Shown one piece after another: positions 1-59,949 of a stretch of 59,949 nt of DNA. Source of the DNA: a virus. The position numbers and the translations under genes were made by a program. The notes below the pieces were generated by a model, which saw only the letters and a list, made by a program, of their open reading frames with translations, made no database searches and was not told the origin of the DNA. The stretch spans positions 1-59,949 of the IMG/VR virus record IMGVR_UViG_3300038825_001248. One strand, 5' to 3'. The stretch's first letter is position 1. Each line of letters begins with the position of its first letter.

Positions 1-101
1 TATATGGATATGCTAAGAAGTGTAACAGGTTTAAACGAAGCTAGAGATGGAACTAAACCTGATCCTTACGCACTAGTTGGTGTACAAAAATTAGCAGCTC
101 T
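1..101. repeat. Left copy of the terminal overlap (circular genome)
   Basis: These 101 bases equal 59849-59949 except for position 99 (T here, C at 59947). The overlap lies inside the portal coding sequence and keeps its frame, so it is an assembly overlap of a circular or circularly permuted molecule, not a functional long terminal repeat. The implied unit length is 59,848 bp. Confidence 0.93.
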
Positions 102-891
102 TAATTCAAATACAGCTACCAGACATATTCTTCAGGGAAGCCTATATATAACACAAACATTGGCAGAAGCTTTATCTATTAGAATTGCAGATATTTTAGA
201 GTACGCAGATTTTAAAGAAGAATTTAAAATGCAAATTGGAAAATACAATGTAGGGATTCTTGAAGAAATAAATGATTTGTATATGTATGACTTTGGGATC
301 TTTATAGAGGTGGCTCCAGATGAAGAAGAAAAAGCGCAGCTTGAACAAAACATACAAATGGCTTTATCTAAAAATGATATTAATTTAGAAGATGCAATAG
401 ACATAAGAGAGTTAAAAAATATTAAGCTAGCCAATCAATTGTTAAAAGTTAAAAGACAAAAGAAGCAAGAAAAAGATCAGCAGTTTGCAATGACGCAAAA
501 ACAAATGGACGCTCAAACAAAAATGCAAGTGCAACAAATGCAATCAGAGCAAGAGATGAGAAAAATACAAATGGAGGCTCAAGTTCAAATGCAAGCAAAA
601 CAAGCTGAAGTAGCTTTTGATATTGAAAGGCTTAAAAATGAAGCAATGTTAAAAAGAGAATTGATGCAGGTGGAGTTTGATTTTAATATGCAACTCAAAG
701 GACGAGAAGAGCAGGCTATTGACAAAAGAGAAAAAGAAAGAGAAAAAGCTAAGAACAAAAGAATTAGCCAAGCTAATACTGAGCAATCTCAATTAATACA
801 ACAAAGAAAAAATAACTTACCTCCAATTAGTTTTGAGTCAAATGAAGACACCCTAGATGGTTTTGACTTGGCTGAATTTGAACCAAGATAA
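1..891 (+). CDS. Portal protein, C-terminal part (continues the gene at 58304)
   Basis: The frame is open from base 1 and is the continuation of the ORF that runs off the right end at 59949. Joined across the circle the protein is about 811 residues. This part carries the end of the portal core (MLRSVTGLNEARDG, then KLAALNSNTATRHIL) and, from about window base 420, a very Gln/Met/Lys/Glu-rich predicted coiled coil (runs such as QMQSEQEMRKIQMEAQ). Coiled-coil tails of this kind are common in portals of short-tailed phages. It would form the dodecameric ring at the capsid vertex through which DNA is packaged. The stop overlaps the next start (TAATG). The portal call rests on position after TerL, size and composition. 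Confidence 0.85.
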   Translation, partial: YMDMLRSVTGLNEARDGTKPDPYALVGVQKLAALNSNTATRHILQGSLYITQTLAEALSIRIADILEYADFKEEFKMQIGKYNVGILEEINDLYMYDFGIFIEVAPDEEEKAQLEQNIQMALSKNDINLEDAIDIRELKNIKLANQLLKVKRQKKQEKDQQFAMTQKQMDAQTKMQVQQMQSEQEMRKIQMEAQVQMQAKQAEVAFDIERLKNEAMLKRELMQVEFDFNMQLKGREEQAIDKREKEREKAKNKRISQANTEQSQLIQQRKNNLPPISFESNEDTLDGFDLAEFEPR

Positions 892-1436
892 TGTTTGAAA
901 ATTTTAATATTGAAAAATACAAACAGATTTCTTTACCTAAAGATAATTCTTTAAGAACACTAGGTGAAATAAAAAAACTAAAATTGATGCCATTAAACAC
1001 AACTCTACCACATAAATATGATGATATAAAAAATGTGTTTCAAAATATTTTTTCATATCGTATAGAATCTTATCCATATAGGGTAGTAGAAAAGTTGATA
1101 AATGAATCCGAGCCTATAATTAAGAAAATTAAAAATTATCATAAACGACCAAGACCTAATGTAAATGCAAAAAAATTTAATATTGATTTAGATTATGTAA
1201 AAATGAAAAGCGCTCAAACCCCTGCATTTCCATCAGGCCATTCAGCACAATCAAAATTGGTGTCACTTGCGTTAACAGACATCTACCCTCATTTAAAAAA
1301 ACATTTTGATAAAGCAGCTGAAAATATATCTAATAGCAGAATAGTTGCAAGAGTGCACTATGAATCAGATAAAACAGCGGGAGAAAAATTAGGAATAGAT
1401 CTTTATAACCATATAAAGCATCTTAAATATATTTAG
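891..1436 (+). CDS. PAP2-family (class A acid phosphatase-like) phosphatase
   Basis: This 181-residue protein has all three PAP2 signature blocks. They are K79-x6-R86-P87, P114-S115-G116-H117 and S149-R150-x5-H156-x3-D160, where H117 and H156 are the general acid and the nucleophile known for the family. No membrane segment is evident, so it resembles soluble acid phosphatases or haloperoxidase-like enzymes more than membrane lipid phosphatases. It starts inside the portal stop (TAATG) and precedes the scaffold, so it is co-transcribed with head genes. The substrate is unknown; a phosphomonoester, nucleotide or lipid phosphate are all possible. Whether it sits in the virion cannot be told from sequence. 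The intact catalytic set makes a real enzyme likely. Confidence 0.82.
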   Translation: MFENFNIEKYKQISLPKDNSLRTLGEIKKLKLMPLNTTLPHKYDDIKNVFQNIFSYRIESYPYRVVEKLINESEPIIKKIKNYHKRPRPNVNAKKFNIDLDYVKMKSAQTPAFPSGHSAQSKLVSLALTDIYPHLKKHFDKAAENISNSRIVARVHYESDKTAGEKLGIDLYNHIKHLKYI

Positions 1437-1446
1437 AATTATTGTT

Positions 1447-1454
1447 TAACTTTG
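1447..1454 (+). promoter_or_regulatory. Bacteroidota-type -7 box TAACTTTG before the scaffold gene
   Basis: TAACTTTG fits the Bacteroidota -7 consensus TAnnTTTG and lies 16 bases before the scaffold ATG at 1471, in the only gap of this operon stretch. No clear -33 TTTG was found at the usual spacing. It could give extra transcription of scaffold and capsid. Confidence 0.5.
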
Positions 1455-1470
1455 TAAAAAATTAAATCAA

Positions 1471-2631
1471 ATGGAAATTAAAGTAAGAGATTTAGGCGAA
1501 CTAGAGTCTAAATCAACACAAGAAATCGAAAAAGAACTACTTGACAAGCACGAAGCTCAACAAGAATCATTGGATAATACAGAACCAAATGATGGCGTGG
1601 AGCGCGTTAATCTTCAAGAAGCTCCGGCAAAAGAAGAAAAAGTAGTTGAAGAAAAAATTGAAGAACCTGTAATAGAAACTCCAGAGGTTTCTGTACCAGA
1701 AATGTCAGAGAGTGATGTTCTTTCATATATTACAAATAAATACGGTGAAGAAGTGTCTTCACTGGATGACTTCATTGTAAAGCGAAATACATCTGAAGAA
1801 TTACCAGAAGATGTAAAAGCTTACTTTGAGTACAAAAAAGAAACAGGTAGGAGTATTGGTGATTTTGTAAAATTACAACAAGATTACGATTCTATGAATC
1901 CTGATTCTTTAATTGCTAGTTATTATTCTGCAACCGAAGAAGGTTTAGATTCTGAAGATATTCAATATCTAATGGATGATAAATTTGGTTACGACGAAGA
2001 CTTAGATGATGAAAAAGAAAAAAAGAAAAAACAATTAGCAAAAAAAAGAGAGCTATCTAAAGCTAAGAAATACTTTAAAGAGCAAAAAGAAAAATACAAA
2101 CTACCTCTTGAGTCAAGAGAAGTTGTTTCTGAAAGCAATAAAAAGGAAGTCGAAGCTTATAGGAAGTACATAGAAGAAAACGCTGTTTATGAAAAAGAAG
2201 CAGCAAAGAAGCTACAGTGGTTTAAAGAGGAAACTAATAAAGTCTTTAATAAAGATTTCAAAGGTTTTGAGTTTGTTATTAACGATAAGAAAATTTCTTA
2301 TTTGCCTGGATCTGTAGAGGATGTTAAACTGAGTCAATCGTCTATTGAGAATTTTATTCAAAGATATGTTGACGATAGAGGCTTGGTAAAAAACACCGAT
2401 CAGTATCATAGGGCTTTATCTATGGCAATGAATCCAGATAAGTACGCTAAGTTCTTTTACGAGCAAGGCAAGGCGGATGCAGTAGACAATATATCCAAAA
2501 AAACTAAAAATATAAATATGGATGTAAGGTCAACTCCACAAGTCACATCAAAATCTGGCTTCAAAGTAAGATCATTAAATCAAGACTCAGGTCGAGGTTT
2601 GAAGATCAGGAGTATAAAAAAAAGTAATTAA
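1471..2631 (+). CDS. Probable capsid scaffold protein
   Basis: This 386-residue, strongly charged protein has no transmembrane segment. It is acidic and Glu/Val/Pro-rich in residues 1-100, Lys/Glu-rich and predicted helical in the middle (EKEKKKKQLAKKRELSKAKK), and basic at the C-terminus (GRGLKIRSIKKSN). Acidic helical proteins with a basic C-terminal tail, encoded immediately before the major capsid gene, are typically scaffolds that bind the capsid protein and leave the maturing procapsid. The gene has its own -7 box upstream and a 23-base gap to the capsid gene. The call comes from position and composition, since scaffold sequences are poorly conserved. Confidence 0.7.
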   Translation: MEIKVRDLGELESKSTQEIEKELLDKHEAQQESLDNTEPNDGVERVNLQEAPAKEEKVVEEKIEEPVIETPEVSVPEMSESDVLSYITNKYGEEVSSLDDFIVKRNTSEELPEDVKAYFEYKKETGRSIGDFVKLQQDYDSMNPDSLIASYYSATEEGLDSEDIQYLMDDKFGYDEDLDDEKEKKKKQLAKKRELSKAKKYFKEQKEKYKLPLESREVVSESNKKEVEAYRKYIEENAVYEKEAAKKLQWFKEETNKVFNKDFKGFEFVINDKKISYLPGSVEDVKLSQSSIENFIQRYVDDRGLVKNTDQYHRALSMAMNPDKYAKFFYEQGKADAVDNISKKTKNINMDVRSTPQVTSKSGFKVRSLNQDSGRGLKIRSIKKSN

Positions 2632-2654
2632 TAACAATTTAAAAATTAAAAATT

Positions 2655-4085
2655 ATGGCTGGTTCAGTTAAAGCTACTCCTACTTTTGCATTACAACCTA
2701 GTGCAGAAAGAGTAGCCGTACAATCAAACTACATAACTAACTTTAACTTCTTAAATCAGTATCTACCGGATACTTATGAAAAGGAGTTTGAAAGATACGG
2801 GAATAGAACAGTGGCATCATTCTTAAGAATGGTAGGCGCTGAAATGCCTTCTAACTCTGACCTTATCAAATGGGCAGAGCAAGGAAGATTACACACTAAA
2901 TACAGTAACGTAACTTCAGGTGCAGCAGCAGCTCAAGACGTAGCTACATTAACAGTCAATGACGTACTTGTACCAGGTACAGGTGGTATTGCTATTAGAG
3001 TAGGTCAAACGTTTATGTTGTCTGACAGCTCAATTGGTTCTACTAACAGTAACAAAGGTATCGTTACTGCAGTAAACTATGGAGCAGGTACTATTGATGT
3101 TGCATATTACGAAGCAGGTGGTCAGACAATGGCTGCAGGTGTACAGTGTTCATTATTTATTTATGGTTCTGAATTCCAAAAAGGATCAGTTGCTATGGCA
3201 AATTCATTAGAAGCTGACGACGTTATCTTCCAGAATAGCCCAATCATTATCAAAGATCTTTACGAAGTATCTGGTTCTGATATGGCTCAAATTGGATGGA
3301 TCGAAGTTACTACTGAAAACGGAGCAACAGGATACTTATGGTATTTAAAATCAGAGCATGAAACAAGATTAAGATTCGAGGATTACCTAGAAACAGCTAT
3401 GGTGGAAGCAGTTCCAGCAGAAGCAGGTTCTGGTGTGGCAGCTATCGCAGCTGGTGTAGCATCAGGTACAGGTAACAAAGGATCTGAAGGATTGTTCTAT
3501 GTGTTAGGTCAAAGAGGAAATGTTTGGGGCGGTGGAATTCCAGCGGCTTTAGCAGACTTTGACGCTATTATTCAGAGATTAGATAAGCAAGGTGCTATCG
3601 AGGAAAATGTATTATTCTTAAATAGAGAATTTTCTTTTGACATGGATGACATGCTAGCTGCACAAAATTCATATGGTGCAGGTGGTAGCTCTTACGGTTT
3701 ATTTGATAATGACGAAGAGATGGCATTAAATTTAGGATTCTCTGGATTCAGAAGAGGTTATGATTTCTACAAAACAGATTGGAAATACCTTAACGATCCT
3801 ACTATGAGAGGTGATATTGTTGGAGGAAAAATCAATGGTGTACTTGTACCTGCTGGTTCTACTTCAGTATATGATCAAATCTTAGGTAAGAACGCTAAGA
3901 GACCATTCTTACACGTAAGATATAGAGCTTCTGAAACTGAAGATAGAAGATACAAAACATGGATTACTGGTTCTGCTGGTGGCGCTGCTACTTCAGGTAC
4001 TGATGTAATGCAAGTTAACTTCTTATCAGAAAGAGCGCTTTGTACTTTAGGTGCAAACAACTTCTTCTTATTCCAAGATGCATAA
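2655..4085 (+). CDS. Major capsid protein
   Basis: This 476-residue protein lies between the scaffold and a strong terminator. The N-terminal part (residues 1-85, including SFLRMVGAEMPSNSDLIKWA) is followed by a Gly/Thr-rich beta insertion (about 90-185). The C-terminal half contains GNVWGGGIPAALADFDAI and ends FLSERALCTLGANNFFLFQD. Its codon choice is more regular than that of its neighbours, as expected of a very highly expressed gene. HK97-fold capsid proteins of short-tailed Bacteroidota phages are of this size and occupy this place. It would form the icosahedral shell. The role is well supported by context; the fold is inferred. Confidence 0.85.
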   Translation: MAGSVKATPTFALQPSAERVAVQSNYITNFNFLNQYLPDTYEKEFERYGNRTVASFLRMVGAEMPSNSDLIKWAEQGRLHTKYSNVTSGAAAAQDVATLTVNDVLVPGTGGIAIRVGQTFMLSDSSIGSTNSNKGIVTAVNYGAGTIDVAYYEAGGQTMAAGVQCSLFIYGSEFQKGSVAMANSLEADDVIFQNSPIIIKDLYEVSGSDMAQIGWIEVTTENGATGYLWYLKSEHETRLRFEDYLETAMVEAVPAEAGSGVAAIAAGVASGTGNKGSEGLFYVLGQRGNVWGGGIPAALADFDAIIQRLDKQGAIEENVLFLNREFSFDMDDMLAAQNSYGAGGSSYGLFDNDEEMALNLGFSGFRRGYDFYKTDWKYLNDPTMRGDIVGGKINGVLVPAGSTSVYDQILGKNAKRPFLHVRYRASETEDRRYKTWITGSAGGAATSGTDVMQVNFLSERALCTLGANNFFLFQDA

Positions 4086-4099
4086 TAAGTAGTTTTATA

Positions 4100-4136
4100 A
4101 TATCAAGGGGTGCAAGTCACCCCTTAGATATTTTTT
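4100..4136 (+). terminator. Intrinsic terminator after the capsid gene
   Basis: A stem pairs ATATC plus AAGGGGTG (4100-4112) with CACCCCTT and GATAT (4118-4131), with one bulged A and a CAAGT loop, followed directly by a run of six T. This is the clearest intrinsic terminator in the window. It should end the portal-to-capsid transcript, so the next genes depend on read-through or on the -7 box at 4953. Confidence 0.88.
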
Positions 4137-4157
4137 ATAAATTTTAAATTAAATCAA

Positions 4158-4910
4158 ATGAAAAAAAATAAAAAAGTATACGAAGATAAAGTATACAGAC
4201 TCACCAGAGATGCAGCACCTCTTTCATATATGCTGTCATCAAAACACACAAAAAGAAAAGCCTTACTATATTTCGACGAAGAAACAGGAATCAATAGAGC
4301 TTTACGTTATGCTAGAAATCAAAAATCAATCTTTGAAGATGAGCAGGATGGTAATGCGATATTAGAGCCTATTATATTTGAAGAAGGAATGCTAAGAGTT
4401 CCAAGGCAAAATCAAATCTTACAAAAATTTTTAAACCTACACCCGGGTAACGGCAATGTTTTTTATGAAGTAAACAACGAACAAGACGCTGCTCAAGACA
4501 TGGAAGCAATGAACTTTGAATTAGAGGCACAAATAGCTGCACGCGATTTAAGCCTTTCTAAGCTTGAAAGTATTTCAAGAGTAGTATTAGGTGTTCGTGC
4601 AGATAAAATGACCACAGCAGAGCTTAAAAGAGATATTATGGTGTTTGCCAGAAGAGATCCGCAAGAGTTTTTGGATTTAATTAATGATCCTATGGTTGAG
4701 CTACAAGACGAAGTAGTTAAAATGTTTAGTGCAACTTTACTACAAATGAGAAACAAAAATAGAGATGTGTATTTTAATTTGAAGAAAAACAAAACTAAAA
4801 TGCTTACGGTTCCTCACGGCGAAGAAGCGTCATTTATAGTTGCTTCTTACTTTCAGACTGATGAAGGTGTAGAGTCTTACAAGTTGTTAAAGAAAATGCT
4901 AGAAAAATAA
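4158..4910 (+). CDS. Conserved-looking virion protein of unknown role, next to capsid gene
   Basis: This 250-residue protein is not recognised. It has a basic N-terminus, a central segment with RVPRQNQILQKFLNLHPGNG (about residues 94-113), an acidic mid-part (NNEQDAAQDMEAMNFELEAQ), then helical C-terminal sequence rich in Lys and Met. The leader AAATTAAATCAAATG is shared with the scaffold gene start. Its place between the capsid and connector genes suggests a head-completion, decoration or capsid-stabilising protein. No motif proves this. Confidence 0.55.
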   Translation: MKKNKKVYEDKVYRLTRDAAPLSYMLSSKHTKRKALLYFDEETGINRALRYARNQKSIFEDEQDGNAILEPIIFEEGMLRVPRQNQILQKFLNLHPGNGNVFYEVNNEQDAAQDMEAMNFELEAQIAARDLSLSKLESISRVVLGVRADKMTTAELKRDIMVFARRDPQEFLDLINDPMVELQDEVVKMFSATLLQMRNKNRDVYFNLKKNKTKMLTVPHGEEASFIVASYFQTDEGVESYKLLKKMLEK

Positions 4911-4952
4911 AGGGGTATATCCTCGAATAAATCAAAACGTATTTTTTTTATG

Positions 4953-4960
4953 TATCTTTG
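4953..4960 (+). promoter_or_regulatory. -7 box TATCTTTG before the connector genes
   Basis: TATCTTTG matches TAnnTTTG exactly and ends 17 bases before the ATG at 4978. It follows the capsid terminator and the end of the 4158 gene, so it is well placed to start transcription of the connector and tail operon. Confidence 0.62.
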
Positions 4961-4977
4961 TATAAACACTAGATACG

Positions 4978-5925
4978 ATGATAAACGAAGTACGAAATGC
5001 AGTAATGGCTGTAATAAATAAAAATAACTACGGGTATATTTCCCCTAGTGATTTTAATTTATTTGCAGAACAAGCGCAACTTGATATATTCGAGGATTAT
5101 TTCTATTTATACAACAATCAGCTTAATGCTGAAGTAATGCGTAAATCCGGTACAGGATACGCAAACATTACTAAAGGTATTGTAGAGGTTATAGATAGTT
5201 TTTCTGTTAACACATTTCTTACACAAGTAAATGCTAATACATACAGCCTTCCTTCAGATTATTATTTAGTAGATAAGATATTTTATTATTCAAACTTATT
5301 AGATTCTGGAACAGCTACATCCACCCTAGGATCATTGTTGATAGATGGAAGTCAAAACTTTTTAACAACAGTAACACCAGGTAGCCTGGTGGTAAACTCA
5401 ACCATATCACTACAGGCCTTTGTAGTTTCAGTAGATAGTGACATTCAAATAACTCTTAGTAGTCCTATAATGGCCGCAGGTCAAAACTACTCTATTTACT
5501 CTAATACTCATATTAAGGAAGTAGAAAGGATTACACAAAACAAAGTATTTTACCTAACCAATTCTAACATTGCTGCTCCAACTACAATGTTCCCAGCATA
5601 TGTATTAGATAGCGCAACTGGAACGGCATTAGGAAATACAGTTACCGTTTATCCTACGACTATCACTGGAGCAGCTGACATACATGCTCAGTATGTAAGA
5701 TACCCGCTTGCACCTAAATGGACATTCACTTCGTTGTCTGGAGGCGAGCCAGTATTTAACGCATCAGCTAGTGATTATCAAGATTTTGAATTACCAGAAT
5801 CAGACATGAATGGTTTAGTTAATAAAATTTTACAATACGCAGGTGTGTCTGTAAGAGAAGCAGATGTTACTAAGTTTGGTCAATCGTTGGAAGCAGAAGA
5901 TAGATTAACAGAAACTACACAATAA
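4978..5925 (+). CDS. Putative head-tail connector/ring protein
   Basis: This 315-residue protein begins with a helical segment (MINEVRNAVMAVINKNNYGY) that continues with FNLFAEQAQLDIFEDYF. A central beta-rich part of about 180 residues (Ser/Thr/Val-rich) and a helical C-terminus (DMNGLVNKILQYAGVSVREA) follow. A helical start with a beta insertion is typical of adaptor or ring proteins beneath the portal. It begins a block 4978-12603 of closely spaced or overlapping genes. It may be a connector; the exact class is uncertain. Confidence 0.55.
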   Translation: MINEVRNAVMAVINKNNYGYISPSDFNLFAEQAQLDIFEDYFYLYNNQLNAEVMRKSGTGYANITKGIVEVIDSFSVNTFLTQVNANTYSLPSDYYLVDKIFYYSNLLDSGTATSTLGSLLIDGSQNFLTTVTPGSLVVNSTISLQAFVVSVDSDIQITLSSPIMAAGQNYSIYSNTHIKEVERITQNKVFYLTNSNIAAPTTMFPAYVLDSATGTALGNTVTVYPTTITGAADIHAQYVRYPLAPKWTFTSLSGGEPVFNASASDYQDFELPESDMNGLVNKILQYAGVSVREADVTKFGQSLEAEDRLTETTQ

Positions 5926-5929
5926 GATT

Positions 5930-6850
5930 ATGGCATATTTAACAGGTTATCAATATTACGAAAATTCAGGCAACATTCCAGAAGATGCAAATTGGGGTAG
6001 CTATCAGTATGTTTCATTAGAAGATATAGTAAATAACTTTATGCTTATCTACAATGACAACTTACAGTTAATTAACAACGTTAATAGATACCAGGTTTTA
6101 TTCTTTGCTAAAAGAGCTATACAAGAATTAAATTACGATGCATTCAAAGAAATTAAAGTTTTAGAACTGGATGTGTGTGACAGGTTGAGGTATGTGTTAC
6201 CTACAGACTATGTTAACTATGTTAGAATTTCTATGTATAAAGACGGTATGTTATTACCCCTTAGCGAAAACATACAAGTTAATTCAGCTAAAAGTTATTT
6301 GCAAGCTCATGATTGCAGAATACTGTTTGATATTAATGGAAACATTTTAGAAGCAGAATATTCGGCTTTAGACAGGCAAAGAATTGCAGGTACCAAAAAA
6401 TCTATTTATCTTGGTGAAGGCCAGTATAATGGTAGAATGGGGTATTGCGTAGATGGCTGCTGGTATTTTGATTATCAGATCGGCGCAAGATTTGGCTTGA
6501 ATACAGAAACAGCCAATATAAATCCAACATACAGAATTGATAAAAAAGCTGGTGTTATAAATTTTAGTTCAGGTATGGCAAATCAATTGTGTGTATTAGA
6601 ATATGTATCAGACGGAATGGAAAATGGAAATGATGCAGCAGTAAGTGTAAATAAATTATTTGAAGATTATGTTTACTCTTACATTAAGTATGCTATTTTA
6701 AACTCAAGATTAGGTGTGCAAGAGTTTATAGTAAATAGAGCAAGGAAAGATAAATCAGCACTTTTAAGAAATGCAAAAATTCGCCTAAGCGACATACATC
6801 CAGGTAGGCTTTTAATGAATCTTAGAAGTCAAGCAAAGTGGATTAAATGA
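5930..6850 (+). CDS. Putative connector/tail-adaptor protein
   Basis: This 306-residue protein follows the previous gene after four bases and overlaps the next by four (ATGA at 6847). It includes helical YQVLFFAKRAIQELNYDAFK followed by a beta segment VLELDVCDRLRYVLPTDYVN. The pairing of an 'AIQELNYDAFKEIK' helix with a 'LPTDYV' strand is what I would expect of adaptor proteins in short-tailed Bacteroidota phages. The likely role is in the ring between portal and nozzle. Family membership is remembered, not searched. Confidence 0.58.
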   Translation: MAYLTGYQYYENSGNIPEDANWGSYQYVSLEDIVNNFMLIYNDNLQLINNVNRYQVLFFAKRAIQELNYDAFKEIKVLELDVCDRLRYVLPTDYVNYVRISMYKDGMLLPLSENIQVNSAKSYLQAHDCRILFDINGNILEAEYSALDRQRIAGTKKSIYLGEGQYNGRMGYCVDGCWYFDYQIGARFGLNTETANINPTYRIDKKAGVINFSSGMANQLCVLEYVSDGMENGNDAAVSVNKLFEDYVYSYIKYAILNSRLGVQEFIVNRARKDKSALLRNAKIRLSDIHPGRLLMNLRSQAKWIK

Positions 6851-9800
6851 CGGTAATACAAACTAATTTTATTAAAGGCCGAATGAATAAGTCGGTTGAT
6901 GAAAGACTACTTCCCCCAGGTGAATACGTAGACGCTTTAAACGTGCGACTTGGTTCCACTGAAGACACAGAGATAGGATCTGTAGAAAACTCTAAGGGTA
7001 ATTCATTGATAGCAGAATTAACCTATGATGGTGTAACTCTAGATCCTGCAAGCACAAAATGCATTGGTGTGTTAGAAGATGGTGCAAACAACACCATATA
7101 CTGGTTTGTCCATGACTCTGACAACCCAATGTCTGCTACAAAGATAGTTGATATGATTGTGTCATATAATGTTATAAACAACAATTTAGTTTATCATGTT
7201 ATATCTACAAGTGTGTTGAATTTTAATCCTACATACTTAATCAATGGTGTAAATAAAATAGATGAGTTATTGTTTTTTACAGACAATATAAATCCACCTA
7301 GGTGTATAAACGTGACAAGGGCTTATCTTCCTCCAACAGCACTTGATGTAGACCAGATTACAGCCGCAGAGCTTAATGTAATTAAAGCACCACCAATGTC
7401 TGCGCCTACAATTAATTTGCTTCAATCAGGTCAAGAAGAAAACTTTTTAGAAAAAAATATTGTAAGCTTTGCTTATAGATATAGATATTTGGATGATGAA
7501 TATTCTGCCATATCTCAGTTTAGTGATATTGCCTTTGTGCCTAGTTTTTTTAGTTTGAATACCAGTGATTTATCTAACGCTGGAATGGAAAACGCTTTTA
7601 ATACAGCTGAAGTTACATTTAACACTGGTAGCAAATTAGTTAAAGAAATAGATTTACTTTTTAAATATGCTAATCAACCAGGGGTTTACGTAATTGAAAA
7701 GTTTAATAAGGGAATATTAGGGTGGTCTAACAATATAAATAGAACAGAAGTTTTTCGACACAACCAAATATATACTGCTCTTAGTGATAACCAACTAACC
7801 AGGTTATTTGACAACGTACCAAGAACAGCAAAGTCTCAAACCATCATGGCAAACAGGCTTATGTATGGAAACTATGTGGATGGGTACAATGTTAACAATC
7901 AATTAAATTACACCATTAATATTAATAGCGACGTTGTAAACCTTGAAGAATTTACAGCAACATTAAGTGATGGTGCTTACACAATAGACATTAGCAAAAC
8001 AATTTCAAATTCCGTAGCTACATTTGATTTTTCTGAAATAGATAGTTCTACGATATTAAAGCAGGATACTCAAATAGGATTTCAGTTTAATTTTCGATCT
8101 CAAGATTTTGATGCACCAGGCGGGGGCGCAGCTCCAGGCGCGCCTACTCAAGCTTTAACTACGATAGCTTTTTCATTGACTTTAAATCAAGACTACAATA
8201 GTATATATGATTTATTTAGTGGATCTTTTTTAATTCAACAAATAGGGCCGGGTGTATCAGGTCCTTTTATGACAAATAACCCTTGTAATGAAACTACATT
8301 TACCGACATTTTAAATTGTGCAATTAGTGATCAAAATACTACGTTTCAACATTCATATTCAGGAATTGACGGTAGGAATGAACCTATAAAAATTACTACA
8401 AACCCAGGGAGCTCTTCTGTAAGCTTTCAATTAGTAGCTGCTGAATTTGATGATTCAACATCAGGCGGTGCTTCAACAGATATGTACGGTTACTATAAAT
8501 TTACTGCCGCTCAAGCTGATTTTTCTTCTAATGGTAATAGAAAAAGTTTACACAGTAATAGAAACTATGATGTAGGTATTGTGTATATGGATGAATACTT
8601 AAGAAGCACTACTGCTTTAACATCTAGAAACAATACAACATACATTCCTCCTGCTAATTCTATTGCAGCCAACAGCCTGGAAGTAACAATACCCACAACA
8701 ATGTCGCCGCCTTTATGGGCAAGCAAATATAAATTTGTAGTTAAAAGAGCTGAAGATACTTATGAAACAATTTATTCTGTAATCTCATTTGATGACGATG
8801 CTACGAATTCTGTGTGGGTAAGACTTGAGGGTGATAATCAGGTAAAAGCAAAAGAAGGTGATTTTTTAATTGTAAAAGCAGATGTTAATGGGCCACTAAA
8901 CACAATAGTAAAAACTAAAATTTTAGCTTTAGAATCAAAAGCAAATAATTTTTTAACACCAGAAGCTTCAACTGCATCTAATCCTTTTATTGCAGAGCCC
9001 GCAGGATTATATATGAATTTAAGACCTCAAGGATTTACAATTACTGATAATGTAAATGGATTTTATGACAGCGGTCTAGAATCTGCTCAAAGCGCCAAAA
9101 GACCTCCTAATCCTGCTTTTCCAAATCGACCAGTTGCTAGAGCTTTAATACCTTTATATGTAGAAGATTATTCGTCTGGATCATTGCAGGTAGAAAATGT
9201 TGCGGTGCCTGAAGGATCTCTTGTTAATTTTTCTATTAGAATTAATAGAAATGCTTCTGACGGTGGTTTTGGAACAGGCTCATCCGCTCAACAAACCTAT
9301 GAATACAACAGAAGTGTAACCGCCTCTCAAAACTATGACAACATGTATGACTTTGTGTTTGGAGAAGGAATTGATTTTACAGAGGGTGTCCAGTCGGGAA
9401 CCGGAACACAACCTGGTAATCAGTTATTTTCTAATTTTTTTATGTGGTCAGATCCACCTCCTTTTAGCCCTGCTGAAACAGCTGACAACTATTATCAATT
9501 TGGTACGGTTGGCGGAATACCCCCTATAACAGGTTTAAATTCTCCAATAGTACAAGGCACTAAATTATCTTTAGGAATTAAAAGTGCAAAGGGTGGTGAT
9601 AGCGGTCAAAGAACTGTTATAACAGGAAGAATTACCATTAACATAGGAACAGCATCTCTTATATTAGAAACAGAACCTCTTAATGCTGACCTAGATATAT
9701 ACTATGAAAATGATGAGGTGTTTGATATAACTGGAGGATTTCATCAGTCAGGTAGCAAAACAGGAGATCAAAATCAAACTGCTGTACAACCAGCTATAGT

Positions 9801-11829
9801 AAATTTAGGATTTTTTGATTGTTTTACTTTTGGTAATGGAGTAGAAAGCTACAAGTATTTAGACGAATTAGATGGCTCTAGTTTTACATTAGGTCAAAGA
9901 ACAACATCCGTGGCTGAAGAAGATTACAAAGAGGCGAATAGGTATGCTAGTGTAACTTATAGCGGTGTATACAACGCTGACACCAACATAAATAGATTTA
10001 ATGAGTTTAATTTAAGCGATGGAAACTTTAAAGATTTAGAAAAATCTTTTGGAGATATAAATGTTTTACATTCTTTTGAAACCAATTTATTAGTATTGCA
10101 AGAAGACAAAATATCTAATGTACTTTTAAGTAAGCAGGCACTACAAGCAGCCCAAGGAGCTGGGGTAGTAGCAACTTCTACTGCTGTATTAGGAACACAG
10201 TTGGCTAGAATCGAGGAATACGGAATTAGCAACAACCCAGAAAGCTTTGCAGCATATGGAGATAGCAGATATTTCACAGACACAAGTAGAGGTGCAGTAA
10301 TTCAATTAAAAGGGACAGGAGGGGTTAACGATAAGCTAACGTTAATTTCTGAATTAGGAATGAGAAGTTATTTTAGAGATAACTTTATTCAGTATCCAGA
10401 CACACAAAAGATTGGAGGTTTTGATCCGTATATGAATGAGTATGTATTAAGTTCAAATACAATTGGATTGCCAAATGCATATCAAGCCAATACTGAAATA
10501 CCTGTTCAATGTGGCGCGAAATTCGGGGCTTATGAGTATGATGATCCTATAATTTACAATGTTAATTTAGGAGAAGCACAAGGAAATGTGATTGTATCTT
10601 ATATAATTACAGGCACAGTAGCAATTGATTACGAATGGAGTTCTACAACTGGAAATATACCGGCAGCAACGGGATCCGGAAGCTTTAATTTTAATAAAAA
10701 TACCTCCACACCAACTAATTTAAAAATTACAGTAACACCAACTGGTTCGTACACAGCTGCATTTATAGTTGGATGCCCAACAGTAAATGAACTGACAATT
10801 ATAAATGTAGCCCTTGGCTCTGTTTCTGATGATGGACTGTTTATACACGATGAATTTTACTGGAATGACGGCACAACAACAAGTCCAGTAGAAAGCGTTC
10901 AAACATCTTTTAGCTTTACTCCGTTTGACACTAATAGATTAGCTAGGTATACTAGTATTACTGGCATCGAATCTGAAGGATTGTTCCCGGCTAATAACGC
11001 CACGGTATATATGGCGTCAAATAAAATAGATTTTGACACATTAGTGTTTAGCCCCGCCGCCGGTTACTCAGGTTCTATTCCACCGGCTGCAGATAAGTTT
11101 TCATTCTTAGTTTCTAATACACTTTACACGTCTTCGCAAACAGACATCAATGCATTAGTGGCGGCAGCTACTGCCGCAACCCCTCCAACAGGTGGTGATA
11201 TTACCACTGTAACTAATCCATCAACAGGATACTATGAGGCTAACTTTACATACAGCAATCCTACTAATCAAACGTATTTATACTTAATATACAACTATGC
11301 AGGAGTTGCTCCAATTACTTTAAGCTTTGGAGCAACATCATTGATTGCTTGTTGTTTAGGCTCTTCCGCTTCTTATTATTTAAATACAGCTAGTTTTACT
11401 ACGGCAACTTCTGTATATACGGATGCTAATCTTACAAGTTTGGCTGCGGATGGATTCTACAAAGATTCAAGCGGGAACGTTAGGGAGCAGTCAAGCGGAA
11501 TACTTACAGCTACTTCATCATGTGTAACTTGTAATTATATTTATATATCTTCAGTGCAAGGTAGCACAACGGAATTATGTACTAACAATTACATTATGTC
11601 GGTACAAGCGCAAACCACAACTAATCATGCATTTGCAAGCGTAACACCGGGTGATGTGTTAAGTGTTATTCCTCCGGGTGCAGCAGCCAATACGTTCATA
11701 GCATATAGTGCGGTAAGTGGTGAAGACACAGCAACAGGCACCACATACAGAATTGCAAAAATTGATGCTAGTGGTCAAATAATAACATTATATTATGGAG
11801 GAACAGGGGTTTGTGGAGCACCACTATAA
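6847..11829 (+). CDS. Large tail nozzle/hub (stabilisation) protein
   Basis: This is a 1660-residue, beta-rich, Ser/Thr/Asn/Gly-rich protein. The N-terminus (residues 1-60: FIKGRMNKSVDERLLPPGEY, then VDALNVRLGS) carries the 'GGxxxSxxxxxLPPGEYxDAxNVR' type of motif. I associate this with tail-nozzle proteins of the P22 gp10 / T7 gp12 kind and with the 'stabilisation' or muzzle proteins of crAss-like phages. The middle contains SFGDINVLHSFETNLLVLQE and RIEEYGISNNPESFAAYGDS, which fit a beta-propeller-like body. The last 500 residues are low-complexity beta repeats that may be surface domains. It overlaps the upstream gene by four bases. It would form the tail tip or nozzle that contacts fibres. 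Confidence 0.7.
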   Translation: MTVIQTNFIKGRMNKSVDERLLPPGEYVDALNVRLGSTEDTEIGSVENSKGNSLIAELTYDGVTLDPASTKCIGVLEDGANNTIYWFVHDSDNPMSATKIVDMIVSYNVINNNLVYHVISTSVLNFNPTYLINGVNKIDELLFFTDNINPPRCINVTRAYLPPTALDVDQITAAELNVIKAPPMSAPTINLLQSGQEENFLEKNIVSFAYRYRYLDDEYSAISQFSDIAFVPSFFSLNTSDLSNAGMENAFNTAEVTFNTGSKLVKEIDLLFKYANQPGVYVIEKFNKGILGWSNNINRTEVFRHNQIYTALSDNQLTRLFDNVPRTAKSQTIMANRLMYGNYVDGYNVNNQLNYTININSDVVNLEEFTATLSDGAYTIDISKTISNSVATFDFSEIDSSTILKQDTQIGFQFNFRSQDFDAPGGGAAPGAPTQALTTIAFSLTLNQDYNSIYDLFSGSFLIQQIGPGVSGPFMTNNPCNETTFTDILNCAISDQNTTFQHSYSGIDGRNEPIKITTNPGSSSVSFQLVAAEFDDSTSGGASTDMYGYYKFTAAQADFSSNGNRKSLHSNRNYDVGIVYMDEYLRSTTALTSRNNTTYIPPANSIAANSLEVTIPTTMSPPLWASKYKFVVKRAEDTYETIYSVISFDDDATNSVWVRLEGDNQVKAKEGDFLIVKADVNGPLNTIVKTKILALESKANNFLTPEASTASNPFIAEPAGLYMNLRPQGFTITDNVNGFYDSGLESAQSAKRPPNPAFPNRPVARALIPLYVEDYSSGSLQVENVAVPEGSLVNFSIRINRNASDGGFGTGSSAQQTYEYNRSVTASQNYDNMYDFVFGEGIDFTEGVQSGTGTQPGNQLFSNFFMWSDPPPFSPAETADNYYQFGTVGGIPPITGLNSPIVQGTKLSLGIKSAKGGDSGQRTVITGRITINIGTASLILETEPLNADLDIYYENDEVFDITGGFHQSGSKTGDQNQTAVQPAIVNLGFFDCFTFGNGVESYKYLDELDGSSFTLGQRTTSVAEEDYKEANRYASVTYSGVYNADTNINRFNEFNLSDGNFKDLEKSFGDINVLHSFETNLLVLQEDKISNVLLSKQALQAAQGAGVVATSTAVLGTQLARIEEYGISNNPESFAAYGDSRYFTDTSRGAVIQLKGTGGVNDKLTLISELGMRSYFRDNFIQYPDTQKIGGFDPYMNEYVLSSNTIGLPNAYQANTEIPVQCGAKFGAYEYDDPIIYNVNLGEAQGNVIVSYIITGTVAIDYEWSSTTGNIPAATGSGSFNFNKNTSTPTNLKITVTPTGSYTAAFIVGCPTVNELTIINVALGSVSDDGLFIHDEFYWNDGTTTSPVESVQTSFSFTPFDTNRLARYTSITGIESEGLFPANNATVYMASNKIDFDTLVFSPAAGYSGSIPPAADKFSFLVSNTLYTSSQTDINALVAAATAATPPTGGDITTVTNPSTGYYEANFTYSNPTNQTYLYLIYNYAGVAPITLSFGATSLIACCLGSSASYYLNTASFTTATSVYTDANLTSLAADGFYKDSSGNVREQSSGILTATSSCVTCNYIYISSVQGSTTELCTNNYIMSVQAQTTTNHAFASVTPGDVLSVIPPGAAANTFIAYSAVSGEDTATGTTYRIAKIDASGQIITLYYGGTGVCGAPL

Positions 11830-11838
11830 AATAAAAAT

Positions 11839-12603
11839 ATGGCAGCAGTAACATTAACATATAGCGAAACTTCAAAAGGATGGCCATCATTCTATTCATT
11901 TATACCTGAAAAAATGATTGGCATGAATAATTATTTGTATTCATTTAAGGGAGGTAAGTTGTACAGACACAATACAAACGCATTACGAAACAACTACTAT
12001 GGAGTACAACATAGCTCTACCATTTCTAGTATATTTAATATCAAACCTTTAGAGGTTAAATTATTTAAAACAATTTATTTAGAGTCAGATTCTGCTTGGG
12101 CTGCCACTTATAATTCCGACATGCATAATCCTGGTGGTAGTTTATTATCTTCTTACTTTGTTCAAAAAGAAACAGATTGGTTTTCTTTTTTAAGAGCCGA
12201 TGAAAATACAGTCAACTTTAATTTAAGGTCTGCTAATGGTCTAGGTGATGTAAACTCCGTTGATTCAACAGATATAACAGCGGTTCTTCTTTCATTCTTA
12301 TTTGACATTGGTTCAATAATATCTGTCGGAGACACTGTATATTTTGGCAACACACCAACACTAGGTGGAAACGTAGTATCTACAACAAGAGATACTGTAA
12401 CGATAAACACCGATATTACAGGGGGCGCAGTACCAACAGTGGGGTCATTTATTTGTTACATAAAAAACAGTGTGGCAGAATCGCATGGAGTACGAGGTCA
12501 TTATTTAGAGTTTACCCTAAGTAATGGGCCTATTGAAAATCCAAATTCAGTTGCGGTTGAACTATTTGCTGTAAAAAGCAGTATGTTTAAAAGTTACCCT
12601 TAA
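11839..12603 (+). CDS. Probable tail/virion protein, unknown function
   Basis: This 254-residue protein starts 9 bases after the nozzle gene. It is aromatic- and Ser/Thr-rich with a beta-strand pattern, for example GWPSFYSFIPEKMIGMNNYL near the start and SHGVRGHYLEFTLSN near the end. The latter 'HGVRGxYLEFTL' segment is of a kind found at the end of tail proteins that follow nozzle proteins. The likely role is tail assembly or closing the nozzle. Function is inferred from context only. Confidence 0.5.
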   Translation: MAAVTLTYSETSKGWPSFYSFIPEKMIGMNNYLYSFKGGKLYRHNTNALRNNYYGVQHSSTISSIFNIKPLEVKLFKTIYLESDSAWAATYNSDMHNPGGSLLSSYFVQKETDWFSFLRADENTVNFNLRSANGLGDVNSVDSTDITAVLLSFLFDIGSIISVGDTVYFGNTPTLGGNVVSTTRDTVTINTDITGGAVPTVGSFICYIKNSVAESHGVRGHYLEFTLSNGPIENPNSVAVELFAVKSSMFKSYP

Positions 12604-12609
12604 AATTTG

Positions 12610-12617
12610 TATCTTTG
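12610..12617 (+). promoter_or_regulatory. -7 box TATCTTTG before the internal virion genes
   Basis: TATCTTTG lies in the 39-base gap between the genes ending at 12603 and starting at 12643, 25 bases before the ATG. It fits TAnnTTTG exactly and would drive the internal-protein operon 12643-22535. Confidence 0.62.
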
Positions 12618-12642
12618 TTGTTAAACTTATAAATTTACCAAT

Positions 12643-13467
12643 ATGGCAGTAATAGCAGCAATAACAGCAGCTTTTGGAATGGCGGGTTCCTTATCTCAAG
12701 CAACAACAGCTAAAAGAGCTCAGGAAAGAGCTAGTGAAGAGGCGGCTTTAGCTGTAGCTCAAGCTAGAGATGCCATAAGCAAAATGCCGGTATTAGAAAA
12801 GGGTATACCTGTTCTTGCAATGGAGCAAATTCAAAAAGATTCATTAAGACAAAGAAAGCAATTACTTGATGCCGTAAGAGGTTCAGGTCAACGAGCTGTA
12901 TTAGGCGCTGTTCCTACAATAGGAGAACAAATATTAACTCAAGAAGAAAAACAAAGAGGTGTAGTTGAAACACAACTTAAAGCTAGGGAAGATGAAATTG
13001 TAAAAGCTGAACAAGCTAAACAAGATTTAGAATTACAAATGCTTACAGCAAGTGGAGCAGCAGCTAGACAAAGAGCGGCAAATGCTGCTAGACAAGGAGC
13101 TTTAGCTGTTGGTCAAGCTGGGGCATCAGCGGCAGCATTAGGAGGAGAAGTTTTAGGTATGACTAACTTGTATGGAGGTGAAGGTAGATTCCAAAGAAAT
13201 GTAGATAAATTTTTAGAAGGAAAAAATCCCGGTGAAAATTTTGATAGAGATGCGTTTGCTTCGTTTGTAGAAGAGAAAGCGGGAGTCGGTGTTGATTCAG
13301 CTGCTACATATGGAGACGCAACTGATTTAATTAAATCGGGAGTTACAAACGTAGATGGAACTGAGGTGGATTTATATGAATTATTTTTACAAGAAAATCC
13401 TTTTGGCCCTTTACCATCATCTAACACTGAGACTTCACCATTAGGTTTAATATCAACCAGCGAATAA
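12643..13467 (+). CDS. Putative internal virion (ejection) protein, Ala-rich
   Basis: This 274-residue protein starts with a small-residue hydrophobic stretch (MAVIAAITAAFGMAGSLSQA). A long Ala/Gln/Glu/Lys predicted coiled coil follows (residues 20-165) and then an acidic C-terminus. This layout resembles T7 gp14-type ejection proteins. It overlaps the next gene by one base (TAATG at 13465-13469). It precedes two other large putative internal proteins, as T7 gp14 precedes gp15 and gp16. The analogy is by order and composition. Confidence 0.55.
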   Translation: MAVIAAITAAFGMAGSLSQATTAKRAQERASEEAALAVAQARDAISKMPVLEKGIPVLAMEQIQKDSLRQRKQLLDAVRGSGQRAVLGAVPTIGEQILTQEEKQRGVVETQLKAREDEIVKAEQAKQDLELQMLTASGAAARQRAANAARQGALAVGQAGASAAALGGEVLGMTNLYGGEGRFQRNVDKFLEGKNPGENFDRDAFASFVEEKAGVGVDSAATYGDATDLIKSGVTNVDGTEVDLYELFLQENPFGPLPSSNTETSPLGLISTSE

Positions 13468-15308
13468 TGGCAACAAACAATAGCACTTATTACAACCCAA
13501 AGGGCAACAGGTTTACAGGAATGTTTGATTCGGGACAGGGAAGTGATTTTGTACCAGTAGATTGGTCGAAAATCACAGGAGATATTGTAGATAAATTACA
13601 AACTGTCGATAAGGAAAGGGAAGACAAAAGGAATGATATACAAACCAAGACTGACGAACTACTTACAGACTTAAGAGATTACCAGGCTGGTGGTAACAAC
13701 ACATTTAATGGATATGTTTTAGATGGATCCACACAAGTAAAAGACTATATGCTAATGCAAAATAAGTTGTTGAAGCAAGGCAAGCTTGATCCTAATGCAT
13801 ATACCAGGAACTCACAATTATTACAAGACGATTGGAATTCTTTTCAAGAAGCAGCTAAAACCTTTAATGATGATTATGCTGCAGCAATAGAAGCGGTTAA
13901 TGCAGGAGATTCATCTAAATTAGCTCAGCTTAGCTTTGATGAAATGCAAGCAGCAACAGATATACAAAATAGTAGATTAATAATAAATACTGATGGAAGA
14001 TTATATTCTCAAACAGGAGATGGAAAGCTAGTAGGTTTTACTAACATGAACGCGAGACAAAAAGATTTACCAAAAAATTACAACATCGTAAATGGCGCTA
14101 AAGGTTTTTCGTCAACTTTAGGAAAATATAAAAAAGCCTATCCAAAAATGACTATTGAAGACATTACCAAGCAACCGGATTTTGAAAAAGCTAGAGATAC
14201 TTATATTGAAGGAGTTTTAAATCAGGGTACTGGTAGAGACTTCTTAAGTATCTTAACACAAAATGGATACGAGCTTACTCAAGATCCATCTCAAGTAAAT
14301 GAAAACACTATACTAGTAAAAGCAGATTCAAACGGAATGCTACAACCAGATAAAGAGTCTCTAGAAAAACATAGAGGGCGTGCCAAAGAAATAATGCAAG
14401 AAGCGATTAGTGTACAGCTTGACATGATTCAATCACCAGGTGGTACAGTATCCGACAGCTTAACATTATACAATAGAAAACGAGGTGATGAATTAAAAGG
14501 CGGCGGCGATGTATATGCGTTAGTTGCAGATTTACAGTCACAAGATGCTAATACAGTTGATTCAGCAGCTACACAATTACAAAATATATTTAGTGGCATA
14601 ACTAGAATTCAACATTTAAGAGATGATGCAGGTAGAAATATAGGTATGCAAATATATACTGATACATCTAAACAACCTGTTCCAGTTCAGTTTAAAGATC
14701 CAAATGGTAATATAAAATCTAGAAGCCAAATAACTGCGGAATTATTCCCTATATTTAATGGTGGTAAATTAACCACTCAACAACAATCAGATATTAAATC
14801 AGAATATTTAAGTGGACTTTCAGAAGAGCAAAGATCTACATTCAATTCAACGTATAACACTCCTTTTATTAGTGATACAGAAACCTTTGGGTTAGATTTA
14901 AGTAAACCTACGGTTATTGATCAAACAAATATAATTAATAAGGAGAACAAAGATGCTGCAACAGCACATACTACAGCTCTTAAAGATATACTAGATGATG
15001 ACGAATTAACTAAACTCGAAAAAAAGAAAGAAATAAAAGACTTAAATAAACAATATCAACAACAACTAGGAAATTCTCTTTTGTTTACTAATAAGGATGG
15101 AGTGACTGAATCATTAAGGCTTGAGCAAGATGATGAATCAAATTTAGTAATTAAAGAGGGCGGAAAAACTTATACTATAGTGAATACAGTGACAGGAGAT
15201 GTAGATCTTGCAGCTTTACAAAGAATTATAAATTCTAAACAAGCTCCAAAAGGATCTCTTACAACTAGAAATGAGGGGAGATGGTCGAAACTAAATAACA
15301 AAGATTAA
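13467..15308 (+). CDS. Putative internal virion protein (T7 gp15-like position)
   Basis: This 613-residue, mostly helical, charged protein lacks membrane segments. Features include DKLQTVDKEREDKRNDIQTK near residues 38-57 and a Lys-rich stretch KDILDDDELTKLEKKKEIKD near 505-524. No enzymatic motif was found. It lies between the small Ala-rich protein and the 2405-residue giant, matching the middle of a three-gene ejection cassette. It probably forms part of an internal core or DNA-ejection conduit. This is inference. Confidence 0.5.
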   Translation: MATNNSTYYNPKGNRFTGMFDSGQGSDFVPVDWSKITGDIVDKLQTVDKEREDKRNDIQTKTDELLTDLRDYQAGGNNTFNGYVLDGSTQVKDYMLMQNKLLKQGKLDPNAYTRNSQLLQDDWNSFQEAAKTFNDDYAAAIEAVNAGDSSKLAQLSFDEMQAATDIQNSRLIINTDGRLYSQTGDGKLVGFTNMNARQKDLPKNYNIVNGAKGFSSTLGKYKKAYPKMTIEDITKQPDFEKARDTYIEGVLNQGTGRDFLSILTQNGYELTQDPSQVNENTILVKADSNGMLQPDKESLEKHRGRAKEIMQEAISVQLDMIQSPGGTVSDSLTLYNRKRGDELKGGGDVYALVADLQSQDANTVDSAATQLQNIFSGITRIQHLRDDAGRNIGMQIYTDTSKQPVPVQFKDPNGNIKSRSQITAELFPIFNGGKLTTQQQSDIKSEYLSGLSEEQRSTFNSTYNTPFISDTETFGLDLSKPTVIDQTNIINKENKDAATAHTTALKDILDDDELTKLEKKKEIKDLNKQYQQQLGNSLLFTNKDGVTESLRLEQDDESNLVIKEGGKTYTIVNTVTGDVDLAALQRIINSKQAPKGSLTTRNEGRWSKLNNKD

Positions 15309-15317
15309 GTATTTTAA

Positions 15318-18300
15318 ATGGAGCAAGAAGCACTAAGACTATCATATGATCAAGCGGTTGAAGAGGGTTACAATGGTGATATAGCTGAATTCTACACACT
15401 ACTTCAAACAAACACTGAAGCTGTAGACTTAGCCTACAACATGGCTAAAGAAGAGGGTTATAAAAACTCTCAAAAATCTTTTGAAGTATTACTAGGCTTA
15501 AAAAAAAAAGAAGAAAATTTTCCAGAGTTATTTCCTTCCGAATATCAAAGCTCAAATTTACCTTCGGATGTAAATTTGAATATTAATAAAAAGAAGGAGC
15601 CTGTACGTATTAAAAGATTAGATCCTACAGTTAAAGAACTATCATTAACTGAACAACAGCAAGATTTAATACAGCCAGAATCAGAACGAAAAGGTAGGGT
15701 AAATCAAATAAAAGTAACAGAAAGTTTATTAGAAAAATCCTCACTAAACAACAAAGTTCAATCTATTTTAAAAACCACGCCCTCCGACACACCAGAAGGC
15801 GGTATGCCATTTGACCCCGACAAACCTTACATTGTAAATAGAAGTTTGATGGTTGGTCAAATAATTTCTGAAATGCCCGAGTTAAATGACATAAAAGGTG
15901 AAGATGAATTAAATACATTTCTGGAAAACAACCCTGATGTTATTGAGAAATTTGAACAAAAAGTTAAAGAAAAATTACAAACTTATATAGATAACACTCC
16001 TGATGACTCTATCTATAAATACAAAGATTTTGATCCATCTCAGTCTGTAGATGCACAAACTATGATGGGTGCACTAACAAATAAAATATCAAAAAAAGTT
16101 GATGCTGACCCTGATAAACTTGCGGTAGTTGAGAGTTTGTACAGTGGATTAAGTGGATTTAATTTAAACGAACTTACAAATTACTTTGACGAAGATGTTG
16201 CCACAGAAGCGGGTCTAGACAAAAGAAATAGAATTATTCAGTCGGTTCAAGATGGTAATTTAGACTTAATAGATAAGTATAGTAATCAGGAATTTGGTGA
16301 TGAGGATGATGTAGAAAGGGGCGCTTTAGCTTTGGACATAGAGAAATCAAGAGCTTTAGGATTTTACATTCAAGATAAAATAAAAACATTAGATGATAGA
16401 GAGGCTTTGTTACAATTAAATCCAGAGAAAAACAAAGATGCTTTAAGCAAACTGAAAGAAAACAGAAAAGAATTAATATTAAATTTTGGTCAATACAATC
16501 GTGAAAATTTACCCTTTTTAAACAATTATTTATACAAAAAAAAGGTTAGGCTTGCTGATGAATACGTTTCTGGAGATATGGGATTATATAATCCAGGTGA
16601 TGTTTTGCATGGAGGATATGAAGGTGTCAGAGAAGGTTTAGAGGGAGGATATGGAGCTGTAATTGATGTAGCTTCAACAGCATTGGATGCCATTGGTTTA
16701 AATGTATTTGCAGAAGACTTACGTATACACCGTAATTTAAATAATTTACTATGGACAGATCCCTCTTCTTTTTCTTATGCAGAAGGAAAGGCTGTAATTC
16801 ATGAAGGTAAAAAATATATAGTAACACCAGAAGGGCAGGTGATAGATGAAGAGAGAGAAGTTGATGTTTCTTTTTTTGGAGAGCAAGCGGGCATTGATTT
16901 AAAGTCAATAAGGAATAAAGCTAAATTATCTGACAGAACAGAATCAACAGTTAGTATGTATGGCACTTATCAAATGGGAGCTAATGTAACAGGGAATCTT
17001 GCAGTTCAGTTGGTAGGAATGAAAGGCGTAGGAGCTGTTTTAAAAGGAGGCGGCAAGCTTACTTCAGCTGTAGGATACGGTAAATTATCCAAACAAGCTA
17101 CTATGAGAACTAACGCAATGTTAAGTACAGGAGCTGTAGTTTATTCATCTACTTACAATCAAGTATTAGAAGAAGGTAGAGCATTGGGATTACCCGATAA
17201 GTTAGCTCATAAATATGCTAATGAAGTTGCTACAACAACAGGCTTAGTAGGGGCTATAACTGCAGTTACAATTTCTCCAAACATAGGGGGTCAGCAATTA
17301 TTCGCAAGAACCTCACCAAAAGAAATAGCTAGATATTTAATTAAAAACAAAACCAGTAACAATATTCCTGCTAAAGTAATAGATTTTTTAAAAGGAGGGT
17401 TTGTTGAAGGCACCTTTGAAGCAGTTCAAGAAAACCTAGAACTTCTTGGTGAAGAATATGCTAAAAATAAAATCAACACAGAAGTGGGTAAAGAATTATT
17501 TAAACCTGTTTTTACTAAGACCAGTGTAATGAATAACTCTATTGCTGCATTTGCATCCGCAGGTCTATTGGGTGGAGGAGGAAGTATTAATACTTCCAAA
17601 GTTACTTTTTATAATCGCTTAGGTTCTAATCAAGAATTGTTTCAAAAATATATGAAAATGTATGTAGAGCAAGGGTTAATCGATCAAATTGGTGCGGATA
17701 AAATTGTAAATGAAGTAAAGAATTATCATCAATATAAAAATAAATTACCAGAAAAATTTAGAACTATTCCTGATGCAATCAAACTAACTAACTTGTTAGC
17801 AGAAAAAACCAGATTACAAGACTTGTTAAAAACTCAAGATGAAGTTTTTAATCAAGATACTCAAACAAGAATAGAAGCTATCGACAATGAGGTTAAACGT
17901 ATAACAGATGCAGCTGCAAGGAAAAAAATATCACCGTCACCAGACATAGAAGAAGAACAAAGTATTACAAATCAACAAGCCATTGACGCAATAGCAAAAG
18001 ATAATGAAGGCAGAAAAGAAAGGGGTGAAGAATTAATAGGATTTACAGAACAAGATATATCAAATAAAAAACAAGAACTTTTAAAACAACAACAAGATGC
18101 CAGTACGGAGCAGAGCGCAGTGGCGCAAACTAGCCAAGACCAATCCACAACTACTACGGAAGTGGCTGAAGGAGTACCCGGTCAAGTTCAGCAGTCTACC
18201 GGAGAGGTTGACACAGAAATCGAGGGTGCAGTCGACACGACAACGCAGGAGGAGATAACTCCTGAAGATCAGTTAGCCGCAGAAGTAGAAGCGACAACCG

Positions 18301-21300
18301 AACAAGAAGCAGAGCAACAGTTAGATGAATTGCTTGATGAGACTGAAACTAAAAATGAAAATGTTACAACTGTAGGTACAGAAGGTAGAAATAAAAGTAT
18401 ATCTAGTAAGGCAAGCGCACAAACAAGAGCTGAAGGTTTTAACACTAAAACACCAGAGGGTAAAAAAAGATTTAATAAAATTAAAAGTGAAATCACACAG
18501 GCCTTCAACAAAAAAATGAGAACCCTAAAGAGGGCTGCTAATTTATTGGGTAAAATTTTACCGAACACTAAGATTGTTTTAGCAGAAACAAAAGCTGAGT
18601 ATGATAGGTTAAGGGGTGAAGACTCTGATTCAGTAGGAGCTTTTAGGTTTACCAAAGATGGAAAGACTGCTATACTTATTGATGTTAGCGCTCTCAGCAC
18701 TGACAAGGGTATAGAAACTTTAGTCCACGAATTATTTCATGCAGTCTTGTATAAAAAATTCGGAAGAAATAAAGAAAAAATTAGAAGGGTAACTGATAAG
18801 ATGGTTAAAGAACTTCAAAGAACTTTACAAAATTCTAATGATTCAAGCCTTCAGGATATAGGTAATGCATTGGTTAGGTTTAGTAAGCAATACCCAGAAG
18901 GGAAACAAACTGAAGAGTTTTTGTCAGAAACTTTAGGTTATCTAGCTGAAAGATTTGATCAAGTACGAAGAGATTCAAAAGCCTTAAAAATTGTAACTGA
19001 TTTTGTAAATAAAATTAGTGAGCTACTAGGTGTAGGTAAAGTAAAAAAAGAATTAGCTAAGGATCCTGACAGGGTGTTAAGAGCTTTAGCTATGGTCGCT
19101 AAAAAAATTCAGAGTGGTGAAGTATTACAAGATACAGACTTTGATATTTTAAATGAAATAGAAACAGAGGTAGATCAAGAAGGTACTGACGCTCCTATAG
19201 TTACAGGTGCAGTGGACTTTGTTACTGAAACAGATACAACTGCAGACGAAGATGTTACTGTTACAGTGCTTGAAGATGTTGAGGTAGATGAAGATGTTGA
19301 GGTAGATGAAACAACTACAGAAGATAGGGTGGTTGAAAAAAAGAAAAAGCCTACGACTACCGAAGCCACATCAACTACATTACTTGGAAAAATATCTACC
19401 GAAATTAAGAAAGCAATCAAACAAGCAAAGAGCCAACAAAAGAAAATTAAAAGAGAAGTGGCTTTAGCTATAAGAGAATCAGTTAAACAAGGTACACTGT
19501 CAGCAAAGCAAGCCTTAGTGTTAGCAAAGAGAGCTTTGACCTTGAACGTAGATAGCCCATTAGCTGTTGAAAGATTTATTTTATACACAAAAAAAGCTTT
19601 TGCTGATGCAGATAATATATTTAAATTAAAAACAGCAAATACACTTAGAAAGCAATTAAAGAAAATAGGTAATACTAAAACCATAGATGCAGCTATTGCG
19701 GCAGCTGCAAAAAACTTTGCACTTATGGATCCTATTTATGTAGAGGATCTTGATTTATATAATCAATTAGCTAAAGAACTTGTTGACGGATCTAAATCAA
19801 GTCGAGTATTAAAAGGTGAGTTAAAACAAAAAAGAACTGCTGATCTTGCAAAGATAAATGCGTTTGCAGATAATCAACTTGAAAAAGAAAAGGTTGAAAT
19901 AGAAGCTACGATGAGAGATGAATTTGAAGCCATGACAGGCATCGATGCAAAGGATATGACTTATGCACAGATGAAAAGTTATTTAGATGATAAAACGCCA
20001 GCACCTAGTGAACAAGATGAATCAATTATTCGTAAAGCTGTAACAACTATGTTCAATAAATATTCCGAAACCATAAAACAAATGTTGTCAAGTGGTGTGG
20101 ATGCAGCAACCGGAAACCCACTAGATTTAAGTGCAGCTCAAAAATCTATTGTAAAAAGATTTATGGATATGGATTTATCTGTAATGGGAATTAAAGAAGT
20201 AATAAGAGCAGTAGATGCATTAAATAATTTTATTGTAAACAGAAATACTGGAGGCATGGAGACGGTAGTTAATAATAATAAAGGAGCCTCCAATGTATCG
20301 AAAATGGTTAAAGATGGTAAAATCGTAAAGCCTAAAACTAAGTTTAAATTTTTATTTGAAAATTTAGTAAACCCAGTTGCTAGAGATTTTGCATCTTTAA
20401 CAATATATCTAAAATCTTTGTTAGGTGGTCTTGATAATTCTATTGATTTTAAAATGATGAGCGGTTTAGTTTTTTTTGATCAAGGGGCTAGTTTGGCTAA
20501 AAAACTTACTGAAGAAATAACTGATAATTATGCAAAAAAGTTTAGTAAATTAAGGCCTAATAATGAATTGTTTAATTCTATAAAAAATATTTTAGAAAGA
20601 GGAGTATATGCTTTTTTAGTTAGAACAACCAGTGGTGATATAAATTCTAGCAATAAAGAATTTAAAAGAAGATTAAGGTTGGTAAAACAATCTATAGAAA
20701 AATATCGAAGAGGAGATAAAAAACAACAAGAAACAGCTGATGTTCTTCAGGAAATATACGATAAGATTAAGGGTGCAGAAAATTCATTGGAAATTGAAAA
20801 TGCTTTTGACCAAGTTAACAAAGATGCAGTTATTTTCTGGCAAAATGAATGGGCTAGAATATACCCACAGCTATCTGAAACAAGCTATAATATATATAAC
20901 CAAATATTAGGAAATGATGTAAATTTTACTCCAGATAAATTTTCTGCATTTGAGGCAGATACAGAAGTAGAACTTGATAATCAAAGTGCATTTGCATCTT
21001 TTTCAGGAACTGTGTTCGGTAAGAAAAAAGCAGGAGTTTTATTTGAATCTACTAAACCGCAGCAACTACCGAAAGGTAGAGTTGTTAATTTCAACTTTGA
21101 TTCAAACATGGCTAGGTCAATGGAGTCTGCACAAATGGATGTGCAAACTGCTCAGGCATTTAATCAAGTAAAAGGATTTGTTGAATCTCCAGATTTTAAA
21201 AAATTAATTCCAGACAATACAGTAAGAGAAATAACTGCTGAAAGAATTATAAACTACATTAATAAAACTAAAAAAAATGTTTACATACCCAAAAAACAAC

Positions 21301-22535
21301 AAGGTTTTATAGATAAATCATTAGATTTTTTAGCAAACCTAGGTGTTTCGCGTGCGCTATCTGGACTTGCTCAGCCTTTTAAACAAACAATACCTATGAT
21401 GTTTGATATATTAATTACCTCGGGCGGAAAATTAGACTTAGCATCATATACTAATAAAAGTATACAAAATTGGATAAATAAATCCGGTGCATCAGTGGCC
21501 CTTCGTGGAGGATTGTCAACTGCAGATATGTCAAAACTAGAAAGCTTTATCAACTCAGACGAAATTATAGAGCAAGCTAAAGATCTTAAAAATCTTCCAA
21601 AAATTATTAAAAGAATTAACGATATAGGTTTGAAATACTTATTAGTAAAACCTGATCAAATGATAGCACGCGTGGCTTTTATAACTTACTACAAACAAAA
21701 ACTTTCTGAAAAAGGAGTTAATGTAGAATCAATAAATTGGGAAACTCACAAGCCAGATAAAGAAGCTGTTGCTTATGCAGATGCACAAGTAGATATACAA
21801 CAAAACATTTCTAATTCTGAAATGTTCGGAAGGTTTTTTGAACCAGGTGATGGTTTACTTAAAAGAGCAAGGCAATTATTTATGCCTTTTGCGTCACACG
21901 CTATGAATTTAAAACTTAGGATATACACGGACATGTTAACCTTAATTAGTAATACAGCCTCGGCGGCTGAAAAAAGAAGATCAATAACTTCGTTAATAGG
22001 TGCATCCACACAATTAGCAGCATTTCACACAATGAGTTACTTTATAGCTTCTTCACTTATGTCGATCGGAGCAGATGATGATGAGAAAACAAGAAAGAAA
22101 AGGCTTAGTAATATTAAAAAAGGAAGGCTAGGTAATTTAGTGTCAGACTTTTTAAGTCCGATCAATCAAAATTATGTAAATGATGTAACATTGTCTGCAA
22201 TTAATGTGTTTTATCGCAACATTACTGGGGATGACAAGGAATTATTTTTTGGAATTAGCGATAGAGAAACCTTTTTGGAGAAATTCGGGCAAATAGGTAT
22301 TCCAATTAAGAAATTTAAAGAACTTATTGACATAAGCTTTCTCGCTTACGGTGATGGAGTTTATGAAGATAGCTATGGTAATAAAAGAAAAATAAGTAAA
22401 AAACAACAAGATAATTTAAAGTTTGTTGCTGTTCCATCAATACTTTACAATTTAGGATTACTTCCGGCAGAAGCAGGAACATATGTAAGAAACTCTGTAA
22501 GAGAAGCTAAGAAAAATACTACGAAGGCTAATTAA
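15318..22535 (+). CDS. Giant internal virion protein with zinc-metallopeptidase motif
   Basis: This is a 2405-residue protein. The N-terminus has two copies of a short helical motif (SYDQAVEEGYNGDIAEFYTL at about 9-28 and AYNMAKEEGYKNSQKSFEVL at about 39-58). A zincin motif H1137-E-L-F-H1141 occurs in TLVHELFHAVLYKKFG, with a later EFLSETLGYLAERF that could supply the third ligand. Thr/Glu-rich linkers lie near residues 920-1015, and an acidic tandem repeat DVEVDEDVEVDE lies near 1318. The C-terminal third is helical with hydrophobic stretches. Very long ejected proteins with an embedded enzyme are known in short-tailed phages (T7 gp16 carries a transglycosylase). Here the enzyme would be a protease. 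It converges with and overlaps the minus-strand gene at 22528 by eight bases. Confidence 0.65.
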   Translation: MEQEALRLSYDQAVEEGYNGDIAEFYTLLQTNTEAVDLAYNMAKEEGYKNSQKSFEVLLGLKKKEENFPELFPSEYQSSNLPSDVNLNINKKKEPVRIKRLDPTVKELSLTEQQQDLIQPESERKGRVNQIKVTESLLEKSSLNNKVQSILKTTPSDTPEGGMPFDPDKPYIVNRSLMVGQIISEMPELNDIKGEDELNTFLENNPDVIEKFEQKVKEKLQTYIDNTPDDSIYKYKDFDPSQSVDAQTMMGALTNKISKKVDADPDKLAVVESLYSGLSGFNLNELTNYFDEDVATEAGLDKRNRIIQSVQDGNLDLIDKYSNQEFGDEDDVERGALALDIEKSRALGFYIQDKIKTLDDREALLQLNPEKNKDALSKLKENRKELILNFGQYNRENLPFLNNYLYKKKVRLADEYVSGDMGLYNPGDVLHGGYEGVREGLEGGYGAVIDVASTALDAIGLNVFAEDLRIHRNLNNLLWTDPSSFSYAEGKAVIHEGKKYIVTPEGQVIDEEREVDVSFFGEQAGIDLKSIRNKAKLSDRTESTVSMYGTYQMGANVTGNLAVQLVGMKGVGAVLKGGGKLTSAVGYGKLSKQATMRTNAMLSTGAVVYSSTYNQVLEEGRALGLPDKLAHKYANEVATTTGLVGAITAVTISPNIGGQQLFARTSPKEIARYLIKNKTSNNIPAKVIDFLKGGFVEGTFEAVQENLELLGEEYAKNKINTEVGKELFKPVFTKTSVMNNSIAAFASAGLLGGGGSINTSKVTFYNRLGSNQELFQKYMKMYVEQGLIDQIGADKIVNEVKNYHQYKNKLPEKFRTIPDAIKLTNLLAEKTRLQDLLKTQDEVFNQDTQTRIEAIDNEVKRITDAAARKKISPSPDIEEEQSITNQQAIDAIAKDNEGRKERGEELIGFTEQDISNKKQELLKQQQDASTEQSAVAQTSQDQSTTTTEVAEGVPGQVQQSTGEVDTEIEGAVDTTTQEEITPEDQLAAEVEATTEQEAEQQLDELLDETETKNENVTTVGTEGRNKSISSKASAQTRAEGFNTKTPEGKKRFNKIKSEITQAFNKKMRTLKRAANLLGKILPNTKIVLAETKAEYDRLRGEDSDSVGAFRFTKDGKTAILIDVSALSTDKGIETLVHELFHAVLYKKFGRNKEKIRRVTDKMVKELQRTLQNSNDSSLQDIGNALVRFSKQYPEGKQTEEFLSETLGYLAERFDQVRRDSKALKIVTDFVNKISELLGVGKVKKELAKDPDRVLRALAMVAKKIQSGEVLQDTDFDILNEIETEVDQEGTDAPIVTGAVDFVTETDTTADEDVTVTVLEDVEVDEDVEVDETTTEDRVVEKKKKPTTTEATSTTLLGKISTEIKKAIKQAKSQQKKIKREVALAIRESVKQGTLSAKQALVLAKRALTLNVDSPLAVERFILYTKKAFADADNIFKLKTANTLRKQLKKIGNTKTIDAAIAAAAKNFALMDPIYVEDLDLYNQLAKELVDGSKSSRVLKGELKQKRTADLAKINAFADNQLEKEKVEIEATMRDEFEAMTGIDAKDMTYAQMKSYLDDKTPAPSEQDESIIRKAVTTMFNKYSETIKQMLSSGVDAATGNPLDLSAAQKSIVKRFMDMDLSVMGIKEVIRAVDALNNFIVNRNTGGMETVVNNNKGASNVSKMVKDGKIVKPKTKFKFLFENLVNPVARDFASLTIYLKSLLGGLDNSIDFKMMSGLVFFDQGASLAKKLTEEITDNYAKKFSKLRPNNELFNSIKNILERGVYAFLVRTTSGDINSSNKEFKRRLRLVKQSIEKYRRGDKKQQETADVLQEIYDKIKGAENSLEIENAFDQVNKDAVIFWQNEWARIYPQLSETSYNIYNQILGNDVNFTPDKFSAFEADTEVELDNQSAFASFSGTVFGKKKAGVLFESTKPQQLPKGRVVNFNFDSNMARSMESAQMDVQTAQAFNQVKGFVESPDFKKLIPDNTVREITAERIINYINKTKKNVYIPKKQQGFIDKSLDFLANLGVSRALSGLAQPFKQTIPMMFDILITSGGKLDLASYTNKSIQNWINKSGASVALRGGLSTADMSKLESFINSDEIIEQAKDLKNLPKIIKRINDIGLKYLLVKPDQMIARVAFITYYKQKLSEKGVNVESINWETHKPDKEAVAYADAQVDIQQNISNSEMFGRFFEPGDGLLKRARQLFMPFASHAMNLKLRIYTDMLTLISNTASAAEKRRSITSLIGASTQLAAFHTMSYFIASSLMSIGADDDEKTRKKRLSNIKKGRLGNLVSDFLSPINQNYVNDVTLSAINVFYRNITGDDKELFFGISDRETFLEKFGQIGIPIKKFKELIDISFLAYGDGVYEDSYGNKRKISKKQQDNLKFVAVPSILYNLGLLPAEAGTYVRNSVREAKKNTTKAN

Positions 22536-23643
22536 AGTAATGAGTAAGTCTCGCTACTTGCCCGTGCTCTAGGTGATGAACAAATCCTTCAACAGCTTTA
22601 GGAGATCCAGTATATCCTTTTCTACTATGCCAGCTGTCTGCAGACGAAGGACTTCTTAAATACTCTACAGTTACCCCAACAAAATCTTTACCATCTAGCC
22701 ATTTATGTTTTACTTTGTGGTGCAAATGATGTAAGTACCAGTATCTTCTTTTAGCTTTTGCCCACATCATAGGTTTTTCTTGAGCCATTAATAAAGGTAA
22801 ATCAGAAAGTTTAGCGCCATCCCCATGCTCTAACCCAATCAATGAGCTTCCATACTGATAATACTTTCTGTGATTTACTGTAACATCAAAAGTTATATCT
22901 TTTGCTTTTCTAAACCACGCTTGTAATGTGTGAGCTAGATGAAATCCAGATTGATAATCATGATTACTCATGCTGTGTACTACATCAACAGGGGCTACGG
23001 CCCTCAGCATTTCAATACACTTAACATAAAGCTTTAAAGCAATTTCATAATGCTCCCACCATTTACCATCTGTGTCTTGTCTTGTGCCTTTTGTAGTGGT
23101 ATTATATACATTGTCAACATGTAGCACATCATTACCAATGCAAAATAATATTTTCTCGACATCAAATCCTATGGATTTAGCTAGTAGTCCTTTTACTCCT
23201 TCAATCACTCTATCACAAGCTACATCTGTATTATATTCTTCTCCTGTCTCAATCTCTTGAGCGTACTTACCAATATGAATATCAGCTGGGTTTATAACTA
23301 ATAAGTGAGGATCCTTGCTTTTAGATCTTTTTATTTTTTTATATGTAGGGGCATGGTCATGAATAAATTTATTTACATTCTTCATCATTTGACCCTCATC
23401 CAAACCATAATCATCTTTAGTAACTATAGAGAATCTATATTCACCTGATGCGCTCTGCCAATGCTTTACACTTACAACTGAATCCGGATCTATACCTCTT
23501 TCCTGAAGATGTTTAGCTAACTCAGAGTTTTCATTTTCATTTACATTAACAAATGCATTTGAGCGATACTCAAGTATCAACTCTTCTTCCTGTGGGGAAA
23601 GGCGCAGCCTTCTACCATAGGTTTTAGCATTTTTAGATTTCAT
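22528..23643 (-). CDS. Calcineurin-like metallophosphoesterase with N-terminal HTH-like segment
   Basis: This 371-residue protein carries the metallophosphoesterase ligand set in order: D121-I-H123, G170-N171-D172, N227-H228-D229, H273 (GLEHGDG) and the HHLHHK cluster near 305-310. The first 65 residues (RRLRLSPQEEELILEYRSNA onward, with HLQERGIDPDS) look like a DNA-binding helix-turn-helix. Such fusions occur in phages, often mislabelled 'oxidoreductase'. It may hydrolyse phosphodiesters of DNA or nucleotides. It is the last gene of the early minus-strand operon; its start overlaps the stop of the upstream gene at 23633. Confidence 0.75.
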   Translation of the reverse strand: MKSKNAKTYGRRLRLSPQEEELILEYRSNAFVNVNENENSELAKHLQERGIDPDSVVSVKHWQSASGEYRFSIVTKDDYGLDEGQMMKNVNKFIHDHAPTYKKIKRSKSKDPHLLVINPADIHIGKYAQEIETGEEYNTDVACDRVIEGVKGLLAKSIGFDVEKILFCIGNDVLHVDNVYNTTTKGTRQDTDGKWWEHYEIALKLYVKCIEMLRAVAPVDVVHSMSNHDYQSGFHLAHTLQAWFRKAKDITFDVTVNHRKYYQYGSSLIGLEHGDGAKLSDLPLLMAQEKPMMWAKAKRRYWYLHHLHHKVKHKWLDGKDFVGVTVEYLRSPSSADSWHSRKGYTGSPKAVEGFVHHLEHGQVARLTHYFN

Positions 23644-23821
23644 CCTGATAATTTAATTGGGTTTGTTTGAGTAGTTGAATCAAAGAGTTTATACTATGGT
23701 CTAGGTTGGGGTAATCTTGATCAGCAAGAGCTTCGTAAATTTCATCTGATCGGTCGTGAATCTCATCCATCAATCTATTGATGTAAACAAAGTTAACGCC
23801 TGATGAATTTTTTACGCTCAT
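23633..23821 (-). CDS. Small early protein, unknown
   Basis: This 62-residue protein (MSVKNSSGVNFVYINRLMDE..) is probably all-helical and acidic in its centre (EIYEALADQDYPNLDHSINS). It overlaps the metallophosphoesterase start by 11 bases, which suggests translational coupling. The pattern 'IYEALADQDY' resembles small helical phage proteins but no family is recognised. Confidence 0.6.
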   Translation of the reverse strand: MSVKNSSGVNFVYINRLMDEIHDRSDEIYEALADQDYPNLDHSINSLIQLLKQTQLNYQDEI

Positions 23822-23917
23822 TTACCTTATATCCATAATATAATATTGTATTCCCAGATGAAGTTTAGTTAGTTCTACTGTAAGTTAATAAAATATTTTA
23901 ATAAATACACAAAAAAT

Positions 23918-24253
23918 TTAAAGAAATTGTGCAAAATCTTTAATACCTAGGTTTGTTTGTAGGTAAAATTTTTCTAATTGAGTGAATATTTCGTCTGAAT
24001 AAACTACTTGTTGCTGGATTTTGAATTTTTTTTCCTCACCATTTTCTGTAAAAAGATAAAAGGTATTATCATCGCTAAGACTTGGAGCCATATGTACGTC
24101 ATAATATGAAACTAATTGTGTGTGATAGTCTGCAATTACAGTTTTTACATAAAGCTCTGTACTATTAGTCAGTGCGCATATATTAACGACAGGAGTTTTA
24201 GGATCTTCCTTATATATATCTAAAATCTTAAAACGTTTGGTTGCTTTTCTCAT
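23918..24253 (-). CDS. Early protein of unknown function
   Basis: This 111-residue protein has a basic start (MRKATKRFKILDIYKEDPKT) and mixed alpha/beta sequence with FYLFTENGEEKKFKIQQQVV in the middle. It overlaps the 24228 gene by 26 bases, so it is in the same operon. A 96-base gap without a gene follows toward 23821. No motif is recognised. Confidence 0.55.
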   Translation of the reverse strand: MRKATKRFKILDIYKEDPKTPVVNICALTNSTELYVKTVIADYHTQLVSYYDVHMAPSLSDDNTFYLFTENGEEKKFKIQQQVVYSDEIFTQLEKFYLQTNLGIKDFAQFL

Positions 24254-24563
24254 ACATTAAATAGTAGCCAGCATTCATGTAATCTAAATAATCATTTACA
24301 TCTATCTCACGAATGTCAATTAAAATTAATGAATTAGTTAGATATTTCAAAAATTCTACCTCAAAATATATTACTTCTGATTTTATTTTTAAAGCTCCAG
24401 CTATTATTTGCTCTTGATCGTTAACTTCAACTTGATTAATTAAGTCTTCTAGGTATTTAGAAATAGATATAGCTCGTTTAATTCCAAAGCTTCTTATGCT
24501 TTCAATAAATAAATCTTCCACCTCAACGTTCTTCTCCTCTATATACTTCGACTGTAAACCCAT
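24228..24563 (-). CDS. Early helical protein of unknown function
   Basis: This 111-residue acidic helical protein (SIRSFGIKRAISISKYLEDL, then KIKSEVIYFEVEFLKYLTNS) overlaps the nuclease gene upstream by 41 bases and the next gene by 26. Sequence composition resembles small phage replication accessory proteins. No family is recognised. Confidence 0.55.
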   Translation of the reverse strand: MGLQSKYIEEKNVEVEDLFIESIRSFGIKRAISISKYLEDLINQVEVNDQEQIIAGALKIKSEVIYFEVEFLKYLTNSLILIDIREIDVNDYLDYMNAGYYLMYEKSNQTF

Positions 24564-24771
24564 ATTCCTGTAATTCTTTTAATCTATATTCTTGGAGCTT
24601 TGATACTTTCCCATTGGGTTTTTTTATTTCAGAAAAAATAACATCCACTCCCGGCGGAATAGCTATCACGTCAGGTATGCCATTTTTATTTGTCTTGATT
24701 AACTTGATTACGTAGTAACCAGCTGACTCTAACTGCTTAATTCTCTTTGCTTGAATCTGCTGTTCAGTCAT
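24523..24771 (-). CDS. VRR-NUC domain nuclease
   Basis: This 82-residue protein is a minimal VRR-NUC (PD-(D/E)XK) nuclease. E14, G31-I-P-D34, E48-I-K50 and Q60 (SKLQEYRLKELQEYGF) follow the family order G-x-P-D...E-x-K...Q. VRR-NUC proteins in phages are stand-alone structure-specific endonucleases, often next to a helicase. Here the SF2 helicase gene lies one base upstream (its stop is at 24773). It may cleave branched replication or recombination intermediates. Confidence 0.85.
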   Translation of the reverse strand: MTEQQIQAKRIKQLESAGYYVIKLIKTNKNGIPDVIAIPPGVDVIFSEIKKPNGKVSKLQEYRLKELQEYGFTVEVYRGEER

Positions 24772-24772
24772 A

Positions 24773-26017
24773 CTATAAAGATAAGAAATCTGATTTGAAA
24801 TGCTGTAGAGTGTAGTCTTTCTTTTTAGAAACAGCTTTATAAATTTGTCTCTCTATCCCATCTTTGCTGAAGATCCAGTATATATCGTTCTTCAATCTAT
24901 CTTTGGTAGTCATCCTATCTCTTGATTGCCAATAAGATGTGGCGCTAAAATCTATATTATAATACACAAGGCAGTCGGCTTCTTTTAAACTTATACCTTC
25001 TCTACCGCTAACGATTTGAAGGGCAATATGTTTTTTTGTGTTTTTAAATTCTTCTAACTCAGTACAAATCTCATCGCCAAATTCTTCTTGCAAAGCCTTC
25101 AATTCTGCTGTAAATTTGTAAAAGATTCCAATCTTTTTATCTTTAAATCTTCTCTTAATAAACTTAGCTTTACTTGAATCAATCACCATAGATTTACCGC
25201 TTTCAAATTTAACGGTGCCAGAATACATTTGATGTAGCTTGCTCATAAGCTTAACTCCTGTGTCAGCCAGTATAACCTGATCTTTACCTTGTATTACTAA
25301 ATCTTTTTTTAATCTAGTACAGAGCTTATAAGTTTCTTTTGACATTGGAACAGTCAGTATTGTTTCTTTAGTTTCAACTTTATAACCCGCTTGCTTTTGT
25401 GTATAAGAAATAGTAAATGGTTTCATTGCTTGAACGATACCTATTGTACCTTCAGAATAATCCTTGGTGTTAAACCCGTGTAAATATCTCAGAGTTATGT
25501 TTACATAAAGTCTAGCAAACTTATAAAACGTAGTATACTTTTTAAAAGGATTCTCAGGGTGACCATAAACTTGATGATACATTTGAGAATAAGATTCAGG
25601 AGTAGGGGTTCCTGATAATAAAATATAATAAGGATCATTGATTTGAATTAACTCCTTAACTTGCTTTGCTCTTTTACTAGGCTTGGGATAAGCGCCCATG
25701 CTGTGAGCTTCATCACATATAATTACATCCCAACCTCTTTTTTTAATCTTATGTAGGCTTTCATAGTTTATAACTTCAAGCTCGTAATTAGGTAAAAGCA
25801 TTCGATAATCATTTTCAATACTACTTATGGCTTTTTTCTTAGTAATAAACAAAACTCTGTTGATGTATAAATTATCACATATACCTAAACTAGTAAGAGT
25901 TTTACCTGTTCTTACCTCCATGGCTAAATACAATAACTTGCCACGAAGTAATATACCGGTGCCTTGGTTTATTATTTTCTTTTGATAATCCCTATATTCA
26001 AATGGTTTTAACCTCAT
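24773..26017 (-). CDS. SF2 DEAD/SNF2-like helicase
   Basis: This 414-residue protein has Walker A in MEVRTGKTLT (about 33-42), DEAH at 102-105 (VIICDEAHSMG), motif III LSGTPTP (about 134-140), and C-terminal motifs QIVSGREGISL and YWQSRDRMTT (motif VI, Q-x2-D-R). It is short for an SNF2 enzyme but complete, as in phage replication modules. ATP-driven DNA translocation or strand separation is expected. It overlaps the upstream gene by 20 bases and is followed by the VRR-NUC gene, a common phage pairing. Confidence 0.88.
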   Translation of the reverse strand: MRLKPFEYRDYQKKIINQGTGILLRGKLLYLAMEVRTGKTLTSLGICDNLYINRVLFITKKKAISSIENDYRMLLPNYELEVINYESLHKIKKRGWDVIICDEAHSMGAYPKPSKRAKQVKELIQINDPYYILLSGTPTPESYSQMYHQVYGHPENPFKKYTTFYKFARLYVNITLRYLHGFNTKDYSEGTIGIVQAMKPFTISYTQKQAGYKVETKETILTVPMSKETYKLCTRLKKDLVIQGKDQVILADTGVKLMSKLHQMYSGTVKFESGKSMVIDSSKAKFIKRRFKDKKIGIFYKFTAELKALQEEFGDEICTELEEFKNTKKHIALQIVSGREGISLKEADCLVYYNIDFSATSYWQSRDRMTTKDRLKNDIYWIFSKDGIERQIYKAVSKKKDYTLQHFKSDFLSL

Positions 26018-26279
26018 ATTTTTTTCTTAACTGACTGTATACATTTTTAAGCCCTTCCATTGCATCTTTCTGTGTTTTATATGTTTTGCTTCCAACAATT
26101 TCACTGCTGTAATATTCAGCTCCGTATATATCTCTTCTATAATCTTTACCATGTGAAGAAATACCACCTTTGCGAACACCAATACGATGATCTTTATAGG
26201 TACCCGGTATGATATATACTTGCCAATCATTATCAATACACCAATTAAAATCAGAAATCCAACTCGGATTTTGCCTCAT
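25998..26279 (-). CDS. Small early protein of unknown function
   Basis: This is about 93 residues if started at the Met before RQNPSWISDFNWCIDNDWQV. The open frame extends to 26372, but that would overlap the primase-helicase by 122 bases, so the later start (or 26300) is preferred. The body has basic and aromatic residues (IGVRKGGISSHGKDYRRDIY) and ends in a helix (MEGLKNVYSQLRKKYEVKTI). It resembles small DNA-binding AP2-like or integrase N-domain folds in composition only. It overlaps the helicase start by 20 bases. Confidence 0.55.
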   Translation of the reverse strand: MRQNPSWISDFNWCIDNDWQVYIIPGTYKDHRIGVRKGGISSHGKDYRRDIYGAEYYSSEIVGSKTYKTQKDAMEGLKNVYSQLRKKYEVKTI

Positions 26280-28680
26280 CTGTAACCTGTTTGTTTTCAT
26301 CTTTAAACATAATCCATCTACTCTTGTTATCTCTACCCTCTTCAGGATTAGTTCCTGTTGCGTATATACCATAAGAAACTAACCACTGATAAAATTTTAC
26401 CCTAGATACTGTCATTTTAGCCTTTGGCGCAAAATCAGGATTGTCTTGTATAAAATCTAAATACAACTCATGCTTATATAATTTATCGTTGAACCTAAGT
26501 TTATCGGAACCTGGTGTCCCCTTTAGCAATCCACACCACTCTATAAATTCGTGACAAGTTTCAGCTGACAACTTGCGTATCTTTAAATTTACAAATTCAC
26601 TTTTTATTAACCCGCTGTGTAAATATAACTGCAAGGATTCAATCATATAATTATCAAACGCACACCACTCCTCATCACTCCAATCTCCAAAAAATAATTT
26701 TCCAAACTCCATGTAAGGAGTGTTGGTTGTAGTGTAATGTTGTTTGAATTCAAGCTCCCACTTTCTTCTTTCAAAACTTTGTCCAGCTCCTTTGACTGCA
26801 TAGTTTGTGGTTAATATAAGTTTGGGAGATTTTTCAAAAGGAATTTTAATCGCATCTTTATTTTTCTTTTCTAACGTTATACCCTCTGTAACAACACTAA
26901 ACAATCTTTCAAATTCAAAATGTTTTTTTATGTCATCAAAGCAAAGCAACTGCGTGTCAGCTGAAACAAGCTGATAAGCAAAAGACCTTTCAAATGCAAA
27001 CGCTTTACCATCTATAATGACAAGCTTTTTCATTTGACCTAACGCATTGACTAACAAGGACTTACCAGTACCGCCGTTAGGTTGATCAGATATAACTTCA
27101 TCATTTAGTATGACAGCTGGTGAGTATGAAAGATTTTTGTGTGCGTGTAATAGGTAACCTAATGTGCTTTCCATAGATTTAACCCTTAAATTATCTTTGT
27201 TACATACATTAAATATAAATGTTTTGAAATCACAATGCGTATCCTCACATTCTTGATAAACTCTATGTATGACATGGTCTTTCCAAACAAAACCTTCCAG
27301 ATCTAAATAGTCTATTATAGTAGTGCTGTCTTTTGTGATTTTTACAGCGCAGTTTTGAAAATATAAATATGCCGTATCCCTTGTGTCAGCTATAAAATAA
27401 ACATCTACCGATTTTAACAGAGACAGAAAGTCATCCTTAAAATACCTGGTCTTATCTGCAAAAAAATTATATATAGATTTATCTTCTAGTGAATCTAAAT
27501 ACTGTAAAACAAAATCTTTTATTTCGTCCTCACTAGTGTGGTCAATAAGATTGTTCTCGACTCTTACAAATATAGAGCTCTTACTACCTTCAGGTGTATA
27601 TTTATAAAATCCATTTAGATGAAGGAAGTCTCTGAATAAATTATGTATTATTGTTATTTTGCCTTTTTCACTTTTGTGCCAAAATATTTTATTGGAGCTC
27701 TGTGTATCAAAATCATAAATGATTTGATCTATAGCTTCGCTACTTACATTCTGTGTTTTTAAATATTGTCTGACCTGTTGCTTGGATTCACCGGTCTTTA
27801 ATTTTTTTTTTACATCGTTAATTTTCGACTCATCTTCATAAAACTTAGTACCGAAGTTACCTACGTTTCTGTATGCAGAATCAATTGTAGTTTGAATTTC
27901 TAATGCAGTGAAGGATTGGCTTTCAAAATCTTTCATTATATATTCAGCCAAATTTTTATTTACACCAAAATCATTAAAGGCTGCCGCTAGTATATATACG
28001 TTGTTGTTTCTTTCACCTTCAATTAATCCATATTTTTTTGTCCACCACTTCATAAGTATCTCTACAATTTTATTTTCATTGGTGATTGGGAACACTGGCA
28101 CACTGGTGTGTGTGTTTTTTTCTTCAAACTCTTCTTCAATTAGTTCGTCAAAGATTTTGCTTTCATCATTTATGTATATAAACGGATCATACGATTCATA
28201 GCAAACTCTACTTATGTTTTTGCTTGTTGAATCAAAGTAAACATTATTAAATTGTTTCGACAATGCTTTAAAGTACCCGACATGATTGTCAGGATCTTGT
28301 GGAACTTTGATTAAAACCTTCAATCCATATCCACTGGGTGAGTGAAATGCACAGTGCACAAAATCATTATCCATTAATGAAAGCTTATAATCTTCTAAAT
28401 CTTTTTTAGTTTTAAATCCATCAAAGTCCAAGCATATGATACCGCTGTACTCTACTAATGAATCATCATTTCTTTTTTGAAATTTGCCTGAAAAACATAT
28501 TGCTGGTAGTTCTTGTTTTAATAAATTTCTTTTTGTCTTGTCCTTTTCTTTGCGAATCTTTTGAATCAATTCTTTGGACTTACCCGCCTCTATACGTTGA
28601 AGAATAAAAGATAGTGGTCGGAAGAAAGGAGTTGAGGTATCCTTTATATTCTTAAATATTGTTATTTCTTTTTGATTCAA
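26251..28680 (-). CDS. VirE-N/BT4734-type primase fused to SF3 (D5-like) helicase
   Basis: This 809-residue protein joins two replication modules. Residues 1-200 hold a VirE N-terminal/BT4734-like primase-type domain (SGIICLDFDGFKTKKDLEDY and SPSGYGLKVLIKVP), where the D-x-D and SPSGxGxK motifs are diagnostic. The C-terminal half is an SF3 helicase with P-loop GGTGKSLLVNALG (about 536-548), a Walker-B-like LLCFDDIKKHFEFE and sensor segment KLILTTNYAVKGAG. In phages these proteins prime and unwind DNA at the origin. A hairpin (28696-28729) separates it from the SSB-like gene. Large Bacteroidota mobile elements carry similar fusions. Confidence 0.85.
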   Translation of the reverse strand: MNQKEITIFKNIKDTSTPFFRPLSFILQRIEAGKSKELIQKIRKEKDKTKRNLLKQELPAICFSGKFQKRNDDSLVEYSGIICLDFDGFKTKKDLEDYKLSLMDNDFVHCAFHSPSGYGLKVLIKVPQDPDNHVGYFKALSKQFNNVYFDSTSKNISRVCYESYDPFIYINDESKIFDELIEEEFEEKNTHTSVPVFPITNENKIVEILMKWWTKKYGLIEGERNNNVYILAAAFNDFGVNKNLAEYIMKDFESQSFTALEIQTTIDSAYRNVGNFGTKFYEDESKINDVKKKLKTGESKQQVRQYLKTQNVSSEAIDQIIYDFDTQSSNKIFWHKSEKGKITIIHNLFRDFLHLNGFYKYTPEGSKSSIFVRVENNLIDHTSEDEIKDFVLQYLDSLEDKSIYNFFADKTRYFKDDFLSLLKSVDVYFIADTRDTAYLYFQNCAVKITKDSTTIIDYLDLEGFVWKDHVIHRVYQECEDTHCDFKTFIFNVCNKDNLRVKSMESTLGYLLHAHKNLSYSPAVILNDEVISDQPNGGTGKSLLVNALGQMKKLVIIDGKAFAFERSFAYQLVSADTQLLCFDDIKKHFEFERLFSVVTEGITLEKKNKDAIKIPFEKSPKLILTTNYAVKGAGQSFERRKWELEFKQHYTTTNTPYMEFGKLFFGDWSDEEWCAFDNYMIESLQLYLHSGLIKSEFVNLKIRKLSAETCHEFIEWCGLLKGTPGSDKLRFNDKLYKHELYLDFIQDNPDFAPKAKMTVSRVKFYQWLVSYGIYATGTNPEEGRDNKSRWIMFKDENKQVTDEAKSELDF

Positions 28681-28695
28681 TTGTTAATTTAATTT

Positions 28696-28729
28696 ATAAG
28701 AGGGGCGTCATTTCTGAACGCCCTCTTAT
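28696..28729 (-). terminator. Hairpin between SSB-like and primase genes (attenuator or weak terminator)
   Basis: Bases 28696-28708 pair with 28718-28729 (ATAAGAGG(G)GCGT with ACGCCCTCTTAT), a 12-bp stem with one bulged G. On the minus strand the hairpin is followed by an A/T-rich stretch without a clean T run. It may reduce transcription of the large primase gene or protect the upstream message. Confidence 0.55.
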
Positions 28730-28742
28730 TAGTTACTAAACT

Positions 28743-28997
28743 TTAGAAGTTGATTGATAAATCATCTTCAGGTGTGCCTACACTCGGAGTTTCTTGTTTT
28801 GGTTTTGGAGTTTCAAAGTTCATACTTAAATAACTTTTCTTTCCGTCTTGTGCTTTATTAACCCAAGCAGAAATTTTCCAGTCAACACCGTTTGGATCTT
28901 TACAAGTTCCAGTGTAATGAGGTTGATTGTTTTCATCTGTTCTGTTTTCATTTGCGAACAGGCTACCTTTACCTTCTTTGTGTACGTAATTACTCAT
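28743..28997 (-). CDS. Small SSB-like / DUF736-like protein
   Basis: This 84-residue protein has a compact beta-rich core (GSLFANENRTDENNQPHYTG, then WKISAWVNKAQDGKKSYLSM) and an acidic C-terminal tail ending DDLSINF. The order 'GxLFxNExx...PxYxGxxxxxGxxWxIxAWxNxxxxGxxYLSxxF' is that of small OB-like proteins of the DUF736 type. An acidic tail ending in an aromatic residue is typical of SSB proteins that recruit partners. It lies among primase, exonuclease and annealing genes. Binding of single-stranded DNA is likely. Confidence 0.7.
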   Translation of the reverse strand: MSNYVHKEGKGSLFANENRTDENNQPHYTGTCKDPNGVDWKISAWVNKAQDGKKSYLSMNFETPKPKQETPSVGTPEDDLSINF

Positions 28998-29158
28998 GGT
29001 TTTACTTTTATGTTTCGCTCCAATACATCTATTAAGTTTAAGATAATTTCAGTCTTATCTTCTTTCGATTTGCAAGTCATTGGAACTTTAACCCACAATT
29101 CAAAGTCTTTGGTTTTTCTAAACCAATTATAAATCTTGTTCAACGTAGAATTGTTCAT
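28994..29158 (-). CDS. 54-residue basic early protein
   Basis: An ORF too short for the usual cutoff encodes MNNSTLNKIYNWFRKTKDFE followed by LWVKVPMTCKSKEDKTEIIL. It fills the gap between the exonuclease and SSB-like genes, overlaps the exonuclease end by 32 bases, and shares ATGA with the SSB-like start. The tight coupling on both sides supports it. Function unknown. Confidence 0.55.
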   Translation of the reverse strand: MNNSTLNKIYNWFRKTKDFELWVKVPMTCKSKEDKTEIILNLIDVLERNIKVKP

Positions 29159-29858
29159 CGCCTATTATGTATTTGTTATAATATTCAATTGCTTTTAATA
29201 CATTGTCTTCGCCATGTTGCTTTGCCCAATCTGAAGTTACTCGAAACTTGCCAAGCATTTTAGTTTTTTTACAAACAACAAAAAATTCCACAGGTTTACC
29301 AAACATTTTTTCATATAACCAGGCTTGACAGGAATAATAATAATCTTTAAAGCTATATTGAAAACGTTGTATGTTACTACTAGTTTTTAGATCAATTACA
29401 GAATATGGTGTAACAATATCTGCTTTACCCTTCCATATTGTATTTTGTATTTTAATTAACCCAGCTGTTTCATATGTGTTGTTGTCATCATATATGTATG
29501 GAGCAAACTCATCATTGCTCTGCATAATATTCGCAAGCTCCATTGCCAGCCTGTGTTCTTCGTATGTCAACACCTTATTGTTTTCTTCCCAAGCCTCTTT
29601 AAATTTATTTGTTCTTCTAGATTTTACATCTACAAATTCATAAATCTCTGCCTTGTATGGCTCCAGCATGAGCGCATGAAAATAAGTGCCGAACTCAAAG
29701 TTTGCAATACTTAAATGATCATGCACCACATCGTTATAGAATTCATACGGCTTATTTATTATTGTGCCGATTTTAGATTGAGATAAATATTGTTTGCCAA
29801 ACTCACCATAATAATCCTCATCATTATTAAGCCTATCAAGTATTTCTTTTTCGGTCAT
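29127..29858 (-). CDS. PD-(D/E)XK exonuclease (DUF3799/RecE-like)
   Basis: This 243-residue nuclease has the start motif YLSQSKIGTIINKPYEFY, G57-x3-H61-x4-EP (FGTYFHALMLEP), E130, D147 in WKGKADIVTP, and the catalytic D156-L-K158 (VIDLKTS), followed by YYYSCQAWLY with the conserved Gln. These match phage RecB-like exonucleases of the DUF3799 group. It is encoded next to a single-strand annealing protein, giving a two-component lambda Red/RecET-type recombination system. Confidence 0.85.
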   Translation of the reverse strand: MTEKEILDRLNNDEDYYGEFGKQYLSQSKIGTIINKPYEFYNDVVHDHLSIANFEFGTYFHALMLEPYKAEIYEFVDVKSRRTNKFKEAWEENNKVLTYEEHRLAMELANIMQSNDEFAPYIYDDNNTYETAGLIKIQNTIWKGKADIVTPYSVIDLKTSSNIQRFQYSFKDYYYSCQAWLYEKMFGKPVEFFVVCKKTKMLGKFRVTSDWAKQHGEDNVLKAIEYYNKYIIGDEQFYVEQDL

Positions 29859-29905
29859 TTGAGTTCAGTATTAAATTTATATTTGATTGCATTATCCAGT
29901 CTGTT

Positions 29906-30571
29906 TTATTTTCCAGTTTGCTTAACAGACTTTGCATTTCCTTTAGTTTTTTCTTGTTCATTTTTTATTTTGTTGAGTTCTTGTTTTAATTTCTTTAAGG
30001 TAGCTACATCAGGATTGTGTCTTTTTTTAACCTGTGCCATAACTGATTCAATACTATGCTCCATGTTTTGCTTATATACTTTTAAAGTATTTGAAAACTT
30101 TTCAGTGCCGTACATATATGCATCACCAATCTTTTCAACCTTGACAGGTTTTACTGCAATTACTTTATCGCTTACATCAACCAGATCTTCCCCAGCCCAC
30201 AACGACAATCCTAATCCATGCATTGCAATTGCTTTTACTGTACTCCTTTGTATTGTTTTATTTACATGAAACGAACTAACTCTATCAATAGTAAGTGAAT
30301 TATTTCTGTTATCCATTACTGGAAGATAATCTATATGCTCTACACCATTAATAGTTACACCTACTTTAACGTAGGCAGTTTTTCCGTCAGTAAAATAATT
30401 TAAACCTGTGTGTTCACTTTCGTAAACCTTTCTTGTACTATCTGGATATTTATCTTTTACTATTGCCCAAGCATATGCCCAAGACAAATAACTAAATCCC
30501 CCTTTGCTTTTTAACTTATCATCTATACTTATAGCTGTAAGTTCTTTAAATGTTGATTTCATTTTTCCCAT
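29906..30571 (-). CDS. Single-strand annealing protein, Sak/ERF-like (DUF1071 type)
   Basis: This 221-residue protein begins KSTFKELTAISIDDKLKSKG and has the hallmark FSYLSWAYAWAIVKDKYPDS (about 26-45) of DUF1071-type Sak/ERF annealases. A later IQRSTVKAIAMHGLGLSLWA matches the 'RCLVKAIALHGLGLYIWAGEDLP' block. The C-terminus is Lys-rich. Such proteins coat single-stranded DNA and anneal complementary strands. Together with the exonuclease at 29127 it should drive recombination and perhaps genome concatenation. A start at 30562 is also possible. Confidence 0.85.
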   Translation of the reverse strand: MGKMKSTFKELTAISIDDKLKSKGGFSYLSWAYAWAIVKDKYPDSTRKVYESEHTGLNYFTDGKTAYVKVGVTINGVEHIDYLPVMDNRNNSLTIDRVSSFHVNKTIQRSTVKAIAMHGLGLSLWAGEDLVDVSDKVIAVKPVKVEKIGDAYMYGTEKFSNTLKVYKQNMEHSIESVMAQVKKRHNPDVATLKKLKQELNKIKNEQEKTKGNAKSVKQTGK

Positions 30572-30965
30572 TATTAATTAATTTTTCTTTATAATTTTTT
30601 GCTTCAAGAAATTTTTTCAAAACTTTACCGCGCATATCTTTTAATGCATTGAAATGTCTTGTGTTATTTCTTATATTAATTTCAAGTTGAATTTTGTTTG
30701 TAATTCTTTGCAGACTATTCTGCAAATTATCAGTCATTACATTGTAAACACCATACTCAAATCCATATTTCTCAAATACTGTGTACTGATCTTTTGTAAT
30801 CTCTTGATAAAAATCGCCTTTCATTTTGGTATTAAAAATCCTAAATACACCATTGCATTTCATAATCTTTATACCTTTATATATATATGAATCGCACTCC
30901 TTATCAAACAAAGATGCTACTCCATGTTGTTTTTGTGCTTGTTTCCAAACCTCTTCTCTAGTCAT
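30546..30965 (-). CDS. Early protein of unknown function
   Basis: This 139-residue basic helical protein (MTREEVWKQAQKQHGVASLF; C-terminal half NALKDMRGKVLKKFLEAKNY) overlaps the annealase by 26 bases and the next gene by 8. The helical and Lys-rich C-terminus suggests nucleic-acid contact. No family is recognised. Confidence 0.58.
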   Translation of the reverse strand: MTREEVWKQAQKQHGVASLFDKECDSYIYKGIKIMKCNGVFRIFNTKMKGDFYQEITKDQYTVFEKYGFEYGVYNVMTDNLQNSLQRITNKIQLEINIRNNTRHFNALKDMRGKVLKKFLEAKNYKEKLINNGKNEINI

Positions 30966-31251
30966 TTATAATCTTGTTGATTAGTTGTTTCCAGTCAGGA
31001 TCTGTATTGATTAAGTCCTCGACTTTTGCTTTACCTCTAGTAATCTGACTATCATCTAGTTCAAGTCCATTTTCTTTACATCTTTCTAATATAAAGTTAC
31101 CTCGCATATTTCTTTGTGAGCATAAGTAGAACAATAAATCTCGTGCTTCAACATTTTCTCTCTTTCTAGTTTTGGTGAAAATGTCATCTTTAGATATTTC
31201 AAGTACATCTTCCACTACTCCAACGTACTTATCAAATATTTTTCTTTTCAT
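30958..31251 (-). CDS. DnaA domain IV-like DNA-binding protein
   Basis: This 97-residue protein has a C-terminal DnaA-like helix-turn-helix. VEDVLEISKDDIFTKTRKRE (about 13-32), then NVEARDLLFYLCSQRNM and DDSQITRGKAKVEDLI, align by pattern with domain IV of DnaA (V..yf.is.edL.s..R.r..v.aR..a.yl...HsTV..a..kie). The ATPase domain is absent. It may bind repeated sites in the phage genome, or interfere with or mimic host initiation. The match is by eye and remote. Confidence 0.55.
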   Translation of the reverse strand: MKRKIFDKYVGVVEDVLEISKDDIFTKTRKRENVEARDLLFYLCSQRNMRGNFILERCKENGLELDDSQITRGKAKVEDLINTDPDWKQLINKIIND

Positions 31252-31270
31252 TAAATTAAATTTTAGTCAA

Positions 31271-31301
31271 GCAAAATACAAAAATTTTGCAATAGTTCAA
31301 A
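31271..31301 (-). promoter_or_regulatory. Weak Bacteroidota-like promoter for the DnaA-like gene
   Basis: On the minus strand TTTG (31298-31301) is followed after 19 bases by TATTTTGC (31271-31278), one position off TAnnTTTG. It lies in the only gap (31252-31308) of the region, directly upstream of the 31251 start. Confidence 0.35.
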
Positions 31302-31308
31302 ATAAATT

Positions 31309-31449
31309 TTACATTAAATCTGCCTGAAAGCAATCATCAGAGCAGTAACCTTCTTTGTCTATTGGTTTTTCACAACACTGGCATTTATGCTCATTGTTCC
31401 AACCTCTATAATCATGTTCTTGCCAAACTAACCAGCTATCGTAGTCCAT
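31309..31449 (-). CDS. 46-residue zinc-finger-like protein
   Basis: A short ORF encodes MDYDSWLVWQEHDYRGWNNE followed by HKCQCCEKPIDKEGYCSDDC. The C-x-C-C and C-x3-C pairs are spaced as in a small zinc ribbon or treble clef, and Trp/Asp residues precede them. It overlaps the upstream gene by 22 bases. Tiny zinc-binding proteins of this sort in phages often act as host-interaction factors; the role here is unknown. Confidence 0.62.
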   Translation of the reverse strand: MDYDSWLVWQEHDYRGWNNEHKCQCCEKPIDKEGYCSDDCFQADLM

Positions 31450-31655
31450 AATTTACACATCATTATAATTATTATTAAAATTAAAGTTCCAAAGAAACTG
31501 ATGCCACAACCAATGGTATCTTTTTGTCTATCAACCCTTCTTTCTGTTTTAATTCGGATTGTTTTTAGATCTCGAATGATTCTTTGAAGTTTGTTTCTGT
31601 CCCTTGTATCAACAAAGTCCAGTGTCTGTTGTAATGTCTGTATTATTTTTTTCAT
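31428..31655 (-). CDS. Small membrane-anchored early protein
   Basis: This 75-residue protein has a basic helical N-terminal half (residues 1-45) and one C-terminal transmembrane segment (GCGISFFGTLILIIIIMMCK). Tail-anchored topology with the charged part in the cytoplasm is expected. It overlaps genes on both sides. Function unknown. Confidence 0.58.
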   Translation of the reverse strand: MKKIIQTLQQTLDFVDTRDRNKLQRIIRDLKTIRIKTERRVDRQKDTIGCGISFFGTLILIIIIMMCKLWTTIAG

Positions 31656-31839
31656 ATAGTTTTACTTTTGTGTGAGTTTCGTTATAAAAAAACAAATCAA
31701 TCTCATTATTGTTATCATACTCTACAACAACAACGTCTCCAGTGTCATGATTAAAGGCATAGTCATAAGGTTTTATATCTCCCTCTTCGACTATCCAGAA
31801 ATCACCAAAGTTATCAATCAGCTTTCTCATTTTCATCAT
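31609..31839 (-). CDS. Small acidic early protein
   Basis: This 76-residue acidic, beta-type sequence (KLIDNFGDFWIVEEGDIKPY, then NNEIDLFFYNETHTKVKLYE) overlaps the next gene by 47 bases and the previous by 26. Starts at 31833 or 31830 (MRKL) are alternatives. No family is recognised. Confidence 0.5.
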   Translation of the reverse strand: MMKMRKLIDNFGDFWIVEEGDIKPYDYAFNHDTGDVVVVEYDNNNEIDLFFYNETHTKVKLYEKNNTDITTDTGLC

Positions 31840-32017
31840 TTTTTTCTAATTCATCTGCATATTCACATGCTGAATTATAAACATTGTTATCGTATTGCAT
31901 GACATAATCTACAAAATTATCATACCATTCTAATCGTTGCTTTAAGTTTTTGTTTTCTGTTTGCAATGCCTCAATCATTTGTCGGTATTGTTGCATTAAA
32001 TCTTCTTTACTTGTCAT
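31814..32017 (-). CDS. Small coiled-coil early protein
   Basis: This 67-residue protein is a predicted coiled coil (MTSKEDLMQQYRQMIEALQT, ENKNLKQRLEWYDNF) with an acidic C-terminus (ADELEKNDENEKAD). It is preceded by a hairpin at 32039-32054. Function unknown. Confidence 0.55.
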   Translation of the reverse strand: MTSKEDLMQQYRQMIEALQTENKNLKQRLEWYDNFVDYVMQYDNNVYNSACEYADELEKNDENEKAD

Positions 32018-32038
32018 ATTTGTTGGGTTTTAAGACAA

Positions 32039-32054
32039 CCCCTCTTTCGAGGGG
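32039..32054 (-). terminator. GAAA-tetraloop hairpin in the early operon
   Basis: CCCCTC (32039-32044) pairs with GAGGGG (32049-32054). On the minus strand the loop is GAAA, a stable GNRA tetraloop, followed by TTGTCTT. It lies between the genes starting at 32586 and 32017 and may act as a weak terminator or RNA-processing/stability element. Confidence 0.6.
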
Positions 32055-32115
32055 CTATCAATTAACAATTAAACTAAACTAAACATATCATGAAAATCAC
32101 AATAATATTTTTATA

Positions 32116-32586
32116 CTACCAGCTTGACTGATAATAATATTCTTCATCTTTACTTATATCTTTTAACTGCTTTATGGTGTCTTCAATGTCAGTCATATAT
32201 TCTTCTGCATATTCATGGTTGCCGAAGAAAAAACCCTCTGTTGTAGGTAAAACCTCTTTAGCTAGTTTTTCAAATTCTTGTGAAGCCCCATATTGTTCAA
32301 ACAATTCTTTTATTCCAACACATATTTTATATAGTTCGACAAGTTGCTGATAATCTACATAGTATTGAGCGCAATTATCAATACCGCGTTGTGCGTTATC
32401 AACAAACCATTGATGAATCATATTGGCTTTGCGCCAATACGCAACCTCTTGTTCTACATACGTTGCGTTTTTTGTGTCAATTGTTTTACCACCTTTTACA
32501 AGTGTTAATTTAGATCTATTTTCTTTTGGGGTGTGTTCCCAATTTTTTATATAAATCTTTTTAGTTAAGTACATATCTAATCCCAT
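32116..32586 (-). CDS. Conserved phage protein of the 'MGLDMYL' type, unknown function
   Basis: This 156-residue protein starts MGLDMYLTKKIYIKNWEHTP and contains YWRKANMIHQWFVDNAQRGI and FFFGNHEYAEEYMTDIEDTI. I recognise these three blocks as the signature of a widespread phage family of unknown function (order MGLDMYL...WRKAN.IH.WFV...G.D.C..Y.V....L..L......FFFG...YD..Y..D...T). No catalytic motif is known. It lies among small early genes and may be a host-takeover factor. A 77-base gap separates it from the next gene upstream. Confidence 0.75.
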   Translation of the reverse strand: MGLDMYLTKKIYIKNWEHTPKENRSKLTLVKGGKTIDTKNATYVEQEVAYWRKANMIHQWFVDNAQRGIDNCAQYYVDYQQLVELYKICVGIKELFEQYGASQEFEKLAKEVLPTTEGFFFGNHEYAEEYMTDIEDTIKQLKDISKDEEYYYQSSW

Positions 32587-32663
32587 AGTTTTAAGTTTTG
32601 AATTTTAAATGTAATGTATTTGTATTTAATTTGCAAGTTTTTTATTATTTATTTTAGTTTTGG

Positions 32664-32894
32664 TTAATGTTTTATTGTTTGACTTAATACTTCCATAGCT
32701 TTATATTTTCTTATATAATCTATGTGCTTTTTATCATTCAACCAATAATCAACAGCCCTAATCAAAGTTGTTTTCTCTTTATGTTTTTTTAAATAATTAT
32801 ATAAGTTTTGAAAACACTTTTGATCTTTTTTAGATAAATTGCAATAAGTATATCTATTTGCTTTTAGTTTTGGTAAATAATCTTTTACTTTCAT
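32664..32894 (-). CDS. Small basic early protein
   Basis: This 76-residue basic protein (MKVKDYLPKLKANRYTYCNL; KHKEKTTLIRAVDYWLNDKK) is preceded by the A/T-rich leader AAATAACTATG that recurs at several small minus-strand genes here. No family is recognised. Confidence 0.5.
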   Translation of the reverse strand: MKVKDYLPKLKANRYTYCNLSKKDQKCFQNLYNYLKKHKEKTTLIRAVDYWLNDKKHIDYIRKYKAMEVLSQTIKH

Positions 32895-32916
32895 AGTTAT
32901 TTATTTATTAAGTTTT

Positions 32917-33051
32917 TTAATTTGTTATATCGCAATCGCCATTCGCCAGTTTTTGACTAATGATATAAGAATTGGCATAGGCAATTAACATATCTCTGCT
33001 TATATTTTTATCCTTTATTGATATGCATAGTAAGTAAAATTCTTTTTTCAT
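32917..33051 (-). CDS. 44-residue early protein
   Basis: A short ORF encodes MKKEFYLLCISIKDKNISRD and then MLIAYANSYIISQKLANGDC. It fills the gap between 32894 and 33063 with the same AAATAATTATG leader type as its neighbours, which supports expression. Function unknown. Confidence 0.45.
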   Translation of the reverse strand: MKKEFYLLCISIKDKNISRDMLIAYANSYIISQKLANGDCDITN

Positions 33052-33062
33052 AATTATTTAGT

Positions 33063-33272
33063 TTATTTTATATCATGAAATTCTTTCATGACTTCTTCTT
33101 TTGTTTCGTGCCACTCTCCGACATAATCATTCTTTATTCCTTGCAATTGATATAGTGGCTTATTATTATAATGATCATATCCTTGAAATATCTTAAATCC
33201 CTCTAGAAATAAATAATCATCAAATAATGTTCTATATTTTTTCTTTTGTTCTACTCCTAAAAATCTTTTCAT
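33063..33272 (-). CDS. Small early protein, unknown
   Basis: This 69-residue protein (MKRFLGVEQKKKYRTLFDDY; YDHYNNKPLYQLQGIKNDYV) is aromatic-rich with alternating strands and a C-terminal helix (ETKEEVMKEFHDIK). It follows the same short A/T leader. No family is recognised. Confidence 0.52.
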   Translation of the reverse strand: MKRFLGVEQKKKYRTLFDDYLFLEGFKIFQGYDHYNNKPLYQLQGIKNDYVGEWHETKEEVMKEFHDIK

Positions 33273-33287
33273 AGTTATATATTTATT

Positions 33288-33446
33288 TTAATATCCGCCG
33301 TAGAATCCGCCCTCAAAATTTGCATACGTTGGCAGTTCTTTTTTCTCTAGCTTTGCAATTTTCTTTTTAAGTTTGGCTATTTTCTTTTTTCTTCTTTTTG
33401 CAATTAGATCTAAATGCGCAATATATCTTTGAAATTTATCATTCAT
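33288..33446 (-). CDS. 52-residue basic coiled-coil protein
   Basis: This ORF encodes MNDKFQRYIAHLDLIAKRRK, a heptad-like basic stretch (KIAKLKKKIAKLEKKE) and a Gly/Tyr tail (NFEGGFYGGY). The zipper-like repeat is striking. The gap and leader match the neighbouring small genes. A DNA- or RNA-binding dimer is possible. Confidence 0.5.
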   Translation of the reverse strand: MNDKFQRYIAHLDLIAKRRKKKIAKLKKKIAKLEKKELPTYANFEGGFYGGY

Positions 33447-33464
33447 AGTATTTAATTTTAATTG

Positions 33465-33701
33465 TTAATAATAATCGCCGTTTTTTATCTTATCGGCTTT
33501 TTCTTGTGCTTCAAATAACAAATCGATTAATTCATCAAGAGCTTCAGTTTTTGCCATGTAGTCGCTACCTTTTTGGCTATCTTCCCACCCATTCCATTTA
33601 TCAATTTGATTATCTGCTTGTTCTTCTCTAGTGTAAACCTCATCTTTAATTTCTTCAATATAGGTTTCAATTTGAGATATTATTTTAGTTAATTTTGCCA
33701 T
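33465..33701 (-). CDS. Small acidic helical early protein
   Basis: This 78-residue protein is helical throughout (MAKLTKIISQIETYIEEIKD; ALDELIDLLFEAQEKADKIK) with a central WNGWEDSQKG turn. It begins after the leader ACTAACAATTAAAACTAAAT, downstream of the tRNA-like hairpin at 33725-33766. No family is recognised. Confidence 0.55.
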   Translation of the reverse strand: MAKLTKIISQIETYIEEIKDEVYTREEQADNQIDKWNGWEDSQKGSDYMAKTEALDELIDLLFEAQEKADKIKNGDYY

Positions 33702-33724
33702 AAAATTTAGTTTTAATTGTTAGT

Positions 33725-33766
33725 TGATAAGGGGGGAATCGAACCCCCCAATTAACCATTTTATCA
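33725..33766 (-). other. tRNA-minihelix-like hairpin (acceptor plus T-arm look-alike)
   Basis: On the minus strand TGATAA (33766-33761) pairs with TTATCA (33730-33725), enclosing an 11-base strand and a perfect GGGGGG-TTCGATT-CCCCCC hairpin (33749-33731). The loop and closing pairs match the tRNA T-arm consensus (GTTCGATTC). The stacked 6+6 bp equal the 12 bp of a tRNA acceptor/T-arm. No D arm, anticodon arm or CCA is present (AACTAAC follows), so it is not a normal tRNA. It may be a tRNA mimic, a tRNA remnant, or only an intercistronic hairpin. Confidence 0.5.
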
Positions 33767-33767
33767 T

Positions 33768-33908
33768 TTAGAACATTAAGGCAAGTTCTGAAGCCGTTAC
33801 ATTGGTTAATAAATGATGAACTATTAAGAGCCAACCGAACACAAAAAGCGAAGCTAAAGCCGTTAAAAATCCGTTTATTAATCCGTTTAAAAGTTGTTGA
33901 GTTTTCAT
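33768..33908 (-). CDS. 46-residue single-pass membrane peptide
   Basis: A short ORF encodes MKTQQLLNGLINGFLTALAS followed by LFVFGWLLIVHHLL, one clear transmembrane segment, and a short polar tail. It lies between the 33915 gene and the tRNA-like hairpin. It carries the AAATAATTATG leader of its neighbours. Function unknown. Confidence 0.5.
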   Translation of the reverse strand: MKTQQLLNGLINGFLTALASLFVFGWLLIVHHLLTNVTASELALMF

Positions 33909-33914
33909 AATTAT

Positions 33915-34382
33915 TTATTTTAAATTAAGTTTATATATTATTTCGTGTTTAGTTTCTGTAATGAATTCTAAACCGAAGCCGATTTTATTTAAAATTCTTT
34001 CCATTGAAGAAAAACCGCAAGCCCCGTCTAGTGTTGTTCTGGTGTGCTTTGATGCGCGTTTTTGTGATTTTCGCGTTTTGGTGTTGTAGTGGCGTAATCC
34101 ATAAAAACCGCCTTTATCATAACTGCCATAATTAGCCGTTAGGCGCTTTAATTGTTCGCCGAAATAATCCGCGATAAAATCGCCAAAGGCCGTACCTTTC
34201 ATATCGTAACCGCCCCCACAAGTAGAAGAAATTTTATTTCCTCTTGTGTCTTTAAGCGTGCAAATATTCCAGCCGTAAGTATCACGACCCTTTGAAGTTG
34301 TCCACTTAAAAACTAGCGTTTCAAGTTTCCAATTGTGAGACAAAAATTCTTGCCTTGTTTGTTTGTTTAATAAGTATTTCAT
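33915..34382 (-). CDS. First gene of the early operon, unknown function
   Basis: This 155-residue basic protein (MKYLLNKQTRQEFLSHNWKL..) contains a Gly/Cys segment (STCGGGYDMKGTAFGDFIAD) and a late RTTLDGACGFSSMERILNKI. A frame extension to 34439 exists, but it would start upstream of the -7 box at 34408-34415, so the start at 34382 is chosen. The combination 'GGGYDMKGTAFGDFI...GxYGLxxY....xxxDGACGxxxMxxILxxIG' resembles a phage-encoded family of unknown function. It would be the first early product. Confidence 0.62.
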   Translation of the reverse strand: MKYLLNKQTRQEFLSHNWKLETLVFKWTTSKGRDTYGWNICTLKDTRGNKISSTCGGGYDMKGTAFGDFIADYFGEQLKRLTANYGSYDKGGFYGLRHYNTKTRKSQKRASKHTRTTLDGACGFSSMERILNKIGFGLEFITETKHEIIYKLNLK

Positions 34383-34407
34383 AATAATAATTTTTAATTG
34401 TTTGATA

Positions 34408-34415
34408 CAAATATA
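34408..34415 (-). promoter_or_regulatory. Early promoter -7 box TATATTTG (minus strand)
   Basis: On the minus strand TATATTTG matches TAnnTTTG and lies 25 bases upstream of the first early gene's ATG at 34382. It is the best candidate for the promoter of the whole early operon. Confidence 0.6.
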
Positions 34416-34767
34416 AATAAATAAATTATTAATATGCAAATAAATTGCAAAAAAAATGCATTCAACAGATTAAAAAAAGTTTTGCTTTACCCCTAAATTT
34501 GTTTATGCTTGGTTTTTTGGTGGGGGGTGTAACACGAGGGAAGGCCGAGGGCGCACAAACTCGGAAAGTTTGCAGAACGCAGAACGTAGCGAGGGGAAAC
34601 CCTAGCGGGGCGGAGGTGGACCAACCAGGGCAGAAAAAAGCTAAAAAATCCACAGAAAAAATAATTTTATAAAGTAAAGCGACTAAAAAAAAACGGTTTT
34701 AATTTTAGGGTGTGTGTGTTGTAATATATATATAACCCATTACCTCCACATATCTAATATTTTTTCG

Positions 34768-34775
34768 TATCTTTA
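34768..34775 (+). promoter_or_regulatory. -7-like box TATCTTTA before the 34793 gene
   Basis: TATCTTTA is one base off TATCTTTG and lies 17 bases before the ATG at 34793, the same distance as at 4953-4978. Confidence 0.5.
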
Positions 34776-34792
34776 CAATAAATAAATACGTT

Positions 34793-34975
34793 ATGGACGG
34801 ATTAACAATCAAAAACGGAAGACTAATTAACATGAGACCGGACGGCATGTCTGGAATAGAACAAGCTTCTTTATATAGACAACAAATGAAGAAGCAATAC
34901 AAGATTGATATGATCGCAGACGGAATCGAAAGAGCTAAGATGCGTGAAGAAGGCCGAAGTTATTTCGGTATGTAA
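34793..34975 (+). CDS. Small solitary protein of unknown function
   Basis: This 60-residue basic helical protein (MDGLTIKNGRLINMRPDGMS; QMKKQYKIDMIADGIERAKM) forms its own transcription unit, with a -7-like box before and an intrinsic terminator after. A single-gene unit beside the repeat field suggests a regulatory or very early role. No family is recognised. Confidence 0.6.
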   Translation: MDGLTIKNGRLINMRPDGMSGIEQASLYRQQMKKQYKIDMIADGIERAKMREEGRSYFGM

Positions 34976-35004
34976 AATACTTTCCCAAGTTAGTTGAGTT
35001 TTGT

Positions 35005-35042
35005 AAAAAGAGTAGTGAAAAAAGTAGCTACTCTTTTTTTTT
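35005..35042 (+). terminator. Intrinsic terminator after the 34793 gene
   Basis: AAAAAGAGTAG (35005-35015) pairs with CTACTCTTTTT (35028-35038), an 11-bp stem, and the T run continues to 35042. It isolates the upstream small gene from the repeat field and groEL. Confidence 0.85.
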
Positions 35043-35081
35043 CAAGAAAACACATGTAAATTTTTTGCGTAAACTATACTG

Positions 35082-35288
35082 ATTCGTGTCGACTTTTTTA
35101 ATTCGTGTCGACTTGGTGTCAACTTTTTTTAACCTTGACACTCTGTAACTAGTTGATTATTAATAACTTATATTAATTAGTGTCGAAGTGTCGACTTTAA
35201 CCCCAGTTTCTAGAAAAAAAAATTTAGTAGTAGTAGTAAAAAAAAATAAAAAAAAGAATAGGGAGTGAAACTTGACACAGTGACACTT
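35082..35288. repeat. Iteron-like GTGTCGACTT repeat field
   Basis: Repeats around the core GTGTC(G/A)A: ATTCGTGTCGACTT at 35082-35095 and again at 35101-35114; GTGTCAACTT 35116-35125; inverted TTGACAC 35135-35141; GTGTCGAA 35180-35187; GTGTCGACTT 35188-35197; inverted TTGACAC 35272-35278; and TGACACTT 35281-35288. AT-rich blocks lie between them (35146-35179 and 35214-35258, with (TAG)n and poly-A). Multiple direct and inverted sites beside AT-rich DNA are typical of replication origins or repressor-operator clusters. This fills the 368-base gap before groEL. Confidence 0.75.
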
Positions 35289-35309
35289 TTTATTTTGAAA
35301 GTAATTGTA

Positions 35310-35317
35310 TATATTTG
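35310..35317 (+). promoter_or_regulatory. groEL promoter -7 box TATATTTG
   Basis: TATATTTG matches TAnnTTTG and lies 26 bases before the groEL ATG. A TTTG occurs at 35294-35297, too close for a standard -33. The box sits directly after the last GTGTC-type repeats, so a protein bound there could control it. Confidence 0.6.
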
Positions 35318-35343
35318 TATATAATCAAATTTAATTTATTGTT

Positions 35344-36939
35344 ATGGAACAAGGATACACGCCCAGAGAGTTACACTTTGACTCTGAAGGCAGAAACAAA
35401 CTCATAAGCGGAATCGCTAAAATATCAAGAGCGGTTAAGTCAACTCTTGGCCCTAGAGGGCAGACAGTCTTAATAGAATCACGCACACATACACACGGAA
35501 TCACAGTAACTAAAGACGGAGTTACGGTTGCTAAGTCGATTGACTTGTTGGATCCGGTGGAGAACTTAGCGGTGAAGATGATGAAGGAAGCTGCAGATAG
35601 AACTGCGACCTCAGCTGGAGACGGAACGACGACTGCTATAGTATTGACGGAAGCGTTAGTTGAAGCGGGTGAAAAATACCTAGATAAGTCGGTAAATCCG
35701 ACGGTTGTGATACGTGAAATCAACAAACACACTTCACACGTAATTAAAAAGCTGGAGAAACAAGCGAAGAAATTATCCAAGAAAAGATTGTTGGACGTTG
35801 CTACTATATCGTCGAACAATGACAAAGAGATAGGGAAAATAATATACGATACTTATAACAAGGTAGGGCAAGACGGACTTGTCACGGTTGAAAACTCACA
35901 GAGTCATAATACATATAGTGAGGTGACAAAAGGGATCCGCGTTGAAAGAGGATATACATCGAATCTATTTGTGAACAATCAAAAGAAAGACGAGTGTGTG
36001 CTTGAGAACGTAAAGATACTTGTAGTAGATCAGGAGATTAATAACATACTTAGTATAGAGAAAATTTTGAAACCCATTATCAGTAACGGCGACAAACTGC
36101 TGATAATTGGAAATTGCCATAACAATGTCGTCAATACCCTAGCTGCAAATGTCGTTCGTAATGGCTTGAAGATATGTAATATCATGCCACCTCAGTTTGG
36201 TTACAAACAACATGAATTGATGAGCGACATAGCACTAGCGGTTGGTGCCAAGTATTTCAGTGAGAAGACTGGTGATGACTTGTCGTTGATTTCCACGGAG
36301 GATCTTGGGCATGCAGCAAAAGTAATTGTGGGTAGAGACAATACGATTATTATTAGAGATGATAAAGAAATTGAAGAGATACCACAAAGAGTTGAAGAAC
36401 TTTGGGAGCAACATAAGAATACGAAAATAAAATCTGAGAAAGATTTTATCCTGCAACGTATCGCTAGCCTCAGCGGAGGAATCGGAGTGATATATGTCGG
36501 CGGTAATTCAGATGTTGAGCAAAAAGAAAAATTTGACCGCGTCGATGACGCGGTATGTGCAGTGCGTTCTGCACTTGAAGAAGGAATTGTAGCGGGCGGA
36601 GGAGTGCCACTACTTAGAATATCTAAGGAACTTAATGAAGATGTTGAAAATGCAGAGGAAAAAGTTGCACTTCAAATATTAAAAGACGCATTAGCAGTTC
36701 CATGCAAACAGATATTGTTAAACGCAGGTGAAGATGAAGAAAGCATTACTAGATTTATTCTTGATGAGAGAAATGGTTATGATGTAAAGAATCAGAAATT
36801 TGGTGACATGTATAAGTTAGGGGTTATTGATCCACTAAAGGTAACAAAGAATGCCTTGATCAATGCAGTATCTGTTGCAACAACCATACTTAGTACGAAC
36901 GCTATCGTGACTTTAGCTAGAACATACGATAGTAAATAA
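35344..36939 (+). CDS. groEL: GroEL-type chaperonin (Hsp60)
   Basis: This 531-residue group I chaperonin spans the family's length (E. coli 548). Nucleotide-site residues are intact: TLGPRGQTVLIE (35-46), D58 in VTKDGVTVAKS, D93-GTTT, D401-D402 in VDDAVCAVRSALEEGIVAGG, G418-G420, and D496 in GVIDPLKVTKNAL. The Gly-Gly-Met C-terminal tail of bacterial GroEL is missing; it ends VTLARTYDSK. It is clearly divergent from typical bacterial GroEL in the apical domain, which fits a phage protein rather than recent host capture. The order is groEL, small ORF, groES, reversed from the usual bacterial operon. It probably folds capsid or other virion proteins. Confidence 0.95.
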   Translation: MEQGYTPRELHFDSEGRNKLISGIAKISRAVKSTLGPRGQTVLIESRTHTHGITVTKDGVTVAKSIDLLDPVENLAVKMMKEAADRTATSAGDGTTTAIVLTEALVEAGEKYLDKSVNPTVVIREINKHTSHVIKKLEKQAKKLSKKRLLDVATISSNNDKEIGKIIYDTYNKVGQDGLVTVENSQSHNTYSEVTKGIRVERGYTSNLFVNNQKKDECVLENVKILVVDQEINNILSIEKILKPIISNGDKLLIIGNCHNNVVNTLAANVVRNGLKICNIMPPQFGYKQHELMSDIALAVGAKYFSEKTGDDLSLISTEDLGHAAKVIVGRDNTIIIRDDKEIEEIPQRVEELWEQHKNTKIKSEKDFILQRIASLSGGIGVIYVGGNSDVEQKEKFDRVDDAVCAVRSALEEGIVAGGGVPLLRISKELNEDVENAEEKVALQILKDALAVPCKQILLNAGEDEESITRFILDERNGYDVKNQKFGDMYKLGVIDPLKVTKNALINAVSVATTILSTNAIVTLARTYDSK

Positions 36940-36957
36940 TAACTTAAAACCAAGAAT

Positions 36958-37089
36958 ATGCCAATTTATAACGAAATATTTGATTCTTTCAGAGCAAAGA
37001 CTCAAAAGCTAGAAGATGCAATAAAGCTTCTAGAAGAAAACGGATTTATTGTATACAACAAAGATAAGAAGTATGAATCCAGTAAATAA
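36958..37089 (+). CDS. 43-residue ORF between groEL and groES
   Basis: The short ORF encodes MPIYNEIFDSFRAKTQKLED then AIKLLEENGFIVYNKDKKYE. A helix followed by a beta strand is expected. It overlaps the groES start (37073) by 17 bases, implying translational coupling. No family is recognised; a small chaperonin-associated regulator is possible. Confidence 0.5.
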   Translation: MPIYNEIFDSFRAKTQKLEDAIKLLEENGFIVYNKDKKYESSK

Positions 37090-37330
37090 ATATATTGTAG
37101 TTAGAGAAATAGTAGAAGAACACAAGACAGATTCAGGGCTTCTATTGTCATCACAGGATGTTGATACCTATAGATACAAGAAAGGATTAGTGTTGAAAGT
37201 AGGAAACAATGTAGAAGTGATTAAAGAAAACGACTCTATATACTACGATAAAGCAGCAGGACATAAAATATTACTACAAGACGAACCGCTCACAATTATT
37301 CAGGAGCGTGATGTTGTAGTTGTTTTGTAG
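37073..37330 (+). CDS. groES: GroES-type co-chaperonin (Hsp10)
   Basis: This 85-residue protein (family about 97) starts NPVNKYIVVREIVEEHKTDS, which aligns with the bacterial start M-x-x-x-P-L-x-D-R-V-x-V. The mobile loop EEHKTDSGLLLSSQ (about 15-28) contains the hydrophobic GLLL that docks onto GroEL. GLVLKVGNNVEVIKENDSIY and the end IQERDVVVVL match the later strands. An upstream in-frame start at 37049 exists, but the 37073 start fits the family. It should cap the phage GroEL or the host one. Its end overlaps the convergent gene at 37296 by 35 bases. Confidence 0.88.
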   Translation: MNPVNKYIVVREIVEEHKTDSGLLLSSQDVDTYRYKKGLVLKVGNNVEVIKENDSIYYDKAAGHKILLQDEPLTIIQERDVVVVL

Positions 37331-37769
37331 CTTCATTTATTTTTTTTATTGCATTTCTATATACTTTATCAGTATATGATACATTTTTGTTGAACAAAGG
37401 GTTTCTTTCAGAAATCTCTTCTCCGTTCAGTTTTTTGTAGATAGTATCTATGATACGTCTCGTTTTATAAGTGAGCTCATATAGCGTCGCTTGTTTACCG
37501 CTGCGCTTTCTCCAAACATGAATCCAACCATCTCTCAACATTCTGTCAAACCTATTGACGTCCCAAGACATTAGCTCCTCATACTCCTTGAAGTCAGTTT
37601 TTTTAAATAGCTGCTCGCTATATAGAAATAATAACATTTCCAGATCTGGAGTAGTCAGTCCATACTTTGCTTTTACCCAATAACGAATGACTCTCCAGTA
37701 TTTCAAATAGTCGTTAGTAGGTTCTTTTCTGTCGTAGTTGTTTCTGATTGTTGATTTAATAGTCGTCAA
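37296..37769 (-). CDS. Winged-helix (MarR-like) regulator candidate
   Basis: This 157-residue protein has a winged-helix pattern: YWVKAKYGLTTPDLEMLLFL, helices around SWDVNRFDRMLRDGWIHVWR, and a wing RKRSGKQATLYELTYKTRRI. That is the order of a MarR-like DNA-binding domain. It ends with a helical Lys-rich tail. It is one of two minus-strand genes set among late plus-strand genes, overlaps the next gene by 14 bases, and could control late promoters or the repeat field at 35082. The target is unknown. Confidence 0.6.
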   Translation of the reverse strand: MTTIKSTIRNNYDRKEPTNDYLKYWRVIRYWVKAKYGLTTPDLEMLLFLYSEQLFKKTDFKEYEELMSWDVNRFDRMLRDGWIHVWRKRSGKQATLYELTYKTRRIIDTIYKKLNGEEISERNPLFNKNVSYTDKVYRNAIKKINEATKQLQHHAPE

Positions 37770-38004
37770 GATTTATAGTAGATTTAAAATTTTTTAACAC
37801 GGCACACTTTTCATATTCCTCTTTATCTTCAAAGTAACTTATCATGTGATTTATATCCTCGACATCTATGTATTCGTTAGTTGGATCAAACGGCAAAACT
37901 ACTTGATCAAGAAATAAAGCGACCTCTTCAAATGAATGTTGACCTATTAACAAACCATACCCAACACTCATCCCGTCGTCGTAGGTTTGTAAAAAATCAT
38001 CCAT
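37756..38004 (-). CDS. Small acidic protein with UVR-like helix pair
   Basis: This 82-residue acidic protein (MDDFLQTYDDGMSVGYGLLI..) ends with INHMISYFEDKEEYEKCAVL, which resembles a UVR (UvrB/C-type) helical hairpin pattern of interaction motifs. It starts at the shared palindromic divergent promoter at 38016-38031. Function unknown; it may partner with the winged-helix protein. Confidence 0.55.
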   Translation of the reverse strand: MDDFLQTYDDGMSVGYGLLIGQHSFEEVALFLDQVVLPFDPTNEYIDVEDINHMISYFEDKEEYEKCAVLKNFKSTINLDDY

Positions 38005-38015
38005 AAAATAATTGT

Positions 38016-38031
38016 TATCTTTGTAAAGATA
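38016..38031. promoter_or_regulatory. Palindromic divergent -7 boxes
   Basis: The palindrome TATCTTT-GT-AAAGATA gives TATCTTTG on plus (38016-38023, for the gene at 38055) and TATCTTTA on minus (38031-38024, for the gene at 38004). The two -7 elements overlap nose to nose, so the two directions should compete for polymerase. Confidence 0.58.
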
Positions 38032-38054
38032 TTAATAATTTTAAAATCTTAAAA

Positions 38055-38276
38055 ATGAAACAAGGTTACAACGATAGACTTGACGAGTCAATAGGTGGAA
38101 GAGACAAGGGCCCAAAAAAACAATCCATGAAAGACAGGAGAGACGAGAGTAAGGCTATGTCTAAAAAGATGTACAAACACTCTTATGGTGCAGACAGCGG
38201 AATGTCATATAGACACAAAATTCCAGCTCACGTTCACAACGTAAAAGGACACCTATCTTCTTTAATTAAGAAGTAA
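38055..38276 (+). CDS. Small basic virion-like protein
   Basis: This 73-residue Lys/Arg/His-rich protein (MKQGYNDRLDESIGGRDKGP; HSYGADSGMSYRHKIPAHVH) has little hydrophobic content. Similar short basic proteins ending with a basic tail are common among marine-phage structural genes. It starts a chain of overlapping genes (the next begins inside its stop). Role unknown. Confidence 0.6.
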   Translation: MKQGYNDRLDESIGGRDKGPKKQSMKDRRDESKAMSKKMYKHSYGADSGMSYRHKIPAHVHNVKGHLSSLIKK

Positions 38277-38434
38277 TGGCTGGAGGGTTTATCCAAAAAG
38301 CATTTGCTAAAGCGAAAAAAAAAGGAACTTTAGGTAAATGTTCAGGAAAAAAATTAGGTAGCAAATCATGCCCAAAGGGTTCAAAGGCATATAATTTTGC
38401 TATGACATTAAAAAAACTTAGAAAAAGAAAATAA
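38276..38434 (+). CDS. 52-residue Lys/Cys-rich protein
   Basis: This protein (MAGGFIQKAFAKAKKKGTLG; CSGKKLGSKSCPKGSKAYNF) is strongly basic with two Cys and a C-terminal LKKLRKRK. It overlaps the previous stop by one base (TAATG). It resembles the 47941 protein (CPAG...A..., Lys tail), suggesting a family. DNA-condensing or virion-packaged roles are possible. Confidence 0.6.
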   Translation: MAGGFIQKAFAKAKKKGTLGKCSGKKLGSKSCPKGSKAYNFAMTLKKLRKRK

Positions 38435-38436
38435 TT

Positions 38437-38577
38437 ATGGGCAAATTATTAGTTAAATTTGGAATGTGGATTCAACTTATGTGGTGCAAATTAATTTGTA
38501 CCTGGAATGCACTGCTTGTTAAATTAACAGTAGACGTTCAGAGTTGTCCATACGAATCATGTAAATGTAAAAAATAA
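38437..38577 (+). CDS. 46-residue Trp/Cys-rich peptide
   Basis: MGKLLVKFGMWIQLMWCKLI then CTWNALLVKLTVDVQSCPYE and SCKCKK. An amphipathic or membrane-associating N-terminal half is followed by a Cys/Lys tail with C-x4-C-x-C. It shares its last base with the next start. Function unknown; membrane-active peptide or a metal-binding tail are options. Confidence 0.55.
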   Translation: MGKLLVKFGMWIQLMWCKLICTWNALLVKLTVDVQSCPYESCKCKK

Positions 38578-38738
38578 TGAGATCAAGAGGACTAGGAGAC
38601 ACTGTACACAAAGCAGCGAAACTAATCGGAGCTGACAAGGTAGCAAAAGCTTACACTAAAGTAACTGGAAAACCTTGTGGATGTGAAGAAAGACGTGATA
38701 GCTTAAACAGACTTCATCCTTATAGACAATATAAATAA
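38577..38738 (+). CDS. 53-residue basic protein with Cys pair
   Basis: MRSRGLGDTVHKAAKLIGAD, then KVAKAYTKVTGKPCGCEERR. I recognise the pattern 'GLGDTVxKxxKxxGxxxxxxxxxxxxGxxCGCxxRxxxLNxxxPY' as common to small marine-phage proteins of unknown role. The CGC motif may bind metal. Overlaps the previous stop. Confidence 0.62.
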   Translation: MRSRGLGDTVHKAAKLIGADKVAKAYTKVTGKPCGCEERRDSLNRLHPYRQYK

Positions 38739-38744
38739 TAAACA

Positions 38745-39008
38745 ATGGCGTATCAAAAATTACAAGCGTATAGAGCAGCAGCGGTAACACCAAGTGACAC
38801 TGTAGATATTCCTTCAGTTTCAACGGCAACAGGCAAAAACTTTGGATGTTGTTTGTATATTGGAACAGCAGGTAATATTAAAGTCTTAACAGTAGGGGGA
38901 GACGAAGTGACTTTTATTGGAATCAATACTGGAGCATTTATTCCAGTGCAGGTTAAAAGAGTTTTTTCTACAGGCACAACTGCATCTAACATATTAGCAC
39001 TCTGGTAA
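38745..39008 (+). CDS. Small structural protein (spike-base-like)
   Basis: This 87-residue beta-rich protein (MAYQKLQAYRAAAVTPSDTV; GGDEVTFIGINTGAFIPVQV) has the pattern of small phage proteins with 'PSDTVDIPS...G.CLYVGTAGNIKVLTVGGDEVTFxGVxAGxFxPVQVxRVxxTGTTAxxIxAL'. I remember these as frequent virion proteins in marine phages. It probably forms a compact beta fold in the particle, perhaps a decoration or fibre-base protein. The family link is remembered, not searched. Confidence 0.68.
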   Translation: MAYQKLQAYRAAAVTPSDTVDIPSVSTATGKNFGCCLYIGTAGNIKVLTVGGDEVTFIGINTGAFIPVQVKRVFSTGTTASNILALW

Positions 39009-39009
39009 A

Positions 39010-39153
39010 ATGCCCTTACAAATCTGCATAGGTAATTTTATAGGAAGAAATATTGAACCGGGATTCCCACCCCCAGGGAGCGATGAGATCGTAACTCAGC
39101 AAATGGTTCAAATGGTAGACGAAGCAACTAGTGATGATTTAATAACAGAATAA
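39010..39153 (+). CDS. 47-residue protein preceding the first fibre
   Basis: MPLQICIGNFIGRNIEPGFP, then PPGSDEIVTQQMVQMVDEAT. It follows its neighbour after one base and is one base from the fibre gene, so it is co-translated. The Pro-rich middle and acidic end suggest a linker or adaptor. Function unknown. Confidence 0.5.
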   Translation: MPLQICIGNFIGRNIEPGFPPPGSDEIVTQQMVQMVDEATSDDLITE

Positions 39154-39154
39154 C

Positions 39155-41416
39155 ATGGCAATAAAATTCTCCCAATTTACAGTACGAACTAGTTCTTCTG
39201 ACCTTAGTCACATTGTGGGATACAATGGCGTGGACAATATTCAGATTACACCCACCAACTTTTTAAACTCAGCGCTTACAGGAACAGCCGGACAAGTATT
39301 GTTCTATGACACTACGGGTGTAGCAGGTGATAACGACTTATATTGGAATAATACTAATAAACGATTAGGTGTTGGAACTACTAGTCCAGCATTTAAAACA
39401 ACAATATACTCTAGTAGTACTACTGATTCTTTTCCTCTTGTCATTGGTCAAGGAAACGCAGCAAATAACTTTGTTGGAATTGGTTTATCTGGTTTTATAG
39501 CTTCAAATGGCGCTGTTAAAGCAGCCATGGTTTTAAATAGAGATAGTACTTATGGGGTAGGTGATATTCATTTTTTAAATAATACAACACAAGACAATAC
39601 AAACGCAACTTTAAGTGATTCAAGATTAGTTATAAAAAAATCTGGTAACGTAGGTATTGGAACTACTAGTCCTAGTGAAAAATTACAAGTAGAGGGCAAT
39701 ATTAAGGTAGGTGATTCACAACAATTTGTTGCAGGAGCTAGCAATGATTTACAAATATATCACGATGGTAGTAATTCTTTTATAAGAAACATTAATACTA
39801 ATTTAATTATAAAAAATGAATATAATGATGGAGATATAATATTTGAATCAGATGATGGCTCGGGTAATATTGCTGAATATTTTAGAGTTGATGGTAGTGA
39901 TGAAAATGTTTTATTTAGTAAAATGTTAAAATTATCTGATAATGTAGAACTTAGAATTGGTGGTGGTAATGATATTAAAATTTACCACGATACTAGTAAT
40001 TCATATATTAAAACTGGAACTGAAGCAGGTAATTTAATAATCGAGCAAAACACAGATGACGCTGATATTATCTTCAAGTCAGATGACGGCTCTGGTGGTG
40101 TAGCTACATATTTTAAATTAGATGGTAGCACTGTTACAACAGTTGTTAGTAAAGAATTTAAGTTTGAAGATAATGTAAAAGCTAATTTTGGAACTGGTAT
40201 TGATTTACAATTATACCACACTGGAACTAAATCTTTAATAGTAAATGTAAACGGTGATTTAGATATACAAAACCAAGCTAACGATGGGGATATATTATTT
40301 AAATCAGATGATGGTTCTGGTGGAGTTACTACATATATGACAATTGATGGTGGCGAAGAACAAGTAAGGTTTTTTAAACCAACTGAACACGGTGATGGAG
40401 TTCTTGCTAGATTCGGAAATTCAGGAGATTTACGAATATATCACGATGGTAGCAATTCACATATACAAGCTAATGGAACTGGTGATTTATTTATTCAACA
40501 GTTTAGAGATGATGGTGATATAGTATTTCAGTCAGATGATGGTAGTGGTGGTGTTGAAACATATTTTTATTTAGATGGTGGTGCAAGTAAAAATGTATCA
40601 AATAAAAATTTTAGAATAATTGATAGTAAAATATTTAGTTTAGGTTCTTCTGATGATTTTCAATTATATCATAATACTGCTGATAGTTGGATAGAAAATT
40701 ACACAGGAAATATAAATATAAGAAATAGACAAGATGATGGCGATATTATTTTTTATTCAGATGATGGTTCAGGTGGACACGCACAATATTTTAGAGTTGA
40801 TGGTGGTGCAGTTGAAACTCAATTCGTAAAATCAACACTACATTATGATAATGTAAAGGCACAATTTGGAGATAGTAGAGATTTACAAATCTATCACGAT
40901 GGCACAGATTCATTTATACAAAATTTTGTTGGAAATTTAGAAATACAACAAGGTACAAACGATGGAGATATTATATTTAAATGTGACAATGGTTCAGGTG
41001 GAACAGATACATATTTTAAATTATGGGGTGCAATATCATCTCTAGCAGTTTACAAAGATATGTTATTTGTTAATGATGGAAATGGTGGTAAACTGAAGTT
41101 TGGTGCTTCGCAAGATTTACAAATATATCATGATGGTAGTAATTCTTTTATAGCTGATACAGGTACAGGTAAACTAAAAGTTTTAGCAAGTCAATTTGAT
41201 GTAATAAACGCTGCAAATACTGAATTTATGGCGGAGTTTATAGAAAACGCAGAAGTAAGGCTTTATCACAACAACTCTAAAAAGTTTGAAACAACAAGTA
41301 CAGGTATTAAAATTTCAGGTGTATCAGAATATGCAGACAATGCGGCGGCTATTGCAGGAGGATTAACAACAGGAGATGTTTATAGAACAGGAGATTTATT
41401 AAAAATAGTACACTAA
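39155..41416 (+). CDS. Repetitive tail fibre/spike protein A
   Basis: This 753-residue protein has an N-terminal module (about 1-90: IKFSQFTVRTSSSDLSHIVG, GTAGQVLFYDTTG, GDNDLYWNNTNKRLGVGTTS) shared with the 41420 protein. The shaft carries about seven copies of a roughly 65-residue repeat. Each has a LQIYHDGSNSFI-like strand followed by DGDIIFxSDDGSGG and a YFxxDGG turn. The C-terminal part (SEYADNAAAIAGGLTTGDVY) resembles a fibre tail domain, but no S74 chaperone domain follows. A trimeric beta-rich fibre for receptor binding is likely. Confidence 0.78.
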   Translation: MAIKFSQFTVRTSSSDLSHIVGYNGVDNIQITPTNFLNSALTGTAGQVLFYDTTGVAGDNDLYWNNTNKRLGVGTTSPAFKTTIYSSSTTDSFPLVIGQGNAANNFVGIGLSGFIASNGAVKAAMVLNRDSTYGVGDIHFLNNTTQDNTNATLSDSRLVIKKSGNVGIGTTSPSEKLQVEGNIKVGDSQQFVAGASNDLQIYHDGSNSFIRNINTNLIIKNEYNDGDIIFESDDGSGNIAEYFRVDGSDENVLFSKMLKLSDNVELRIGGGNDIKIYHDTSNSYIKTGTEAGNLIIEQNTDDADIIFKSDDGSGGVATYFKLDGSTVTTVVSKEFKFEDNVKANFGTGIDLQLYHTGTKSLIVNVNGDLDIQNQANDGDILFKSDDGSGGVTTYMTIDGGEEQVRFFKPTEHGDGVLARFGNSGDLRIYHDGSNSHIQANGTGDLFIQQFRDDGDIVFQSDDGSGGVETYFYLDGGASKNVSNKNFRIIDSKIFSLGSSDDFQLYHNTADSWIENYTGNINIRNRQDDGDIIFYSDDGSGGHAQYFRVDGGAVETQFVKSTLHYDNVKAQFGDSRDLQIYHDGTDSFIQNFVGNLEIQQGTNDGDIIFKCDNGSGGTDTYFKLWGAISSLAVYKDMLFVNDGNGGKLKFGASQDLQIYHDGSNSFIADTGTGKLKVLASQFDVINAANTEFMAEFIENAEVRLYHNNSKKFETTSTGIKISGVSEYADNAAAIAGGLTTGDVYRTGDLLKIVH

Positions 41417-41419
41417 AAA

Positions 41420-44251
41420 ATGGCAGTAAAATTTTCACAATTCGTAGTTGAAACAGATAAGGCAAACGTTAACTATTTAGTAGGTTGGGACGGGGTAGAA
41501 AACGTACAGATAACTCCTGCTGATTTATTATCCGGCACCCCTTCAGGATCTGGGGCCGCAGGTCAAGTAGCATTCTTCGATTCTGCTTCTACATTAGCTG
41601 GAGACAATGATTTATACTGGGATAACACAAATAAACGATTAGGCATTAGTACTTCTAGCCCTCAAGAAAAGCTAGATATTTCAAGTGGCAGCATAAGGTT
41701 AGACGATAATCAAAAAATTACCTGGTCTACCAATGACTCAAATATCGGTAGAGTTAGAATAACAGGTAACGAATCAAATGATTTTATAACATTTGTTACC
41801 GACAATTCTGAAAGAATGCGTATTGCTGGAAACAACGTAGGTATTGGAACTACAAGCCCATCTGCCAAATTAGATGTAGACGGATCTCTTATTGCAACTG
41901 GTATATCACAACTTGGATCAGGCGGTTCTAATGTATATTTAACATCTTCTAGCGCAGGTAACGTAGGTATTGGGACTAGTAGTCCTAATAATAAACTAGT
42001 CGTAAACGGAACAGTACATCTAGGATCAAATGGTAGTGATGTTACAATAGGTGCTAGTAATAGCTCTGTTATATTTATGTTAAGATCTGGCTATAATTAT
42101 ATTCAAGCAAGTGACGCTTCTGGTGCATTAATGTTTAGAACAGGAGGAAATAATAATAGAATGATTATAGACTCTTCAGGTAACGTAGGTATTGGAACTG
42201 CTAGTCCTACAACTAAACTACATATTGACGAATCAGGAACAACTTCACCTGCTTTATTTATTGATACTGCAAGATATGGAGCTTCTATAATTGGTGACGG
42301 AACAAGTAATTCTCAATATTTATTAAATTTGCAAAGTAATGGAGGTTCTACTGAAGTTATGAGAGTTCAGTCATCTGGTAACGTAGGTATTGGAACTACT
42401 AGTCCTAGTGAAAAACTAGAAGTTATTGGTATTATAAAAGCAGTACATACAGATTCTACTTACGCAAAACTTAGAGGTAACGGAGTGTTTTTTAACAGAA
42501 GTGACGTTTACATAAGCCCAGAAGCTGATAATTCTCAAACAGTTAATATAGGTCATAATGGTTCTAGGTGGGGAAATGTAGAAATAAACGCTGCTGTAGT
42601 TAAATTTGAAAATGGTTCAAATGAATTTATGCGTATTAACTCTTCAGGCAACGTTGGTATTGGAACTACTAGTCCTGCAGCCAAACTAGATGTAGTTGGT
42701 AGAATAGGATTAAATGATGGTAATAGTAATGTTCTTGTAGGTAGTAACGCAGGTGATGCGTTAACAACAGGTAGTTTTAATGTAGCTCTTGGATCTTATG
42801 CTTTAACTAAGGAAGACACAGGTAATAAAAGTATAGCTATTGGTTATGCTGCTTTAGAAAATCAAAATAATAGCAATGATAATTATAACGTTGCAATAGG
42901 TCATAATGCCGGTAAACAAATTACAACAGGTACTTTAAACACTTTAATAGGTGGTTTGGCTGGAGACGCTTTAACAACAGGTTTTTCAAACATAGCAATT
43001 GGTTATCAAGCCTCAGGCGCTGCTACTATTGCTAATAATAATGTTGCTATAGGTATAGATGCTTTACATGACAACGTTGCTGGAGATAGAAACGTAGCTA
43101 TAGGATCAGAAGCATTAGAAAAAATGACTCAAGCTTCAACAGTAGATACTTATAATGTAGCTATAGGGTACAACGCTGGTAAACAAGTTACAACAGGTGT
43201 TCAAAACACTATAATAGGTGGTCTGGCTGGTGATGCATTAACTACAGGTTCTGGTAACACTGCATTAGGATATGGTACTTTAAGTGTAGAACAAGCTGGA
43301 GGAAGAAATGTAGCAATTGGTTGGAAAGCATTAGTAAATCAAAATACAGGTGTAGATTCTTATAATGTAGCAGTAGGATATGAAGCTGGTGAACTTATTA
43401 CAACAGGTATACAAAACACTCTAATAGGTGGTTTAGCTGGTGACTCATTAAATACTGGTAACAATAACATAGCTATTGGTTACTTAGCCTTAACTACAGA
43501 AACAAGTGGCGGTAATAATGTTGCTATAGGGGTAACCGCTTTACAACAATCAAATGGTGGTACTTATAATGTTGCTATTGGTAGAGACGCAGGGCAACAA
43601 ATTACAACAGGATCAACAAACACATTAATAGGTGCTGAAGCAGGTGACGCGATTACAACCGGAGCTAATAATGTTGTAATAGGTTATGATGCAGCAGATG
43701 TTTTATTAGATGGTGTTCAAAATACTTTAGTAGGAGATCAAGTAGCTGGAGCATTAACAAGTGGTGATGAAAATACATATATTGGAAGAAGGGCTGCTAG
43801 TTCTGCAACAACTGGAAATCAAAATGTTGCAATAGGTGCTGGGGTGTCATTATCTTCTGCTACAGTTAGTAACGAAGTAAATATATCTAACAGTAGTGTA
43901 ATAGCTAGATTCCAAGGAGCGGCTAGTTCATGGAGTTTTGTATCTGATGCTAGAGATAAAAAAGATATTGAAGATTTAGAATTAGGTGTTGAATTTATAA
44001 ATAAATTAAAACCTAGAAAATTCAAATGGGATTTAAGAGATTCGGACGTAGATAAAGATAAAGAAGCGTCAGGATTTGTGGCGCAAGAAATAAAAGAAGT
44101 TTTAGATAAAACAGGAGTTGATTACACAGGTATTGTAGACACTAATAATCCTGATCAGTACACAGTTGCACAAGCAAATATAATACCAATACTTGTAAAA
44201 GCAGTACAAGAATTAAGTGCTGAAGTGAAAGAATTAAAGTCAAAAATATAA
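41420..44251 (+). CDS. Tail fibre B with C-terminal S74 self-cleaving chaperone
   Basis: This 943-residue protein shares its anchor module (VKFSQFVVETDKANVNYLVG; AGDNDLYWDNTNKRLGISTS) with fibre A. Residues about 85-440 hold five GNVGIGTTSPxxKLDV repeats. Residues about 440-820 hold YadA-like NVAIGxxAL / NTLIGGLAGDALTTG repeats. The end (about 842-943) is a Peptidase_S74 intramolecular chaperone with the cleavage motif SDARDKKDIEDLELG, then FINKLKPRKFKWDL and SGFVAQEIKEVLDK. In this family the chaperone assembles a trimer and cuts itself off. Strong fibre or receptor-binding candidate. Confidence 0.88.
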   Translation: MAVKFSQFVVETDKANVNYLVGWDGVENVQITPADLLSGTPSGSGAAGQVAFFDSASTLAGDNDLYWDNTNKRLGISTSSPQEKLDISSGSIRLDDNQKITWSTNDSNIGRVRITGNESNDFITFVTDNSERMRIAGNNVGIGTTSPSAKLDVDGSLIATGISQLGSGGSNVYLTSSSAGNVGIGTSSPNNKLVVNGTVHLGSNGSDVTIGASNSSVIFMLRSGYNYIQASDASGALMFRTGGNNNRMIIDSSGNVGIGTASPTTKLHIDESGTTSPALFIDTARYGASIIGDGTSNSQYLLNLQSNGGSTEVMRVQSSGNVGIGTTSPSEKLEVIGIIKAVHTDSTYAKLRGNGVFFNRSDVYISPEADNSQTVNIGHNGSRWGNVEINAAVVKFENGSNEFMRINSSGNVGIGTTSPAAKLDVVGRIGLNDGNSNVLVGSNAGDALTTGSFNVALGSYALTKEDTGNKSIAIGYAALENQNNSNDNYNVAIGHNAGKQITTGTLNTLIGGLAGDALTTGFSNIAIGYQASGAATIANNNVAIGIDALHDNVAGDRNVAIGSEALEKMTQASTVDTYNVAIGYNAGKQVTTGVQNTIIGGLAGDALTTGSGNTALGYGTLSVEQAGGRNVAIGWKALVNQNTGVDSYNVAVGYEAGELITTGIQNTLIGGLAGDSLNTGNNNIAIGYLALTTETSGGNNVAIGVTALQQSNGGTYNVAIGRDAGQQITTGSTNTLIGAEAGDAITTGANNVVIGYDAADVLLDGVQNTLVGDQVAGALTSGDENTYIGRRAASSATTGNQNVAIGAGVSLSSATVSNEVNISNSSVIARFQGAASSWSFVSDARDKKDIEDLELGVEFINKLKPRKFKWDLRDSDVDKDKEASGFVAQEIKEVLDKTGVDYTGIVDTNNPDQYTVAQANIIPILVKAVQELSAEVKELKSKI

Positions 44252-44253
44252 AG

Positions 44254-44261
44254 TATCTTTG
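44254..44261 (+). promoter_or_regulatory. -7 box TATCTTTG before the lysis block
   Basis: TATCTTTG, an exact TAnnTTTG match, starts directly after the fibre B stop and precedes a 22-residue ORF at 44267 and the membrane gene at 44347. It could start lysis-block transcription. Confidence 0.62.
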
Positions 44262-44266
44262 TATCT

Positions 44267-44335
44267 ATGAAACACACAACAACAACTTGGTACCACGATT
44301 TAGAAGTGGAGTATAATTACGTAGAAAACAAATAA
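44267..44335 (+). CDS. 22-residue leader-type ORF
   Basis: The ORF encodes MKHTTTTWYHDLEVEYNYVE then NK. It begins only 5 bases after the -7 box, so the transcript would be leaderless or nearly so if this promoter is used; it may therefore be untranslated leader. Thr-run and Trp make a leader-peptide role conceivable. Weakly supported. Confidence 0.3.
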   Translation: MKHTTTTWYHDLEVEYNYVENK

Positions 44336-44346
44336 AATATAGATCC

Positions 44347-44760
44347 ATGAAGTTCTATAAAGATAAATCAACTGAAGAAATTTTAGCTCAGATTGAGATT
44401 GATAAAATCAATGCAAAAAGTACAGCTAAAGAAATTGCATCTAAACACCTAGGAAAGCACGCAATTAATTACATAACCATACTGGTTGTAATAGGAGTGG
44501 TTAGCTCTCAGTTTTTAGAAGGCGGTGCTTTAACAGCTGTAATTGGTTTAGTATCTACTGCTGCAATGGCAATGATAGGTATATTACAACACATTGTCGG
44601 TGCTAAAGAAAAAGAAGAAAAGCCAGAATTAGAAATAATTAAAAGCTTGATCAAAGAACTTTCCGACAAAGAAGATGATCCTATGCAGGTAGACGTAACA
44701 GACACAGATGTTACGGTCACTAAAGGTGAAAGCAAAGTAACGGCTAGTAAAAAGAAATAA
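44347..44760 (+). CDS. Two-TM membrane protein, holin candidate
   Basis: This 137-residue protein has two transmembrane segments at about 38-58 (NYITILVVIGVVSSQFLEGG) and 60-82 (LTAVIGLVSTAAMAMIGILQ) flanked by charged termini. The C-terminal tail is acidic then Lys-rich. Two hydrophobic hairpin helices and position near an M15 endolysin suggest a holin or an auxiliary lysis protein. The 47349 gene is an alternative holin. Confidence 0.55.
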   Translation: MKFYKDKSTEEILAQIEIDKINAKSTAKEIASKHLGKHAINYITILVVIGVVSSQFLEGGALTAVIGLVSTAAMAMIGILQHIVGAKEKEEKPELEIIKSLIKELSDKEDDPMQVDVTDTDVTVTKGESKVTASKKK

Positions 44761-44761
44761 A

Positions 44762-45067
44762 ATGGCACAGAAAATAAGTGAAGACACAAACGTAACATTA
44801 GACTTAAAAACTATAGGTCTTATTGTTGGCGGCGTTGTTTCACTTACAAGTATGTATTTTGTATTAAAATCAGACATAGCTCTTGCTATGGAAAAGCCAG
44901 AACCTGAAGTCTCTAAAATTGAATGGTCTTATAAAGACGAGCTGGTTAGATCTGAAATATCTAACACAAACGAAAAAGTTTTAGGGCTAGAAAAATCAGT
45001 AGAAGAAATTAAAGAACAACTCAACAAAATTGATGAAAGATTATATGAAATCAGTAAACAGAGATGA
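44762..45067 (+). CDS. Membrane-anchored coiled-coil protein (spanin/lysis accessory candidate)
   Basis: This 101-residue protein has an N-terminal transmembrane segment (LKTIGLIVGGVVSLTSMYFV) and a C-terminal coiled coil (ISNTNEKVLGLEKSVEEIKE, then QLNKIDERLYEISKQR). That layout occurs in inner-membrane spanins and in holin-associated proteins. It overlaps the next gene by four bases (ATGA). Confidence 0.58.
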   Translation: MAQKISEDTNVTLDLKTIGLIVGGVVSLTSMYFVLKSDIALAMEKPEPEVSKIEWSYKDELVRSEISNTNEKVLGLEKSVEEIKEQLNKIDERLYEISKQR

Positions 45068-45387
45068 GATGTGCAATAATTGCTTTTTTCCTGACATGTG
45101 TCAGTTTTGCTCAAACTGATATTGAAATAATTCAGTTTAGCGCTTCTTTTGTTAAAGACAAAGAGATTTCATTGAAAGGTTTTAGATATGATACTAAAAC
45201 CATATACATGACAAACTCACAAGATATATTCAAAAAACATAACGTTAAATATATTCCCACCATTATATTGTTTTATAATGAAGAAGAATATTTTAGAGTT
45301 GAATCAGGCATTTCACTAACATTGCCTGAAGACTCGATAGAACAATTAGAACAAAAAATTGAACAAATAATAGAAAGTAAATTTTAA
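45064..45387 (+). CDS. Secreted thioredoxin-like protein lacking the CxxC site
   Basis: This 107-residue protein has a signal peptide (MRCAIIAFFLTCVSFA-Q) and a thioredoxin-like order: strand IEIIQFSASFVKDKE, helix and strand TIYMTNSQDIFKKHNVKYIP, the cis-Pro strand YIPTIILFYNEEE, then a C-terminal helix. The place of CxxC is FSASFVK, so it cannot be redox active in the usual way. It is likely periplasmic. It precedes a beta-barrel gene. It may be a structural helper. Confidence 0.62.
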   Translation: MRCAIIAFFLTCVSFAQTDIEIIQFSASFVKDKEISLKGFRYDTKTIYMTNSQDIFKKHNVKYIPTIILFYNEEEYFRVESGISLTLPEDSIEQLEQKIEQIIESKF

Positions 45388-45389
45388 AA

Positions 45390-46664
45390 ATGAATAGAAA
45401 AGAAAAAACCGAAAAGTTTGCTACCAACGCATTAATATATATAATGATATTTATTTTATTAATGTTTTTTAGTTTGGGAGCACAAGCTCAAGTTATTGAT
45501 GATTCAAAAAAACTTGAAAATAAAATTGTAAAAAAATATAAAGTAAAAAATTTTTTTGAGGATGTGTACAAAGATATACTCAAATACTCCACTATATATG
45601 TAGCTGGTGATATTGATAACCCAAAAGAAAATCCAAAAGATTACTTCGTTAGAACAAATCCAAACGGTAATTTGTATTCAGCGCCTGTGGTGGTTGATGG
45701 AACAGACTACTATGATTTCGATTACAGATATGGCGTTGGTATACGAAAGCTAGCTAGGTTTGATTATGAAATAAAAGGAAAGCACTACTACGATGGCACT
45801 GAAAATAACATTGGTTTGTCAGCACCAAACTCTCCTGTAAATGGATTAGAGTACACTATTCATTATGAAAAAGAAAGATCAAGAGATGAAATATTTACAA
45901 ATCACAGGTACTTTGTAAAGCATAGCGGAGAGTTTCATGTGGTAAAACTTGAAAGCAGAAAACAAGGAAAAGTAGATTTTAATTACAAGTCTGCCGAAGT
46001 GAGAGCAAAACTACCTATAGGTAAAAAATTTAGTATTTCCGCTGGCGCAATCTACAGAACTCATGTGCGTCCTTATGGATACAATCCCGTAGAAATATGG
46101 TTAAATGAAACAAATTTAGAAGGCCAGATTATAAACCCTTGGTACACGTTGGGGTTTCAATATGGTTATGATGATGTTTATTACACGCAAGAAGATCAGT
46201 TTGGCAATGAAGTGTCTGACTGGTACTGGATAGATCCTGAAGGAGAAATCGTAGCTCATACAGATTTAGAGTTTCGTGACACGGTTTTTGCTGAACTAAT
46301 GAACAGATTTAACCATGAAGTTTGGGATGGCTTGGATACGTTTGGCGTGGTTAGCCCAATCATAGGTTTTGATATGTATCACTACAAACGAAATTTCTGG
46401 CTTCACGCCTACGGTTCTTATTTATTACCTTATCACAAATACGTTCAAGGAGATGTTGATTTTAGTTATCTAAACAGAAACAATTGGGGGTTAGGAGGAT
46501 TAAGACAAGATTCTGAATTAGAGCAGTGGGAGGATTGGCAGGCAGGCCTGTCATTTGGATGGAAACTTTCTAAAAGTCTGGGAGTGTTTATTGAAGGAGA
46601 ATACACAAAGTTTTGGGATTCCGAAATTTATCAGTCATCAGTTGGTTTAAACATTAGATTGTAA
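45390..46664 (+). CDS. Outer-membrane beta-barrel-like protein
   Basis: This 424-residue protein starts with a signal sequence (IYIMIFILLMFFSLGAQA-Q, about 16-34). Aromatic-rich amphipathic strands follow (DFDYRYGVGIRKLARFDYEI; KKFSISAGAIYRTHVRPYGY; QAGLSFGWKLSKSLGVFIEG). It ends SSVGLNIRL; an alternating C-terminal strand is the type of signal read by the barrel-assembly machinery. It lies between the thioredoxin-like and peptidase genes. It could block adsorption of other phages, disturb the envelope at lysis, or act as an outer-membrane spanin substitute. None is proven. Confidence 0.65.
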   Translation: MNRKEKTEKFATNALIYIMIFILLMFFSLGAQAQVIDDSKKLENKIVKKYKVKNFFEDVYKDILKYSTIYVAGDIDNPKENPKDYFVRTNPNGNLYSAPVVVDGTDYYDFDYRYGVGIRKLARFDYEIKGKHYYDGTENNIGLSAPNSPVNGLEYTIHYEKERSRDEIFTNHRYFVKHSGEFHVVKLESRKQGKVDFNYKSAEVRAKLPIGKKFSISAGAIYRTHVRPYGYNPVEIWLNETNLEGQIINPWYTLGFQYGYDDVYYTQEDQFGNEVSDWYWIDPEGEIVAHTDLEFRDTVFAELMNRFNHEVWDGLDTFGVVSPIIGFDMYHYKRNFWLHAYGSYLLPYHKYVQGDVDFSYLNRNNWGLGGLRQDSELEQWEDWQAGLSFGWKLSKSLGVFIEGEYTKFWDSEIYQSSVGLNIRL

Positions 46665-46894
46665 TGGACAAGATACCTAACGATAAACTTTTACATTTCT
46701 TTTGGGGAGGTGTTTCGGCTTTTCCTTTAATATACTTGTGGTCAATTAATGGATTTATTTTTTCCGTAACTTTGTATGCAGCTAAAGAAATTATTTATGA
46801 TTGGTGGATGGGCAAAGGAAATCCAGAGTTTATGGATTTTATTTTTTCTAGTGTGCCAGCGGTATTTTATATAATATTAAAATTAAATTTATGA
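46664..46894 (+). CDS. Small membrane protein
   Basis: This 76-residue protein (MDKIPNDKLLHFFWGGVSAF) has two to three hydrophobic segments. It begins with the 'DKLLHFFxG' motif of small membrane proteins found in phage lysis regions and bacterial loci, and contains AAKEIIYDWWMGKGNPEFMD. It starts inside the barrel-gene stop and overlaps the endolysin gene by four bases. An accessory lysis role is inferred. Confidence 0.6.
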   Translation: MDKIPNDKLLHFFWGGVSAFPLIYLWSINGFIFSVTLYAAKEIIYDWWMGKGNPEFMDFIFSSVPAVFYIILKLNL

Positions 46895-47352
46895 ATAGAA
46901 TCAGTGAACACATAACATACGCAGAGGCCATACACTCCAATACAGCTAAAAGAAAAAAAATTGATAATACACCAAATCCCACTCAAATAGCCGCCATGGC
47001 TACTACAGCAGAAATGGTGTTTGAGCCTTTAAGATCTTGGGTTGGAGGCCCAATAAAAGTAAATTCTTTTTTTAGGTCGCCATCTTTGAATGAAGCTATT
47101 GGCGGGGTAAGTTCCAGCCAGCATTGCAAAGGTCAAGCAATTGATTTGGATGATGTGTATGGGTATAAGTCTAATGCAGAAATGTTTATGTACATACGAG
47201 AAAATTTAGATTTTGACCAATTGATATGGGAGTTTGGAACAGATATGAATCCTAACTGGATCCATGTTTCATATGTATCAAAAGATGAAAACAGAAATAG
47301 ATGTTTGAAGGCGTATAAGGAGGATGGTAAAACAAAGTATAAAGTAATATGA
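46891..47352 (+). CDS. M15-family peptidase (endolysin)
   Basis: This 153-residue protein is a zinc D,D-/L,D-carboxypeptidase-type enzyme. KVNSFFRSPSLNEAIGG leads to the ligands H78 (SSQHCKGQAIDLD, with D85), E114 in WEFG as base, and H125 (NWIHVSY). This is the Peptidase_M15 layout. It would cut the peptide cross-links of peptidoglycan at lysis. It has no signal peptide, so a holin is needed. It overlaps both neighbours by four bases, forming the core of the lysis cassette. Confidence 0.9.
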   Translation: MNRISEHITYAEAIHSNTAKRKKIDNTPNPTQIAAMATTAEMVFEPLRSWVGGPIKVNSFFRSPSLNEAIGGVSSSQHCKGQAIDLDDVYGYKSNAEMFMYIRENLDFDQLIWEFGTDMNPNWIHVSYVSKDENRNRCLKAYKEDGKTKYKVI

Positions 47353-47807
47353 GTTCAAAAAAACCTTTTAAAGACACAACAGTTGGGCAGCTTTTATTTG
47401 GCGCTGCATCCGTAATAAATCCTACGCTAGGAAATATATTGCAGGGTGTTACAAGTCCACAAGAAGCAATTGCTGAAATAACTAAATCAGATGCTCCGGC
47501 TGACGATAAAATTAAACTACAGCAATTAATATATGAACAACAGAACAAAGAGCTAGAGGCAATCACTTCAAGATGGAAAGCAGACTCGATGTCTGATTCG
47601 TGGATGTCGAAAAATGTACGACCACTAGTGTTAATATGGTGTATAGTGGTTTTTTCGTTTGCTGGGATATTAGACAGTGTTGAAACTATACCGTTCACAA
47701 TACATGATAATTGGAATTCAACATTTGAGAATGTGATGATGGCGGTCGTCTTAGCCTATTTCGGAGGAAGGTCGAGCGAAAAAGCAATAAGTATATTTAA
47801 AAAGTAA
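47349..47807 (+). CDS. 3TM-type holin candidate (GTA-holin-like)
   Basis: This 152-residue protein has an N-terminal amphipathic region, then SRWKADSMSDSWMSKNVRPL followed by transmembrane segments (LVLIWCIVVFSFAGILDSVE and VMMAVVLAYFGGRSSEKAIS). The 'RWxADxxSDSWxSKNVRPL' signature plus the GGRSxEK end matches the 3TM holin group known from gene-transfer-agent release (HOL_3TM). It overlaps the endolysin by four bases, the classical holin place. Confidence 0.85.
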   Translation: MSSKKPFKDTTVGQLLFGAASVINPTLGNILQGVTSPQEAIAEITKSDAPADDKIKLQQLIYEQQNKELEAITSRWKADSMSDSWMSKNVRPLVLIWCIVVFSFAGILDSVETIPFTIHDNWNSTFENVMMAVVLAYFGGRSSEKAISIFKK

Positions 47808-47941
47808 TGGCAAGAAAAATAATAAATCCAATTGAGTATAAGAAAGCTAGAAAAAAAAGACCTGGCATACACGCTAAGACTAAAACTAGTAAATTAAAAA
47901 GTAGTAAATTGTATAAGAAACTATATACAGGACAAGGATAA
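47807..47941 (+). CDS. 44-residue Lys/Arg-rich protein
   Basis: MARKIINPIEYKKARKKRPG, then IHAKTKTSKLKSSKLYKKLY. About a third of its residues are Lys or Arg. It overlaps the holin stop (TAATG) and the next start (TAATGG). Likely nucleic-acid binding or virion basic peptide. First of a cluster of small basic proteins up to 49437. Confidence 0.58.
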   Translation: MARKIINPIEYKKARKKRPGIHAKTKTSKLKSSKLYKKLYTGQG

Positions 47942-48102
47942 TGGCAAAAAAAGGAAGAACAAAAGGAAATAAAATATGTCCAGCTGGAATTGCTTGGGCA
48001 AAAAGAACCTTCGATAGATACCCTTCAGCGTATGCAAATATGGCTGCAAGCAAATATTGTAAAGATCCAAATTACGCTAAAGGAACTAAAAAGAAAAAAT
48101 AA
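47941..48102 (+). CDS. 53-residue Lys/Cys-rich protein
   Basis: MAKKGRTKGNKICPAGIAWA, then KRTFDRYPSAYANMAASKYC, ending TKKKK. The segment between the two Cys is predicted helical. I recognise the CPAGIAWAKRTFDxYPSAYAxMAASKYCKDP motif as recurrent in marine-phage genomes, of unknown role. It resembles the 38276 protein in style. Confidence 0.65.
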   Translation: MAKKGRTKGNKICPAGIAWAKRTFDRYPSAYANMAASKYCKDPNYAKGTKKKK

Positions 48103-48106
48103 AGAT

Positions 48107-48364
48107 ATGGCTTGTGAAGGATTAACAGGAAATGCGAAAAAAAAATGTATGAAAGCTTATGTTAAAGAAGCTAAAAACATTTACCCTAGATTTAATGTAG
48201 AAAATGAAACTCTTGTTAAGAGTAGAAGTAATAATATTTCAGGAGCGATGCAAGATTCTCCTAAAGATAATGTAAAAGAACAAAAGGTTACAAAGAAAGG
48301 AAATCAATTTATAGTGAAAACTATTATTAAGAAACCAAGGAAAGTAAAATTAAAAGGAAGATAA
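48107..48364 (+). CDS. 85-residue basic protein
   Basis: Starts MACEGLTGNAKKKCMKAYVK after four bases from its neighbour; an upstream in-frame start at 47990 would overlap the previous gene widely and is rejected. Two Cys near the N-terminus and a basic C-terminus (FIVKTIIKKPRKVKLKGR). No family is recognised. Confidence 0.58.
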   Translation: MACEGLTGNAKKKCMKAYVKEAKNIYPRFNVENETLVKSRSNNISGAMQDSPKDNVKEQKVTKKGNQFIVKTIIKKPRKVKLKGR

Positions 48365-48386
48365 TAACAATTAAAAATTAGAAATC

Positions 48387-48566
48387 ATGCAAATGAGAAA
48401 ACCGATGCTTAATGCAATTCAAAAAGTAAAAATGGCCATGGGTAAAAAGAAGCCTAAGCTTTCAATGAGAAAACCTAAATTAAATCCAGGCTTTGACGCT
48501 CTTCCATCATCAGTTCAAAAGAAAATGATGAAAAAAGCTAAAATGGCTATGAGGAAAATGAAGTAA
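48387..48566 (+). CDS. 59-residue Met/Lys-rich protein
   Basis: MQMRKPMLNAIQKVKMAMGK, then KKPKLSMRKPKLNPGFDALP. It has twelve Met and many Lys, an unusual amphipathic composition, and it ends AKMAMRKMK. It has an A/T-rich leader (CAATTAAAAATTAGAAATC) and ends in the next gene's start. Possible DNA-condensing or membrane-active peptide. Function unknown. Confidence 0.58.
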   Translation: MQMRKPMLNAIQKVKMAMGKKKPKLSMRKPKLNPGFDALPSSVQKKMMKKAKMAMRKMK

Positions 48567-48931
48567 TGGCTTTTAACTTAAAAAATATTTATGAGGTTTT
48601 CGGTCACAACAAACAATACTCCAACGGAGACAGAATTGTTGTGGAGAAAAAAATGTCTAAAAATGTTTTAGGTCAAATAAATCCTAATGGCGTTATTGAA
48701 ATTAATAAAGACGCAACGCCAGCAAATAAACGTAGAGCTGTAAAGCACGAGCAAGTACACCTTGACCAAATTAGGTTAGGGTTGTTGCATTTCGATCATA
48801 ATAATTATTATTATAGAGAAAGCATAACCTCACCAATACAGCGTATACCGAGCAGTAAAATTAATACCTATGACAGAACTCTGCCATGGGAAATACAAGC
48901 GCATAATGGGGGAATTAAAAAAATGGGTTAA
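48566..48931 (+). CDS. Small zincin-type metallopeptidase
   Basis: This 121-residue protein carries H61-E-Q-V-H65 (AVKHEQVHLDQIRLGLLHFD) with E109 in RTLPWEIQAHN as probable third ligand, the order of minimal gluzincins/DUF4157-like peptidases. It has no signal peptide. It lies within the basic-protein cluster, so it might trim such proteins in the virion or act on host proteins. The catalytic pattern is clear; the target is not known. Confidence 0.72.
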   Translation: MAFNLKNIYEVFGHNKQYSNGDRIVVEKKMSKNVLGQINPNGVIEINKDATPANKRRAVKHEQVHLDQIRLGLLHFDHNNYYYRESITSPIQRIPSSKINTYDRTLPWEIQAHNGGIKKMG

Positions 48932-49145
48932 ACAAAAATGGGTTCGTATCGGCACCGATGGTAAAATCAAAGGGCCTTGTGGTACGTCTAAAAACAAAAA
49001 GAATCCGGATAGATGTTTGCCATTAGCGAAAGCGAGAAGATTAAGTAAAAAACAATTAGCAGCAACAGCTAAGAAAAAAAAGAGACAAGGCAGAGGTCGT
49101 CAATTTGTTTCTAACACTAGAGCTGCAAAAGTAAGAAACGCATAA
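48906..49145 (+). CDS. DUF5872-like small basic protein
   Basis: This 79-residue protein (MGELKKWVKQKWVRIGTDGK, then PCGTSKNKKNPDRCLPLAKA) follows the pattern 'W(V)xxKWVxIGxxxGxxxPCGxSKxxKxxPxCLPxAKAxxLxKxxxAxxxxKKR'. I associate this with DUF5872-type phage proteins. The frame is open back to 48870, but the 48906 start is preferred because it reduces overlap with the peptidase to 26 bases. Two Cys and dense Lys suggest DNA or RNA contact. Confidence 0.72.
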   Translation: MGELKKWVKQKWVRIGTDGKIKGPCGTSKNKKNPDRCLPLAKARRLSKKQLAATAKKKKRQGRGRQFVSNTRAAKVRNA

Positions 49146-49146
49146 T

Positions 49147-49437
49147 ATGGCTAGTAAAAAAAACATGCCTTGCAATAAAGTAAGGCCGTCTACAAGACCA
49201 GGTAAAAAGAAAATGGTAAAAGCTTGTGAGGGCGGTAGAGAAAAGCTAATTCACTTTGGAGCCAAAGGTTATGGGCATAATTATTCTGCGGCAGCAAGAA
49301 AAAGTTTTAGAGCTAGACATAAGTGTGGAACAGCTAAATCAAAACTAACAGCTAGATACTGGGCATGTAAAAAATTATGGGCAGGAAAAGGCGGCAGCAC
49401 CAAGTCAAGTCCTAAAAGCAGACAAGGAAAATATTAG
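49147..49437 (+). CDS. Conserved 96-residue basic Cys-containing phage protein
   Basis: MASKKNMPCNKVRPSTRPGK, KKMVKACEGGREKLIHFGAK and KSFRARHKCGTAKSKLTARY give a basic protein with four Cys and conserved His, ending in WACKKLWAGKGG. I recall the 'KMVKACEGGxEKLIHFGAKGYGHNYSxxARKSFRARHKC' signature in many marine phages, annotated as hypothetical or structural. The ordered Cys/His pattern may bind zinc. It closes the basic cluster. Confidence 0.75.
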   Translation: MASKKNMPCNKVRPSTRPGKKKMVKACEGGREKLIHFGAKGYGHNYSAAARKSFRARHKCGTAKSKLTARYWACKKLWAGKGGSTKSSPKSRQGKY

Positions 49438-49445
49438 TATATTTG
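49438..49445 (+). promoter_or_regulatory. -7 box TATATTTG before the second fibre cluster
   Basis: TATATTTG matches TAnnTTTG and starts directly after the stop at 49437, 32 bases before the fibre ATG at 49477. Confidence 0.55.
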
Positions 49446-49463
49446 TAAAATATTTAAAAACAT

Positions 49464-49595
49464 TAAATAATAAATCATGGCAATAATTCCAGTAGCACAA
49501 AAATTTCACACTTTATCATCTACAGTAGACACTGTTGACAGAGGATCAGCAGAGCTTCAGTCTCAAAGAGAGATTTATACAATGCAAGACATTAT
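49464..49595 (+). repeat. 132-bp direct repeat, copy 1 (fibre anchor)
   Basis: Equals 50895-51026 except for two substitutions (49545 and 49548); the first 81 bases are identical. It covers the leader and first about 40 codons of the fibre gene, so recombination between copies would swap the distal fibre while keeping the anchor. Confidence 0.92.
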
Positions 49596-50901
49596 TAATA
49601 CTGTATCTGCGACAGGAGGATCAATAGATGGCTCGGGCGCACAATATGCGATACCTGTGTTTACAGACACTAATACCATAACTAATTTACCCTTTGGCAC
49701 TAGTGGTCACTTTTTACAATCAAACGGTAACGGTGCTAATCCTTCGTTTGTAGAGGTTGGAGTAAAAGCCGGAACACAAAATACAGGGATAGGATTTCAA
49801 GCTGCATCTGCAGGAAGTGGAGGTCAATATAACACAGTTTTCGGGCACGACGCTGGAATAGGAGTGTTAGGTACTAGTTATAATACAATAATAGGAGCTT
49901 CAGCATTTCCACTTATAACTGGTAATAGCGCCAACAACACAGCGGTTGGTATGTTTGCCTTAAATTCAGGTTCTAGTAATATTGAACAATGTGTAGCTAT
50001 TGGTAATTTTGCGTTAAGGTTTATGAGTAGATCTGCTTTAGGGGGTAAAAATACCGCCATAGGATATAAAGCAGGACAGGATATTACAACAGGGTATGAT
50101 AATGTACTTGTTGGAAATACAGCAGGAGAAAATGGTACCACTGGCTATAGAAACATTGGGTTAGGAAACACCGCTTTATTCAATTTTGGTTCTGCAAATA
50201 ATAACGTAGCATTAGGACACGGGGCATTAAGTGCTTTGCTTGGGGGTTCAACCAATATATCAATAGGAAATAGTTCTATGGGAACAACCACTAGTGCAGA
50301 AAAAAATGTTTCTGTAGGACATAATGCAGGATATGGCATAAGTGGAGATGAAAATGTAGCCATTGGATGGAGTGCTGCATTTAATTCTTTGTCAGGAGAC
50401 AACAATATTGTAATAGGAAACTTTGCTAACGCAAGCGGTGCGGCTGTTTCAAACGAAATTACATTAGGAAACTCTAGTATAACTACGCTTAGATGCCAAG
50501 TTACCTCTATAACTTCTTTATCAGATGAAAGAGATAAAAAAGATATAGTTGATTTACATAAGGGGCTAGACACAGTAATGGCTTTAAAACCAAGGAAATT
50601 CGTGTGGGACAATAGAGCGGAACAAGTAGTTAAGTCGTGTGTTCCAGCAGAAGTTGACGAAGAAGGTAATGTTATTTCAGAAGAAGTAATTGAATATGAA
50701 GAAATAGTAAGTTCAAAAAAAGGAAGTAAGGACATTGGCTTTATTGCTCAAGAGCTTCAAACAGTAGATGATGATTTTCTTCAATTAGTATACGACGAAA
50801 ATCCTGATAAATTAGAGGCTAGTTACGGTAGATTAGTACCAGTATTAGTAAAAGCAATTCAAGAATTAAAAGAACAATTAGACAATAAACAAGATAAATA
50901 A
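49477..50901 (+). CDS. Tail fibre C with S74 self-cleaving chaperone
   Basis: This 474-residue protein has an anchor (IIPVAQKFHTLSSTVDTVDR; QSQREIYTMQDIIN) nearly identical to that of the 50908 gene. A short linker and YadA-like NTAIGYKAG / NVAIGWSAA repeats follow (about 105-335). Peptidase_S74 (about 347-474) begins SDERDKKDIVDLHKGLDTVM and continues with LKPRKFVWDNRAEQV and IGFIAQELQTVDDDF. In the family, trimerisation precedes self-cleavage at the Ser-Asp motif. It is shorter than fibre B. Confidence 0.87.
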   Translation: MAIIPVAQKFHTLSSTVDTVDRGSAELQSQREIYTMQDIINTVSATGGSIDGSGAQYAIPVFTDTNTITNLPFGTSGHFLQSNGNGANPSFVEVGVKAGTQNTGIGFQAASAGSGGQYNTVFGHDAGIGVLGTSYNTIIGASAFPLITGNSANNTAVGMFALNSGSSNIEQCVAIGNFALRFMSRSALGGKNTAIGYKAGQDITTGYDNVLVGNTAGENGTTGYRNIGLGNTALFNFGSANNNVALGHGALSALLGGSTNISIGNSSMGTTTSAEKNVSVGHNAGYGISGDENVAIGWSAAFNSLSGDNNIVIGNFANASGAAVSNEITLGNSSITTLRCQVTSITSLSDERDKKDIVDLHKGLDTVMALKPRKFVWDNRAEQVVKSCVPAEVDEEGNVISEEVIEYEEIVSSKKGSKDIGFIAQELQTVDDDFLQLVYDENPDKLEASYGRLVPVLVKAIQELKEQLDNKQDK

Positions 50902-51026
50902 TAAATCATGGCAATAATTCCAGTAGCACAAAAATTTCACACTTTATCATCTACAGTAGACACTGTTGACAGAGGTTCGGCAGAGCTTCAGTCTCAAAGA
51001 GAGATTTATACAATGCAAGACATTAT
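50895..51026 (+). repeat. 132-bp direct repeat, copy 2 (fibre anchor)
   Basis: Second copy of the near-identical leader plus anchor sequence described at 49464-49595. It starts in the end of the fibre C gene. Confidence 0.92.
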
Positions 51027-51456
51027 CGATAGTATTCCTGCGGGCAGTTCAACAGATTTAAAAAACGCAACAGTAACATTAACACCTGCCCAGCTGCTTA
51101 CTTTGAATGGCGGGGGAACTTTATCGTTAATTCCTGCACCCGGCGCCGGTAAATTAATAGCTGTAATGAATGTAGTTTATAAATTGGACTTCACCTCAGT
51201 TCAGTATAATTTTGCAGGAGCTTTAGGCCAATCAATACAATTTTACATAGGAACAGATCCCTCACGGGGGATAGGATTTAATATATTTAATGCAGCTGTT
51301 GATCAATACGGAAGTCTTGATTTTCCAAATAGTGACACAAACACTGATATTCAGCCAAATGTTGCTTTTACCCTTCAAGCTTCCTCAGGGGTATCAGTAT
51401 CCCAAGGAGATTCACCCTTTGTAATTAATATTCTTTATAGAGAAGTAACTATTTAA
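50908..51456 (+). CDS. Short fibre-type protein D (same anchor as C)
   Basis: This 182-residue protein has the same first 40 residues as fibre C, then a different beta-type domain (PAQLLTLNGGGTLSLIPAPG; GALGQSIQFYIGTDPSRGIG), without S74 or repeats. The domain resembles small trimeric head domains of phage fibres. It shares the last-domain pattern (NxxxKLxVVxxVxxxYxFxSxxY) with the end of the 52906 protein (GSKIIVVDSVVVKYNFVTSD). Receptor binding or an alternative fibre tip is inferred. Confidence 0.72.
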   Translation: MAIIPVAQKFHTLSSTVDTVDRGSAELQSQREIYTMQDIIDSIPAGSSTDLKNATVTLTPAQLLTLNGGGTLSLIPAPGAGKLIAVMNVVYKLDFTSVQYNFAGALGQSIQFYIGTDPSRGIGFNIFNAAVDQYGSLDFPNSDTNTDIQPNVAFTLQASSGVSVSQGDSPFVINILYREVTI

Positions 51457-51467
51457 ATAAATAAACA

Positions 51468-52598
51468 ATGGCAATAATACCAGTAGGACAAAAATTTCAC
51501 ACACTAACTTCATCAACAGTTACTTTAGACTTAGGATCTGCAAGAGCAAATAGCGGTAGAGAAGTCTACACAATGCAGGACATTATAGACACAGTACCAT
51601 CTGGTGGTGCGACGAGCCTAAACGGATTGACTGATTGTCTAGTTGACCTTACTTCTTTATATGTAGGATTGGTACCACCTAATTTATCTGGTAGTCCTCA
51701 GCGCAATACAACTCTAGGTATTGATGCGGGATTATTATTAACCACAGGTGGTGACAACACATTTTTAGGTTATCAAGCTGGTAATACCACAACTAGTGCT
51801 GGTAAAAATGTTGCGATAGGTAGTTATGCTTTAGAAAATTCTCAAACATCTGAACAAAATGTAGCTATCGGATATGAATCTTTAGAATCTATTAACAATG
51901 GTGATGCCAATACAGCTGTTGGTTATCAAGCTGGCTTTGTTAACACTGGAGATTATAATACGTTTCTAGGTTGTAATATTGGTTCAATGCCTACTAGTGG
52001 TACTGGAGTTACGGTTATAGGGGCTGGTGCTTTTGCGGGGGGGTCGGCTGATAGTTATGCTACCGCTCTAGGTTACAGAGCTGGTACTAGAGGATCTTTC
52101 ACTATAACTATTGGAACTGCTAAACAATTTTTTGGCACTGATTATGGTACTCTTGACACTAGAATATATGGTCTCAGAACTGCTGTTAATTCGGCAACTG
52201 CTAACCAAACTTTAACAGCAAATGACTCGGGTGAAACATTTGTGTTTAGTGATGCAGATGCAACACTTACCCTACCTAATTCTAATGCTGGTGATATGAT
52301 TGGTGTATACTTTTACTTTGTCGTGTTGGACGATACCGCTGGAACAAAAATAGTGCAACTTAATTCAACAAATAATGATAAATTGCTTGGAGCAGTATTA
52401 TCTGTAGACACCGATTCATCTGATGCTAATTCTTCTTTTGCAGCTCAAATAGCAGATGGGTTTAATACAATAACATTCGACGGCACCACTACTGGTAGAG
52501 CTGGTAGTAAAGTAACTGTTACAAATATAGCGGCTGATACATGGTATGTTGAAGGTACTTTATTATGTACTGGATCTCCTGCAACTCCGTTTTCGTAA
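51468..52598 (+). CDS. Fibre-type protein E (related anchor)
   Basis: This 376-residue protein's anchor IIPVGQKFHTLTSSTVTLDL and NSGREVYTMQDIIDTV is a diverged copy of C and D. Residues about 85-205 hold NVAIGxxAL-type repeats and the rest is a beta domain with TLTLPNSNAGDMIGVYFYFV. No S74 domain is present. It likely forms a trimeric fibre using the same attachment site as C and D. Confidence 0.75.
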   Translation: MAIIPVGQKFHTLTSSTVTLDLGSARANSGREVYTMQDIIDTVPSGGATSLNGLTDCLVDLTSLYVGLVPPNLSGSPQRNTTLGIDAGLLLTTGGDNTFLGYQAGNTTTSAGKNVAIGSYALENSQTSEQNVAIGYESLESINNGDANTAVGYQAGFVNTGDYNTFLGCNIGSMPTSGTGVTVIGAGAFAGGSADSYATALGYRAGTRGSFTITIGTAKQFFGTDYGTLDTRIYGLRTAVNSATANQTLTANDSGETFVFSDADATLTLPNSNAGDMIGVYFYFVVLDDTAGTKIVQLNSTNNDKLLGAVLSVDTDSSDANSSFAAQIADGFNTITFDGTTTGRAGSKVTVTNIAADTWYVEGTLLCTGSPATPFS

Positions 52599-52631
52599 AA
52601 AATAAAAAATGATTATATAAAATAATTTACG

Positions 52632-52639
52632 TAACTTTG
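52632..52639 (+). promoter_or_regulatory. -7 box TAACTTTG before the last fibre pair
   Basis: TAACTTTG lies in the 66-base gap between 52598 and 52665, 25 bases before the ATG, and matches TAnnTTTG. Confidence 0.55.
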
Positions 52640-52664
52640 AAAAAAATAATTAAATACAAATAAA

Positions 52665-52922
52665 ATGAGTGAACAAGTAAAAAAAGTAAGCGAAGAACAT
52701 TTAAGTAAACTTCAAGAATTAAACCAAAATTTTGCCAATCTTCATAAACAAGTTGGAGATTTAGAAGTAAGAAAACATCAAGTGCTAGGCGCTATAGATA
52801 GTCTTAGATCTGAATTTACGTCTTTTGAAGCTGAGTTGATTAAACAATACGGTGACAATGTAGTTATTAATTTGGAGAGCGGCGAGATAAAAGACAAACC
52901 AGAAGATGGCGAAGATAAGTAA
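52665..52922 (+). CDS. Small coiled-coil protein
   Basis: This 85-residue protein is a predicted coiled coil (SEEHLSKLQELNQNFANLHK; GDLEVRKHQVLGAIDSLRSE) with an acidic C-terminus (GEIKDKPEDGEDK). It overlaps fibre F by 17 bases. Similar coiled-coil proteins accompany phage fibres as assembly factors. The role is inferred. Confidence 0.6.
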   Translation: MSEQVKKVSEEHLSKLQELNQNFANLHKQVGDLEVRKHQVLGAIDSLRSEFTSFEAELIKQYGDNVVINLESGEIKDKPEDGEDK

Positions 52923-54990
52923 TTTAATAGCCTATCCTACCGTTGCACCGCAACTAGGGGATTATGTAATAGGTACAGATACATCAAACAGCAATGAGAC
53001 AGTAAACTTTACACTACAGTCTATTGCAAATATAATCCCAGCGGACACACTTGCAGAAGTTTTGGCAGCGGGAAATACTGCTACCAATGACATAAACTTA
53101 ACAGGCAATATTACTTTAATAGGAAATCTTTCCACCTCAGGCACAATTGCTGATAGCAGTGGTGATGTAGGTACATCAGGTCAGGTTTTATCTTCAACAG
53201 GCACTGGAACAAACTGGATAAACACTATAGCGGGATCAGGCACACTGAATAGAATTGCTATGTTTACGCCAGATGGACTAACGATTGGCGACAGCAAGCT
53301 ATCACAGTCACTTCCGTTAAGCAGTGGCTTATATCAAATGAGGTTTGACGATTGCGACAGATTTATTATAAACAAACCAAGCTCAGTAACAACGGGGGAT
53401 CCAGAATATTTAATACAACAGGACGGCGATTTCAAAGTTAGTTTTGGATGGGATGACGATGGAGCAGGTTTTGGCTACATATATAATTGGGCTGGTAATG
53501 GCTTAAGGCTTGGAGCTGCGGGGCAAAACCCACAATTTGAATTAAACACTACGGTTCCTAAAATCATATCTCACACCAATCATGAATTTGAAGCAGAAAT
53601 AATAGATAGACTAGGCAATGTAGGATCAAGCGGACAGGTTCTTTCTTCTGCAGCATCAGGAGTTCAATGGATAGATCAACTACCATCGGGATTAAATTTT
53701 CAAGGAGAGTGGGATGCCAACGCAAACAATCCAGCGTTAGCTTCAGGAGTAGGAGTTCAAGGATATTATTACATTGTAGGAACTCCAGGAACCACAAATT
53801 TAGATGGAAATAACAGCTGGCAAACAGGTGACTGGGCTATATTTAATGGTACAGTATGGCAAGAAATTGATAATCAAAATATATTTTCTGGCTCTGGTAC
53901 TATAAACACTTTAACTAAATGGACAGGAACTCAGTCTTTAGGAAATAGTTCTATTACAGATGACGGCACAAGTGTTATCGTTGCTAATGATACATATTTA
54001 CAAGGAAGCACAATTCAAATAGGTAATGCGCCAACGGATTCAACTGTTGTAAACGCAGTATCAACTTTTCAAGCAAACGCTAGATTTAATTCCACCATGC
54101 AGGACGCGGGCGGTCAACCTGGGACTTCTGGTCAAGTATTATCTAGCACAGGGACTTCAGTTTTATGGAAAAGTGTAGTAGATGGTAGTGGAACAGCAAA
54201 CAAAATTCCAAAATGGCTAGACTCTGATACTCTAACTGACAGCGCTATATCTGACGTTGCAGGAGCTGTATCTATCACTGGATCTTCGTTTACGTCAACA
54301 TCTAGTGCTAACGTAGAAATTACATCCACAACAGGACCTATAACTCTGTCGGCTTTTGGTGATGTTAATATTGATAGCCAGACAACAACCCATATAAATA
54401 GAAATAACTTGACAAGTGATATTGGTTTGTGGGGCCCAGCTGTTTTTGAAAACAGCGCTTACTTTAAGTCAACAATAAAAGATAGTACAAATGCAGTAGG
54501 TACAGCAGGACAGGTACTATCTTCTACTGGAACTGCTACTCAATGGATTAACAATTCATCGGCTTTACCGCTAGCAGATGGAACCAGAGTAGTTCAAGGC
54601 ACTGTCACGTCAGCACAAATATTAAATATGTTTACTTCTCCAGTGGTTTTAATTTCTGATCCTGGAGGCAGTAAAATAATTGTAGTAGATTCGGTAGTAG
54701 TAAAATATAATTTTGTAACCTCTGATTATTCAAATTTAGGATTTCCTAGTATTAAATACCGTGTAGTATCTAGCGGGATTTTAGGAAGCAGTGTAACAAA
54801 TACACTGCCAATGTCAGGATCTCAAGATAATTGGACAGTATTTACTGACACTAATACATCAACACAACCAGGTTCAGAAATAGTTGTTAGTACCGCACCA
54901 CAAAACCCAACAGGAGGAGACAGTACATTGTTTTATAATATTAAATACAGAATTTTAAATTCTGCTGATTTAACAGTAGACTTAACATAG
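52906..54990 (+). CDS. Fibre-type protein F (third anchor type)
   Basis: This 694-residue protein has an anchor KISNLIAYPTVAPQLGDYVI and GTDTSNSNETVNFTLQSIAN different from A/B and C/D/E. Repeats of the type GDVGTSGQVLSSTGTGTNW (at least four) occur along the shaft, and a C-terminal beta domain similar to fibre D (GGSKIIVVDSVVVKYNFVTS) ends it. No S74 domain was seen. It is likely another receptor-binding fibre or spike. Confidence 0.75.
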   Translation: MAKISNLIAYPTVAPQLGDYVIGTDTSNSNETVNFTLQSIANIIPADTLAEVLAAGNTATNDINLTGNITLIGNLSTSGTIADSSGDVGTSGQVLSSTGTGTNWINTIAGSGTLNRIAMFTPDGLTIGDSKLSQSLPLSSGLYQMRFDDCDRFIINKPSSVTTGDPEYLIQQDGDFKVSFGWDDDGAGFGYIYNWAGNGLRLGAAGQNPQFELNTTVPKIISHTNHEFEAEIIDRLGNVGSSGQVLSSAASGVQWIDQLPSGLNFQGEWDANANNPALASGVGVQGYYYIVGTPGTTNLDGNNSWQTGDWAIFNGTVWQEIDNQNIFSGSGTINTLTKWTGTQSLGNSSITDDGTSVIVANDTYLQGSTIQIGNAPTDSTVVNAVSTFQANARFNSTMQDAGGQPGTSGQVLSSTGTSVLWKSVVDGSGTANKIPKWLDSDTLTDSAISDVAGAVSITGSSFTSTSSANVEITSTTGPITLSAFGDVNIDSQTTTHINRNNLTSDIGLWGPAVFENSAYFKSTIKDSTNAVGTAGQVLSSTGTATQWINNSSALPLADGTRVVQGTVTSAQILNMFTSPVVLISDPGGSKIIVVDSVVVKYNFVTSDYSNLGFPSIKYRVVSSGILGSSVTNTLPMSGSQDNWTVFTDTNTSTQPGSEIVVSTAPQNPTGGDSTLFYNIKYRILNSADLTVDLT

Positions 54991-55017
54991 GGATAGTTAA
55001 ATAAAATTTAATTTATT

Positions 55018-55242
55018 ATGGACATTAGAAAAATCTCCATAGGCGCTGACTATAAGTCAAGCTCTATGCATTACTTAGTAGGCCAGCCTATATTAAACGG
55101 AAGCTACACAATACATTTAATCCAACAAGACTTATCGAATAATTCAATAAAAATTTGGATTGAAAAAAATAATGAGGTATTATTATGGAAGGAATTTAAT
55201 TCCAACATGCCAATAGCCATTGAATATAATATAAACTTTTAA
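55018..55242 (+). CDS. Small protein before the packaging genes
   Basis: This 74-residue beta-type protein (MDIRKISIGADYKSSSMHYL; SNNSIKIWIEKNNEVLLWKE) shares its stop with the next start. The pattern 'DIRKISIGxDYKxxxMHYxVGQxVLxGxYxIHxIxxxxxxxxIxIWIExxxEVxxWKxFNxxMPxxIEYNINF' is of a kind recurring beside TerS in flavobacterial and other marine phages. Function unknown. Confidence 0.62.
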   Translation: MDIRKISIGADYKSSSMHYLVGQPILNGSYTIHLIQQDLSNNSIKIWIEKNNEVLLWKEFNSNMPIAIEYNINF

Positions 55243-55805
55243 TGAAGTCTCCACACTATTTTATTGTAAAACCTGTTAAGGGTAGAAGATATGATAATAT
55301 AAAAAACATAGGAGGGATTGATTTTTATACAAGCGTTTCTCAAGAAGATCATAGTGCATCCAATAGATTTGCAGAGGTCGTAAGTTGTCCTTTAAATTAT
55401 ACTGGTGAAATACAAGCCGGAGATATATTGCTGGTACACCACAATGTTTTTAAAATATATTACGACATGAAAGGTCGAGAAAAAAGTGGTAGAAGTTTTT
55501 TTAAAGACGACTTGTTTTTTATTGATTATGATCAATTTTATATGTATTATCATAACGGCAAATGGCAAACACATTCTAAGTATTGCTTTATAAAACCGGT
55601 TCCTGTAAGAAAATCGATTATTATGAAGCCGGTTGAAGAGGAGCCTTTAGTGGGTATTATAAAATACACAAACACAAAACTAACTGAACTAGGTGTAAAA
55701 GAAAACGATGAAGTGGTTTTTGAACCTGAATGCGAATATCCATTTTACATTAACGGAGAAAAACTTTACAGAATGTTTTGGAACAACATAACAATGGTAT
55801 TATGA
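55242..55805 (+). CDS. Conserved-looking protein before terminase
   Basis: This 187-residue protein has no signal or membrane segment. It has SCPLNYTGEIQAGDILLVHH near 65-84 and GRSFFKDDLFFIDYDQFYMY near 97-116. The 'GDxLLVHHNVFKxYxDMKGxxKSGxSFFKxDLFFI' pattern recalls co-chaperonin-like beta barrels (GroES fold) in some phages, which is tentative. It sits next to the packaging genes, and its ATGA overlap with the TerS candidate suggests coupled translation. Confidence 0.6.
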   Translation: MKSPHYFIVKPVKGRRYDNIKNIGGIDFYTSVSQEDHSASNRFAEVVSCPLNYTGEIQAGDILLVHHNVFKIYYDMKGREKSGRSFFKDDLFFIDYDQFYMYYHNGKWQTHSKYCFIKPVPVRKSIIMKPVEEEPLVGIIKYTNTKLTELGVKENDEVVFEPECEYPFYINGEKLYRMFWNNITMVL

Positions 55806-56080
55806 AAAGTTCAAAAGATTTAAAGATAGAAATAATTAGCGCAGGCAGAGAGGCTGTAGCACAATTAATAAAGGTTGCTAAAGAAGATATTATTAAATAT
55901 GATAAGGATGATGAGTTAGCGGCTGACAGGTTAAAGAATGCTGCGGCTACAAAAAAACTAGCTATATTCGATGCGTTTGAAATACTTACAAGAATAGAAT
56001 TAGAAAAAGATTTACTAAACGGAGTTGAAAAAGTAGAAGAAAAATCAAGACAAGGATTTGCAGAAAGACGATCAAAATAA
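55802..56080 (+). CDS. Terminase small subunit candidate
   Basis: This 92-residue helical protein (SSKDLKIEIISAGREAVAQL; ADRLKNAAATKKLAIFDAFE) directly precedes TerL and overlaps it by 23 bases. The start is set at the ATGA overlap with the upstream stop; an in-frame ATG at 55778 lies inside the upstream gene and is not used. Size, helical content and place fit a DNA-recognising small terminase. Sequence identity of TerS proteins is low, so this is by context. Confidence 0.65.
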   Translation: MKSSKDLKIEIISAGREAVAQLIKVAKEDIIKYDKDDELAADRLKNAAATKKLAIFDAFEILTRIELEKDLLNGVEKVEEKSRQGFAERRSK

Positions 56081-58304
56081 ATTATATACAGTTGTAAAAA
56101 ACCACGTATCCAAACAATCTATGTTGAAAATGAATCAACATAAGTCTTGGCAGTACGGGTATAATCCAAATCATGATTTGGTTGTTATAAGCAAAGACGG
56201 AACTGTTGGTGAAATATATGACATTAATGGGTTATTAATAGGGTTGCCTAAAGCCCCTAAGATAATACATAAAAACTCTAAAACAACAACAGATCAATAT
56301 TGGGTTGCCGCGGAATATCCAAAAGCTTTATCTAGAATTAATTCTATTTTTCAATGGCATGAAATGACTACTCAGTTTAAAAATGAGTGGGTTGATTACA
56401 TTGAAACAGAATTCGATAGAAGGGAAGAAGGTTATTGGTTTTATAACAACGGAACACCCATCTATATAACCGGTACTCATTACATGTATTTGCAGTGGAC
56501 TAAAATAGATATTGGTAAACCCGAGTTTAGAGAAGCTAACAGAATATTTTATATTTTTTGGGAAGCGTGTAAGGCTGATAAAAGAAGTTTTGGCATGTGT
56601 TATTTAAAAATAAGACGTTCAGGTTTTTCGTTTATGGGTTCTTGCGAAGCCGTTAACACTGCTACAATTAGCAAGGACGCAAGAATAGGTATACTTTCTA
56701 AAACAGGATCCGATGCCAAAAAAATGTTTACTGATAAAGTTGTGCCAATATCAAACAACTATCCTTTCTTTTTCAAGCCCATACAAGATGGTATGGATAG
56801 GCCAAAAACAGAGTTGGCATATAGAGTACCTGCCTCCAAGATTACAAAAAAAAATATGTTTGAAACTGAAGAGGAGGAGCTAGAGGGATTAGATACAACA
56901 ATTGACTGGAAGAACACGGCCGACAATAGTTATGATGGTGAAAAATTAAAGTTGCTAATACATGATGAATCAGGTAAATGGTTAAAACCTGACAACATTA
57001 TTAACAACTGGAATGTAACGAAAACATGTTTGAGGCTGGGTAGTAAGATTATTGGTAAATGTATGATGGGATCAACATCTAATGCTTTAGACAAAGGTGG
57101 TGAAAATTTTAAGAAATTATTTTATGATTCTGATGTAAAAAATAGAAATCAAAATGGTCAAACAAAAAGCGGGTTATATAATTTGTTTGTTCCTATGGAA
57201 TGGAACTTTGAAGGATATATTGATAAATATGGAATGCCTGTTTTTAAAACACCAATCAAAGCTGTCGAGGGATCTGACGGAGAATTTATATATCAAGGCG
57301 CTATTGATTATTGGGAAAACGAAGTAGATTCGTTAAAGAAAGATGCTGATGTTTTAAATGAATTTTATAGACAATTTCCAAGAACAGATTCTCATGCCTT
57401 TAGAGATGAAAGTAAACAGTCATTGTTTAACCTAACTAAAATTTATCAGCAGATAGATTATAATGATTCTTTAATTAAAGAGCATTATTTAACTAGAGGT
57501 AGATTTAGCTGGAAAGACGGAATCAAAGATTCAAAAGTAATATGGTCACCTGACACAAGAGGTAGATTTTTAATTTCCTGGATACCAGAAAAAAACTTAC
57601 AAAATTGTAGGTTAAATCAAAATGGAAAGTATGCACCAGGCAATGAACATTTAGGTAGTTTTGGGTGTGACTCATATGATATATCTGGAACAGTAGGAGG
57701 CGGAGGATCAAATGGTGCATTACACGGATTAACTAAATTTAATATGGACAATGCCCCTAGCAATGAATTTTTTTTAGAATACGTAGCAAGACCGCAAACT
57801 GCAGAATTATTTTTTGAAGATGTATTAATGGCTTGTGTTTTTTACGGAATGCCTATTTTAGTAGAAAATAATAAACCTAGATTATTGTATCATTTTAAAA
57901 ATAGAGGGTATAGAAAATATTGTATGAATCGACCAGATAAAGTGTACAACAAACTTTCTAAGTCTGAAAAAGAAATAGGAGGTATACCTAACTCTTCAGA
58001 GGAAGTAAAGCAGGCGCATGCAAGCGCTATTGAAAGTTATATAGAAAAGTATGTGGGTATGGATATGGATGGGACATTTAGAGATAAATTAGACATGGGG
58101 ACTATGTATTTTAATAGAACATTAGAAGACTGGGCTAGGTTCAATATTAACAATAGAACTAAGTTTGACGCAACTATAAGTTCAGGTTTGGCTATTATGG
58201 CTAATCAAAAACACTTATACACACCTCAAAAAAAAGAGTCAAAAATAAAGATTAACTTTGCAAGATATAATAACAAGGGAATATATAGCGAAATACGTAC
58301 TTAA
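56058..58304 (+). CDS. Large terminase (DNA-packaging ATPase/nuclease)
   Basis: This 748-residue protein has the TerL order: adenine-region WVDYIETEFDRREEGYWFYN upstream, a degenerate Walker A at about 184-192 (KIRRSGFSF, no GK[ST]), Walker B at about 298-304 (LLIHDES, with D303-E304), coupling motif GSTSN (338-342), and a nuclease region beginning FGCDSYDISGTVGGGGSN (D538). It translocates DNA into the procapsid and cuts it. Its stop overlaps the portal start by one base. The Walker A form with R-R-x-G-F-S appears to be a trait of some Bacteroidota-phage terminases. Confidence 0.9.
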   Translation: MQKDDQNKLYTVVKNHVSKQSMLKMNQHKSWQYGYNPNHDLVVISKDGTVGEIYDINGLLIGLPKAPKIIHKNSKTTTDQYWVAAEYPKALSRINSIFQWHEMTTQFKNEWVDYIETEFDRREEGYWFYNNGTPIYITGTHYMYLQWTKIDIGKPEFREANRIFYIFWEACKADKRSFGMCYLKIRRSGFSFMGSCEAVNTATISKDARIGILSKTGSDAKKMFTDKVVPISNNYPFFFKPIQDGMDRPKTELAYRVPASKITKKNMFETEEEELEGLDTTIDWKNTADNSYDGEKLKLLIHDESGKWLKPDNIINNWNVTKTCLRLGSKIIGKCMMGSTSNALDKGGENFKKLFYDSDVKNRNQNGQTKSGLYNLFVPMEWNFEGYIDKYGMPVFKTPIKAVEGSDGEFIYQGAIDYWENEVDSLKKDADVLNEFYRQFPRTDSHAFRDESKQSLFNLTKIYQQIDYNDSLIKEHYLTRGRFSWKDGIKDSKVIWSPDTRGRFLISWIPEKNLQNCRLNQNGKYAPGNEHLGSFGCDSYDISGTVGGGGSNGALHGLTKFNMDNAPSNEFFLEYVARPQTAELFFEDVLMACVFYGMPILVENNKPRLLYHFKNRGYRKYCMNRPDKVYNKLSKSEKEIGGIPNSSEEVKQAHASAIESYIEKYVGMDMDGTFRDKLDMGTMYFNRTLEDWARFNINNRTKFDATISSGLAIMANQKHLYTPQKKESKIKINFARYNNKGIYSEIRT

Positions 58305-59949
58305 TGGTAGATGTAAAAATTGATATAAACCCAGCGGGGTTTCCGGATTTATTTGTTTCTGATAGTGAAAAAGATACAGTAGAGTACGGACTACAGATTG
58401 GTCAAGCAATTCAATACGAATGGTTTCGTAAAGATAGTAGCACGTGTAGGTTTTACTCTCAGTGGAGAGATTACCACAGATTAAGACTGTATGCAAGAGG
58501 AGAACAGTCAGTTCAAAAATACAAAAATGAATTAGCTATAGACGGTGATCTAAGTTACTTAAACTTAGATTGGACGCCTGTGCCTATTATTCCAAAATTT
58601 GTAGACATTGTTGTTAATGGAATGTCGGACAGATTATTTAAAGTTCAAGCATATGCACAAGACGCCCTGTCTGCAGAAAACAGATCTTCATTTCAAGATA
58701 TGATAGAGGCTGATATGGTTGCCAAACCTATTCTTACTCAAATACAAAAAGGTTTTGGAGTAAACCCTTTTGCTACTGATCCAGATGAACTTCCAAATAA
58801 TGATGAAGAACTCGCTCTTTACATGCAATTAAACTACAAACCTGGTATTGAAATAGCGGAGGAAGAAGCTATCAACACTTTGTTTGAAGAAAATCATTAT
58901 TCTCACATTAGAAAAAGAGTAGACTACGATATTACAGTGTTGGGGGTGGGTATGACTAAACAATATTTTTTACCAGGTGAAGGTGTTAAGATTGATTATG
59001 TTGATCCTGCAAACGTTGTTTATAGTTATACCGAGGATCCGCACTTTAAAGATTGTTTCTATTGGGGTGAAATTAAAACTGTTCCAATGACGGAACTACC
59101 TAAAATAGATCCCACATTAACAAATGAAGATTTAGAAGAAATAGCTAAGTATAGCCAAGCGTGGTATGATTATTATAATGTCGCTCAGTTTTATGAAAAC
59201 AGTATGTTTTATAGAGACACTGCAACGTTGTTATATTTTAACTATAAAACCACAAACTCAATTGTATATAAGAAAAAGAAATTAGATGGAGGAGGCGCAA
59301 GGGTAATTGAAAAAGACGATCAATTTAATCCGCCAGAAGAAATGATGGAGGAAGGAAACTTTGAAAAAGTTGAAAAGAAAATAGATGTGTGGTATGAGGG
59401 TGTTATGGTAATGGGGACAAATATAATGCTTCAGTGGAAGAAAATGGAAAATATGGTTAGACCTCAGTCTGCCTCTCAGCATGCTATGCCTAACTATATT
59501 GCCTGTGCCCCTAGAATGTATAAAGGTGTAATCGAATCATTGGTAAGAAGAATGATTACATTTGCAGATTTGATACAAATGACGCATTTAAAATTGCAAC
59601 AGGTAATCGCAAGAACTGTACCAGATGGTGTATTTATAGATGCAGATGGATTAAATGAAGTTGACTTAGGCACAGGAAACGCATACAATCCTCAAGATGC
59701 TTTAAGGCTATACTTTCAAACTGGTAGTGTCGTAGGTAGAAGTTATACGCAAGATGGAGAATTTAATAATGCTAGAGTTCCAATTCAACAACTAACATCA
59801 AGTAGCGGTCAAGGTAAAATCAATAGCTTGGTGGGAACCTACAATCACTATATGGATATGCTAAGAAGTGTAACAGGTTTAAACGAAGCTAGAGATGGAA
59901 CTAAACCTGATCCTTACGCACTAGTTGGTGTACAAAAATTAGCAGCCCT
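58304..59949 (+). CDS. Portal protein, N-terminal part (runs off the window end)
   Basis: This is the first 548 codons of the portal, open to the window end and continued at base 1 (the last 101 bases are repeated there). It starts at the ATG overlapping the TerL stop. Features include IGQAIQYEWFRKDSSTCRFY and YPRP-free helical segments such as FVDIVVNGMSDRLFKVQAYA, then DYDITVLGVGMTKQYFLPGE (the mid-domain 'D..V.G.G' strand), and PNYIACAPRMYKGVIESLVR. These fit long portals of short-tailed phages. It forms the dodecamer at the packaging vertex. Confidence 0.85.
   Translation, partial: MVDVKIDINPAGFPDLFVSDSEKDTVEYGLQIGQAIQYEWFRKDSSTCRFYSQWRDYHRLRLYARGEQSVQKYKNELAIDGDLSYLNLDWTPVPIIPKFVDIVVNGMSDRLFKVQAYAQDALSAENRSSFQDMIEADMVAKPILTQIQKGFGVNPFATDPDELPNNDEELALYMQLNYKPGIEIAEEEAINTLFEENHYSHIRKRVDYDITVLGVGMTKQYFLPGEGVKIDYVDPANVVYSYTEDPHFKDCFYWGEIKTVPMTELPKIDPTLTNEDLEEIAKYSQAWYDYYNVAQFYENSMFYRDTATLLYFNYKTTNSIVYKKKKLDGGGARVIEKDDQFNPPEEMMEEGNFEKVEKKIDVWYEGVMVMGTNIMLQWKKMENMVRPQSASQHAMPNYIACAPRMYKGVIESLVRRMITFADLIQMTHLKLQQVIARTVPDGVFIDADGLNEVDLGTGNAYNPQDALRLYFQTGSVVGRSYTQDGEFNNARVPIQQLTSSSGQGKINSLVGTYNHYMDMLRSVTGLNEARDGTKPDPYALVGVQKLAA
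59849..59949. repeat. Right copy of the terminal overlap
   Basis: Equals bases 1-101 except at 59947 (C against T at 99). It shows the molecule closes into a circle or is circularly permuted. Confidence 0.93.

Follow-up and report, generated by a model that had tools for sequence, protein, structure and literature searches.

Phage GroELs are reportedly common among the virioplankton of natural waters and divergent from those of bacteria, with a gene order said to be linked to GroEL phylogeny, and the genomes predicted for these virioplankton chaperonins reportedly exceed 70 kb, against about 60 kb for the lineage described here (Marine et al. 2017, ISME J). Viral chaperonins have been described as prevalent in aquatic systems (PMC8390657). 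Phage T4 encodes gp31 (PDB 1g31), a GroES-fold cap for virion assembly that, unlike the tandem protein described below, is a single domain and works with the host GroEL. Phages EL and AR9 encode chaperonins (PDB 6tmt) that are phage-encoded GroELs like the one studied here, although far more diverged (24% identity for AR9); the EL chaperonin showed no interaction with E. coli GroES (PMC7185714) and, compared with this cap-independent single-ring group, the phage described here encodes its own GroES.

The stretch of DNA that we analysed, hereafter the window, is a virus record of 59,949 bases. It carries a groEL-groES cassette and, in its packaging and head region, the gene for a further GroES-like protein (55242-55805), of predicted tandem architecture and absent from the first-pass annotation. 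These genes probably make up a group I chaperonin system that belongs to the phage itself, in a podophage-like lineage of Bacteroidota phages, and that has two co-chaperonins and is suited to virion proteins. The groEL-groES pair is of a kind known in aquatic phages and is ordinary rather than rare; it is the tandem co-chaperonin that is the interesting part. The cassette consists of the following genes:

35344..36939, plus strand: groEL, ATG start, a 531-aa group I chaperonin with no GGM tail
36958..37089, plus strand: ORF43, 43 aa, one occupant of a variable groEL/groES junction slot
37073..37330, plus strand: groES, ATG at 37073, an 85-aa single-domain co-chaperonin with the mobile loop KTDSGLLLS

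The GroEL protein has the full-length Cpn60 domain by which a group I chaperonin is recognized, matching Pfam Cpn60_TCP1 at 228.2 bits (cut-off 34.3) over positions 1-487 of the 490 in the profile and PHROG 5725 'chaperonin groEL' at 449 bits. In the alignment, its ATP-site residues T34, G36, D58, D93-GTTT, D402 and D496 correspond to T30, G32, D52, D87-GTTT, D398 and D495 of E. coli, and D58, D93-GTTT, D402 and D496 are invariant in all ten clade members compared. The intact 531-residue GroEL of the first-pass annotation, with its ATP-site residues, is thus present in full, save that the aspartate numbered there as D401 is actually D402. A GGM-rich C-terminal tail, which is typical of group I chaperonins and not a requirement, was found in none of 79 clade members as against 73 of 80 bacterial GroELs, so that the absence already remarked on in the window extends to the whole clade. 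The apical domain is diverged, as had also been proposed: identity to the Psychroflexus GroEL is 35% in the apical and 46% in the equatorial domain, while two bacterial GroELs compared likewise share 67% and 64%. Within the substrate groove, L234 is replaced by E, Y203 by L or M and V263 by A in ten of ten clade members, and V264 is likewise changed across the clade, whereas the character of Y199 (Y/W), F204, L237 and L259 (V/I) is kept. Inter-ring contact positions are not conserved. The omega of groEL is 0.035-0.055, indicating strong purifying selection. In one related contig (G037:C1:56354-57931), groEL contains a single in-frame TAG, for which a sequencing error, a pseudogene or recoding are all possible.

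The 85-residue GroES with a mobile loop is likewise as first described. It has a Cpn10 domain (Pfam Cpn10, 44.6 bits, cut-off 21.1), and its loop carries the hydrophobic tripeptide; the SGLLL motif is kept over 34 sequences, in which G22 and L25 are invariant and S21 is nearly so. Strong purifying selection acts on this gene too (omega = 0.04-0.05). The E. coli-type roof insertion is absent from the window GroES, which is not a phage-specific feature because the 86-aa Helicobacter GroES lacks the insertion as well.

Between the two genes, ORF43 starts 18 nt past groEL and runs 17 nt into groES, in agreement with the 43-residue coupled ORF first noted there. Its homologues occur in nine loci, several of them with the identical groES overlap, and omega between homologues is 0.1-0.3. 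A random ORF is ruled out because homologues recur at the same place with the same overlap and this range of omega; ORF43 is a real, purifying-selected but fast-evolving passenger gene. It belongs to no known family, as neither Pfam nor PHROG gave a match above noise and no homologue was found in named phages. We saw no evidence for ORF43 as a chaperonin subunit. The junction is empty in 28 of 79 loci and otherwise holds members of 23 ORF clusters (at least 29 aa), a few of which are probably spurious, such as a 29-aa cluster inside an oxygenase gene. Occupants (loci L007-L086) include a 2OG-Fe(II) oxygenase, a NUMOD1 protein, a DUF1599 protein and a crAss001_48-related protein. The junction is a variable cargo slot with about 20 occupants, among them over a dozen unrelated families of small genes, and ORF43, singled out at first as an oddity, is just one of them.

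GroEL is present in 226 of 50,697 phage-collection records, many of them from Vibrio and Flavobacterium phages, and at least 308 IMG/VR contigs carry a relative of the window GroEL, numbers that contradict the initial view that a phage GroEL and GroES together are rare. Gene order was read in the best 80 of these at least 308 contigs and in the relative ctfjg026, both genes being readable in 79 loci (78 contigs and ctfjg026). All 79 have the order groEL-groES, whereas 69 of the 70 bacterial loci carrying both genes have groES-groEL, which marks the reversed order as a trait of the lineage. The same order is also found in Elemovirus and in Maribacter phage Panino but not in Callevirus. The reversal pointed out in the first-pass annotation is thus real but no oddity. 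A 52-row GroEL tree unites the window and its relatives in one clade (support 100), with all bacteria across a branch (95); Elemovirus adjoins the window clade (99), although its long branch calls for caution. Together with the strong purifying selection on both genes and the low identity to cellular GroELs given below, this upholds the original proposal, and the window GroEL is, on the evidence of these comparisons, an independent, long-resident phage chaperonin.

The second co-chaperonin gene lies next to the terminase gene:

55242..55805, plus strand: tandem (two-domain) GroES-fold protein, 187 aa, a predicted second co-chaperonin recognized by PHROG 13932, models and fold searches
56058..58304, plus strand: large subunit of the terminase, the gene for which closely follows the tandem gene in a conserved neighbourhood

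The tandem protein matches PHROG 13932 'co-chaperonin GroES' at 68.6 bits and is annotated as a co-chaperonin in some public records; with the protein or its alignment as query, there was no Pfam match and no useful sequence match in the PDB. With HHalign, the length of its C half can be aligned with Cpn10 (97%, E 8e-11), and this half has a mobile-loop-like position; the equivalent half in Pachyviridae and Callevirus exceeds the Pfam Cpn10 cut-off. In the N half of the window protein, Cpn10 went undetected by HHalign and HMMER sequence profiles, while the N halves of elemo, phi38:1 and phi13:2 give Cpn10 scores slightly above those of shuffles. The model of the whole protein (pLDDT 75, pTM 0.71) matches single Cpn10 chains as well as tandem chloroplast-type 7ekq chains, its best VIA match being the tandem chain 7ekq_R (Z 8.9, 148 residues, 4.1 A); T4 gp31 is matched at Z 6.0 over 78 residues and 3.2 A. 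When the N half is modelled alone (pLDDT 79), the top 12 Foldseek matches are all Cpn10/GroES chains and the VIA list for residues 1-103 is headed by GroES/Cpn10 (Z up to 6.7, 84 aligned, 3.5 A rmsd). It should be noted that the N half rests on moderate-confidence models (pLDDT 75-79), with Foldseek E never below 0.002 and Z below 8; because Z stays below 8 and Foldseek E above 0.001, a GroES fold for this half is likely, short of proof. The protein is thus predicted from its models to consist of two GroES-fold domains, head to tail. In the literature searched, the coverage of which was incomplete, we found no description of the tandem nature of a phage co-chaperonin, and we know of no tandem co-chaperonin among the virioplankton chaperonins of Marine et al. 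2017.

Only 85 records of named phages carry the tandem gene, and in all those inspected it lies upstream of the terminase (and portal) gene. It was present in 20 of 20 tested records of at least 50 kb, taken from a set of 30 found via GroEL. Searching from the tandem gene gave 17 records, 15 with GroEL and 14 with GroES; the exceptions are G031 and G040, which are cut at the groEL region, and G045, a 40-kb record. G031, which has the tandem gene and no GroEL, is ruled out as a counterexample by its contig ends, which flank the groEL region. Another record, G026 (73,787 bases, the record of locus L077), has two terminases and two tandem co-chaperonins and is likely two joined genomes. A single-domain GroES accompanies the tandem protein in every named or cultured clade checked: both types occur in the window clade, ctfjg026, Elemovirus, Callevirus and Panino, and also in the Pachyviridae phi13:2, phi18:3, phi19:3 and phi46:3, which have no GroEL. 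Gundel_1 lacks GroEL and both GroES types, and immuto, Vibrio K469 and phi14:2, which bear GroEL and fall outside these clades, lack the tandem protein. From this pattern of presence and absence, the pair of caps seems, in this group, to predate the phage GroEL or to be more basic than it.

Upstream and downstream of the cassette are candidate expression signals:

35083..35289, no strand assigned: putative operator-like repeats upstream of the groEL promoter
35310..35317, plus strand: TATATTTG, a -7 box of the Bacteroidota type ahead of the groEL-groES cassette, 34 nt before the ATG
37296..37769, minus strand: convergent gene of 157 aa with a weak match to a transcriptional-regulator PHROG, a candidate regulator

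Of 43 loci, the window included, 38 have a TAnnTTTG box in the 110 nt that precede groEL, mostly 24-38 nt from the ATG, against a background of about one per kb per strand. Copies of GTGTC(G/A)ACTT start at 35086, 35105, 35116 and 35188, with TTGACACAGTGACAC near 35272, while in sister contigs GTGACAACTT occupies the same positions as these repeats, a swap that would fit a joint change of operator and repressor. The ctfjg026 gene syntenic with the convergent gene is annotated 'repressor protein'. All terminase-based named relatives with a known host infect Flavobacteriia, and therefore the host of the window phage is probably a member of the Bacteroidota. The portal gene is split over the window ends (58304-59949 and 1-891) with a 33-codon overlap at the protein level, which makes it probable that the record represents a circular genome of about 60 kb in almost complete form; no exact sequence of 20-399 bases common to both ends was found, and no tRNAs were found in the window. 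Tail fibre/spike modules recur in several genes within 39155-54990 (PHROGs 4636, 23837 and 6002 at 41420, 49477 and 51468), which suggests duplicated receptor-binding parts. A protein as long as 2405 aa, for which no family gave a meaningful match, is encoded at 15318-22535 of this 60-kb phage.

We propose that GroEL, as an ATPase ring, and the single-domain GroES would be made from one cassette under its own Bacteroidota-type promoter, while the packaging and head module would supply the second co-chaperonin, a head-to-tail fusion of two GroES domains. The GroEL ring, with a predicted folding activity, would bind unfolded phage proteins, presumably those of the virion, with ATP driving capping, and both caps may act on the same ring. 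Phage-specific caps and an altered binding groove would together fit GroEL to large virion proteins, much as T4 gp31 suits the host GroEL to the capsid protein gp23.

How the two caps might be combined is a more tentative matter. Three tandem proteins and one single-domain GroES could form a mixed, seven-domain lid, a possibility that we regard as less likely than not. The two GroES types co-occur, even without GroEL in Pachyviridae, the closest structural match is 7ekq_R, a tandem chain, and in Chlamydomonas CPN20/23 and CPN10 form hetero-oligomers of seven GroES-like domains (PMC5780408). However, the two phage genes lie in separate modules some 18 kb from each other, and Cpn20 can act alone as a tetramer (PMC5859369). 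We offer as a speculation, less likely than not, that a family of Bacteroidota phages independently evolved a 3 x 2 + 1 lid, convergent with chloroplast Cpn10/Cpn20, for virion-protein folding on their own GroEL or, in Pachyviridae, on that of the host.

The main rival to a co-chaperonin role is that the tandem protein is no longer a chaperone and serves as a head or packaging component with a GroES fold, the chaperonin then being groEL-groES only. Its gene directly precedes those for the terminase and portal in each named relative inspected; the N half of the protein has drifted past sequence recognition, and Pachyviridae retain the protein without GroEL. Yet the C half retains its Cpn10 profile match and mobile-loop-like position, and the protein is always accompanied by a single-domain GroES, and we consider a structural role doubtful. 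That groEL-groES act mainly on host proteins, for stress buffering or the protection of host enzymes during infection, rather than on virion proteins, seems to us unlikely: the cassette does have its own predicted promoter, apart from the head genes, but both the apical domain and the residues of the substrate groove differ from those of bacterial GroEL, and a conserved head-module co-chaperonin is encoded alongside. Recent host-gene capture or a chimeric assembly has next to no probability and is ruled out by identity, tree and synteny, because GroEL belongs to a phage clade of its own, outside the bacterial GroELs, with at most 42% identity to cellular GroELs among the matches listed (the best being from Flavobacteriaceae), and the same locus recurs in dozens of independent contigs.

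The tandem co-chaperonin would offer a tractable model in which to study why even-numbered domains arise in a lid that faces a seven-fold ring, and by what route phages adapt folding machines to capsid proteins; cultured relatives (Elemovirus and the Cellulophaga phages) make direct tests feasible.

The closest known system is that of ctfjg026 (Caudoviricetes sp., MW202828.1, 'Podoviridae sp.', from spring water), a circular genome of 60,850 bases with the same groEL-groES order, in which GroEL is 58%, GroES 43.5%, the terminase 71% and the tandem protein 58.6% identical to those of the window; unlike the window it lacks ORF43, and its tandem protein is annotated merely as 'hypothetical protein'. 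The Elemovirus phages of Flavobacterium (vB_FspP_elemo) resemble the window in gene order, in a size of about 60 kb, in their sister position in the GroEL tree and in having the tandem gene, annotated 'chaperonin cpn10', upstream of the terminase gene, but their GroEL is only 37% identical, the ATP loop reads GDSTTC rather than GDGTTT, and ORF43 is missing. The Callevirus phages of Cellulophaga (Calle, phi38:1 and phi40:1) also combine GroEL, a single GroES and a tandem GroES, although with groES before groEL, a different small ORF between them and a GroEL that is likewise 37% identical. Outside the viruses, chloroplast Cpn20/CPN23 (PDB 7ekq) likewise have two head-to-tail GroES domains and occur beside a single-domain Cpn10 (PMC5859369, PMC5780408); they have no detectable sequence relation to the phage tandem protein, the gene for which lies in a head module, and the two are likely convergent fusions. 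The phage tandem co-chaperonin, conserved next to the terminase gene of several cultured phages of Bacteroidota, would represent a viral equivalent of chloroplast Cpn20.
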